Shown here one piece after another: positions 1 to 40,098 of a DNA stretch of 40,098 nt. A model generated the notes under the pieces. It had not been told where the DNA came from. It was given only the letters and a program-made list of their open reading frames with translations, and searched no databases. The DNA is from an uncultured Clostridia bacterium (GTDB taxonomy: Bacteria; Bacillota; Clostridia; Oscillospirales; Ruminococcaceae): the NCBI GenBank assembly GCA_945829235.1, contig CALZUA010000028.1:1-40098 (forward strand), in the 5' to 3' direction. Position numbers and translations under genes: made by a program. The stretch's first letter is position 1. Each line of letters starts with the position of its first letter.

Positions 1-61
<61 letters not shown>

Positions 62-90
62 ATTTTACCACATTTTCCAAAATTTGTCAA
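62..90 (-). promoter_or_regulatory. sigma-A promoter, leftward, at the TCTG tract
   Basis: On the minus strand TTGACA (85-90) and TAAAAT (62-67) are separated by 17 bp. The expected start site, about 7 bases after the -10, falls inside the CAGA repeat. The gene it drives would lie to the left of the window. Confidence 0.6.
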
Positions 91-136
91 CCTCTCTTCA
101 ACAATTTTCATCAAATTTTCACATATTTTCACAAAT

Positions 137-165
137 ATTATAGCACATAAAGCTTGGGTTGTCAA
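137..165 (-). promoter_or_regulatory. sigma-A promoter, leftward, upstream copy
   Basis: On the minus strand TTGACA (160-165) and TATAAT (137-142) have the ideal 17 bp spacing. With the promoter at 62-90 it forms a tandem pair reading leftward out of the window. No ORF with a ribosome binding site is visible between the two, so both probably serve the off-window gene. Confidence 0.7.
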
Positions 166-270
166 GTATATTTTTTACACGGATTGGGTAGGTTGACGTT
201 ATTGTGGAAAATACGGTCTAGTGTTGACTTTTATCGGAGTAGCCAAATGGTTTTTTCAAAAAATGTTGTT

Positions 271-285
271 CGGGAACATCTCCCG
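271..285 (-). terminator. weak hairpin after the MazG-like gene
   Basis: A short CGGGA/TCCCG hairpin lies just beyond the stop codon at 292 on the minus strand, followed within about ten bases by a T-rich run. The stem is only 5 bp and the T-run is displaced, so it is at best a weak terminator. Confidence 0.3.
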
Positions 286-291
286 TTTGCC

Positions 292-1023
292 TTAGATTAA
301 GTTGGTGTACGGCTGGAGGTAGGTGAGATAAAATTTTATATCGTCAACTTCTCCAAGCTCATTCGTACACTCTTTGTACAACAGGATAAATTCCGAGTTC
401 TCAATTATTTCCGCCTGCGTCAAATCAATCATAAAGAAATCTACCAGCTTCTTTCCGTTGATAGTCGGAACGAAATATTCAAATCTGTCCCAATTTACTT
501 CTTCGGCAACTTCAGCCAGTTTTCGCTGTTCAACCTCATTTTCATCAAAGCGAACCAAAATAAGCTTTTGAAGGTCATCGGTCGGATAAGGGTACTCGAA
601 ATATCTGCGATAAAATCTGCCGAGAAGCTTTATCAGTTCCCCGCAATCAACATTTCCGTTTTCGTCAAGCTTAATCTTCCCGAACGGCGTTCCAAGCTCC
701 TCTCCGGACGGCAAGTATATCTTGCCCAGTTTAGCCTGCGTTCCGTCTTCACGCTTGACGTAAACCCTGTCCTCGTTCACGGTCATTTTGTTTTCAATTG
801 CCGCTTCCATATCAATCCCGAGAAGCTGGGCAATCCCCAACGTGTAAATAGCAACATCTGCAAGCTCTTCCGCAACTCTTCCGACCGATTCGTTGCGGTA
901 TGCGTCCAGCGCCTCTTCAACCTCACATTTCAAATTCGCAAATTCCTGCTCAATGTCCGTGGTGTTAAAGCCCTTTTCAACCTTGTTCCGAATAATACGC
1001 TTTTGTACCATATCCATTATCAT
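292..1023 (-). CDS. MazG-like nucleotide pyrophosphohydrolase domain protein
   Basis: The first ~75 residues match the MazG/all-alpha NTP pyrophosphatase fold: E34-x-x-E37 and E53-x-x-D56 form the paired acidic motif (ExxE...ExxD) that binds magnesium in this family, which hydrolyses nucleoside triphosphates to monophosphates and pyrophosphate. The remaining ~165 residues are hydrophilic and unrecognised; they contain no second MazG repeat, so the 243-residue protein is not classical MazG. The ATG at 1023 was chosen over the upstream TTG at 1029 because GAGG lies 9 bases before the ATG but only 3 before the TTG. It is probably monocistronic, transcribed from the promoter at 1126-1154. It may be a house-cleaning enzyme; the substrate cannot be told. 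Confidence 0.8.
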   Translation of the reverse strand: MIMDMVQKRIIRNKVEKGFNTTDIEQEFANLKCEVEEALDAYRNESVGRVAEELADVAIYTLGIAQLLGIDMEAAIENKMTVNEDRVYVKREDGTQAKLGKIYLPSGEELGTPFGKIKLDENGNVDCGELIKLLGRFYRRYFEYPYPTDDLQKLILVRFDENEVEQRKLAEVAEEVNWDRFEYFVPTINGKKLVDFFMIDLTQAEIIENSEFILLYKECTNELGEVDDIKFYLTYLQPYTNLI

Positions 1024-1125
1024 TTTCAATTACCTCGCTTTTAAAAATAATTCACAACAAAATTATCAATCCGTTTCTCCGTTTTCGCTTATCATAAACA
1101 GATTGCTTTGCTTGTTGTAACTGCT

Positions 1126-1154
1126 ATGATATCACAATTAAATTTTTCTGTAAA
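1126..1154 (-). promoter_or_regulatory. promoter of the MazG-like gene
   Basis: On the minus strand TTTACA (1149-1154) and TATCAT (1126-1131) have a 17 bp spacer, leaving a leader of about 95 bases before the ATG. Confidence 0.5.
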
Positions 1155-1266
1155 CAATTTTTATAGCACCGCTTATTATTTTCGTTATTTTGTACAACTT
1201 TGCCCAAGCTGTTTTTGGCAGTGTTACTATGATTGACGGCAATGAACTTTCTTTTCGGCTCGAATC

Positions 1267-1295
1267 TTGACATTTTATGGGAAATATGTTATAAT
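1267..1295 (+). promoter_or_regulatory. consensus sigma-A promoter of the SBP-kinase operon
   Basis: TTGACA (1267-1272), 17 bp, TATAAT (1290-1295): a perfect match to the vegetative consensus. The start site near 1302 gives a leader of about 50 bases to the ATG at 1353. A longer reading frame starting at 1233 would begin upstream of this promoter and is therefore not used. Confidence 0.85.
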
Positions 1296-1352
1296 AGTGA
1301 TGAAATATTGCCCTGTTTTACGTTTGGTTTAGCAATCCCAAAGGAGATAATA

Positions 1353-3284
1353 ATGAAAAAACGCAGTAAAAACCATTTGACGCGAGCTGTTGCCGCATTG
1401 TTGACGAGCTTTATGATTACCGCTTCGCTTAGCGGGTGCAGTTCCGGCAACAAAAACAACCCGAATGACAAAATTCAGATTAAAGTCCAGTATCAATGCG
1501 GCAGAATGAATATGGATCTGGAAGCTATCCTTGAAGCTAGGTTCCCGAATGTTGACATTATAACGGACGAGCTTGTCGGCGTGCCCGATTATATCATCGC
1601 AAAAGAAATGGAGCATAACATCGAGCCGGATATTTATCTTTACGAGGGCTTGTATCAAATGGACGACAAGGTTGTCGCGGATAAATTCTACGATTTGTCG
1701 CAGGAGGAATTTACGGGCAATTTCTACCTCTCCGCGGTTTCCGAATGCGTCAACGAGGACGGCGGACTTTATTTCCTGCCCGGTCCCGTGTATGTTTACG
1801 GAATTGTTTACGATAAGACTGCGTTTAACGAGCTTGGGCTTGATGTTCCGCACAGCTACACGGAGTTTGTTAATCTCCTCAACAAAGTAAGAGCGATGAA
1901 CCTCAAGGGCACGGAGCCGGACGAAAACGATGCAAATGCAAAGGTTACGGTTGATGTTGAGCCGTTTGTGCCTACGGTTAAGTGGGCGGATATGTGGACG
2001 TTTATTTTCGATTCGTATATCTATGACGATTACCTCAAGGGTGTTGACAACGCGCTATGGCTGGACAAGTATCAGCAGGGCGACGAAAGTATGACAGGTC
2101 ACATGGAGGGTGCGGCGCAGAAGCTTATCAAGCTGTTTGACGACGGGATTTTGTCGCCCGCGCTCTGGGAAATGAGAGCGCCCGTTCGTACGGCAAAGCT
2201 CTACCGTTACCACACCTCGCTTATGACTATCGAGTGTCAGTCTGCGATTGGCTACAATGAGCGTGAAAACGCCGAAACTCCCGATAATTTTCACGAAATC
2301 GGTATGATGCCGTTTTACACAAGCGATGAGGAGGGCTCGGATTATCTGTTCTCGATGCCGAGATGTTGTTTCGGGATGACAAAAAAAGCCGCGCAAGATG
2401 AGGCGAAAAAGAAAGCAATTCTCGATATCTTCAATTTCCTCAGCACCACGGAAGGTCAGGACCTTATGATTGAGGGCGGCGGCGGAGAAATAAATCTCCT
2501 CAAGAACAGCAATCTCACCGATAACCCGTTCTACGATGAAGTCAGAGATACATTCAGTCAGGGCAGAATTATTTCCCGCTTCAATTACGCGGGTAAATCG
2601 GGCGCGGTTGAAGCTTATATGCACAAGTCAACGCTTGACCTTGTTGACGGGAAAATAACCGTTGCGGATTGGTTAAAAGAAGCTGACAGAATAAGGGACG
2701 AGGCGCTCGAAAGCAAGCCTGTTGTAGAAGAATCCTACGGCAATTCCAAGCAAATGCTTTCCGTTGAGGAAACATCTGTTGTTGTCGGAGAAGCGTATCT
2801 CCACGCAACCGGCGCGGATATCGGTATCGTCCCTTGCAGAGCAAGCTTTGGTATGAAAAACAGACTGTTTGAGGGACCTATTACAAGTAAGGCGATTAAC
2901 GCTTTGATTACCACGAGAATGAGCGCGGGGGTTGTTGCCGAGGACCCGAATCATATCAAAATCGTTACCGTGAAAATCACCGGAAAACAGCTCAGGGAGC
3001 TTCTCGAGGAGAACAAGGATACATTTGTCGGGCTTGCGGGGCTTGATGTTGTATATGACCCGTCAAAGCCCGAGGGCGAAAGGTATGTTTCAATCAAGTT
3101 TAACGGTAAGGAAATTGCACCCGAGGACGAATTTACCGCGGCTTCCGTAAAGGGCGCTGTCAAGAGTCTTCCCGTGGTGAAGTCTTACGATGAGCTTTCA
3201 TTCCGCGATATGTTCATCAGCTACCTTGACAGCAAGGGCAAAGAGATTTCCGGCGCGCCGACCGGTCTGACAATCGTGAAATAA
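1353..3284 (+). CDS. lipoprotein solute-binding protein fused to 5'-nucleotidase-C-like domain
   Basis: The 643-residue protein begins with a lipoprotein signal peptide: basic N terminus, hydrophobic stretch and lipobox LSGC with C29, so it should be anchored outside the membrane. Residues ~40-460 resemble a family 1 extracellular solute-binding protein of the sugar type. Residues ~472-643 resemble the C-terminal substrate domain of UshA-type 5'-nucleotidases: an ATGADIGIV segment, then EGPIT, then a [13 protein letters not shown] segment. The metal-binding catalytic domain of those enzymes is absent, so nucleotidase activity is unlikely. AAGGAG at 1341-1346 fixes the ATG at 1353. No ABC permease or ATPase follows; a hybrid kinase does, 22 bases downstream, suggesting the protein presents ligand to that sensor rather than to a transporter. 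The ligand is unknown. Confidence 0.85.
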
Positions 3285-3306
3285 AAGCATTTCTGAGGGA
3301 AATCTT

Positions 3307-5940
3307 ATGAAGAAGCAGATTAAATTAGCGCCTATTGTTGCAATAATTCTCGTATTGGCTTCGGTGCTGACGTATTTTCTTATGTCAAGCACTATGGATT
3401 CCGTCAACGATGTCAGCGAGCAGGAGGCTCTCGCGCTCCTGACCGAAAACGCCGTGCAGATGGACAGCATTATCGAAAATCAGCTGACCAACAACTGGAA
3501 GCAGATTGATACAATTTGCGTGGCGCTTGAAAATATGGCGAACCATTCGGCTGATAAGGTTGCTTCGTTTTTGCGAAACTCGTCACCCGATGCATATAAT
3601 ATGCTTCTGCTTTCAAACGAAGGCAGTTGTCTGGATAGCTCCGGCGCTTGGGGATTGAAGCAGATTTCAAAGGATATTATGCCTTTGATACAGGACGAGG
3701 AACGAATTCTGCTTCTGCGGCAGGATAAGGATAACGATATCCTGATGTTCGGCACAAGGATAAAGCCGTTCTTTGTCGAAGAAAAGGAAATGAACTATCT
3801 GTTCGTGTACTACAAGCTGGAGTCCTATCTGAGCCTGCTCAAAATGGAGTCCTTCGGCGGAAACGGGCAAATCAGAATTATCGACAGCAAAGGCACTACC
3901 CTGCTCCATTCCGATAACCTTCCCGATTCCGAGAACAGATATCTGTTCTTCAGCACATTCAAGAACGCTGAGTTTCTCCACCACGATACCGTTAAGGACA
4001 GCAATTCCTTCAGAGAATACGTCCTCTCGGGAAAAAGCGACGCAATTCACGTTGTGCTCGAGTCGGGCAAGAACGAAATTATCAGCTTCTCAAAAATTCC
4101 CGATATGGATTGGCACATTGTTATTTCCATAGACCAGTCGCTTGTTATGGGAACAAGACTTCAAAGTGTGGAGAAAATAACAGGTACATCACTGCTTGCG
4201 GTTGTGCTTATTGTGCTGTTCTCGCTTATCATAATCTCCTTTATCGTTTATCAGTCGCAGAAAAAGACAAACGCGCAGAACAAAGAGCTTGAAAAGCTCA
4301 ACCAACAGCTTCGCGAAAACAACGCATCGCTTGATCAGGCAAGGCATCTGGCTGAGCAATCCTTCCATATCGCCGAGGACGCAAACAAAGCAAAAAGCAC
4401 TTTCCTCTCAAATATGTCCCACGATATTCGTACACCTATGAACGCAATCATCGGTTTTACCACGCTTGCGCTGGCAAATTCGACAAATACCGAGAAGGTT
4501 AAGGATTATCTTGGGAAAATCCTTTCTTCCGGCAATCATTTGCTCTCACTTATCAACGATATCCTTGATATGAGCCGCATCGAAAGCGGAAAAATTAAGA
4601 TTGATGAAACAGAGGCAAATCTTTCGGATATGCTTCACGATATCAAGACTATTATCAACGGACAAATTCACGCTAAACAGCTTGAGCTGTTTATGGACGT
4701 TATCGATGTTTCGGACGAAGATGTTATTTGCGACAAAACTCGTATCAATCAGGTGTTGCTGAATTTGTTGTCAAACGCGATAAAATTCACGCCTTCGGGG
4801 GGGACGGTTTCGGTTCGTGTTACGCAACTGCATAACGCTCCCGAGGGTAAGGGATTGTACGAAATTCGCGTGAAGGATACGGGTATCGGTATGAGCCCCG
4901 AGTTTGCTGAGCACGTTTTTGAGCCGTTTGAGCGTGAGCGCTCCTCAACTGTAAGCAAAATTCAGGGCACAGGTCTTGGTATGGCAATATCCAAAAATAT
5001 TATCGATATGATGGGCGGTAAAATCGAGGTACACAGCGAGCAGAATAAGGGGACAGAGTTTGTGATTACCCTTGAACTGAAGCTCCAGTCCGAGAGCAGA
5101 AGCGTGGAAAAAATCAAGGAGCTTGTGGGGCTGAAAGCGCTTGTTGTTGACGATGATTTCAACACCTGCGACAGCGTGACAAAAATGCTCGCTCAGGTCG
5201 GTATGCGCTCGGAGTGGACGCTTTCCGGCAAGGAATCCGTGCTCCGCGCAAAGCAGGCAATTGAAATGAACGACGCTTTTCACGCGTATATCATCGACTG
5301 GCGTTTGCCCGATATGAACGGAATTGAGGTCACAAGACAAATCCGCGCTCTCGGCGATAATACGCCCATAATTATCCTCACGGCGTACGATTGGTCGGAT
5401 ATCGAAGCTGAGGCAAGAGCGGCGGGTGTAACCGGATTTTGCTCAAAGCCTATGTTTATGTCCGACTTGCGCGAGTCGCTTCTCAATGCTCTCGGTCATC
5501 AGAAGAAAGAGGAAGAAAGCGTTCTGCCCGTTACCGAGGAAACAGATGGATTTAAGGGTAAACATCTGTTGCTTGTTGAGGACAACGAGCTGAACCGTGA
5601 AATTGCGTTTGAGATACTCAATGAGTATGGGTTTATTGTCGATACAGCGGAAAACGGCAAGGAAGCTGTCGATAAGATTGCGGCTTCAAAGTCCGGCGAT
5701 TATGACCTTGTGCTGATGGATATTCAGATGCCCGTTATGAACGGCTATGAGGCAACGCGCGGCATAAGAGCGCTCGATAACTCATCTCTCGCGGCTGTTC
5801 CTATTGTCGCGATGACGGCAAATGCCTTTGACGAGGACCGCAAAGCGGCATCGGAATGCGGTATGAACGGCTTTATCTCCAAGCCGATAAATATGGAGGA
5901 ATTTATTCAGGTGATTCACGATGTGTTGGGCAGGAAATAG
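3307..5940 (+). CDS. dCache-type hybrid sensor histidine kinase with two receivers
   Basis: 877 residues. A transmembrane helix near 8-27 and another near 295-317 bracket a ~265-residue extracellular region, probably a dCache ligand-binding domain. A coiled coil (~320-360) leads to HisKA with phosphoacceptor H372 in [10 protein letters not shown]. The HATPase domain follows, with an N-box NLLSNAIKF and a [10 protein letters not shown] segment. Two receiver domains come last, with likely phospho-aspartates D664 ([11 protein letters not shown]) and D805 ([11 protein letters not shown]). There is no Hpt or DNA-binding domain, so the phosphoryl group must leave to a partner in trans. It is cotranscribed with the upstream solute-binding protein (22-base gap, GAGGGA before the ATG), which may act as its ligand-loaded co-sensor. 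No clear terminator follows. Confidence 0.92.
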
Positions 5941-6045
5941 GATAAGGTTACAGGCAAGAAAATCTTTCTAAAACAATATTATCTGTTGTATGATAAGGAT
6001 TTATCAGAACACTTTCAAGTACACAAACTCCGGCGGCAAGTTTAG

Positions 6046-6120
6046 CATAGTCATATCGCAAAGCCTGTCAATGTCAAGGATATGATGAAAGAACTGGCAG
6101 AAATTTTTGCCGAAAAATAA
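6046..6120 (+). pseudogene. C-terminal remnant of a response-regulator receiver
   Basis: Twenty-four codons read from just after an in-frame TAG (6043-6045) to a TAA (6118-6120). They begin HSHIAKPVNVKDM and end in an amphipathic helix, as in the last strand-loop-helix of a receiver (the conserved Lys-Pro followed by helix 5). There is no start codon, ribosome binding site or receiver core upstream, so this is debris of a deleted regulator or hybrid kinase. Confidence 0.55.
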
Positions 6121-6229
6121 CCCGCGCAAGCTTTTCCGGATAAACATTCCTGTCGGCGTGCTCGGTTAACGTTCGTTTGCTTTATAAAGGCGTTTTTCAA
6201 AAGATTTTTGTATTTTTTTGTGAATTATG

Positions 6230-6258
6230 TTGAAAAGTTCCCCGATTTATGGTATAAT
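6230..6258 (+). promoter_or_regulatory. sigma-A promoter of the phosphorelay operon
   Basis: TTGAAA (6230-6235), 17 bp, TATAAT (6253-6258), with TG-like context before the -10. The leader to the first kinase is about 80 bases. Confidence 0.75.
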
Positions 6259-6345
6259 GACTGTGTGCACATAAAATTGAACACTATCATTGTCTTTTGA
6301 GCGGCGCACGGTTTTATCCCGAAATGCGAAAGGCGGCGATACTGC

Positions 6346-8559
6346 TTGAAAATGCCTAGGTTATTCAGCTTCATGCACGAGCTGATTATGAGCGACGAAT
6401 TTGATGTTAAACACAAGCTCCAGAATATGTTGCTCGCGATAAGCATTGTCGGAAGCGGTATATCTGTCCTGATTGTTTTCCTGCTCAATGAAAGTATTAT
6501 GAGCAAGGCGCTGTCATCATTCTGCTTGTTATCGCTGATAACCGCGTTTTACATATCCGCTGTCCGCAGGAAAAGAACTGCCGGCTTAATGATTGTCTTT
6601 ATTGTCATAAATCTCATCATTTTCCCGCTGATGTTCTATTTCAACGGCGGCGTGTACAGCGGCGTGCCTATCTGGCTCACCTTCGGGCTTATCTACCCGT
6701 GGCTGGTGTGCGAGGGCGCTATGTGCATCGTGATGTTCGTGCTGAACTCGATTATCACCGTGGTTTGCTTCGGCGTGCAATACTGGCTTCCCGAGCTGTT
6801 CGTTGTCCCGACCAGCAGAGAACTCACCCAATGGATTATCATCGACAGTATTCAGGTCATTATCCTTGTCGCCGCTATTCTCGGTATGGCGATAAAGTAT
6901 CAGGTCTATATCTACAACCAACAGCAAAAAAAGATGCTTGAACAGGAAAATCAGCTCCGCGATGCGATGAGCCGTTCCGACAAGTCAAACGCCGCAAAAA
7001 CCGACTTCCTCGTGCGTATGTCGCACGAAATTCGTACACCCATCAACGCCGTGCTCGGTATGGACGAAATGATTCTCCGCGAGTGCAACGACGAAACTAT
7101 TCTCGGCTACGCAACCAATATCCAATCCGCAGGTCAAGTGCTCCTTGCGGTTATTAACGATGTGCTCGATTTCTCCAAAATTGAGTCGGGTAAGCTGGAG
7201 ATTTTTCCCGCTGAATACAGTATTCAGCAGATGATGAACGACTGCTACAATATGATTATTATGCGGGCGGAGAAGAAAAATCTTCTGCTTGAGGTTCACA
7301 ACAACCCCAATATGCCGTCAAGACTTATCGGCGATGAAATACGCGTCAGACAGATGATTATCAATCTGCTGACAAATGCCGTTAAATATACTTCAGCCGG
7401 AAAAATCACGATGACGCTGGGTTTCCACAGAGCTTATGAGAATACGATTATTCTTAAAATCAGCGTTCGCGATACCGGTATGGGTATCTCGCCCGAAAAT
7501 CAACAGGAGTTGTTCAGCGACTTCAACCGTCTTGACGAAACCAATACGCGAAATATCGAAGGTACCGGTCTTGGTCTTAGCATAACCAAGCGTCTTGTGG
7601 ACAAAATGGGCGGTACTATCGGAGTGGAAAGTACGGTTGGTGTCGGTTCTGATTTCTGGTTTGAAATTCCTCAGCAGATTGCCTCCGACAAGCCGACCGG
7701 TTATTTTACACCAAACCGAATCATCTCCAACGAAAACAGCAAGGATTACCACGAGCGGTTTCAGGCACCCGCGGCAAGAATTCTTGTCGTGGACGATGTG
7801 AAGCTCAACATCGACGTGCTCAAGGGTTTGCTCAAAAACACCCGCGTTCGTGTGGACGCCGCTTACAGCGGTATCGAGTGCCTTGGTCTGGTGCAGAAAA
7901 ACAGCTATGACTTGATTTTTATGGACCACGTTATGCCGGAAATGGACGGCGTGCAGACATTCAAGTATATGAAAAAACTGGTTGACTGCCCCAACCACAA
8001 TGTTCCCGTAATCGTCCTCACGGCAAACGCTATGGCGGGCGCAAAGGAAGAATATACGGCGCTCGGCTTTGCGGATTACCTCGCAAAGCCTGTTCAGGGC
8101 GACAAGCTTGAACAGCTTTTGATGGAGTATCTTCCCCCCGAGCTTATTATTCCCGCAGACGAAAATCCCACACCAAAGAAAAAAAGCACCGCTCGCACGG
8201 ACGATGTACCCGAGTTCGACAGCGAAGCAGGCTTGCAATGGTGTTGCGGGGACAATAAGCTGTACTGCAAAATCCTTTGTATGGTTAACATCGACACAAG
8301 AGCCGTTCAGCTCGACAACGCGTTCCGCAACAGTGACTGGCACACCTATCAACAGCTTTGTTGCGGGCTGAAAAGTGCCTCAAAGACGGTCGGAAGCGAA
8401 AAGCTCTCAAAGCTTGCGGAAAAAATGGAGAAACACGCTAAAAACAGCGATATATCCTATATTCGCGATAATCACAGAGTGCTGATTGAATGTTGCCACA
8501 ACTTTGAAAAAGCGGCAAGTAAATATCTTTACAGCAATAAATCTGAGGGAGATAATTAA
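6346..8559 (+). CDS. membrane hybrid histidine kinase with receiver and degenerate Hpt
   Basis: 737 residues from a TTG at 6346; an in-frame ATG at 6352 is the alternative, but AAAGGCGG (6329-6336) is better spaced for the TTG. The N-terminal ~190 residues are five to six hydrophobic helices without a large extracellular loop, a MASE-like sensor. HisKA follows with H227 in [10 protein letters not shown], then HATPase, then a receiver with D527 in [11 protein letters not shown]. The last ~105 residues align with the Hpt domain of the third gene of this operon, but the phospho-histidine position is C673 (CCGLKS against VHALKS in the paralogue), so this Hpt should not accept phosphate. It heads a three-gene operon with a 2-base gap to the next gene. 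Confidence 0.9.
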
Positions 8560-8561
8560 CG

Positions 8562-8942
8562 ATGAAGAAAAAAATTATGGTTGTTGACGATGACAAGATG
8601 ATTTTGATGATGTGTGAGTTCATCTTGACAAAAGAGGGCTACGAGGTCATTACCGTGGAGTCCGGAAAGCGCTGTCTGGAATATTTGCGCGATGAAAGCA
8701 ATCCCGCTATTGACTGCATTCTTTTGGATATCGAAATGCCGCTTCTCGACGGCTTCAAGACGCTTTCGAGCATTCGTCATTCGGAAAAGCTGATGAAAAT
8801 TCCCGTGATGTTCCTCACGGCTACTGCTACTCCGGATACCGTTAAAGAGGCAATCAGACTTGGCGTAACCTCCTACCTCAAAAAGCCGTTTTTGCCGAAT
8901 GAGCTTACCGAAAGAGTGGCTTCGTTGCTTGCCGACAAATAA
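8562..8942 (+). CDS. CheY-like single-domain response regulator
   Basis: 126 residues, one receiver domain only: acidic pair in VVDDD at 8-11, phospho-aspartate D56 in LLDIEMP, a switch threonine in MFLTATAT and a conserved lysine in YLKKPF. There is no output domain, so it acts as a phosphate shuttle, a phosphate sink or by protein contact. It sits between two hybrid kinases, 2 bases after the first stop, with GAGGGAG about 10 bases before the ATG. A relay between the two kinases, or transfer from the intact Hpt of the downstream kinase, is the obvious inference. Confidence 0.93.
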   Translation: MKKKIMVVDDDKMILMMCEFILTKEGYEVITVESGKRCLEYLRDESNPAIDCILLDIEMPLLDGFKTLSSIRHSEKLMKIPVMFLTATATPDTVKEAIRLGVTSYLKKPFLPNELTERVASLLADK

Positions 8943-8960
8943 TAACAGGGGGCTTTGCCT

Positions 8961-11690
8961 ATGCTGTACAACATACATTTCGAGGCGGCGGCTATTGCTT
9001 ATCTCATTGTTCTCAACATCTACATAAGGCTTCAGTTCACCGATACTTCGCCGAGCAACAAGTACTTTCGGTATCTCGCCGAAATGATGCTTGTTGCGGT
9101 TATGCTGGACGTGATAACCGCAACAACTATCAGCTATCATCAATATGTGCCGATATGGGCGAATGTGGCAATAAACTCCGTGTATTTTGCCGCAGACATC
9201 GTTATGGAATACATTTTCATAATGTACTGCGCGTACGCTACGTTTGGCACAAAGGATAAATGGCATATTCCTCAGATTGCGGGAATATTTGCACTTGTCT
9301 GCACTGTTATACTGATTACGAACCTGTTCACGGGCTGGGTGTTCTATTTTGACGAGAACGGCTATCAGCACGGACCTATTTATATGTTTGTTCACATAGT
9401 GCCGATTGTCGAGGAATCCCTTACGGCGGGAATGATGCTGATAAACTTCAAAAAATTCAACAAAAGACAACGCCTTTCCATTATTCTGTACATTCTGGTT
9501 CTGGCATCCGGTCCTGTCGTGCAAATCCTCTATCCGAACGTGCTGTTTATTCTGTTCACGGTATCTATCGGACTGATGTTGCTGATGTTCGGTATGGAAA
9601 CACCCGACTATCAGGCTCTCAACCGCACCATGAACGAGCTGAGAACAACCCGCGATGAAGCTGAGGAGGCTATGGCCGCCGCACAAATCGCAAGCCAAGC
9701 AAAATCCGAGTTCCTCACAAATATCTCGCACGAAATTCGCACTCCGATAAACGCAATCCTCGGCTACAACGAAATGGTGCTTCGGGATACCGAAAAAACC
9801 GATATCGCGCAGTACTGCGTGAATATCCAGAGCGCCGGAAAAACTTTGCTGTCGATGATTAGCGATATGCTCGACTACACCGAGATTGAAACCGGAAGCA
9901 TAAATATTGAGGAAACAAACTACTCCACCGCGTCTATGATTGCCGATATCACAACCTGCGGAAAATATTATGCCGAGAAGAAGGATATCGAAATCCGCGT
10001 TGACATCGATTCCAACATTCCCAAAATGCTCCACGGCGACAATGCCCGCATCACAAGAATTTTCAGCAACCTGCTGTCAAACTCCGTTAAATACACGGAT
10101 TTCGGTCATATCGATATCGTTATAAAATGGGAGCAGAAAAGCGAATTTACCGGCTGGATATACGCGGAGGTTACCGATACGGGTATAGGACTGCGCGATG
10201 AGGATATCGCAAGAATTACCTCCGCTTTTCAGCGCGCCGATAAAAAACGCAATCAGCATATTCAAGGGCTGGGTCTTGGACTCACCATCGTCACAAAGCT
10301 CCTTTCAATGATGGGTAGCCAGCTCTCTATTAAAAGCGAATACGGCAAGGGTACGTCTATCAGCTTCCGCTTGATGCAGGGTATCGTTGACCCAACGCCG
10401 CTCGGAAATGTGGACGAGCTTAACTGTATTCCCGAAAAAAGCACGTTGCGCCCCGGTTTTACTGCGCCCGATGCAAGACTGCTTGCGGTTGACGACAACA
10501 GTATGAATTTGGAGCTGTACCGCGGCAGTCTGAAAGATACAAAAATTCAGATTGATACCGCGATTAACGGTGTCGAAGCGCTTGAGCTTATCAGCCGTTA
10601 CAAATACGACCTGATTATTCTCGACCATATGATGCCGATTATGGACGGTATGGAAACGCTTAAAACTATCAAGAAGCAAAATCTTTGTCAGGGCGTGCCT
10701 ATCCTCGTGATTACCGCAAACGCAGTGCCCGGTGAAAAAAGCGTTTACCTCAACGCAGGCTTCGATGATTACCTCTCAAAGCCCGTGTCCAGCCGTCAGC
10801 TTCTCGAGGCTGTCCGAAAGCACCTCCCCGAGAACCTTATCCGTCCCGATAACGCCGGTTCGCTCTTTGATGAAGAGGAAACGTCCGCAGACGGTGCTTT
10901 TGAACGGCTTTCTGCGTTCCTTGATGTAAATTCGGCTATGCAGTTCTGTTGCAACAACGAGGCGCTTTATTTGCAGATTGTCAACACCTATGTTGCGGAA
11001 AATCGGCTGGAGGTTATCCGAAATTACTTTGAGGAAAAGGATTTCGACAACTACCGTATTCAAGTCCACGCGCTGAAAAGCGGCTCTCGGACTATCGGTG
11101 CAGGCGAGTTCTCCGACCGCGCGTTCTCGCTTGAAATGGCGGCAAAAAACGGCGATACCGAGTTTATTCTCGAAAACACCGAGGCGTTGCTCAATGAATA
11201 CAGCGAGCTTCTTGAGCGTATAAAAGCCGCTCTGGACAGCTCTGACGAGGTTGTTGAAAACAGCGGCTTGAGCGTGCTGTATATCGATGACGACTTGATG
11301 TACCGCAGTATGATAAAGCGAATGCTCCGTGACGGCTTTGGCAATATCACGATTAAGCAATCCGCCGAGGAAGCGCTGGATATGCTCAACGCAATATCCT
11401 CCGAAGCGCAGGAAAACGGCACCGCACCCGAGTTGCCGAATATCATTCTGCTTGACCTCAACCTCAGCGGTTCAGACGGGCTTTCCCTGCTCAAAAATCT
11501 GAAAGCAAACGAATTGTACAGCTACATTCCCGTGGTGATTTACACCTCCGATGACGACAGGGAAACTCAGCTGAAATGTCTGCGTGCGGGTGCGGCGGAT
11601 TTCTTTGCAAAGCCCGCTGATTGGGAAATCCTCACCGAGCGTCTGAAGCGACTTGCGGTTGTTCCCGAACAAACAGCTGTTTCTCTTTGA
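8961..11690 (+). CDS. 7TM hybrid histidine kinase, HK-REC-Hpt-REC
   Basis: 909 residues from ATG 8961; AGGGGGC at 8947-8953 is well placed for it but too close to a TTG at 8955. Residues ~6-215 form about seven membrane helices with short loops. A coiled coil leads to HisKA (H257 in [10 protein letters not shown]), HATPase (NLLSNSVKY; GLGLGLTIV), a receiver (D555 in ILDHMMPIMDG), an Hpt domain with intact H703 (VHALKSGSRTIGA), and a second, C-terminal receiver (D832 in LLDLNLSGSDG). A complete His-Asp-His-Asp relay is therefore encoded in one chain. There is no DNA-binding, cyclase or phosphodiesterase output in it or in the operon. The paralogous kinase two genes upstream has the same order but a dead Hpt, suggesting duplication and divergence. 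A strong terminator follows. Confidence 0.93.
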   Translation: MLYNIHFEAAAIAYLIVLNIYIRLQFTDTSPSNKYFRYLAEMMLVAVMLDVITATTISYHQYVPIWANVAINSVYFAADIVMEYIFIMYCAYATFGTKDKWHIPQIAGIFALVCTVILITNLFTGWVFYFDENGYQHGPIYMFVHIVPIVEESLTAGMMLINFKKFNKRQRLSIILYILVLASGPVVQILYPNVLFILFTVSIGLMLLMFGMETPDYQALNRTMNELRTTRDEAEEAMAAAQIASQAKSEFLTNISHEIRTPINAILGYNEMVLRDTEKTDIAQYCVNIQSAGKTLLSMISDMLDYTEIETGSINIEETNYSTASMIADITTCGKYYAEKKDIEIRVDIDSNIPKMLHGDNARITRIFSNLLSNSVKYTDFGHIDIVIKWEQKSEFTGWIYAEVTDTGIGLRDEDIARITSAFQRADKKRNQHIQGLGLGLTIVTKLLSMMGSQLSIKSEYGKGTSISFRLMQGIVDPTPLGNVDELNCIPEKSTLRPGFTAPDARLLAVDDNSMNLELYRGSLKDTKIQIDTAINGVEALELISRYKYDLIILDHMMPIMDGMETLKTIKKQNLCQGVPILVITANAVPGEKSVYLNAGFDDYLSKPVSSRQLLEAVRKHLPENLIRPDNAGSLFDEEETSADGAFERLSAFLDVNSAMQFCCNNEALYLQIVNTYVAENRLEVIRNYFEEKDFDNYRIQVHALKSGSRTIGAGEFSDRAFSLEMAAKNGDTEFILENTEALLNEYSELLERIKAALDSSDEVVENSGLSVLYIDDDLMYRSMIKRMLRDGFGNITIKQSAEEALDMLNAISSEAQENGTAPELPNIILLDLNLSGSDGLSLLKNLKANELYSYIPVVIYTSDDDRETQLKCLRAGAADFFAKPADWEILTERLKRLAVVPEQTAVSL

Positions 11691-11743
11691 CCGCTCAGCT
11701 ATTCGGATTTGCTGTTTTCTCAAATACAATTTTTTACAAAACA

Positions 11744-11784
11744 GCGAGCCAAAAGCATTTATTCCCTTTTGGCTCGCTTTTGTT
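11744..11784 (+). terminator. strong intrinsic terminator of the phosphorelay operon
   Basis: A perfect 12-bp stem, GCGAGCCAAAAG paired with CTTTTGGCTCGC (loop of 10), followed by TTTTGTT. It separates the phosphorelay operon from the MATE-NRPS operon. Confidence 0.93.
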
Positions 11785-11839
11785 ATACAACAATTTTTAT
11801 GCCACGAACCGAATGTTGCAGTTTTGTTGCATTTATTAT

Positions 11840-11847
11840 GGTATAAT
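11840..11847 (+). promoter_or_regulatory. extended -10 promoter of the MATE-NRPS operon
   Basis: TATAAT at 11842-11847 is preceded by TG with one base between (TGGTATAAT), an extended -10 element. No good -35 at 16-18 bp is seen; TTGCAG at 11816-11821 is 20 bp away. The promoter may be weak or need an activator. It lies after the terminator at 11744-11784. Confidence 0.55.
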
Positions 11848-11900
11848 TTCTTTGTGGAATTTATATAATGAGCCAAAATTGATTTGTTTAGAGGTAAACT

Positions 11901-13658
11901 ATGGCAACTACAGTTATGGGACGAAATCCCGCCACAATCAACAAAAAATACACCGAATACCTTCTGCCGACCGTCCTTACGGCTATGGCAACAAACATCG
12001 CGAATATTGTCGATTCGATGATGGCAGGTAATCTCCTCGGAGTTGATGCGCTGTCGGCTATCAGCATTTTGTCGCCGATATCTCAGCTTTATTTTTCCCT
12101 TACAATAATGTTCGGGCTGGGCGCGTCAAGCATTATTGCCGTTGCAAAGGGCAAAAACGACGCTCAAAAAGCAAACCGAATCTTTACAGCCGAGCTGTTG
12201 GTTCTGGGGATTTTGAGCGTTGTGCTTATCACCGTACAGCTTGTTTTTGCGGACGGAATTTGCTCTCTGCTCATCACGGGTGACGATACGGTTCACGCGC
12301 TTGCTTACGACTACTACATACCGTTCATAATCGGCACGCCGATTCAGCTTTTCCTTTTGTGCGCGATTTATCTTGTCCGCGCCGACAACCGCCCGCGCTT
12401 CTCTTCAAACATAATCATCATCGCAAATGTAGTAAATCTCGGGCTGGATTATGTGTTTATGGGCGTTCTCGATATGGGAATAAAAGGCTCGTCGTGGGCA
12501 ACCGTGGCGGGAAATCTGGTCGGATTTATCATTCTGCTGACGCATTTTATCTCGGGGAAAAGCACGGTTCGCTTTGATTTTTCCGTGCTGAAAAAGCCGA
12601 GGGAGTTCTTTGGAATTGTCGGCGAATTTTTCACGGTTGGCTTGTCGGGAGCGCTCGGAACAATGCTGATTACCGTGAAAATGTTCTTCCTCAACACCAT
12701 TATTCTGGATATCGGCGGTTTCGACGGTATGATATCATACTCGGTTTGCCGACCGTGCCAAATCCTGATTTCAATGTTTATCACGGGCGCGTCGCAGACT
12801 ATGATTCTTATCACAAGCGTCTGCCTCGGCGAAAAGGATTATGACGGTATACGCTATGCATTCCGGCGAGCGTTTTCCGTGCTCGCGGTTGCAAGTGCCG
12901 TGATAACGCTCGGTCTTTGTGCAATGTCCGAGATTTTCATAAAGATGTTCGGCATTGTCACGGAACACGATATCGCAAACGCAATGCCCGCGTTGCAGAT
13001 AAACGCGCTTTCCCTGCCGTTCCTCGCGCTGTCGTTTTTGCTTTTGTACTACTATATGTCAACAAAACGCAAAGCCCTTTCAACAACAATCGCCGTGCTT
13101 AACGGAATTGTTCTTCAGATACCGTCGTCGCTTATCTTGGGAAATCTTTTCGGTATAAACGGCGTGTGGTGGTCGTTTGTTGCCGCGCAGGTTGGAACGG
13201 TTATTGTTGTTTATATAATCACCCTTGTTATCAGGAAAAAATCAAAGGGCAAATACAAAAACTTTTATCTTCTCGACACAAACGACAATGATGAAATCAC
13301 ATCGATTTCGTTCAAGTCCACAAAGGAAAACGCTTCGGCAATTCCGATGTATCTCGAATCGTTTCTCGTTTCTCACGGCACGGAGAAAAATAAAGCAAAC
13401 CGCGTTGCCGTGGCGATTGAGGGATTTTTGGGTAATCTCGCGCAACACAATTTAAACAAAAGGGACGCGGATATCGATATCCGTTTACTGAGCAACGCCG
13501 AGGAAATTATCATCTCAATCCGAACCAACGGCAAGCTCTTTGACTTCACCGCCGAGGATAGTGAGGAAATGTCCGATATAAGCGTGGTTAGGGCAATCTC
13601 AAAAAGCGTTGAATATTCAAGCGTTCTCGGCTTCAACAGGCTGATAATTAAAATTTGA
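11901..13658 (+). CDS. MATE-family exporter with C-terminal HATPase-like domain
   Basis: Residues ~1-450 form the twelve hydrophobic helices of a MATE (NorM/DinF-type) drug/sodium or proton antiporter, with the usual early segment TNIANIVDSMMAGNLLG. Classical MATE proteins end near 450-460 residues; this one has 585. The extra ~120 residues resemble the RsbW/anti-sigma-type HATPase fold: EGFLGNLAQHN looks like the E...N box, and the end ISVVRAISKSVEYSSVLGFNRLIIKI-type segment resembles the last helix and strands, although the glycine-rich lid is poorly preserved. ATP binding is therefore uncertain. RBS GAGGT precedes the ATG. The NRPS starts 15 bases after its stop, so it is the likely exporter of the peptide product, perhaps gated by its cytoplasmic domain. 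Confidence 0.85.
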   Translation: MATTVMGRNPATINKKYTEYLLPTVLTAMATNIANIVDSMMAGNLLGVDALSAISILSPISQLYFSLTIMFGLGASSIIAVAKGKNDAQKANRIFTAELLVLGILSVVLITVQLVFADGICSLLITGDDTVHALAYDYYIPFIIGTPIQLFLLCAIYLVRADNRPRFSSNIIIIANVVNLGLDYVFMGVLDMGIKGSSWATVAGNLVGFIILLTHFISGKSTVRFDFSVLKKPREFFGIVGEFFTVGLSGALGTMLITVKMFFLNTIILDIGGFDGMISYSVCRPCQILISMFITGASQTMILITSVCLGEKDYDGIRYAFRRAFSVLAVASAVITLGLCAMSEIFIKMFGIVTEHDIANAMPALQINALSLPFLALSFLLLYYYMSTKRKALSTTIAVLNGIVLQIPSSLILGNLFGINGVWWSFVAAQVGTVIVVYIITLVIRKKSKGKYKNFYLLDTNDNDEITSISFKSTKENASAIPMYLESFLVSHGTEKNKANRVAVAIEGFLGNLAQHNLNKRDADIDIRLLSNAEEIIISIRTNGKLFDFTAEDSEEMSDISVVRAISKSVEYSSVLGFNRLIIKI

Positions 13659-13673
13659 TAAGAGGTGCTCAAA

Positions 13674-16600
13674 ATGAATAATCAGAAAAAGACTGTTCTG
13701 TCAAAAACCGAATACGGAATTTATGTTGACTTTGCGCAAAATCCTCAAAGCACGGCGTATGCTGTCGCGCGTAATTTTTCTTTTGACAAGGACACCGATG
13801 TCGAAAAGCTGAAAAAAGCCGTTGAAAAGGTAATCGACAATCACCCGTATCTCAAATCCCGCCTCAGCTTTGATGAAAACGGAAATGTCTGCAAGTGCAT
13901 TTTCGACGAGCCCGCGGCTGTTGAGGTCAAGGAAATGCGCTCGGCGGACTTTGACAAGCAGGCGCTTATTCTGCCGTTTGATTTGATGAACGACAGGCTT
14001 TACAGGTGCTGTATCGTCAAGACGGAATGTGCGGTACTGCTATGTCTGAACTTTCACCACATCATTTTTGACGGGTTTTCCGTGCGTGTTCTTATTGAAG
14101 ATGTAAACAAAGTGCTAAACGGAGAGCCGCTCGAGCCTGAGCTTTTCACGGGAAATGACGTTTCCGAGGAGGAGGTTGAACGCCGCTCTACGCCCGAATT
14201 TGACGAGGCGAAAAAATATTACGAGTCCGTTTTCGGCGGGCTGGAGCTTGAATCCGTTCCGATTAGCGACAAGAACGAAGGCAATCCCAAGGTCAGGAAA
14301 ATCCGCTTCGATTTCAGCGCGTTCAATGCCGATGATATCAAAAGCTTTGCCCACGCTCACGGTATAAAAACAAGCGCGCTTTTCACGGGTGTGTTTGGGT
14401 TTGTTTTGGCAAAATTCGCAGGTGCGGAGGAGAGCCTGTTCTCGACAATCTTCAACGGCAGAAGCCAAAAACTTGCGAAAAGCTGTGGAATGTTCGTCAA
14501 GACTTTCCCCGTTTACTGCAACGAAAAAACCGATGATACCGCGCAGTATCTCCGCGGCATCGATGTTCAGCTTGACAATAACCGAAAATACGACTTGTAC
14601 TCCTACGCGGACATTTGCGCGGATTTGCAGATAAATCCGCAGGTTCTTTTCACATATCAGGGCGACGTTTTGCATAGCGTAAACTGCGGCGGACAGCAGG
14701 TTGCTGTCGAGAGAATTGACTCGACCGACCCGAAATCGGCGATAACGTTCGAGGTGTACAGAGAAAACGGCGGTTTCTTTGCAACGCTTGAATACAGGGT
14801 TGACTTGTACGAGGAGGAAACAATTCTGATTTTCGCGCGTTGCTTTGAAAAGGCGGTTTGCGAGTTCCTAAACAAGCAGAATTTGAGCGAAATTTCACTC
14901 GCCGACAGCGAACAGCTAGCCCTTATCGACAGCTTTAACAAGACGGAAAATGCCTACGATACAAGCAAAACCGTTGTTGATTTGTTCCGTGAGCAAGCGG
15001 CGGCAAACCCCGAAAATACTGCGGTTGTGTACCTCGACAAGCGTTATACATACAAGCAGGTTGACGAGATTTCCGACAGGATTGCGGGGTATATCTCAGC
15101 GCTCGGTATCGGCAGAGAGGACGTTGTGTCTATCCTAATTCCGCGGTGCGAGTATATGGTTATCGCGTCAATGGGCGCGTCAAAAGCCGGTGCCGCGTAT
15201 CAGCCGCTTGACCCGTCTTATCCGTCCGAGCGACTTGAATTTATGCTCAAGGACGCGGACGCAAAGCTGTTGATTGCAGACAAACAGTTGCTTGAACGTG
15301 TGCCGAATTACAGCGGAAAAGTGTTGCTTTTGGAGGAAATCCCCGCGCTCCCCGAGTGTACGAAAATCCCCGAAGCACCCAAGCCGCAGGACTTGTTTAT
15401 CCTGCTCTACACCTCGGGTTCAACGGGCGTGCCGAAGGGCGTTATGCTCGAGCACGGAAATATTGCGTCCTTCTGCAACTGGTACAGAAATTACTACAAT
15501 TTAACGGCGCAGTCGAGAGCCGCCGCTTACGCAAGCTTCGGTTTTGACGCGAATATGATGGATATGTACCCGACGCTCACGGCGGGCGCGGCGCTGTATA
15601 TCATCAGCGAGGATATCCGCCTTGACCTGATGGCTATGGAGAAATTCTTCAACGAAAACGAAATCACCCATAGCTTTATGACAACTCAGGTCGGCAGACA
15701 GTTTGCACTCGAAACTAACTGCAAGAACTTGAAATATCTCTCGGTGGGCGGTGAAAAGCTGGTTCCCACAAATCCCGAGAAGAGCTTTGATTTCGTCAAT
15801 ATTTACGGTCCTACCGAGTGTACAATTTGTGTAACCTCATTTGAGGTTGACAAGAATTATCTTCGCGTACCGATAGGAAAAGCCCTCGATAACACCAAGC
15901 TCTATGTTGTCGATAAACACGGCAGAATTTTGCCGCCGTGCGTTCCCGGTGAGCTTTGGATTGCGGGTTACGGCGTGTCGAGAGGTTATCTGAACCGTCC
16001 CGAGCAGACCGCGAAAACCTTTATCCAAAACCCGTTCACCGATGAAATGGGCTACGAGCGCGTTTACAGAACCGGTGATATCGTGCGTTATCTGCCCGAT
16101 GGAAACATCGATTTTGTCGGCAGAAACGACGGTCAGGTGAAAATCCGCGGCTTCAGAATTGAGCTTTCCGAGGTGGAAAAGGTTATCCGCGAATTTGACG
16201 GGATAAAGGACGCGGCTGTTATTGCGCGCACTCTTCCTTCGGGTGGACAGTCCATAAATGCGTACATCACCGCCGATGAAAAAATCGATATCGCAAAGCT
16301 CAACGAGTTTATCGAGAGCCGCAAGCCTTATTATATGGTTCCCGAAGCGACTATGCAGATAGATGAAATTCCGCTCACGGTCAACGGTAAGGTTGACAAG
16401 AGAAAACTGCTTGAAATCAAGCCCGCTCCCAAAGAACAGGCCGACAGTGCCGCTGTTTCAAAGCCTTTGACGGTGCTTGAAAAGAAGCTTTCCGAGATTG
16501 TCGCGAAAATTATCGGGCACAACGAGTTCGGCGTTTCCGATGACCTTTTGCGCGCGGGAATGAACTCGCTGTCTATCATCAAGCTTGCCGTTGAGCTGAA

Positions 16601-19600
16601 CAAGCAGTTTGGCTTTGAGGCAAAGGTCAAGAAGCTGATGAAGGGATTTTCGGTTATTACGCTCGAAAACGAGATTCAGGAATTTATCCTGAGCGGGCAT
16701 TTCTCGGTTCAATCGCAGAAAATGCAAAATGCACGCAAAGCCGCTTACCCGCTGTCAAAAACTCAGCTCGGCGTGTATCTCGACTGTATGCGAAACCCGT
16801 TCAGCACGCTTTACAACATTCCGGCAATGCTCAAATTCCCGAAAACAGTCGATGTCAACCGGCTCTCCGACAGCGTTAAGACGGTAATTCTCGCGCACCC
16901 CTATGTTTTCACTCACCTCACAACTCAAAACGATGATGTTGAGCAGGTTTATCCCGAAAAATCCGAAATTGAAATCCCCGTTAAAACTATTACGGAAGAG
17001 GAACTTGCCGAGCTGAAAACCGACTTTGTTAAACAGTATAATCTGCAAAAAGCTCCGCTTTTCAGAATTTTGCTCGTTCAAACCGAGGAAAATGTTTATA
17101 TCCTGCTTGATTTCCACCACCTCATTTTTGACGGCGCTTCGCTGAATATACTTTTAACTCAGCTCAAAACCGTGTACGAGGGCGGCGAGGTTAAGCCCGA
17201 GGAATATACCTATTTTGATTATGTTGAGGACGAGATTAAGGCTGAAAACGGCGAGGATTATCGCGCCGCCGAGCGTTTCTTCGATGAAATGCTGAGGGAC
17301 TTTGAGTCTGCGTCCGAGATAACTCCCGACCTTGGCGGGTTGCCCGAAAACGGCGTTTGCGGTGAGGCTGTTGTTCCGTTTGAGATGCCGATTTTCGAGG
17401 AATTTTGCGCCAAAAACGGCGTAACCCCCGCTCAGCTTTTCCTCGCGGGTTCATTCTACGCGGTATCGCGCTTCGTGAACAGCCGAAACGTTTTCCTCAG
17501 CACAATCAGCAACGGCAGAAGCGATATGCGGCTTACGGACTGCTTCGGTATGTTCGTCAAGACTTTGCCCGTGGGAATCGAGGTTGAGGACATTTCCGCG
17601 CTCGATTTTGTTCAGAAAACAAAGGCTGTGTTTACGGGCGCAATCGAAAATGAAATCTATCCTTACGCGAAAATCTGCACGAAATTCGGCTACGCACCGA
17701 ACATCATGTACGAGTATCAGCTCGGTGTTACTGACGAGCTTGTTATTGACGGAAAAACTGTTGAGAAAAATATTCTCGAGCTCGAAAAGTCAAAATTCAA
17801 GGTTTCTATCCGCATCGAAAGCCACAACGGACAGCCTTGCGTTGTCATTCACTATAACGACGCGCTTTACTCAAGCGAGCTTATGGCAACGCTTGCAAGC
17901 TCGATTTTGAACACGGTTAAGCAGATTGTCGGCAACCCTAGCGGCAAAATCAGAAGCGTTTCATTGCTCGATGATGAACAGCTCCGCGAAATCAAGAGCT
18001 TTTCGTCAACGCTTCTTGCGCCGGTTGAAGATGAACTGCTCCACAAAATGTTCGAGAAACAAGCGGCAAAAACTCCCGACAAAAACGCGCTTGTTGCCGG
18101 CGACAAAACGCTTTCTTATGCGGAGCTTGACCGCCTCGCGAACATCACCGCAAACTCGCTTATCGCAAATGGCTTCAAAAAGGGCGGGAAAGCGGTTGTG
18201 CTCCTTGAAAGAACCTCGAAATTCTTCACCACGATTTTCGGTATCCTCAAAGCAGGCGGCGCGTTTATTCCCACCTGCCCCGATTATCCGAAGGAGCGTA
18301 TCGACAGCATTATCGAGGACAGCGAAGCGGATTTTGTGATAACCGAGGGAGATTTGCTCGGTGCTTACGACAAAACCGTGAATGTTGACGAGCTTCTTGC
18401 GGGCAACAACTCCGAAAATCCCAACGTTGACGTTTGCGGCGAGGATTTGGCTTACCTCATCTACACCTCCGGTTCAACGGGCAAGCCGAAGGGCGTTATG
18501 TTGCGCCACAAGGGAATTTGCAACTACTTGACGTACAGCAACGCCAACACTCACGTTAAGAACATAGTTGACAAGGGCAGCGTTTACGGCTCGGTTACAA
18601 CCGTTTCGTTCGATATGTCGCTCAAGGAAACTGTTTTGTCGCTCTGCAACGGCTTGACGCTTGTTTTCGCCGATGATGAGCAGACGGTAAATCCCATCGC
18701 GCTTGCTCGGTTGTTGAGGGAAAACAATGTTGACGTGTTCAACTCAACGCCGTCACGTTTGCTTCAATATATGGAGCTTGACGAATTTGCCGAGGCTATG
18801 GCGAACTGCAAGGTTATCCTCTCGGGCGGTGAAAAATACCCCGACAAGCTCCTCAAACTCCTGCGCGAAAAGACCTCGGCGACAATACTGAATACCTACG
18901 GACCAACCGAAATTACCGTTTCGTCCAACTGCAAGGACTTGACCAATGCCGATGAAATCTCAATCGGAAAGCCGCTTATGAACTACATCGAGCACATTGT
19001 CGATACCGACGGAAATCTGCTCCCCGTGGGTGTTGTCGGCGAGCTTTTGATATCGGGTATCGGTGTTGCAAAGGGCTACAACAAGCTCCCCGAACAGACG
19101 AAAAAAGCGTTTATCGAGTTCAACGGTGAGCGCACCTACCGCTCCGGCGACTACGCAAAATGGACGAAAAACGGCGATGTCATTATCCTCGGCAGAACCG
19201 ATAATCAGGTTAAACTGCGCGGTCTTAGAATTGAGCTGGGTGAGATTGAAAAGTGCCTGTCGAACATCAACGGAGTAAAGAGCGCGATTGCCCTTATCCG
19301 AAAGGTGAACAAAGCGGACGCAATCTGCGCGTATTTTACCGCGGAAACTCAGCTCAGCGAGGAGTTTATCAGAAGCGAGCTGGAAAAATCGCTCACCGAT
19401 TATATGATACCGACAGCGTATGTTCAGCTTGAAAGTATGCCGCTCACCCCGAACGGCAAAATCAACACAAAACTGCTCCCCGAGCCGATTGCCGCAACCA
19501 AAAAGAACGGCACCGAAGCTAAAACCAAGTTTGAAAAGACGCTCTGCGATATTTACGCAAAGGTCCTCGAGCTTGACAAGGTGTACGCAAACGACAGCTT

Positions 19601-20951
19601 CTTCGATATCGGCGGAAATTCGCTTACGGTAACGAGAATTGTCATACTGGCAAACAAGGCGGGAATTGACATCTCCTACGGCGATGTTTTTGCAAATCCC
19701 ACTCCCGCGGCGCTTGCAAAGCTGTTTGATAAAGACGCGCAGGAAAACGAGCTTGACGATTTGGGCAATTTTGATTACAGCGAAATCAACAAGCTCCTCG
19801 CTCAGAACAACCTCGACTGCTTCAAAAACGGCGAAAAACAGGAAATCGGCGATGTGCTTCTCACGGGCGCGGCGGGCTTCCTCGGTATTCATATTCTGCA
19901 CGAGCTTATTCACGGTTACAACGGAAAAATCTACTGTATGCTCCGCGACAAGAGAGAAAATTCAGCTGAATCGCGGCTTAACTCGGTGTTCTACTATTAC
20001 TTTGAGGAAAATCTCAAGGAGAAATACTCCGACAGAGTTGTCGTTTTAAACGGCGATGTTACCGACCGCAAGTCATTTGACAAGTTCCTTGAGTTCAGGA
20101 TTGATACGGTTATCAACTGCGCGGCAAACGTCAAGCATTTCTCAAAGGGCACGGATATCGAGGACGTCAACCTTTACGGCGCGCTGAATACCGTGGATTT
20201 CTGCAAGCGTGCAAACGCGCGGCTTATCCACGTTTCTACGATGAGTATCGGCGGAATTTTTGTCGGTGAACAAGGCGATGTCACAAAACTTCAAGAAACT
20301 CAGCTTTATTTCGGACAGCAGGAATCCTCGAAATACACGATGTCAAAATTCCTCTCCGAGCGCGCAATTCTCGACGAGGTAACGCGCGGCTTCAACGCAA
20401 AAATAATGCGCGTTGGCAACCTCTCCGCAAGAGAAATCGACGGTGAATATCAGATAAATTTCACCACAAACACGTTTATGGGCAGACTTAAATCAAACCT
20501 GATTATCGGGAAATATCCGTATGAGATGATTGAAAAGCCGTTTGAGCTGTCGCCGATTGATTATGTCGCAAAGGCAATTCTCCTCCTCGCGCAAACCCCG
20601 AAGGAATGTACCGTTTTCCACCCGTTCAACAACCACACGCTGATGATGGGCGACCTTTATATGGAAATGGACAGAAACGGGCTTCACTCCGAGGCGGCGG
20701 AAAATGATGAATACGAAAAGGCGCTTGACGAAGCAAAGCAAAATCCCGAAAAGGCAAAAATTTTGTCGAGTATGATTGCTTATCAGAATATGGCGCACGG
20801 TCAGAAGATTTTCCCCGTTGAAAAGAGCAACAAGTACACAATGCAGGTTCTTTACCGAATGGGATTCCGCTGGCCCGTAACCTCGCACGATTATATGAAA
20901 CGCTTCATAAAAGCGCTCAAGGGCTTGGGCTTCTTTGATATCAAGCTCTAA
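13674..20951 (+). CDS. two-module NRPS, C-A-T-C-A-T-reductase
   Basis: 2425 residues, complete. Order: C1 (HHIIFDG, H128/H129), A1 (YTSGSTGVPKG near 579; IYGPTEC; YRTGDIV; NGKVDK near 903), T1 (AGMNSLS, S965 for phosphopantetheine), C2 (HHLIFDG, H1148/H1149), A2 (YTSGSTGKPKG near 1596; TYGPTEI; YRSGDYA; NGKINT), T2 (IGGNSLT, S1983), and a terminal thioester reductase from ~2058 with TGAAGFLG for NAD(P)H and Y2221-x3-K2225. The reductase should release the dipeptide as an aldehyde or alcohol. The N-terminal C domain implies a starter that caps the first residue with an acyl group, which would block cyclisation to a pyrazinone. ATG 13674 is preferred over GTG 13665, which overlaps the Shine-Dalgarno AAGAGGTG. 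No phosphopantetheinyl transferase is seen in the window. Confidence 0.93.
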   Translation: MNNQKKTVLSKTEYGIYVDFAQNPQSTAYAVARNFSFDKDTDVEKLKKAVEKVIDNHPYLKSRLSFDENGNVCKCIFDEPAAVEVKEMRSADFDKQALILPFDLMNDRLYRCCIVKTECAVLLCLNFHHIIFDGFSVRVLIEDVNKVLNGEPLEPELFTGNDVSEEEVERRSTPEFDEAKKYYESVFGGLELESVPISDKNEGNPKVRKIRFDFSAFNADDIKSFAHAHGIKTSALFTGVFGFVLAKFAGAEESLFSTIFNGRSQKLAKSCGMFVKTFPVYCNEKTDDTAQYLRGIDVQLDNNRKYDLYSYADICADLQINPQVLFTYQGDVLHSVNCGGQQVAVERIDSTDPKSAITFEVYRENGGFFATLEYRVDLYEEETILIFARCFEKAVCEFLNKQNLSEISLADSEQLALIDSFNKTENAYDTSKTVVDLFREQAAANPENTAVVYLDKRYTYKQVDEISDRIAGYISALGIGREDVVSILIPRCEYMVIASMGASKAGAAYQPLDPSYPSERLEFMLKDADAKLLIADKQLLERVPNYSGKVLLLEEIPALPECTKIPEAPKPQDLFILLYTSGSTGVPKGVMLEHGNIASFCNWYRNYYNLTAQSRAAAYASFGFDANMMDMYPTLTAGAALYIISEDIRLDLMAMEKFFNENEITHSFMTTQVGRQFALETNCKNLKYLSVGGEKLVPTNPEKSFDFVNIYGPTECTICVTSFEVDKNYLRVPIGKALDNTKLYVVDKHGRILPPCVPGELWIAGYGVSRGYLNRPEQTAKTFIQNPFTDEMGYERVYRTGDIVRYLPDGNIDFVGRNDGQVKIRGFRIELSEVEKVIREFDGIKDAAVIARTLPSGGQSINAYITADEKIDIAKLNEFIESRKPYYMVPEATMQIDEIPLTVNGKVDKRKLLEIKPAPKEQADSAAVSKPLTVLEKKLSEIVAKIIGHNEFGVSDDLLRAGMNSLSIIKLAVELNKQFGFEAKVKKLMKGFSVITLENEIQEFILSGHFSVQSQKMQNARKAAYPLSKTQLGVYLDCMRNPFSTLYNIPAMLKFPKTVDVNRLSDSVKTVILAHPYVFTHLTTQNDDVEQVYPEKSEIEIPVKTITEEELAELKTDFVKQYNLQKAPLFRILLVQTEENVYILLDFHHLIFDGASLNILLTQLKTVYEGGEVKPEEYTYFDYVEDEIKAENGEDYRAAERFFDEMLRDFESASEITPDLGGLPENGVCGEAVVPFEMPIFEEFCAKNGVTPAQLFLAGSFYAVSRFVNSRNVFLSTISNGRSDMRLTDCFGMFVKTLPVGIEVEDISALDFVQKTKAVFTGAIENEIYPYAKICTKFGYAPNIMYEYQLGVTDELVIDGKTVEKNILELEKSKFKVSIRIESHNGQPCVVIHYNDALYSSELMATLASSILNTVKQIVGNPSGKIRSVSLLDDEQLREIKSFSSTLLAPVEDELLHKMFEKQAAKTPDKNALVAGDKTLSYAELDRLANITANSLIANGFKKGGKAVVLLERTSKFFTTIFGILKAGGAFIPTCPDYPKERIDSIIEDSEADFVITEGDLLGAYDKTVNVDELLAGNNSENPNVDVCGEDLAYLIYTSGSTGKPKGVMLRHKGICNYLTYSNANTHVKNIVDKGSVYGSVTTVSFDMSLKETVLSLCNGLTLVFADDEQTVNPIALARLLRENNVDVFNSTPSRLLQYMELDEFAEAMANCKVILSGGEKYPDKLLKLLREKTSATILNTYGPTEITVSSNCKDLTNADEISIGKPLMNYIEHIVDTDGNLLPVGVVGELLISGIGVAKGYNKLPEQTKKAFIEFNGERTYRSGDYAKWTKNGDVIILGRTDNQVKLRGLRIELGEIEKCLSNINGVKSAIALIRKVNKADAICAYFTAETQLSEEFIRSELEKSLTDYMIPTAYVQLESMPLTPNGKINTKLLPEPIAATKKNGTEAKTKFEKTLCDIYAKVLELDKVYANDSFFDIGGNSLTVTRIVILANKAGIDISYGDVFANPTPAALAKLFDKDAQENELDDLGNFDYSEINKLLAQNNLDCFKNGEKQEIGDVLLTGAAGFLGIHILHELIHGYNGKIYCMLRDKRENSAESRLNSVFYYYFEENLKEKYSDRVVVLNGDVTDRKSFDKFLEFRIDTVINCAANVKHFSKGTDIEDVNLYGALNTVDFCKRANARLIHVSTMSIGGIFVGEQGDVTKLQETQLYFGQQESSKYTMSKFLSERAILDEVTRGFNAKIMRVGNLSAREIDGEYQINFTTNTFMGRLKSNLIIGKYPYEMIEKPFELSPIDYVAKAILLLAQTPKECTVFHPFNNHTLMMGDLYMEMDRNGLHSEAAENDEYEKALDEAKQNPEKAKILSSMIAYQNMAHGQKIFPVEKSNKYTMQVLYRMGFRWPVTSHDYMKRFIKALKGLGFFDIKL

Positions 20952-20968
20952 GCCGCTCAATAATCAAC

Positions 20969-20998
20969 AACAGCCTCGTTAACGGGGCTGTTTTGTTG
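20969..20998 (+). terminator. intrinsic terminator of the NRPS operon
   Basis: CAGCCTCG/CGGGGCTG hairpin with loop TTAA and one internal mismatch, followed by TTTTGTTG, 19 bases after the NRPS stop codon. Confidence 0.8.
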
Positions 20999-21041
20999 TA
21001 TTATTTAAAACAGCTTGTTCAACCGCCGCGGCAGGTTTTTC

Positions 21042-21070
21042 TTGACAAAAATGTTGTCGAGTGATATAAT
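21042..21070 (+). promoter_or_regulatory. perfect consensus promoter of the EAL-domain gene
   Basis: TTGACA (21042-21047), 17 bp, TATAAT (21065-21070). The start site near 21077 leaves a leader of about 47 bases with GGAGGAG before the ATG. This makes the gene transcriptionally independent of the NRPS. Confidence 0.88.
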
Positions 21071-21123
21071 GTTATTAGAAAAACTTGGCGTTTGAGAAAT
21101 ACGGAAGTTTTACGGAGGAGAAT

Positions 21124-22920
21124 ATGGACATCAACTGCGGACGCGTGTTTAAACCGAACAGGATTCTTTATTACATTAAGCCAACCGAACAAGAAAAGCG
21201 TGACTTCTACTCCGGCAAAATCCCCGAGGTTCTCGCGGCTTTTGAGGGCGCTTTCGGTACTTATGATAACCCCGGGCTTTTTCTGCTGAACGATGGTGAA
21301 AAGCAAACGGAGTTGCTTGGAATTGAGTTTCGTCCGAATGACTCTCGCATTAGCTATCCGAAAGGCTTGGCGTCGGTTATGCTTCCGCAGGGTTTTATGA
21401 TTTCGGCTTCTTTTTTGAATGTTGATGAGTTTAACGATGAAACTATTTGCGATTGCATTGAACAGGTTCAAAACAAGATTGATGTTTTGAATTTCTACTG
21501 GAGTACCCTGAAGCCTTTGGAAAATCCCGATATTATACAGATTTCTACGTTCAACAACCACAACAGGATTCTCATTAAAACAAAAGATATTTCCGCAGAG
21601 GAGCTTTTCAAGCCGATTTCTCCCGTTTCGGAAACCGAAAAACAGCTTTTTAACCTCGCTTACCGCGACGGTCTTACCGGTCACTACAACTGGAATTATA
21701 TCTGGCCGATTATCGCTGGATACGGGCTGAAGGGTATTCAGGATTTCACGTTCGTTCACTTTGATATCAAGGATTTTAAGGCAATAAATATCGTTTACGG
21801 ACACGCTGTTGCAAATTATGTTCTCGACAGACTTGTAAAGCACATGAACGAAACCGATTGGATTTATTACAGCGCGCGGTGCGACAACGACAATTTCGCG
21901 ATGATGATAAAGGATATGCCCGAGGAAGAAACTCGGCAAAAGCTCCTTCAATTCTTCGATGAGATTTCCGTTCTGGAGGAGGACAAAAACTATCGGATTT
22001 ATTACAGGTGCGGGGTTGTCCCGATGAGAAACACTTTGCTTCTCGGGGACAGGGTTGCCGATGCGGGAAAGCAGGTTCAGCGGCTCGGAAACAAGCTGTA
22101 CGAAACCGAGGTGCTGTTATACACCGACTCAATGCACGACACGCTTGACTGGTCAACAAAAACAAGATATTACCTCGATACGGCAATCAAGCAAGATGAA
22201 TTTCTCGTTTATCTGCAGCCGAAATTTGACATCAAAACCGAAAAGCTTCACGGCGCGGAAGCCCTTATCAGGTGGAAATATCACGGTCGCGAGTTGCTCA
22301 GCCCCGCGCGGTTTATTCCGATATTTGAAACGGGCGGGCTTATCAGCAAGCTTGATGATATCGTGCTAAAAAAGGTGTGCTCTTATCTGAAAAAGTGGCA
22401 TGAACAGGGCTTGGAGTTGCACCCGATTTCCGTGAACCTGTCGAGAAAAAGTATGGGCGACCACGACCTCGTTGAGCATCTCACGGCAATTGTTGACGGG
22501 TACGGTGTTGACCGCTCGTTGATTGATTTTGAGCTTACCGAAAGCGCCGCTTATGATAATCAGGACTATATGATAAGCGTCATCAAAGCGCTCAAGGAGA
22601 GAGGTTTCAAGATTTCAATCGATGATTTCGGGACAGGCTATTCGTCACTTTCACTGCTCACGGCAATGCCCATCGATACAATAAAAATCGACAAATCGTT
22701 CGTTGACAGGATTGGAAGTTCCGAGGAAGCACGCAAGGATTGCGCTGTCTTAAAGCACATTATAGCGATGGTTAAGGACCTCAATTTCACCTGTCTTGCA
22801 GAGGGTGCGGAAACTAAAGAACAGGTTGAGCTGTTGCGGGAATTTGGTTGCGAGGTTGTTCAGGGCTATTATTACAGCAAGCCGCTTCCCGTTGAGGATT
22901 ACGAGCAAAAGTTAAATTAA
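21124..22920 (+). CDS. c-di-GMP phosphodiesterase with degenerate GGDEF and intact EAL
   Basis: 598 residues, no membrane helix or signal peptide. Residues 1-~175 are an unrecognised N-terminal domain. Residues ~180-345 have the GGDEF fold (DGLTGHYN; FDIKDFKAIN), but the signature is DNDNF at 254-258, so it should not make c-di-GMP and may instead bind GTP as a regulator. The EAL domain (~355-598) keeps the catalytic set: E379 in GAEALIRW, the asparagine of SVNLSR, ELTES, DDFGTGYSS, IKIDKSF, EGAET and the closing QGYYYSKP. It should hydrolyse c-di-GMP to pGpG. GGAGG 5 bases before the ATG at 21124 fixes the start. No diguanylate cyclase is visible in the window. Confidence 0.92.
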   Translation: MDINCGRVFKPNRILYYIKPTEQEKRDFYSGKIPEVLAAFEGAFGTYDNPGLFLLNDGEKQTELLGIEFRPNDSRISYPKGLASVMLPQGFMISASFLNVDEFNDETICDCIEQVQNKIDVLNFYWSTLKPLENPDIIQISTFNNHNRILIKTKDISAEELFKPISPVSETEKQLFNLAYRDGLTGHYNWNYIWPIIAGYGLKGIQDFTFVHFDIKDFKAINIVYGHAVANYVLDRLVKHMNETDWIYYSARCDNDNFAMMIKDMPEEETRQKLLQFFDEISVLEEDKNYRIYYRCGVVPMRNTLLLGDRVADAGKQVQRLGNKLYETEVLLYTDSMHDTLDWSTKTRYYLDTAIKQDEFLVYLQPKFDIKTEKLHGAEALIRWKYHGRELLSPARFIPIFETGGLISKLDDIVLKKVCSYLKKWHEQGLELHPISVNLSRKSMGDHDLVEHLTAIVDGYGVDRSLIDFELTESAAYDNQDYMISVIKALKERGFKISIDDFGTGYSSLSLLTAMPIDTIKIDKSFVDRIGSSEEARKDCAVLKHIIAMVKDLNFTCLAEGAETKEQVELLREFGCEVVQGYYYSKPLPVEDYEQKLN

Positions 22921-22927
22921 AATCAAT

Positions 22928-22960
22928 ATCGGCAGGCACGTTTTATCCGCGCCCGCCGAT
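22928..22960. terminator. bidirectional terminator between convergent genes
   Basis: ATCGGC...GCCGAT arms extended by GGC/GCC and CG/CG with two A/C mismatches, between the converging EAL gene and the anti-sigma-like gene. A T-rich run follows on the plus strand and an AT-rich stretch on the minus strand. Confidence 0.65.
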
Positions 22961-22966
22961 TTGTCT

Positions 22967-23731
22967 TTATTTTCCCACATAGTAAAAAAACGAGTGTGTA
23001 TAGGTTTTGATTTCGTTCTCCCAATCATAGCTGCACCCGTTTTTTTCGTCCGTTCCCGCAGGCTTTCCGTAGGCTGTTCCCGTGTGCATAAAATTCCCGC
23101 CGAGTTCCCCGCTGAATGTGTTAAAATCGGTGTAGATTTCTCCGATATAACCCAAGCTGAATATACAAAGCTCGCTGTCCTTAAACACAAGCCCGAAATC
23201 CTCGGGTTTCGGCGGCAAATCAACTGTTTCAAGCCGACCGCTGAATCCCTCTCCCGATGTGTTGTACACGAGCTTTCCGCTCGTTGCTTCAATCGCTTCT
23301 CTGTAACGGCGAAGCTTATCCATAAAATCGCGGTCGGTTTCATCGGTGAGAACGCGCACGTTTTCACCCTGAGGTGCGTCAACGTCATAGATTATCGCGA
23401 AATTCGCCTCGTAAATCGGAATCACTGCGCTGAACGAAACGTGTCGGTAACCGTCACCGTCCACATAATCGTTGAACTCGCCCTCGATTTTCTCACCGCC
23501 CATCAAGAATTTAACCAACGCTCCCTCAGTCGCCGCGTTGACTATAACAAGCGAGGTCGTTGAAAAAAGCGTTATCACGGCGGCAATAACAAGCGGTTTA
23601 AATCGGAATTTGCGTTTGCTCTCATTCGTTTCTACAAGCGACCTTACGGCGACAATATTTCTTTTGATGCGCTTTTTTGACAGCTTGATTTCACCCTCCG
23701 GCGGACAATTCCTAAAAAATTCGTCAAACAT
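22967..23731 (-). CDS. membrane anti-sigma-like protein
   Basis: 254 residues with a basic cytoplasmic N terminus of ~45 residues, one membrane helix near 46-66, and a ~185-residue extracellular domain that I do not recognise. The topology, and the overlap with an ECF sigma gene directly upstream, match membrane anti-sigma factors; no zinc-binding HxxxCxxC motif is present, so it is not of the ZAS type. The second ATG at 23731 is preferred over 23737 because AAAGGGG is 8 bases from the second but only 2 from the first. That gives an 8-base overlap with the sigma gene's end and implies translational coupling. It presumably holds the sigma factor at the membrane until an envelope signal is sensed. 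Confidence 0.7.
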   Translation of the reverse strand: MFDEFFRNCPPEGEIKLSKKRIKRNIVAVRSLVETNESKRKFRFKPLVIAAVITLFSTTSLVIVNAATEGALVKFLMGGEKIEGEFNDYVDGDGYRHVSFSAVIPIYEANFAIIYDVDAPQGENVRVLTDETDRDFMDKLRRYREAIEATSGKLVYNTSGEGFSGRLETVDLPPKPEDFGLVFKDSELCIFSLGYIGEIYTDFNTFSGELGGNFMHTGTAYGKPAGTDEKNGCSYDWENEIKTYTHSFFYYVGK

Positions 23732-24272
23732 TGTCATAACCCCTTTCGCTCAAAAATTTTTTCAGCTTTTCTCGGGCACGGTGCAGATTTGTCCGCACCG
23801 TGCTTTCGGATAGGTTCATTGCGCTTGCAATTTGCGAGGACTTTTCACCGTAGAGATAAAAGCGCAGAAAGATTTCTCGGTCTTTCGGCGAAAGCTGTTC
23901 AACACCCTCATTCAGGCACTCCATCATTTCGGAAATCTCCGCTTTGTCCTCGACCAAAATATCGGACGAAATCTCAAGCTCCGTTATGTCCTCAAACGGC
24001 GGCGGAAGGCTTCGGAAGCGGTTTTTAACGGCGTTTCTCGTTGCCGCCGACAGATATGCCGACAACCCGATTTTTATTTCGAGATTTTGGCGACAATTCC
24101 ACAATTTACAGAAAACCTCAACGGAAATTTCGTCAATATCTTCCTCGGAAAGCGCACCGCGTGAGAAATTTCGCGCCACGGTACAAACATATCCCGAATA
24201 TTTCTTCACTACCCTTTCAAGCGCCTTGATATCGCCGTCCGCAAGCGCTGAAAGCAACTTTTCCTCGTTCAT
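23724..24272 (-). CDS. ECF-type RNA polymerase sigma factor
   Basis: 182 residues: region 2 at ~10-75 (EEDIDEISVEVFCKLW) and region 4 at ~125-178 (LSPKDREIFLRFYLYGEKSSQIASAM-type helix-turn-helix ending VRTNLHRAREKLK), with no region 1 or 3, which defines the extracytoplasmic function group. RBS GAGAGGT precedes the ATG at 24272. The gene overlaps the membrane anti-sigma-like gene, and the promoter-like TGTAAC-17-GTCTA upstream suggests that it drives its own operon. The closest ECF group cannot be assigned by eye. Other targets were not identified. Confidence 0.92.
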   Translation of the reverse strand: MNEEKLLSALADGDIKALERVVKKYSGYVCTVARNFSRGALSEEDIDEISVEVFCKLWNCRQNLEIKIGLSAYLSAATRNAVKNRFRSLPPPFEDITELEISSDILVEDKAEISEMMECLNEGVEQLSPKDREIFLRFYLYGEKSSQIASAMNLSESTVRTNLHRAREKLKKFLSERGYDNV

Positions 24273-24330
24273 CTTACCTCTCTGCTGTTAAATATGCGCA
24301 TACCTGAAAGGATTTTTCCTCTCATTTATA

Positions 24331-24358
24331 TAGACACCGTTTTTCTGAAAATGTTACA
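24331..24358 (-). promoter_or_regulatory. candidate ECF-dependent promoter of the sigma operon
   Basis: On the minus strand TGTAAC (24353-24358) and GTCTA (24331-24335) are separated by 17 bp. AAC in the -35 and GTC in the -10 are typical of many ECF promoters, unlike the TTGACA/TATAAT pairs elsewhere in this window. It lies about 60 bases before the sigma ATG and points to autoregulation. Confidence 0.5.
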
Positions 24359-24421
24359 GCTTTTTCAAAAATTCTTTTAACTCACCGTTTGAATTACCGC
24401 AGAAGAATTGCTCGACAAATA

Positions 24422-24449
24422 TAGACTTTTCCAGTTTTTGTGTTATAAT
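24422..24449 (+). promoter_or_regulatory. promoter before the decayed response regulator
   Basis: TAGACT (24422-24427), 16 bp, TATAAT (24444-24449) with TG one base upstream of the -10. It would transcribe the chimeric pseudogene at 24536. Confidence 0.45.
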
Positions 24450-24535
24450 ATAAAAAAGTTTTTGAGCTCGGGTTAAGGTTCAACGATTATAATAAAATTG
24501 CAAAAGAACAACATTTTTTGACGGAAAGGTATAAT

Positions 24536-25393
24536 ATGAAAATACTGATTGCCGAGGACGACTCCTCGCTTCGTCGGGCGCTTGTTTCTATCCTGCAAAA
24601 GAACAACTATACCGTCGATGCTGTCGATAACGGCGGCGACGCGTTCGATTATCTTAACAGCGGGCTTTATGACGCGGCTGTTCTCGATATTATGATGCCC
24701 GTTGCAGACGGCGTTTCCGTGCTTGTCCGCGCGCGAAAAGAGAATATCGCAACGTCCGTGCTGTTGCTTACCGCAAAGTCTGAGATTGACGACAAAATTA
24801 CCGCGTTCTCGAAAACATCTGGGACCCGCAGAATATGCCGAATACATCGCGGCAACTGCCGCACCGAGCACCACAAGGAAGGCAGAGCTTCAAACGGCGC
24901 TTACGAGGACGTTGGTTTTCGCGTGATAAAGGTGCTGAACGGCGAAGAGCCGGAGCAAATGGTCGAGCTGGCAACGCTCAACGCGCCTGTTGTAACGGCA
25001 AAGACCGTGTTGCCGAACACGATTGTGCTTTCGTGGGAAGCTGTTGACGATGCGGTTGAGTATCAGATTTTTGAATACTGCGAAAACACCGCTCTTTTCC
25101 GTATGCTCGACAGAACCGCCAAAACCACTTTTGCGGTTAACGTGAAGAATGACGGCAACTCGTACAGCTATGTCGTTCAGCCGATTTCTTACACGGCAAT
25201 CTGCGACAACATTTCAGCCGAATTTGCCGTAAAATCAGTAACAGGAGAATCGCAAGAGCCGACCGAGATTTCAAAGGAAAGTGACGGTGAACGAAAACAT
25301 CCGGAATTTTTTCGTCATTCTATCGGCGGCAATCATCGCCGCAATATTCGTTATCATCAGGCTAAAAGCAAAATGACCGGCTCGCGCTCTTGA
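24536..25393 (+). pseudogene. chimera of truncated OmpR-type receiver and frameshifted Fn3-like protein
   Basis: The first 91 codons are a good receiver N terminus (AEDD near 7-9, phospho-aspartate D51 in VLDIMMPVADG, LLLTAKSEIDD), with GGAAAGG before the ATG at 24536. After codon ~91 (near 24809) homology stops before the conserved lysine strand and the DNA-binding domain. The next ~100 bases read sensibly only in the +3 frame (segment AEYAEYIAATAAPSTTRKAE), then frame +2 resumes with a ~75-residue fibronectin type III-like segment (IVLSWEAVDDAVEYQIFEY). A further shift near 25280 leaves a membrane-helix tail in another frame. This looks like a deletion that joined a response regulator to a secreted or membrane Fn3 protein, followed by frameshifts. 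Translation of a 285-residue chimera is possible but a function is unlikely. Confidence 0.75.
25287..25376 (+). pseudogene. out-of-frame membrane-helix tail
   Basis: In a frame shifted from the chimeric ORF, 29 codons from GTG 25287 to TGA 25374-25376 encode a basic/aromatic start and a clear hydrophobic helix (FFVILSAAIIAAIFVII) ending in RLKAK, like the C-terminal anchor of a surface protein. It may be the original end of the Fn3-like protein. An AAAGGA 8 bases upstream means that a separate small membrane peptide is also conceivable. Confidence 0.4.
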
Positions 25394-25680
25394 ATTATTT
25401 GCAGTCGAAGCTCTTTTAAGCAGGGTTTTGCCGGTTCGTTCAAAAAATTTTTGCTAAACATAAAAGCTGTTCGTCAAATTGCACAAAACTATAATCATTG
25501 GACTTTTTGTGGTATACATTGATTTTTTTGTCGAGAACATTGGCTTACTTATTTTCCCATAAATTGTATTATTTCCCATTTCTGCGCTTCGTCCGAAATT
25601 TTTTTGGTTATTAAGCGAATTGTATTAACACGGAAAATGTTTTATAATAAATTTACCAAAAAAATTCAGGAGGAATTAAA
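25394..25680. other. AT-rich intergenic region
   Basis: About 290 bases with no ORF of note. The only signal is the promoter at 25620-25648 and the ribosome binding site for the following small gene. Confidence 0.6.
25620..25648 (+). promoter_or_regulatory. promoter of the small hypothetical gene
   Basis: TTGTAT (25620-25625), 17 bp, TATAAT (25643-25648); AGGAGG follows shortly before the ATG at 25681. Confidence 0.6.
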
Positions 25681-26037
25681 ATGAAACATTTGATAACAGC
25701 TTCCGAGCGCAACTACGGTTACATTATAAGTCCCGTCTTCAGCGGTCTGGAAAACGGTCACGTCTTCGCCGGAGTAAAGGTGGAACATTCATCGGGGGAC
25801 GTGGAGCTTTTTGGGAAAAATTCTAGGCTTGGCGATTTTCACATACATAAAGGCGTTAAAAATCGCGTTGACGGCTTGAAGTGGAATTTGAATGAATTTG
25901 GCGACGAAATCGACATCACCTACGACGGCGAAAACAACATCATTATTATCAAGGAAATTCCGCTCGAGCCTTCCGAAAAAGAGCTTGCCGAACAAGCCGC
26001 GAAAATTCGGGATATTATCAAGAACGGCTCGGTTTAA
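25681..26037 (+). CDS. hypothetical small soluble protein
   Basis: 118 residues, not recognised. It has no signal peptide or membrane helix. The first ~95 residues look like a compact mixed or beta-rich domain (alternating hydrophobic strands, many glycines), ending in strand IIIIKEIPL; the last ~25 residues are a charged amphipathic helix. A consensus AGGAGG lies about 8 bases before the ATG, and its own promoter and a hairpin after the stop make it monocistronic. No neighbour suggests a role. Confidence 0.8.
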   Translation: MKHLITASERNYGYIISPVFSGLENGHVFAGVKVEHSSGDVELFGKNSRLGDFHIHKGVKNRVDGLKWNLNEFGDEIDITYDGENNIIIIKEIPLEPSEKELAEQAAKIRDIIKNGSV

Positions 26038-26069
26038 CTCGGTAATTCCCGTTAACCGAATATACCCAA

Positions 26070-26105
26070 AATCCCGATTGGACTGCGGTCTTTTCGGGAT
26101 TGACT
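26070..26105 (+). terminator. possible terminator of the small hypothetical gene
   Basis: AATCCCGA (26070-26077) pairs with TCGGGATT (26094-26101) around a 16-base loop, followed by a weak T-run (GACTTTTCT). The 3' arm overlaps the -35 of the next promoter. Confidence 0.45.
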
Positions 26106-26128
26106 TTTCTCGGGGATTGTGATATAAT
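26100..26128 (+). promoter_or_regulatory. sigma-A promoter of the candidate ncRNA
   Basis: TTGACT (26100-26105), 17 bp, TATAAT (26123-26128). No ORF with a ribosome binding site follows on the plus strand; instead a perfect hairpin begins at 26131 and a terminator lies at 26377-26417. Confidence 0.75.
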
Positions 26129-26134
26129 AAACAT

Positions 26135-26417
26135 AGCGATAAATGTTTCGGAATTTATCGCTATGTTGTAACTCCGCCGTTTGACTATTTATGCCTATAG
26201 CAATGCTGTAAAAGGCGGAATTCGCTGTCGGGCGTTCCCGACAAATTCCCATTTCTCGCGCAGTATACACCTTCAGTTTTCACAATGCCGTTTACGATAG
26301 TGAGAAACGATATACGTTGCTCGGCACGGATTGACAAAAAACGCTTAGAGAACGCAAAAACACTCATAATGGGCTGAAAAAAGGACAGTTGGAAATTCTC
26401 ACCTGCTGTCCTTTTTT
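26135..26417 (+). ncRNA. candidate structured non-coding RNA, about 280 nt
   Basis: The transcript predicted from the promoter at 26100-26128 to the terminator at 26377-26417 is rich in secondary structure and lacks a credible plus-strand ORF. Elements: a perfect 14-bp inverted repeat (26131-26144 with 26153-26166, loop GTTTCGGA); CCGCC/GGCGG arms bracketing ~35 bases near 26176-26218; a tight GTCGGG-CGTT-CCCGAC hairpin near 26228-26243; and the terminator. It does not show features I would expect of tmRNA (tag ORF, CCA end) or SRP RNA, and I could not assign it to 6S RNA. An alternative is an intergenic repeat element present in many copies. The 5' end is uncertain by several bases, so part of the first hairpin arm may not be transcribed. 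Confidence 0.5.
26377..26417. terminator. bidirectional intrinsic terminator
   Basis: AAAAAAGGACAG (26377-26388) pairs perfectly with CTGTCCTTTTTT (26406-26417), loop 17. The flanking A and T runs let it work for the plus-strand ncRNA and for the minus-strand reductase gene ending at 26438. Confidence 0.88.
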
Positions 26418-26437
26418 ATGTATTATTTCGCGTAAAA

Positions 26438-26974
26438 TCAAACCGATTTGCCCATATCATACGCCGAAATCAACGACGGGTGACCTTTTATATCACCGAC
26501 AGCGTTTACCCCGCCTGCGAAAACAGTTCCCGCAAGACGTGCCTTCGGGAAACACTCAATCCAGCCCTCAAGCCCGTTCACAGCGCGGTTCGGAACGCTC
26601 TCGCCGTCCTCAGCGGCGGCGGAAAGCAAATAAATTTCCCTGAAAGCGTAATCTGCGGAATACATCGGGTTGCCGCGGTCAAGGAGCGTTTTCATTTGCC
26701 CGCTCATCTCGTAGTAATAAATCGGTGTTGCAAAAGCGATAACGTCCGCCGCCAACATTTTTTCGACAACCTCAGCGGCGTCGTCCTTGATAACGCAACG
26801 GTTCGTCTTTGAACAAGCAAGACAGCCCTTGCAAAATCCGATGTTTTTCTCCCTGAAATACAGCGTTTCAACTTTGTTTCCGGCTTCTGCCGCTCCCCTT
26901 GCAAACTCGGTTGCAAGGCACTCGGAATTGCCGTTCTTTCGGGGACTTGTGGATATAATAAGTACGTTTTTCAT
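26438..26974 (-). CDS. flavodoxin-like FMN-dependent NAD(P)H reductase
   Basis: 178 residues of the NADPH-dependent FMN reductase/flavodoxin-like fold: first strand MKNVLIIS followed by the FMN phosphate loop STSPRKNGNS (8-17), and the ATPIYYYEMSGQMKTLLDR segment that wraps the flavin. A Cys-rich loop (CKGCLACSKTNRC) is typical of the iron-sulfur-flavoprotein-like subgroup, though the exact cluster spacing was not confirmed, so it may bind only FMN. GGAGG 7 bases before the ATG at 26974 fixes the start. It is transcribed alone from 27011-27039. It probably passes electrons to a quinone, azo or nitro compound or metal; the substrate is unknown. Confidence 0.88.
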   Translation of the reverse strand: MKNVLIISTSPRKNGNSECLATEFARGAAEAGNKVETLYFREKNIGFCKGCLACSKTNRCVIKDDAAEVVEKMLAADVIAFATPIYYYEMSGQMKTLLDRGNPMYSADYAFREIYLLSAAAEDGESVPNRAVNGLEGWIECFPKARLAGTVFAGGVNAVGDIKGHPSLISAYDMGKSV

Positions 26975-27010
26975 TGCTGTTCCTCCTAAAAAAGTCAAAT
27001 TCACTTTTTT

Positions 27011-27039
27011 AGTATAGCACTTTTTTCAACAAGTGTCAA
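27011..27039 (-). promoter_or_regulatory. promoter of the flavodoxin-like reductase
   Basis: On the minus strand TTGACA (27034-27039), 17 bp, TATACT (27011-27016), about 37 bases before the ATG. Confidence 0.8.
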
Positions 27040-27131
27040 GTGCCTTGATAAACGAGGACATTGCTTTTCGGATAACGATTTGCCGCTTATTTTTGAGAAC
27101 TTCCGGCGAGGCGAAATTTCCGAATTGTCGG

Positions 27132-27317
27132 TTATCCCTTGTTCCGAGTATGTTCAACATCTGCCGTTTTACGACAATTACAGCCGTTCGGACAGCCCGA
27201 GCATTTCCCGCCGCACGAGCATTTGCCGTTCATTTTGTCCGAGCGGATTTTGTATAACGCGCCGAAAATTGCCGCTCCTACAACCAAACCTATGATAATT
27301 GTCGCCACTTTACACAC
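27132..27317 (-). CDS. FeoB-associated Cys-rich membrane protein
   Basis: About 58-61 residues: one N-terminal membrane helix (ATIIIGLVVGAAIFGALY), then a short tail with a cluster CSCGGKCSGCPNGCNC (six cysteines). This is the pattern of the small FeoB-associated Cys-rich proteins found after feoB in Firmicutes. The tail could bind ferrous iron or other thiophilic metal beside the FeoB pore. Two GTG starts are possible: 27317, overlapping the feoB stop with AAAGG only 3 bases upstream, or 27308 with that site 12 bases upstream. Either implies translational coupling to feoB. It is the last gene of the feo operon. Confidence 0.8.
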   Translation of the reverse strand: MCKVATIIIGLVVGAAIFGALYKIRSDKMNGKCSCGGKCSGCPNGCNCRKTADVEHTRNKG

Positions 27318-29703
27318 GCACCTTTCTGCCCGATTTAAACTTGCTCGGTCTTATCATCATAAAAATCATAATCATCAGCACAAGTACCGCAAAAATCAGC
27401 CCAACCACGTTCACCGCGCCGCTGAACAACAGCCCGAATTGATAGATAATCAGCGATATCGCATACGCGAAGCCGCACTGATAACCGATTGCAAAGAGCG
27501 TCCACTTTGCGCTGTTCATCTCACGCTTGATTGCGCCGATTGCCGCAAAGCACGGCGCACAAAGCAGGTTGAACACAAGAAACGAGTACCCCGCAAGCGC
27601 CGACATTCCCATAAAGTCGAGAACGCCGAACACTCCGACAACCTCTTCTTTCGCGACAAGTCCCATTATTGTGGCGATAGCCGCGGTTGGTTCGCCGAAG
27701 CCAAGCGGCGCGAAAATCCAGCAGATTGCCCCGCCGATAATGCCGAGAACGCTGTCGGAAAGCACAATTTCCGTGCTGAAACCGAAACCGCCATCGGGCA
27801 GATTTCCGAACACCGAGCCCGCCCAGATGATTACCGATGACAGCAGAATTATCGTTCCCGCTTTCTTGATAAAACTCGAGCCGCGCTCCCACATTGAGCG
27901 CAGAATATTGCCGATTGTCGGCAAGTGATACGCGGGCAGTTCCATCACAAACGGGGCGGGTTCGCCGGCAAACAGCTTGGTTTTCTTCAGGATAATTCCC
28001 GAGATGATAATTGCCGCAACTCCGATGAAATACGCGCTCGGCGCAACCCACCACGCGTTGCCGAAAAGCGCGCCCGCGATAAGCGCAATTATCGGCATTT
28101 TCGCGCCGCACGGAATGAAGGTTGTCGTCATAATCGTCATTCGGCGGTCACGCTCGTTCTCGATTGTACGAGAAGCCATAATCCCCGGCACGCCGCAACC
28201 CGTGCCGATTAACATCGGTATAAACGACTTGCCCGAAAGACCGAATTTGCGGAAAATCCTGTCCATAACAAACGCAATTCTCGCCATATAGCCGCAACTT
28301 TCGAGGAACGCGAGAAAGATAAACAGCACCAGCATATGCGGCACAAAGCCAAGTACCGCGCCCACACCCGCGACAATTCCGTCAACAATAAGGCTTTGCA
28401 ACCACTCGGCGCAGTTCACGGATTCCAGCGCGTTGCCGAGCAAAACGGGTATTCCCTTCACCCAAATTCCGTAATTTTCGGGCGCGGGAAGTTCCTCCAA
28501 ATCCGCTTCAACAAGCGCCGCGATATCGAATCCGCTTTCCGCAAGGCTGTCCGCGTAAGAGCCGAGAGCCTCGTCAAATGCACCGAAATCCGCTTCTTCA
28601 ACAGCGCCTAGAATTTCCTCCGCACCGACCGCGCCCGAGTCAACAGCAGACTGCGCAAGTGCAAGCAACTCGTCCGTGAAAATCCGCTCCTCCGCGTACT
28701 CCGAAACCGCTTTTTCATACTCCTCAGCGCCGATGTTGAACAGGTGAAAACCATCGCCGAAAAGTCCGTCATTTGTCCAGTCGGTAACCCACGTTCCGAC
28801 CGTTGTTACCGAAACAAAATACACGACAAACATTATCGCGGCGAAAATCGGAAGCGCCAAAATTCGGTTCGTGACAACCCTGTCGATTTTGTCCGAAATC
28901 GTCAAGCCCTTGTGTTTCTTTTTCAGGCAATCCTTAATTATTCCTGCTATGTAAATGTAGCGCTCGTTTGTGATAATACTCTCGCTGTCGTCGTCCATTT
29001 CGCGCTCACAAGCGGCGATGTCGGCTTCGATGTGCGCCCTTTTTTCCTCGGGAACATTCAGCGCTTCGTACACCTTTTGGTCGCGCTCAAACAGCTTTAT
29101 CGCAAACCAACGTTGCAGTTGCTCGGGCGAATCGTGCAAAACCGCTTCCTCGATATGCGCGATTGCGTGTTCAACACAACCGCAGAATTTATGCCGCGGC
29201 ACTGCCGGAGCTTTGGATTTTGCGATATCAACAGCGGCTTCGGCGGCTTCGATAACGCCCGTTCCTTTCAGCGCGGAAATCTCGACAACCTTACAGCCGA
29301 GTTCCTCGGAAAGCTGTTCGATGTTGATTTTGTCGCCATTTTTCCGCACAACGTCCATCATATTCACCGCACATACAACCGGTATCCCAAGCTCCAAAAG
29401 CTGAGTTGTGAGGTAAAGATTGCGCTCGAGATTTGTGCCGTCAATGATGTTCAGAATTGCGTTGGGACGCTCGCCGATGAGGTAATTACGCGCGACAACC
29501 TCCTCGAGCGTGTACGGCGAGAGCGAGTAAATTCCCGGCAGGTCGGTGATGATAACGTCCTTGTGCCCTTTCAGCCTGCCCTCTTTTTTCTCCACGGTAA
29601 CGCCGGGCCAGTTTCCGACAAACTGATTTGAACCGGTCAGCGCGTTGAACAACGTGGTTTTGCCTGCGTTCGGATTTCCCGCAAGCGCGATTTTTATTGC
29701 CAT
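27310..29703 (-). CDS. feoB: ferrous iron transporter FeoB
   Basis: 797 residues. The N-terminal G domain has GNPNAGKTT (P-loop, 9-17), DLPG (G3) and NMMD (G4), followed by the helical GDI-like region to ~270. The membrane part has the paired FeoB gates, e.g. GFVPHMLVLFIFLAFLESCGYMARIAF and the later GCGVPGIM and PCGAKMPI segments with cysteines. It imports Fe(II) across the cytoplasmic membrane. An odd feature is a long acidic insertion (~318-410) in the extracellular loop after the first membrane helix, where related proteins usually have a much shorter link. AAAGGA precedes the ATG; a GTTAG-N6-CTAAC palindrome lies between this gene and feoA. Confidence 0.95.
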   Translation of the reverse strand: MAIKIALAGNPNAGKTTLFNALTGSNQFVGNWPGVTVEKKEGRLKGHKDVIITDLPGIYSLSPYTLEEVVARNYLIGERPNAILNIIDGTNLERNLYLTTQLLELGIPVVCAVNMMDVVRKNGDKINIEQLSEELGCKVVEISALKGTGVIEAAEAAVDIAKSKAPAVPRHKFCGCVEHAIAHIEEAVLHDSPEQLQRWFAIKLFERDQKVYEALNVPEEKRAHIEADIAACEREMDDDSESIITNERYIYIAGIIKDCLKKKHKGLTISDKIDRVVTNRILALPIFAAIMFVVYFVSVTTVGTWVTDWTNDGLFGDGFHLFNIGAEEYEKAVSEYAEERIFTDELLALAQSAVDSGAVGAEEILGAVEEADFGAFDEALGSYADSLAESGFDIAALVEADLEELPAPENYGIWVKGIPVLLGNALESVNCAEWLQSLIVDGIVAGVGAVLGFVPHMLVLFIFLAFLESCGYMARIAFVMDRIFRKFGLSGKSFIPMLIGTGCGVPGIMASRTIENERDRRMTIMTTTFIPCGAKMPIIALIAGALFGNAWWVAPSAYFIGVAAIIISGIILKKTKLFAGEPAPFVMELPAYHLPTIGNILRSMWERGSSFIKKAGTIILLSSVIIWAGSVFGNLPDGGFGFSTEIVLSDSVLGIIGGAICWIFAPLGFGEPTAAIATIMGLVAKEEVVGVFGVLDFMGMSALAGYSFLVFNLLCAPCFAAIGAIKREMNSAKWTLFAIGYQCGFAYAISLIIYQFGLLFSGAVNVVGLIFAVLVLMIMIFMMIRPSKFKSGRKVRV

Positions 29704-29723
29704 AATTGTAATCCTTTCTTGAT

Positions 29724-29739
29724 GTTAGACAAGACTAAC
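29724..29739. promoter_or_regulatory. feo palindrome, copy in the feoA-feoB gap
   Basis: GTTAG-ACAAGA-CTAAC, arms perfect over 5 bp, 21 bases before the feoB ATG. It is the same element as the copies near 30538, 30572 and 30688; a putative metalloregulator site, or an RNA hairpin in the leader. Confidence 0.6.
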
Positions 29740-29751
29740 TCCTGCACAAAA

Positions 29752-29973
29752 TTAAACGGTTTCAATCATCTCAGCGTCAGCTTTTCTAAGCGAAAGCTCG
29801 TAGCCGCGCACCGTTATTTCAATCGGGTCACCGAGCGGCGCGACCTTGCGAACGCTGATTACAACGCCCTTTGTGATGCCCATATCCATAATTCTGCGCC
29901 GCACCGCGCCCTCGCCGTTCAGCCTTTTCACGGTGACGGTTGAGCCGATTTTGGCTTCTCTCAATGTTGACAT
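29752..29973 (-). CDS. feoA: FeoA domain protein, feoB-proximal copy
   Basis: 73 residues of the SH3-like FeoA fold: MSTLREAKIGSTVTV, RRRIMDMGITKGVVISV, then APLGDPIEITVRGYELSLRKADAEMI. This follows the family pattern of glycine after the 'DMG' turn and a closing strand with LRK. FeoA supports FeoB-mediated Fe(II) uptake, probably by contact with its cytoplasmic part. GGAGGGG 6 bases before the ATG at 29973 fixes the start. It lies 48 bases upstream of feoB and immediately after a truncated acetyltransferase gene. Confidence 0.93.
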   Translation of the reverse strand: MSTLREAKIGSTVTVKRLNGEGAVRRRIMDMGITKGVVISVRKVAPLGDPIEITVRGYELSLRKADAEMIETV

Positions 29974-29974
29974 T

Positions 29975-30295
29975 TTAACCCCTCCTTGTGTAATATTCAA
30001 TCTCGGCAAAACGGTTCTTGCAGTCCACCAAAAAGAACGAAATCTGCCCGATACAACAGCCGCTCTTTTTCTCAACAACAGCCCAACGGTAATAATCGTT
30101 ACTTGCGTAGGAAGATATGTATTTTGCAAGAAGCTCGCGCACATCTTTCACCGTCGAATAAACAGGCTCGCCGTAGAAATGTTGTATGTTTTCATCTCCA
30201 GCCCAGTTTTTCAGCATATCCGAGCTGTCCGAAAAGGAAAATTTCCGGAGCAGAAGCCGCTCGGTTTCAATCGTTTGCGCACCCACACTTTGCAT
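29975..30295 (-). pseudogene. truncated GNAT (RimJ/RimL-type) acetyltransferase
   Basis: 106 residues from ATG 30295 (GAGGTGG 6 bases upstream). It starts like RimJ/RimL-type N-acetyltransferases (TIETERLLLRKFSFSDSSDMLKNW) and continues to IGQISFFLVDCKNRFAEIEYY. It then ends in TRRG-stop exactly where the conserved acetyl-CoA-binding loop (Q/R-x-x-G-x-G/A) should follow, so the active site is missing; family members are usually ~170-180 residues. The last codons are formed by the feoA Shine-Dalgarno sequence. It lies between two feoA genes and may now serve only as a transcribed spacer or a translational coupler. Confidence 0.75.
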
Positions 30296-30306
30296 ATCAA
30301 ACCACC

Positions 30307-30516
30307 TCAAACCATAATTTTCTGCGCCATTTCCTTTGAAACGGCAACCCGCGAATTTTTGACATTCACGATAACATTCCCGCTAATCTCGCTGATGACG
30401 GTGACCGAGCCGCCCGCCACGAAGCCGAGATTTTCGAGAAACCTTCGCGTGTCCGCGCTCCCGCCGACCTTTCTGATAATGTTCTCCTCACCAAGATTTG
30501 CCATTGTAAGCGGCAT
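30307..30516 (-). CDS. feoA: FeoA domain protein, promoter-proximal copy
   Basis: 69 residues of the FeoA fold: RKVGGSADTRRFLENLGFVAGGSVTVISEISGNVIVNVKNSRVAVSKEMAQKIMV. It is only distantly like the second copy, so the two are old paralogues with separate roles, as is common in Firmicutes feo operons. GGAGGAG precedes the ATG at 30516. It is the first gene after the promoter at 30597-30625 and follows two copies of the GTTAG-N6-CTAAC palindrome in the leader. Confidence 0.9.
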   Translation of the reverse strand: MPLTMANLGEENIIRKVGGSADTRRFLENLGFVAGGSVTVISEISGNVIVNVKNSRVAVSKEMAQKIMV

Positions 30517-30537
30517 TGTTGCTCCTCCTTGCCAAAA

Positions 30538-30553
30538 GTTAGCAAAAACTAAC
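30538..30553. promoter_or_regulatory. feo palindrome in the leader
   Basis: GTTAG-CAAAAA-CTAAC, extended by A/T at each end (AGTTAG...CTAACT). It lies 22 bases before the first feoA ATG. Confidence 0.65.
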
Positions 30554-30571
30554 TTGCGTTCAAAATATATC

Positions 30572-30589
30572 GGTTAGTTCTCACTAACC
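30572..30589. promoter_or_regulatory. feo palindrome at the transcription start
   Basis: GGTTAG-TTCTCA-CTAACC, the longest copy (6-bp arms). It begins 7 bases after the -10 of the feo promoter, so a bound protein would block RNA polymerase; iron-dependent repression by a DtxR/Fur-type regulator is the natural inference. Confidence 0.7.
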
Positions 30590-30596
30590 AAGTACT

Positions 30597-30625
30597 ATAA
30601 TACCCCATTTCAGCCGATTTGTCAA
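30597..30625 (-). promoter_or_regulatory. sigma-A promoter of the feo operon
   Basis: On the minus strand TTGACA (30620-30625), 17 bp, TATTAT (30597-30602). Its start site coincides with the palindrome at 30572-30589. Confidence 0.85.
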
Positions 30626-30687
30626 GAGGTTTTGAATAATTTCCCGAGCAAAAATTCAATTTTGTTGAAAAACCACATTTTTACTCA

Positions 30688-30703
30688 ATTAGCCAAGACT
30701 AAC
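30688..30703. promoter_or_regulatory. feo palindrome upstream of the promoter
   Basis: ATTAG-CCAAGA-CTAAC, one arm base off. It sits about 60 bases upstream of the feo -35 and shares the CAAGACTAACT core with the copy before feoB. Confidence 0.5.
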
Positions 30704-30779
30704 TTCATCAAATCGCACAAACCTTTGTTCAATTGTATAAAAACGCTTTTCAGCAAATTTTGCCGTAAACAACAAAACA

Positions 30780-30807
30780 GGCGGCTCCGAGCTGTTTCGG
30801 AACCGCC
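30780..30807 (-). terminator. terminator of the radical SAM-Nudix gene
   Basis: GGCGG-C-TCCGA pairs with TCGGA-A-CCGCC; on the minus strand the odd position is a permitted U-G wobble. It is followed on that strand by TGTTTTGTT. The plus strand also has six T after the stem, so it may work both ways. Confidence 0.7.
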
Positions 30808-30812
30808 GTTTT

Positions 30813-32972
30813 TTATTTCTTCTTGAAAAGCTTTGCCGGACGGTGCCCCGCGCCCGTTATAAACTCATCGGTTTCCTCAACAAAATCCGAAACCTTCCGC
30901 CTGAAATTTGCGGAAAGCACGGAAATTCCGCCAACCGTTTCCATTACGCGCTGAAGGCTTGCGAGGGTGAATTTTTCGGGGAGAAAATCAAAGATGATGT
31001 CAAAGTTCCCGATGCAATTCCTGAGCTTTGAAAGCGCCGCCGCAATAATTGCCGCGTGGTCAAAAGCAAGTCCGTCGCTTTGAATTATCTCGAAGCGAGC
31101 CTCACCGAATTTTCTGTCCTTTTCGCGCAATTTTGCCGTGAGCACAATCTCGCCGCAAGCAAGCGTCAGAATATCCGCTCCGTCCTCGCTCTCAAAATCA
31201 ACGTCAAACCATTTCGCGTCAATCGCGTCATCACCGCCCATCGCCTTAACATTTTCCTCGGTGATAATGCTTGCGAACGCGTTTGAAATAATTCTTCCGC
31301 GCGGGTCACGGTTTGGCTTGCTGAAAACGCCCACGGGCAAAATTGCCGACGGAGTTACGTTTGTTTCCTCGGTAATCTCCCGCAACGCGCATTCCTCAAC
31401 AGTTTCATCAGCCCTCAAAAATCCTCCCGGCAATGCCCACCTGTTCACAAACGGGTGCTCACCGCGCTTGATAAGCAAGAGCGACAGCTTTGCGCTCCCG
31501 TCCTTGCGGTAGTTGTCGTCATCGCTTGTGCGGATTGCAAACGCCGCGATATCGCAAGCCACGGACGGTCGGTCGTAATTGTTGATATTGTACGCGGAGA
31601 GGAACAACTCCTCGTCCGTCTTTTCCGAGAAATGCTGATTTGCAAACGCCCGTTTCAGCTCCTCCTTGGATTTGTCTGAGTAAAACAGCGGTATAATGCC
31701 GTTTATGTGGTCCGAGCCGCGTTCCGTGAGATAAATTCGGTTGCCCTTTATCTCCATAAAACCGTTCTCGAGAACAAATTTCACTTCTTCCTCAAAAACC
31801 TTCGTGAAATCCAAACCAAACCGCTTTTTAAAGCAATCAAGGTCGATGAACGCAAAATAAAATGCAACCGAAACCATTTTCGCGATGCTTTCCTCAACGG
31901 GGAGTCTGTAAATGTCCTGAATGGGGAATTTTCCGGCATTTACGGCGGCACGGTATCTTTCCATACGCTTTTCCGCGGCACCGAGATTGTACGCGAGATA
32001 ATCGATACCGAAGGACTGCGCGCCAAGTCCCATTCCCAGATACGGCATTCCCTCGATAACCCGCTTTGTGAGATAGTCGCTCGTGCCGTAATCGCCGTCA
32101 ATCCGGCTGAATGTATTCTTTCCGATGTTCGCGGCGTAACCCGCGCCGGTAAGCTCGCTGTAAGCTATTCGGTACTGATACATCGCCTTGTAAACCGAAA
32201 CGCCGCCCGCTTCAAACTCGAGCTTCGTGCCCTTGTAGCGGTTTCTGTACAACGTGATATAATCGGGCGCAAGACCTACCGCGTATTTCAGCGTGTTCCT
32301 GAAATCAACATCGGTTTGGTGCAAAAAGCCGTACATCAGGTCAATGTTGAACCGCTCAAAGCCCGCCGCGCGGATATTCTTAACCGCCTTTTCGTAAACC
32401 GAAGCGCTTCCCTCTCTTCCAAGCTCCGCGAGCAGTTTCTCGGAAACCGCCTGCACACCCATACTTATTCTGCGGTAACCGAGGTCGTAGAGTAGCTTCA
32501 TCTTCTCAGGCTCGTCTGCGGCAATTGCAGGCGTTGTTTCCACGCTGAACACAACTCCGTCCTCGATATCAAAAAGCTCCCGCACGGCTTTGGTGATGCG
32601 CGTCAGATTGCTTGCCGAGAGCTTTGCGGGAGTGCCGCCGCCGAGGTCAAAGCCCGCAATCCTTTTGCCGCGAAGCAACTCGGAGTACATCTTCATTTCC
32701 TTTAACAAAAGCTCGGTGTATTCGCTTTCAATGTCCTCATCGGTGTTTTCGAGAACCGTGTATTCGCAGAATTTACAGCGGGATTTGCAGAACGGAACGT
32801 GTACATACAAGCACAGCTCGTCAACCTTTTTCCACTGCTCCGAGAGGAAACTCTTAATCTCGTTTTCATCGGTGAGCTTATACTCCATAAACGAATGAGG
32901 CGTAAGCGGATAAGCTGTGTTCGCGTAGTGGTGATAAAGCAAGCCGGTTTCATAGATTTCGTTGCAGTTCAT
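30813..32972 (-). CDS. radical SAM (HemW-like) - Nudix - winged-helix fusion
   Basis: 719 residues in one ORF. Residues ~50-400 are a radical SAM domain of the coproporphyrinogen dehydrogenase/HemW group: VHVPFCKSRCKFC with C62, C66 and C69 for the 4Fe-4S cluster, then DLGGGTPA (SAM-binding GGTP) and RISMGVQA. The HemW-type C-terminal part runs to ~460. Residues ~475-640 form a Nudix domain with box G-x5-E-x7-REITEE (GFLRADETVEECALREITEE region, ~513-533). Residues ~655-719 resemble the winged helix of NrtR-type Nudix regulators (FTLASLQRVME...NFRRKV...GHRPAKLF). AAAGGAGG 6-7 bases before the ATG fixes the start. The combination joins a heme-type radical enzyme or chaperone to an ADP-ribose/NAD-sensing DNA-binding module. 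Either half may have lost its ancestral role. The gene is monocistronic. Confidence 0.88.
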   Translation of the reverse strand: MNCNEIYETGLLYHHYANTAYPLTPHSFMEYKLTDENEIKSFLSEQWKKVDELCLYVHVPFCKSRCKFCEYTVLENTDEDIESEYTELLLKEMKMYSELLRGKRIAGFDLGGGTPAKLSASNLTRITKAVRELFDIEDGVVFSVETTPAIAADEPEKMKLLYDLGYRRISMGVQAVSEKLLAELGREGSASVYEKAVKNIRAAGFERFNIDLMYGFLHQTDVDFRNTLKYAVGLAPDYITLYRNRYKGTKLEFEAGGVSVYKAMYQYRIAYSELTGAGYAANIGKNTFSRIDGDYGTSDYLTKRVIEGMPYLGMGLGAQSFGIDYLAYNLGAAEKRMERYRAAVNAGKFPIQDIYRLPVEESIAKMVSVAFYFAFIDLDCFKKRFGLDFTKVFEEEVKFVLENGFMEIKGNRIYLTERGSDHINGIIPLFYSDKSKEELKRAFANQHFSEKTDEELFLSAYNINNYDRPSVACDIAAFAIRTSDDDNYRKDGSAKLSLLLIKRGEHPFVNRWALPGGFLRADETVEECALREITEETNVTPSAILPVGVFSKPNRDPRGRIISNAFASIITEENVKAMGGDDAIDAKWFDVDFESEDGADILTLACGEIVLTAKLREKDRKFGEARFEIIQSDGLAFDHAAIIAAALSKLRNCIGNFDIIFDFLPEKFTLASLQRVMETVGGISVLSANFRRKVSDFVEETDEFITGAGHRPAKLFKKK

Positions 32973-33001
32973 AGAAAAGCCTCCTTTGATATTATCAAGT
33001 T

Positions 33002-33024
33002 GTTATTAACAATTTAATAATAAC
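33002..33024. promoter_or_regulatory. palindrome overlapping the -10 of the radical SAM-Nudix gene
   Basis: GTTATTA (33002-33008) and TAATAAC (33018-33024) are perfect inverted arms with 9 bases between. The right arm overlaps the -10 hexamer (33017-33022). It is a candidate operator, possibly for the protein's own winged-helix domain. AT-richness means that chance is not excluded. Confidence 0.45.
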
Positions 33025-33045
33025 ATATTTTCCGGCTTTTGTCAA
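33017..33045 (-). promoter_or_regulatory. proximal promoter of the radical SAM-Nudix gene
   Basis: On the minus strand TTGACA (33040-33045), 17 bp, TATTAT (33017-33022), about 45 bases before the ATG at 32972. Confidence 0.8.
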
Positions 33046-33100
33046 GTGTTTTTTGAAAAAATTCTCCAAAATAACAACTGATTTTTTATGAACCGCAATT

Positions 33101-33149
33101 TGATGAATCAGACGTGCTCTGCTTTAAGCCGCAGAGCAGTCTTTCATCA
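33101..33149. other. long imperfect hairpin in the 405-base intergenic region
   Basis: TGATGAA, AGAC and TGCTCTGC on the left pair with GCAGAGCA, GTCT and TTCATCA on the right, closing an 8-base loop: about 19 bp with two bulges. There is no T-run on either side, so it is not an ordinary terminator. It lies within the stretch transcribed leftward from the promoter at 33264-33292, and could be an sRNA element, a leader structure of the gene at 32972, or a dispersed palindromic repeat. The rest of 32973-33377 holds promoters and a terminator but no gene. Confidence 0.55.
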
Positions 33150-33263
33150 GCAATGCAATTAACGTTTCTGCTGAAATTTTTACTGCGATTTTGAGCCGAG
33201 GTCAATTTTGAATGTACCGAGATTTTGGTGAGATATTTTGTGCAAAGTTATCATTGCATAATA

Positions 33264-33292
33264 ATTATATCGCCCGAGCGAACATTTGTCAA
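33264..33292 (-). promoter_or_regulatory. perfect consensus promoter, leftward, distal
   Basis: On the minus strand TTGACA (33287-33292), 17 bp, TATAAT (33264-33269). It fires into a region with no convincing ORF until the ATG at 32972, so it yields either a ~285-base structured leader or a separate small RNA. Confidence 0.75.
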
Positions 33293-33332
33293 TGCACCGA
33301 GCGCGAAATGTATATAAATTGAACACGAATGG

Positions 33333-33369
33333 TAAAAAAAACAGGTTCGCCGAGAAATCCCGCGAACCC
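33333..33369 (-). terminator. intrinsic terminator of the AgrA/AgrC-like operon
   Basis: On the minus strand GGTTCGC...GCGAACC (arms at 33362-33368 and 33344-33350) followed by a run of eight T (33334-33341), directly after the kinase stop codon at 33378. Confidence 0.9.
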
Positions 33370-33377
33370 GTTTGTCT

Positions 33378-34661
33378 TTATTCCGTGTACAACGCAACCG
33401 TGATTGTGAACACATTGTCTTTTACATTGATTTCCGATGTTCCGTTGTACCGCTCCAGCACCTCGTCAACATTCCTCAATCCATAGCCGTGTTTTTCCTT
33501 GTCAGCCTTTGAGGTAACAATTCTGCCGTTTTCTTTTTGCACGGCAGTCTTGAAAGAATTTGCGGCTTTGATTATCAGCATACCTTTTGAAAAATCCATT
33601 CCAAAATCGATAAACTTGTTTTCATCAACAAGCGAAACCGCTTGCAGAGCGTTATCAATCAGATTACCCAGAATTATGGTCAGGTCAAACGAAGGGAAGC
33701 TGAAATCCGAAGGCAAGGAAGCCTTGACGTTAATCTTAACCCCCATTTCCGCGGCAGGCTGGAGCTTGGCATTCAGCAGTCCGTCCACCGCCGGAAAACC
33801 CGTGTGGACAATCTCCGCCTTGTTTTGATAAGTGCCGATAATGCTTGAAATGTGATTTTTCGCCTCGTCGATATCGCCGTCCTCAAGGTATGAATTTATC
33901 GTCAAAAGATGGTTTTTGATATCGTGCCGCAATTTGCCCGTTGTGTTGTGCAAATCCTCCACAAGCAAAAGCTGATTTACATAATATTCATTCTGCTGTT
34001 TAATCAAAGCGCTTTCCTGCTGTTCTTTAAAAAGAAGCGATACCCTGTCGAACAAGAAGAAAACCATAAAATTTATTATCAAAATCGTTGCAACCGCAGA
34101 CGAGATTTCGTACACCGTAAGCCCTTGGTACCGAAAAAATACAATAAGCATATACAGCGATAAAACCGGCACGGTTAGCAGAGCAATCCAGTATGCTTTT
34201 GGCAAGGTATTCCCCTTTTTGATATTTTTGAAGCCGTTTGCCGCCATCGATAAGGCAAACAGCAGGCAATTTGTAGCAACAATGCCGATTATCGAATTAT
34301 AGTTGTTGGTTTCGGTCAACGGGAAGTTTATGTACCCCGTCAGCGTAACCACAATCATTTCCATGCACATCGAAACAGTGTACACAACCAAGCTCACAAA
34401 AATCTTTTTCTTTATTGACGAGATGTACAAAAACGTCAGCAGGAAATACGCCAAAAGATTTACGATAAGATTTAAAATCGGGATATTGATAACCAACGCC
34501 ACAAACGAGGTCAACACATAATACCCGACAAGCGCAAGTATCTCGGTTGATTTTTTCACGCATCTGTTATCGAAAAATGCGTGCATAAACTTGTAAACGG
34601 CAAACACACCCAACATCTGCGAGAGAAGATTTGCGATATTGTACGGAGTAAACTCAATCAT
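33378..34661 (-). CDS. AgrC-like GHKL sensor histidine kinase
   Basis: 427 residues. Six to seven membrane helices cover ~1-205, as in AgrC/ComD peptide-pheromone receptors. A helix leads to phosphoacceptor H246 in LRHDIKNHL, then a GHKL-type ATPase with N-box ILGNLIDNALQA and a KHGYGLRNV box. It phosphorylates the cotranscribed LytTR regulator: the genes overlap by 4 bases (ATGA), and GGAGGAG precedes this ATG inside the regulator's end. No pheromone precursor or AgrB-type protease is visible nearby, so the ligand is unknown and the pair may be an orphan receptor. Confidence 0.92.
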   Translation of the reverse strand: MIEFTPYNIANLLSQMLGVFAVYKFMHAFFDNRCVKKSTEILALVGYYVLTSFVALVINIPILNLIVNLLAYFLLTFLYISSIKKKIFVSLVVYTVSMCMEMIVVTLTGYINFPLTETNNYNSIIGIVATNCLLFALSMAANGFKNIKKGNTLPKAYWIALLTVPVLSLYMLIVFFRYQGLTVYEISSAVATILIINFMVFFLFDRVSLLFKEQQESALIKQQNEYYVNQLLLVEDLHNTTGKLRHDIKNHLLTINSYLEDGDIDEAKNHISSIIGTYQNKAEIVHTGFPAVDGLLNAKLQPAAEMGVKINVKASLPSDFSFPSFDLTIILGNLIDNALQAVSLVDENKFIDFGMDFSKGMLIIKAANSFKTAVQKENGRIVTSKADKEKHGYGLRNVDEVLERYNGTSEINVKDNVFTITVALYTE

Positions 34662-35374
34662 AGCTTTTCTCCTCCGAATTTCATCAGCGTTTCCCGAACT
34701 TCCTTACGTTTGTTTCGGCTGATGGGGATTGAGTCGCCGTTCGACATTGTTATTTCTTCGTATTTTATCAGCCTTATCTGATTGTAATTTATGATATACG
34801 AACGATGAACCTGTATAAATCCCGACTCGGATATCTGCGACATAATCTCCGATAACGTTGACTTAAATTCGTAGTTCCCACCCGTTGTGGCAATTTTGAA
34901 ATTATGGTTATAGCTCTCAAAATAAAGGATATCGCTGAACTTTATCCTAAACGTTCCCTGCTTGTTTTCAAACACAAAAACCCGCTCGGATTTGCTCAAA
35001 AGCTCAGCCGTGAGGTCAACCATTCTGAACAGCTTTTCCTTGTCAACAGGCTTCGGGAGAAAGTTCAGCGGCTGTACGTCAAACAACTGGCGGTCGTATG
35101 TATCCATCGCGGAAATATAAACAATGTTTACATCGTGGTCATTCAGCTCTTCCCTTATCCGATGCCCAAGCTCAACGCCGTTCATCTCCACAAGCTCTAT
35201 GTCAAGTATTATCAGGTCGCAACGACAACGCTTTAATTGCTCCCACAAATCCTCGGCATTGGAAAACACATTCACATCAAGCTCGCGATTTTTGAGCCGG
35301 CGGTACTCCGACAAGTACTCGCTCACCTGCTCGACAACCTCCGAGCAATCATCGCAAACAGCTATTCTTATCAC
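34658..35374 (-). CDS. AgrA-like LytTR response regulator
   Basis: 238 residues from GTG 35374. The receiver (1-~120) has VCDDC near 6-10, phospho-aspartate D58 in LIILDIEL, and a LPKPVDKE lysine. The LytTR DNA-binding domain (~135-238) has ILYFESYNH, FIQVHRSYIINYNQIRLI and SIPISRNKRKEV, the usual family blocks. The longer start at 35398 is rejected because its ATG lies within the -10 TATAAT of the operon promoter. The GTG has AGGGGG 7-8 bases upstream and a leader of about 16 bases. Targets would carry the paired direct repeats typical of LytTR regulators; none was identified here. Confidence 0.92.
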   Translation of the reverse strand: MIRIAVCDDCSEVVEQVSEYLSEYRRLKNRELDVNVFSNAEDLWEQLKRCRCDLIILDIELVEMNGVELGHRIREELNDHDVNIVYISAMDTYDRQLFDVQPLNFLPKPVDKEKLFRMVDLTAELLSKSERVFVFENKQGTFRIKFSDILYFESYNHNFKIATTGGNYEFKSTLSEIMSQISESGFIQVHRSYIINYNQIRLIKYEEITMSNGDSIPISRNKRKEVRETLMKFGGEKL

Positions 35375-35396
35375 TCCATCGCCCCCTTCATCTGAC

Positions 35397-35425
35397 ATTA
35401 TAGCACATTACTCCCGCAAAATCAA
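35397..35425 (-). promoter_or_regulatory. promoter of the AgrA/AgrC-like operon
   Basis: On the minus strand TTGATT (35420-35425), 17 bp, TATAAT (35397-35402). The -10 covers the first in-frame ATG of the regulator, which sets its start at the downstream GTG. Confidence 0.8.
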
Positions 35426-35461
35426 TACGAGAAATTTCAGCTTTCCTTAACCCATTTCAAC

Positions 35462-35486
35462 AAAAAAGCGAGCCGTTTGGCTCGCT
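35462..35486 (-). terminator. intrinsic terminator of spoVG
   Basis: On the minus strand AGCGAGCC-AAAC-GGCTCGCT followed by TTTTTTG; a perfect 8-bp stem 45 bases after the spoVG stop. Confidence 0.9.
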
Positions 35487-35530
35487 GTATTCTGCATTTT
35501 CGCTTAAACAAACTTGGCGCGAAATACCGT

Positions 35531-35803
35531 TTACGCGTTCTCGTTTGCGGCAATGTAGCGCTCATACGCGTCGAGAATTGCCCCCTCGATTTCATCGCGA
35601 ACCGCCGAGTTAATGGGGTGAACGATATCCCTGAAAATACCCGTTTCGTCTTTGCGGCTTGGCATTGCCACAAACCGCCTTGCACTGCCCTGAACCACCT
35701 TTATATCGTGAACAACAAGGCAATCGTCAAACGTTACCGATACAATCGCTTTGAGGTTTCCCTCATCGAAAAACTTTCTGAATTTGATATCTGTAATTTT
35801 CAT
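35531..35803 (-). CDS. spoVG: SpoVG, RNA-binding regulator
   Basis: 90 residues matching SpoVG: start MKITDIKFRKF, then KAIVSVTFDDCLVVHDIKVVQG, the highly conserved FVAMPSRK, and FRDIVHPINSAVRDEIEGAILDAYERY. SpoVG is a small nucleic-acid-binding regulator of sporulation, cell division and virulence-type functions in Firmicutes. The ATG at 35803 has GGGAG 8 bases upstream. An in-frame ATG at 35860 also has a good site (AGGAG, 8 bases) and lies ~27 bases after the predicted transcription start; it would add 19 mostly acidic residues. Both starts may be used. It has its own promoter and terminator. Confidence 0.95.
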   Translation of the reverse strand: MKITDIKFRKFFDEGNLKAIVSVTFDDCLVVHDIKVVQGSARRFVAMPSRKDETGIFRDIVHPINSAVRDEIEGAILDAYERYIAANENA

Positions 35804-35893
35804 TTTCTCGCACTCCCTTTTATCAAACGGCGTTTCTGCGTTTTCATCAAATCCGTTCATTGCGATTTCTCCTAACATTTTTTGTACTGTTTT

Positions 35894-35922
35894 ATTATAT
35901 ATGAAAAACCGATTGTTGTCAA
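35894..35922 (-). promoter_or_regulatory. perfect consensus promoter of spoVG
   Basis: On the minus strand TTGACA (35917-35922), 17 bp, TATAAT (35894-35899). It suggests vegetative sigma-A transcription, unlike the sigma-H-dependent spoVG promoter known in Bacillus subtilis. Confidence 0.85.
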
Positions 35923-35991
35923 TAAAATTATGGAAAAGTTCCCAAATTTTGTGAATAATCTTGCAAAATCGTCAAAATAACCGCAATTGTT

Positions 35992-36768
35992 TTACGCGAA
36001 AATCTTGAATGCAAAAATCACCGCGCCAAGTACCGTGAGCACAATTCCTGTCGCACGGTTGAGGGTTTTGGGAGTGGCTTTGTTGGCAAAAACCGCGGCA
36101 ATTCTCGCCCAAATCAGCGTGAACACAACGCACAAAATCAACACAAGCAGGTCCGGCATTCCGCCAAAAGAAATGTGCGAAATACAGCCCGTAAGCGCGG
36201 TGAACGTCATTATGAACACGCTTGTTCCGACCGCGGTTTTCAGCTCGTAGCCCAGCACGCTCGTCAACAGCATAAGCATCATCATTCCGCCGCCCGCGCC
36301 GACAAATCCGCAGATAAACCCGATTAAAACACCGCAGACAATCGACTGTACAATGCGCTTTTTCGGCGATACCGACTGCATTTTTTCCTTTGTGGTCATC
36401 ACGGGCTTTACGATGAATTTTATTCCCAGCAAAAATGTCATAATCACCGAGAAATTGCCCATTGTCGCTGACGGCAACAGCTTTGAAACATAGCTTCCCA
36501 CAACGGTGAAAACGAGCACGCTTATCATCATTACCAAGCCGTTTTTGATATCAAGATTTTTGTTTTTACCGTATGTATAAGCCGAAACCGCGCTTGCGAG
36601 AACATCGGACGCTAACGCAATGCTCACCGCCTGATACGGTTCAACGCCGAGAAAGGTTGTAATCATCGGCGCGATAACCGCCGCCGCGCTCATTCCCGCA
36701 AAGCCCGTGCCAAGTCCCGCGCCCATTCCCGCGAAAAACGTCACGACTACCGTGATAAAAATCTCCAT
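35992..36768 (-). CDS. TauE/SafE (TSUP) family permease
   Basis: 258 residues with about eight membrane helices in two homologous halves: GLGTGFAGMSAAAVIAPM in the first and GFVGAGGGMMMLMLL in the second, the duplicated glycine-rich motifs of the TSUP/DUF81 family. These proteins move small sulfur or organic anions such as sulfite, sulfoacetate or taurine-derived anions; the substrate cannot be predicted. ATG 36768 is chosen over 36786 because GGGGG lies 6-7 bases before it. It has its own promoter (36801-36829); no sulfur-metabolism gene is adjacent. Confidence 0.9.
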   Translation of the reverse strand: MEIFITVVVTFFAGMGAGLGTGFAGMSAAAVIAPMITTFLGVEPYQAVSIALASDVLASAVSAYTYGKNKNLDIKNGLVMMISVLVFTVVGSYVSKLLPSATMGNFSVIMTFLLGIKFIVKPVMTTKEKMQSVSPKKRIVQSIVCGVLIGFICGFVGAGGGMMMLMLLTSVLGYELKTAVGTSVFIMTFTALTGCISHISFGGMPDLLVLILCVVFTLIWARIAAVFANKATPKTLNRATGIVLTVLGAVIFAFKIFA

Positions 36769-36800
36769 TAAAATCCCCCAAATCACTTTCGCATACGCAT

Positions 36801-36829
36801 ATTATACACCCATTCGGCAATTTTTGCAA
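36801..36829 (-). promoter_or_regulatory. promoter of the TSUP permease
   Basis: On the minus strand TTGCAA (36824-36829), 17 bp, TATAAT (36801-36806), about 30 bases before the ATG. Confidence 0.75.
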
Positions 36830-36876
36830 GTGTAATTTGTTGAATTTTCTTTTGGGAGCAATTTTTGCAATTAACC

Positions 36877-38052
36877 TCAACAGCCGCGTTGCTTTCCCAA
36901 CGCGAATTTCTCCAGCCACGTTATTCTGCTGTGAACCAAATCCGCAATTGCCGCGCGCCGCTTGCTGTCGATGAATAAAATCGTTTTTTCATCGCAAAGA
37001 AAATCGCAGATATCCTTTTCAACGCCGCTCAGTTTCTCAAACTCAACCCAGTCAAACGAGGTCACCAGTTTAAGCTGTTCGAGAAACGTTTTCTTGAACG
37101 GCTTGCAAATCAGGTTGTTGAACAGATTTTCCGCGAAATTGCAGTAGCCGAGCGATGAGCCGCTGTCGTAAATCGGCGCGGCACTCGTCCATTTCAGCGT
37201 GTCGGGGTTTCGCAAAATGCCGAAATTGTTGAAATGCCGGTCCTCGTTCGCGACAAGATAATCCAGCACAAGCATCTCATCAAGCGCGTGCTCAATATCG
37301 GAAAGTCCGTTCTCCTTGCAGAGCGTGACGTAGTGCATATAGTCGTTGTGGTGGTTGGGCTTCGGGCGGATTTTCATAACGTGGAACGCGGTCACAAGCT
37401 CGTTTTCGGGCGTGACAAAATCCTCGCAGGCGCTGTACGGCTCGTCGTTTCGCCACACGAGCGTGTACGGTATATGTGCAATCCCAAGCCGCTCCATTAT
37501 CATCGATGCAATCACCTCGTTAAACGGTTGCTGATGATACGGCGGCTCGCCCGCTTTTATCAGATACCGCTTTCCGTCAATGATTTCCCAGCGCTTTTTC
37601 AGGCAACCCTCGGTTGTTACATCGGGCGAGCAAAGGCTGTCAGCAAGGCTCGGCGGCATTTCCCCGAACAAAAGTCTGCCCATATCCTCGGAAAATGCGT
37701 TGTCGTAAAAATTGATTTTCGACCAAACCAAGTCGCTGTCCATCGGCTTAATCCAGTAAGCGTCAGACAGGCACAGCCCAAAGCTTTCCGGCAGGAAAAG
37801 TCGGGTTGTGCGGACGTTCATTTCGTAGAGCAAATCGCGTATTCTGAAGCGCTCCATAGGCATAGCGCGGTTACGCCACCACGCGTTGAGTTCACCGCGA
37901 TTTACAATTCCGTTCTTGATTCGCACGCCAACCGGAAGGTGTTCAACCGAGAAAATCTCACCGATTTTTTCTATCATACAAGTTGCATCTTTGAGAAAAA
38001 TTTCCGCAACAGGCGTGGTTTTGTGCATTAAAGTGCAGCCTATTATGTTCAT
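36877..38052 (-). CDS. HipA-like kinase-domain protein, leftward
   Basis: 391 residues. The C-terminal two thirds resemble the HipA kinase fold: RYLIKAG with a lysine suited to ATP binding, then PFNEVIASMIMERLGI, the catalytic-loop-like DYLVANEDRHFNNFG (~264-280), and APIYDSGSSLG as the metal-binding segment. The N-terminal ~150 residues are unrecognised and lack the usual HipA N-lobe glycine-rich SxxGxQPK motif. No HipB-type helix-turn-helix antitoxin is adjacent, so a classical toxin-antitoxin pair is not supported; HipA-like kinases can phosphorylate tRNA synthetases or other proteins. ATG 38052 has GAGGG 8 bases upstream; the longer frame from 38109 would start inside the promoter region. 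It is divergent from a second HipA-like gene. Confidence 0.8.
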   Translation of the reverse strand: MNIIGCTLMHKTTPVAEIFLKDATCMIEKIGEIFSVEHLPVGVRIKNGIVNRGELNAWWRNRAMPMERFRIRDLLYEMNVRTTRLFLPESFGLCLSDAYWIKPMDSDLVWSKINFYDNAFSEDMGRLLFGEMPPSLADSLCSPDVTTEGCLKKRWEIIDGKRYLIKAGEPPYHQQPFNEVIASMIMERLGIAHIPYTLVWRNDEPYSACEDFVTPENELVTAFHVMKIRPKPNHHNDYMHYVTLCKENGLSDIEHALDEMLVLDYLVANEDRHFNNFGILRNPDTLKWTSAAPIYDSGSSLGYCNFAENLFNNLICKPFKKTFLEQLKLVTSFDWVEFEKLSGVEKDICDFLCDEKTILFIDSKRRAAIADLVHSRITWLEKFALGKQRGC

Positions 38053-38097
38053 TGAATTCAGCCCTCTTTTCTTTATAGTTTTAAAAAACCTGACGTT

Positions 38098-38126
38098 ATT
38101 ATAACACATAATTCTCGGCGTGTCAA
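38098..38126 (-). promoter_or_regulatory. consensus promoter of the leftward HipA-like gene
   Basis: On the minus strand TTGACA (38121-38126), 17 bp, TATAAT (38098-38103). Back to back with the plus-strand promoter at 38148-38176; the two -35 elements are 21 bases apart, so one regulator could control both. Confidence 0.88.
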
Positions 38127-38147
38127 GATTTTTTAAATAAAATTTGC

Positions 38148-38176
38148 TTGACTTATGTTGAAGTTGGTGATATACT
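38148..38176 (+). promoter_or_regulatory. promoter of the rightward HipA-like operon
   Basis: TTGACT (38148-38153), 17 bp, TATACT (38171-38176), followed by GGAGGAG before the ATG at 38222. Confidence 0.8.
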
Positions 38177-38221
38177 CAAATTGTGGATATTTCGCAAAAT
38201 TTTGTTCAACGGAGGAGAAAA

Positions 38222-39037
38222 ATGCTACCCTTAACCGACCTCACGCATTTGCACTGGGAAGGAATTGAAGCCGGAAAACCAACCACAACCGGCTCTTTTC
38301 TCAAAGCTGTTGCCGATTTGCCCTGCGGCAGAGTTTTCTACAAATTATCGCTTGCGGATATTGTTTTAAACAAAATTATCGGCTACGAGTCGTTTTTCGA
38401 GGTGATTGCATCGAGGTTGTGCCGAGAGCTTGGGATTGAGTGCGTAAACTACGAGCTTATCCGCGCGAAAATTCTCCTCCCGAACAACTCCGAGTGCATC
38501 GAAACGCACCTTTGCGCGTCACGCGATTTCCGAGGAAATTTCAAAAAAGAAACCGCCGAGGGACTTTGCCTGTTGCTGGGAAAGGACGGCGAAACCGCTT
38601 TGGAAACGCTCAGAAGGCTTGGCTTTTCCGATTTCATCGACCGGTTGCTCCTCACAGACTTTTTGATTTGCAACAGGGACAGGCACGGAAAAAATCTTGA
38701 GTTTTACACAAAAAACGGCGCTACAAAGCCCGTTCCGCTGTTTGACAACGGCTTTTCCTTTGTAGCGCCTTATGGGAATAATTTGGAAATTATCGAGAAA
38801 TTCAACCCGCTCAGAGATATGCCCGTGAACAACTTTTTAGGCTCGAAAAGTCTTGAGGAAAATCTGCGGTTAATACAAAAAAACGTGGTTGTAAACAAGC
38901 CGAAAAACGGCTTCAGAACAGAGCTTTTTCGGGATATGGAGGACTTGCCGAGCGTTGTCGGGAACAAGGCTTGGGAGATTTTTGAAAGCAGGTACTTTTA
39001 TGCAAAAGACAGAAAAATTCTTGTTGAAGGACAGTGA
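38222..39037 (+). CDS. HipA-like kinase-domain protein, rightward
   Basis: 271 residues, compact. The first third has VFYKLSLADIV and GYESFFEVIASRLCRELGI, resembling the ATP-binding lobe and following helix. The catalytic segment DFLICNRDRHGKNLEFY (~147-163) matches the HipA-type D-x-x-x-x-N-x-D-R-H-x-x-N pattern, and VPLFDNGFSF (~172-181) matches the metal-binding DxG. It is thus a minimal, intact-looking HipA-type kinase without the N-subdomain-1 of HipA. GGAGGAG fixes the ATG at 38222. Its end overlaps the next gene by 38 bases in another frame, so the two are coupled. It is only distantly similar to the divergent kinase at 36877-38052. Confidence 0.82.
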   Translation: MLPLTDLTHLHWEGIEAGKPTTTGSFLKAVADLPCGRVFYKLSLADIVLNKIIGYESFFEVIASRLCRELGIECVNYELIRAKILLPNNSECIETHLCASRDFRGNFKKETAEGLCLLLGKDGETALETLRRLGFSDFIDRLLLTDFLICNRDRHGKNLEFYTKNGATKPVPLFDNGFSFVAPYGNNLEIIEKFNPLRDMPVNNFLGSKSLEENLRLIQKNVVVNKPKNGFRTELFRDMEDLPSVVGNKAWEIFESRYFYAKDRKILVEGQ

Positions 39038-39398
39038 CCAAAACGGCGAAATTATCGGCTTGATAAGCTATTCTCACGAAACAAAACGGCTCACAATCGA
39101 GCCTATCCCGCCAAAATCGCCCGAGCAATTGTCGGAGTACCCGCTTTCGTTTCAGCTGGCGATACAAAGCGGTTGCCGAGAGCTTCCCGAGAAATGGGTT
39201 GAGCTTTGGATTTCGGACAGGGTTGTGCCGCCGGAGCGACAAGGATTGCTCGAAAGGCTAAACGAGCACGGCGTTGCCGAGTACGACGAGTTCGCGATAA
39301 TGAAGCTCGCGGGCGGCAAAAACACAATGGACGGGACGTTCTGGGAGCAGGTTTCCGACGCGACAACTGCCGAAACTATTCTCCGAAACAGGCAATAA
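39000..39398 (+). CDS. small unknown protein coupled to the HipA-like kinase
   Basis: 132 residues from ATG 39000, inside the last 38 bases of the kinase gene, with only a weak AGCAGG upstream; translation coupling is likely. It is soluble, with an N-terminal strand-rich part (FLLKDSDQNGEIIGLISYSHETKRLTIE split across two strands), then helices around EYPLSFQLAIQS and VPPERQGLLERLNEHG. The RQGLLERLNEHGVAEYDEF segment recalls a recurring substrate- or kinase-associated motif, but I do not recognise a family and there is no helix-turn-helix. It may be the regulator or target of the kinase, filling the place of an antitoxin; that is inference from position only. Confidence 0.75.
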   Translation: MQKTEKFLLKDSDQNGEIIGLISYSHETKRLTIEPIPPKSPEQLSEYPLSFQLAIQSGCRELPEKWVELWISDRVVPPERQGLLERLNEHGVAEYDEFAIMKLAGGKNTMDGTFWEQVSDATTAETILRNRQ

Positions 39399-39421
39399 TT
39401 CTCGCCGCAAATCCCCGCTCA

Positions 39422-40054
39422 TCACCGAATTTTCGCAAGCTTTCCCTTGTCCATTTCGCAGACGGTGTCGCACAAAATGTCAATATCCTCGGCGGAATGC
39501 GAGGCTATCAAAATCGTTTTGCCCTGCGATTTCAGGTCAAGCAAATACTCCCGCATATCCGCAACGCCGTCTTTATCCAAGCCGTTCATCGGCTCGTCCA
39601 GCACCAACAAATCGGGGTTCTCCATAATCGCTTGTGCAAGTCCAAGTCGTTGCCGCATACCGAGCGAATACTTGCGAACGTGCCGCTTCAAATCGGGGTT
39701 TAATCCGACTTTTTCCATTGTTTTTTTGATATCTTCACCGGCAATTTTCCCGCGTAAATCCGCGAGCAATTTCAGATTTTTGTAGCCCGAATAATACGGA
39801 ATAAACCCCGGAGTTTCGATGATAATTCCCGTGTTTTGCGGGAAATCACAGTCCTTGCCGATACGCTTTCCCGAAACGGTGATTTCGCCCGCAGTTGGCT
39901 TAACAAAGCCACAAATACACTTCATCAGCATTGTTTTTCCGCTTCCGTTGCGCCCGATTAAGCCGTGAATTTTTCCGCGCTCAAAGTGTACGGAAATGTC
40001 CTTCAAAATCTCGTTTTTTTGCAAAATTAAGCCAACATTTTTTACTTCAATCAT
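39422..40054 (-). CDS. ABC transporter ATP-binding protein
   Basis: 210 residues, complete. Walker A GRNGSGKT near 34-41, Q-loop near PQNTGII, signature YSLGMRQR, Walker B LLVLDEP, D-loop MNGLD and switch histidine ASHS. The length and sequence resemble the bacitracin/lantibiotic-type or DUF-permease-associated drug exporters (CcmA-like). No permease is encoded downstream in this window, so its partner may be the upstream gene running off the right edge or elsewhere. GGAGGG about 10 bases before the ATG at 40054. It converges on the small gene ending at 39398. Confidence 0.92.
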   Translation of the reverse strand: MIEVKNVGLILQKNEILKDISVHFERGKIHGLIGRNGSGKTMLMKCICGFVKPTAGEITVSGKRIGKDCDFPQNTGIIIETPGFIPYYSGYKNLKLLADLRGKIAGEDIKKTMEKVGLNPDLKRHVRKYSLGMRQRLGLAQAIMENPDLLVLDEPMNGLDKDGVADMREYLLDLKSQGKTILIASHSAEDIDILCDTVCEMDKGKLAKIR

Positions 40055-40055
40055 C

Positions 40056-40098
40056 TCAGCCGCCCTCCATAAAATTGAGTTTTTTCAGCGCAAAAAAA
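40056..40098 (-). CDS. C-terminal end of an upstream gene, partial
   Basis: On the minus strand a frame open from the window edge reads FFALKKLNFMEGG and stops one base before the ABC ATPase ATG (TGA-G-ATG). This spacing, with the GGAGGG Shine-Dalgarno inside the last codons, is typical of an operon partner. Only 13 codons are visible, so the product is unknown. Confidence 0.4.
   Translation of the reverse strand, partial: FFALKKLNFMEGG

Follow-up and report, generated by a model that had tools for sequence, protein, structure and literature searches.

The window (the whole stretch of DNA analysed, 40,098 nucleotides of a contig from an uncultured Clostridia bacterium) encodes a protein in which a HemN-like radical SAM enzyme is continued, in a single reading frame, by a Nudix domain and an NrtR winged helix (Table 1). 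We consider it probable, with a chance of roughly two in three, that this fusion is a self-repressing regulator-enzyme of pyridine (vitamin B3) salvage. The case is built on sequence: on domains and motifs, on the gene context of relatives, on an operator shared with them, and on the fused winged helix being the sole one of NrtR type found in five of the six genomes that have the fusion. DNA binding, the ligand, repression, and the activity and substrate of the radical SAM part are predictions from these features.

Table 1. Coordinates of the fusion gene, its parts and signals, and of a Prevotella plasmid cluster; positions are those of the window unless a locus is named.
Feature	Position	Strand	Remarks
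Three-part fusion, HemN-like radical SAM + Nudix + NrtR winged helix	30813..32972	minus	719 aa ORF
HemN-like radical SAM part + HemN_C, residues 1-457	31602..32972	minus	CxxxCxxC = C62/C66/C69
NUDIX domain, Pfam residues 495-592	31197..31490	minus	RExxEE intact; final box G = N538
NrtR winged-helix DNA-binding domain, residues 661-719 (Pfam 661-717)	30816..30992	minus	
Operator-like 25-bp palindrome TGTTATTATTAAATTGTTAATAACA	33001..33025	minus	left arm overlaps -10 box
Second overlapping palindrome, one mismatch to search pattern	32987..33011	plus	makes three half-sites in a row
Promoter-like site of fusion gene, TTGACA-17-TATTAT	33017..33045	minus	consensus match
Terminator-like hairpin	30780..30807	minus	between fusion 3' end and feoA
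Prevotella sp. E2-28 plasmid cluster	L063 1782-8233		ADP-ribosylglycohydrolase, NrtR-family regulator, DUF6717, two DUF1810, two radical SAM genes

Three domains in one open frame

The frame opens with ATG and holds no internal stop. Pfam recovers every part above its cut-off: Radical_SAM at residues 56-230 (3e-19), HemN_C at 376-420 (1.5e-6), NUDIX at 495-592 (8.5e-16) and NrtR_WHD at 661-717 (1.1e-15). The first-pass annotation had seen radical SAM, Nudix and NrtR-like winged-helix domains in this one protein, with an intact CxxxCxxC and a near-complete Nudix box, and each of these observations stands: C62, C66 and C69 are present, the RExxEE positions are intact and, with G517, E523, R531, E532, E535 and E536 kept, the sole departure from the box is its late G, replaced by N538. 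Compared by sequence with solved structures, residues 463-718 score best with 2fml and residues 52-429 with E. coli HemN 1olt.

Distribution of the fusion and of its relatives

The three-part fusion is found with an open frame in six genomes, which belong to four genera of one bacterial family: the window's own genome, G250, G263, G108, G715 and G707. Among the 297 same-family genomes searched, end-to-end identity to the window fusion is 67% for G250, 66% for G263 and 59% for G108, and the linker between HemN_C and Nudix is conserved in the four fusions aligned across it. The possibility, raised when the gene was first described, that a sequencing error had removed a stop between two ordinary genes is refuted by the continuous frame of all six fusions; an artefact of sequencing or assembly is ruled out as their source because six genomes have the architecture.

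Within its genera the distribution of the fusion is patchy. It is present in 1/43 members of the window's own genus (three others have HemN-like matches of 27-28% only), in one of three genomes of the genus of G250, and in 1/38 for the genus of G263, where 17 others match solely in the Nudix/NrtR part. For the genus of G108, the radical SAM part occurs in 11 of 30 genomes and the three-part fusion in three of the 30 (G108, G715 and G707). A sample of the order (394 genomes, E 1e-55) gave a single match, the own genome, and a sample of the phylum (348 genomes, E 1e-50) gave five, the own genome and four at 174-181 bits. These four are HemW-like and carry HNxxYW; closer relatives outside the own genome were absent from both samples at the cut-offs used.

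A phage origin was rejected: IMG/VR returned 57 pattern-matching stretches, none of which encodes a relative, and 36 records of the phage collections match, the ten listed matches being 25-28% identical. A plasmid origin was rejected likewise, as 733 plasmid records match with 24-32% identity in the 20 listed, the best being from Prevotella; the protein of this Prevotella relative, used as query, found only itself at 1e-30.

Ten relatives are radical SAM-Nudix proteins without the winged helix, nine of them intact. In the tenth, G714 (L094), the frame breaks after ~410 residues, either by decay or by assembly error. In a tree of Nudix domains the six fused ones cluster with 21 of the 25 NrtR rows (support 91/95, just under the starred level), eight of the nine radical SAM-Nudix domains stand apart (100/99), and that of L005 is a long branch elsewhere. 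The trees bearing on winged-helix history, in which L005 and G108 are long branches, did not separate gain from loss.

NAD genes alongside the relatives

Genes were called as pncA, pncB, nadE or NrtR by reading translations by eye and by tblastn with the L004 and L005 genes as references. At L004, from a Ruminococcus MAG, the order is NrtR, radical SAM-Nudix, pncA, pncB; at L005 it is NrtR, pncA, nadE, radical SAM-Nudix, pncB. Over the ten radical SAM-Nudix loci a stand-alone NrtR gene is present in seven and pncB in six. Neither is alongside at G246, G703 and G717, and the contig of G718 stops just after the radical SAM-Nudix gene. As for the fusions, pncA lies 3' of the gene in G250 (with nadE next), G263 and G108. 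None of the searched NAD genes stands alongside the fusions of G707 and G715, and they are absent among the Pfam-scanned neighbours of the window fusion. The tie to NAD genes, suggested at first from the NrtR-like part, is thus borne out in relatives, by pncA, pncB and nadE.

Two small ORFs recur at the NrtR/radical SAM-Nudix/pncB loci. One of ~100 aa (L090 6652-6972) lies between NrtR and radical SAM-Nudix in G718, G711, G713 and G720; the other, of 230-243 aa (L089 2726-3418), lies 5' of pncB in G720, G711 and G714. Scanned against Pfam and NCBIfam, the two gave no match.

The Prevotella plasmid relative of the radical SAM part (33% identity, hhalign E 1.7e-53) has the NTxYPL, DLMYGF and NTFS motifs in common with the window enzyme. 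This distant relative is the second radical SAM gene of the Prevotella sp. E2-28 cluster (Table 1), which, as one locus, would lend independent support to an ADP-ribose/NAD role of the radical SAM family.

An operator-like palindrome shared with NrtR genes

The palindrome reported earlier at 33002-33024 is real and one base longer on each side. The form taken by its left arm and the -10 box, TGnTATwAT, was searched upstream of 40 genes and found at 26 of them (the window and 25 elsewhere): at all six fusions, at 18 of 25 stand-alone NrtR genes and at two of nine radical SAM-Nudix genes, those of G246 and G717, neither of which is preceded by an NrtR gene. The 25 stand-alone genes are those whose surroundings were in hand and not all NrtR genes (12 of the 38 NrtR-/Nudix-type family matches, eight from a separate search, four from the genus of G108 and one from Prevotella); the scan omitted the partial NrtR gene of G720 and the interrupted radical SAM-Nudix gene of G714. 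The left arm entered the search form and is in part promoter sequence, which leaves the right arm as the test. With the window excluded, the arms are complementary at 140/175 positions versus 436/1050 in slid controls; several of the sites belong to genomes that are close relatives and do not count as independent.

The window's own arms were also used as template against 300 shuffles per gene, the NrtR gene of G718 (47 bases upstream) being omitted as well. Values of p < 0.05 were obtained for four of the six fusions (window included), 18/24 stand-alone NrtR genes and 2/9 radical SAM-Nudix genes. The operator score was not significant relative to shuffles for G108 (p 0.063), G715 (p 0.077) and six of the 24 stand-alone NrtR genes, and the best place in G263 is a shifted one. 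Direct DNA binding by the fusion, put forward earlier as a possibility, appears likely from this operator.

At G246 a short ORF that starts like NrtR (MESEKDF, translated by eye) precedes the radical SAM-Nudix gene, a hint that this locus has lost an NrtR gene but kept the operator. For a fusion that stands alone a target in trans is predicted, and in G707 the next-best operator of the genome, with one mismatch, is found by sequence match at the pncA promoter on another contig. In G703, whose radical SAM-Nudix gene is likewise solitary, the operator is matched exactly ~650 bases 5' of an NrtR winged helix on another contig, a position that would fit the start of its NrtR gene, as expected. Around five further second sites (two in G108, one in G250 and two in the own genome), tblastn detected none of pncA, pncB and nadE.

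Replacement of NrtR by the fused winged helix predicts that no second copy is present, and none was found in five of the six fusion genomes: in the own genome, G250, G108, G715 and G707 the fused copy is the only NrtR_WHD found. G250, G715 and G707 are 83%, 84% and 88% complete, so that in these three the lack of a second NrtR could reflect missing sequence. In G263 the fused winged helix is accompanied by another of NrtR type, ~30% identical to NrtR. A separate NrtR winged helix is present in seven of the eight radical SAM-Nudix genomes searched, and none was found in G717 (89% complete).

The radical SAM part: family and chemistry

The best NCBIfam match of the radical SAM part is the STM4012 family NF006067, with 193 bits for a cut-off of 380. 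HemN TIGR00538 gives 169 bits (cut-off 325), HemW TIGR00539 gives 136 bits (cut-off 205), and the HutW cut-off is likewise missed. By these tests the radical SAM part therefore belongs to none of STM4012, HemN and HemW. CxxxCxxC is present in 15/15 relatives. The HemW motif HNxxYW, present in the four HemW-like proteins of the phylum sample, is absent from all 15; the HemN motif CxxxCxxCxC is incomplete in the fusion, which has Y71 at the position of HemN C71. Together with a HemW-like gene (by similarity only) elsewhere in the own genome, these cut-offs and motifs are the grounds on which orthology to HemN or HemW was rejected.

The first-pass annotation had proposed a heme or tetrapyrrole enzyme of HemN/HemW type tied to NAD status. 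HemN 1olt is indeed the closest solved structure of the radical SAM part, a HemN_C domain is present and feo genes adjoin, but we regard this reading as very improbable: the scores and motifs above speak against it, as do the HemW-like gene elsewhere in the genome, the feo genes, which are probably a separate unit (see below), and the neighbours identified in relatives, which are the NAD genes pncA, pncB and nadE (searched with NAD queries).

The SAM-binding and SAM-II-type positions are retained in the fusion (Y56, GGGTP, E145, R168, D211 and T240), and those for SAM binding are invariant in seven aligned relatives and also in the matching columns of the Prevotella relative. With the SAM-II contact residues of NocN taken from the accessible part of PMC12871812, a mapping by eye on an alignment places NocN Y34, R153 and D196 at Y56, R168 and D211, S225 at T240 and Y96 at D109. 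As most of the contacts given there are kept, the enzyme may use one SAM or two in its radical chemistry; a second SAM bound in the active site would be the mark of a class C radical SAM methylase. In four close radical SAM-Nudix pairs the radical SAM part is under purifying selection, with dN/dS of 0.06-0.10; for pairs with the window the ratio was saturated or not computable.

Alternatively, the radical SAM part might be a sensor and no enzyme of the pathway, with a [4Fe-4S] cluster that signals the state of redox, oxygen or SAM to the repressor fused to it. This is unlikely, because the positions just listed, in so far as that part of the NocN paper defines them, are kept, and because the same part also occurs without the winged helix, beside a separate NrtR, and so has a role of its own.

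The feo neighbourhood and the window's own genome

The gene had been pointed out as lying next to the feo iron operon. The adjacency holds, the feo genes adjoining the fusion on the same strand, whereas a functional iron link finds no support: feo has its own promoter-like site (30625-30597) and the hairpin of Table 1 stands between. Both kinds of signal are consensus matches; in the region promoter-like sites number 8 versus 3.3 in shuffles and terminator-like hairpins 6 versus 4.7, hardly in excess. feo is probably a transcription unit apart from the fusion. A FeoB query on the ORF sets of the relatives, in which ORF picking was incomplete, matched the window only. With feo probably a separate unit and FeoB matched in the window alone among these incomplete ORF sets, the neighbourhood looks incidental, and an iron link via feo was rejected.

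No clear operator other than the fusion's own was found in the window's genome. One scan gave 10 matches versus 10 for the reversed control, four of each being the fusion's own place, and another gave nine versus five, three of each at that place; the weaker matches stand at control level. The pncA-pncB pair of this genome is on another contig and of another type, and no operator was seen there. With that single clear operator, control of NAD genes is no more than predicted for this organism; the window fusion could have been acquired sporadically and regulate nothing but itself. An orphan gene of that kind, regulating only itself and with no NAD role in this organism, would agree with the single carrier among the 43 genus members, the other three matches being merely HemN-like, with the single clear operator place and with the different type of the operator-less pncA-pncB pair. 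We nevertheless hold it to be quite improbable: frame, motifs, promoter-like site and operator are all intact, and the GC (0.505) and GC3 (0.618) of the gene are inside the range of neighbouring genes.

The Rfam scan of the window matched no RNA element. A defence role was rejected, the sole PADLOC match of the fusion being its Nudix part, at 24 bits.

Elsewhere in the window, a two-module NRPS-like protein (13665-20951, plus strand) has two AMP-binding, two condensation and two carrier stretches and ends in a reductase-type NAD_binding_4 domain; a MatE transporter adjoins it (11901-13658). Upstream of both stand three large hybrid histidine kinases (3307-11690, plus strand; ORFs 3307-5940, 6346-8559 and 8955-11690). 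Two divergent HipA_C-like kinase ORFs lie at 36877-38109 (minus) and 38183-39037 (plus), the latter under the Pfam cut-off.

Proposed function

For a regulator-enzyme of pyridine salvage, the reading that we prefer, the following mechanism can be proposed. The C-terminal 270 residues would form a complete NrtR-type repressor, in which the Nudix domain would sense a product of NAD breakdown resembling ADP-ribose, which it might still be able to cleave. The winged helix would bind the 25-bp palindrome over the -10 box of the fusion gene itself and, in relatives, also at pncA or at operons headed by NrtR or the fusion. The HemN-like radical SAM enzyme would belong to this pathway too, its likeliest substrate being a pyridine that feeds pncA/pncB. 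Build-up of the ligand would lift repression, and the enzyme would then be made with its own sensor attached.

More tentatively, and at less than even odds, the radical SAM part may found an undescribed family of NAD metabolism, devoted to the oxygen-sensitive opening or repair of a pyridine for pncA/pncB salvage; in some species it would be joined to an ADP-ribose-sensing repressor to give a self-regulating vitamin B3 scavenger. One candidate would be a nicotinate with an N or C modification, as plant feed may supply.

NAD salvage counts as a well-mapped field, and we know of no step in it with radical SAM chemistry. The setting of the relatives among nicotinamide salvage genes speaks for an as yet undescribed NAD-metabolic enzyme: a conserved radical SAM enzyme in NrtR/pncA/pncB/nadE groups, sometimes fused to the regulator, predicts a new reaction. 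The predicted pathway is testable, in anaerobic gut bacteria, and the operator offers a ready handle on its regulation. The earlier statement that no system of this kind has been described agrees with the literature searched by title and abstract, in which subscription journals are thinly covered: among the matches listed there was neither a description of the fusion nor a paper that brings together NrtR, Nudix, NAD and radical SAM. Radical SAM, Nudix and winged helix do occur together in two papers, whose titles and abstracts do not describe the fusion.

Comparison with known systems

With HemN-like radical SAM proteins (HemN 1olt, NocN 9p2u, STM4012) the fusion has in common CxxxCxxC, HemN_C and the SAM-binding positions. 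It differs from them by its own N-terminal NTAYPL and GKNTFS/GLGAQS motifs and by its NAD gene context, and it scores under the NCBIfam cut-offs of the HemN-like equivalogs.

NadR of enteric bacteria, which combines a repressor with NMN adenylyltransferase and NR kinase, embodies the same idea of a NAD-salvage enzyme acting as its own repressor, with domains unrelated to those of the fusion. In the Nudix-NMN adenylyltransferase fusions (2qjt, 2qjo), which are not known to carry a winged helix, a Nudix domain is likewise joined to an enzyme of the NAD pathway, and no radical SAM part is present.

With the NrtR family (3gz5, M. smegmatis NrtR) the fusion shares an NrtR-type Nudix domain followed by a winged helix in one chain, each above its Pfam cut-off, a palindromic operator (present by sequence, and in the own genome only at the fusion's own promoter), predicted autoregulation and, in its relatives, pncA/pncB/nadE alongside. 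The NrtR model of NCBIfam, NF050029 (cut-off 400 bits), gives 95 bits for the fusion and 121 bits, also below, for the stand-alone NrtR of L004. Impairment of the Nudix box is typical of NrtR regulators, though not universal: the accessible text of PMC4666351 describes it for published repressors, and the box of S. oneidensis NrtR 3gz5, aligned here, is degraded; in contrast, RExxEE is intact in the fusion and in its stand-alone NrtR relatives. The operator sequence of the fusion differs from the Mycobacterium NrtR motif given in the accessible part of PMC6800001. Unlike the NrtR family, finally, the fusion has an N-terminal radical SAM enzyme and has retained the catalytic residues of its Nudix domain.
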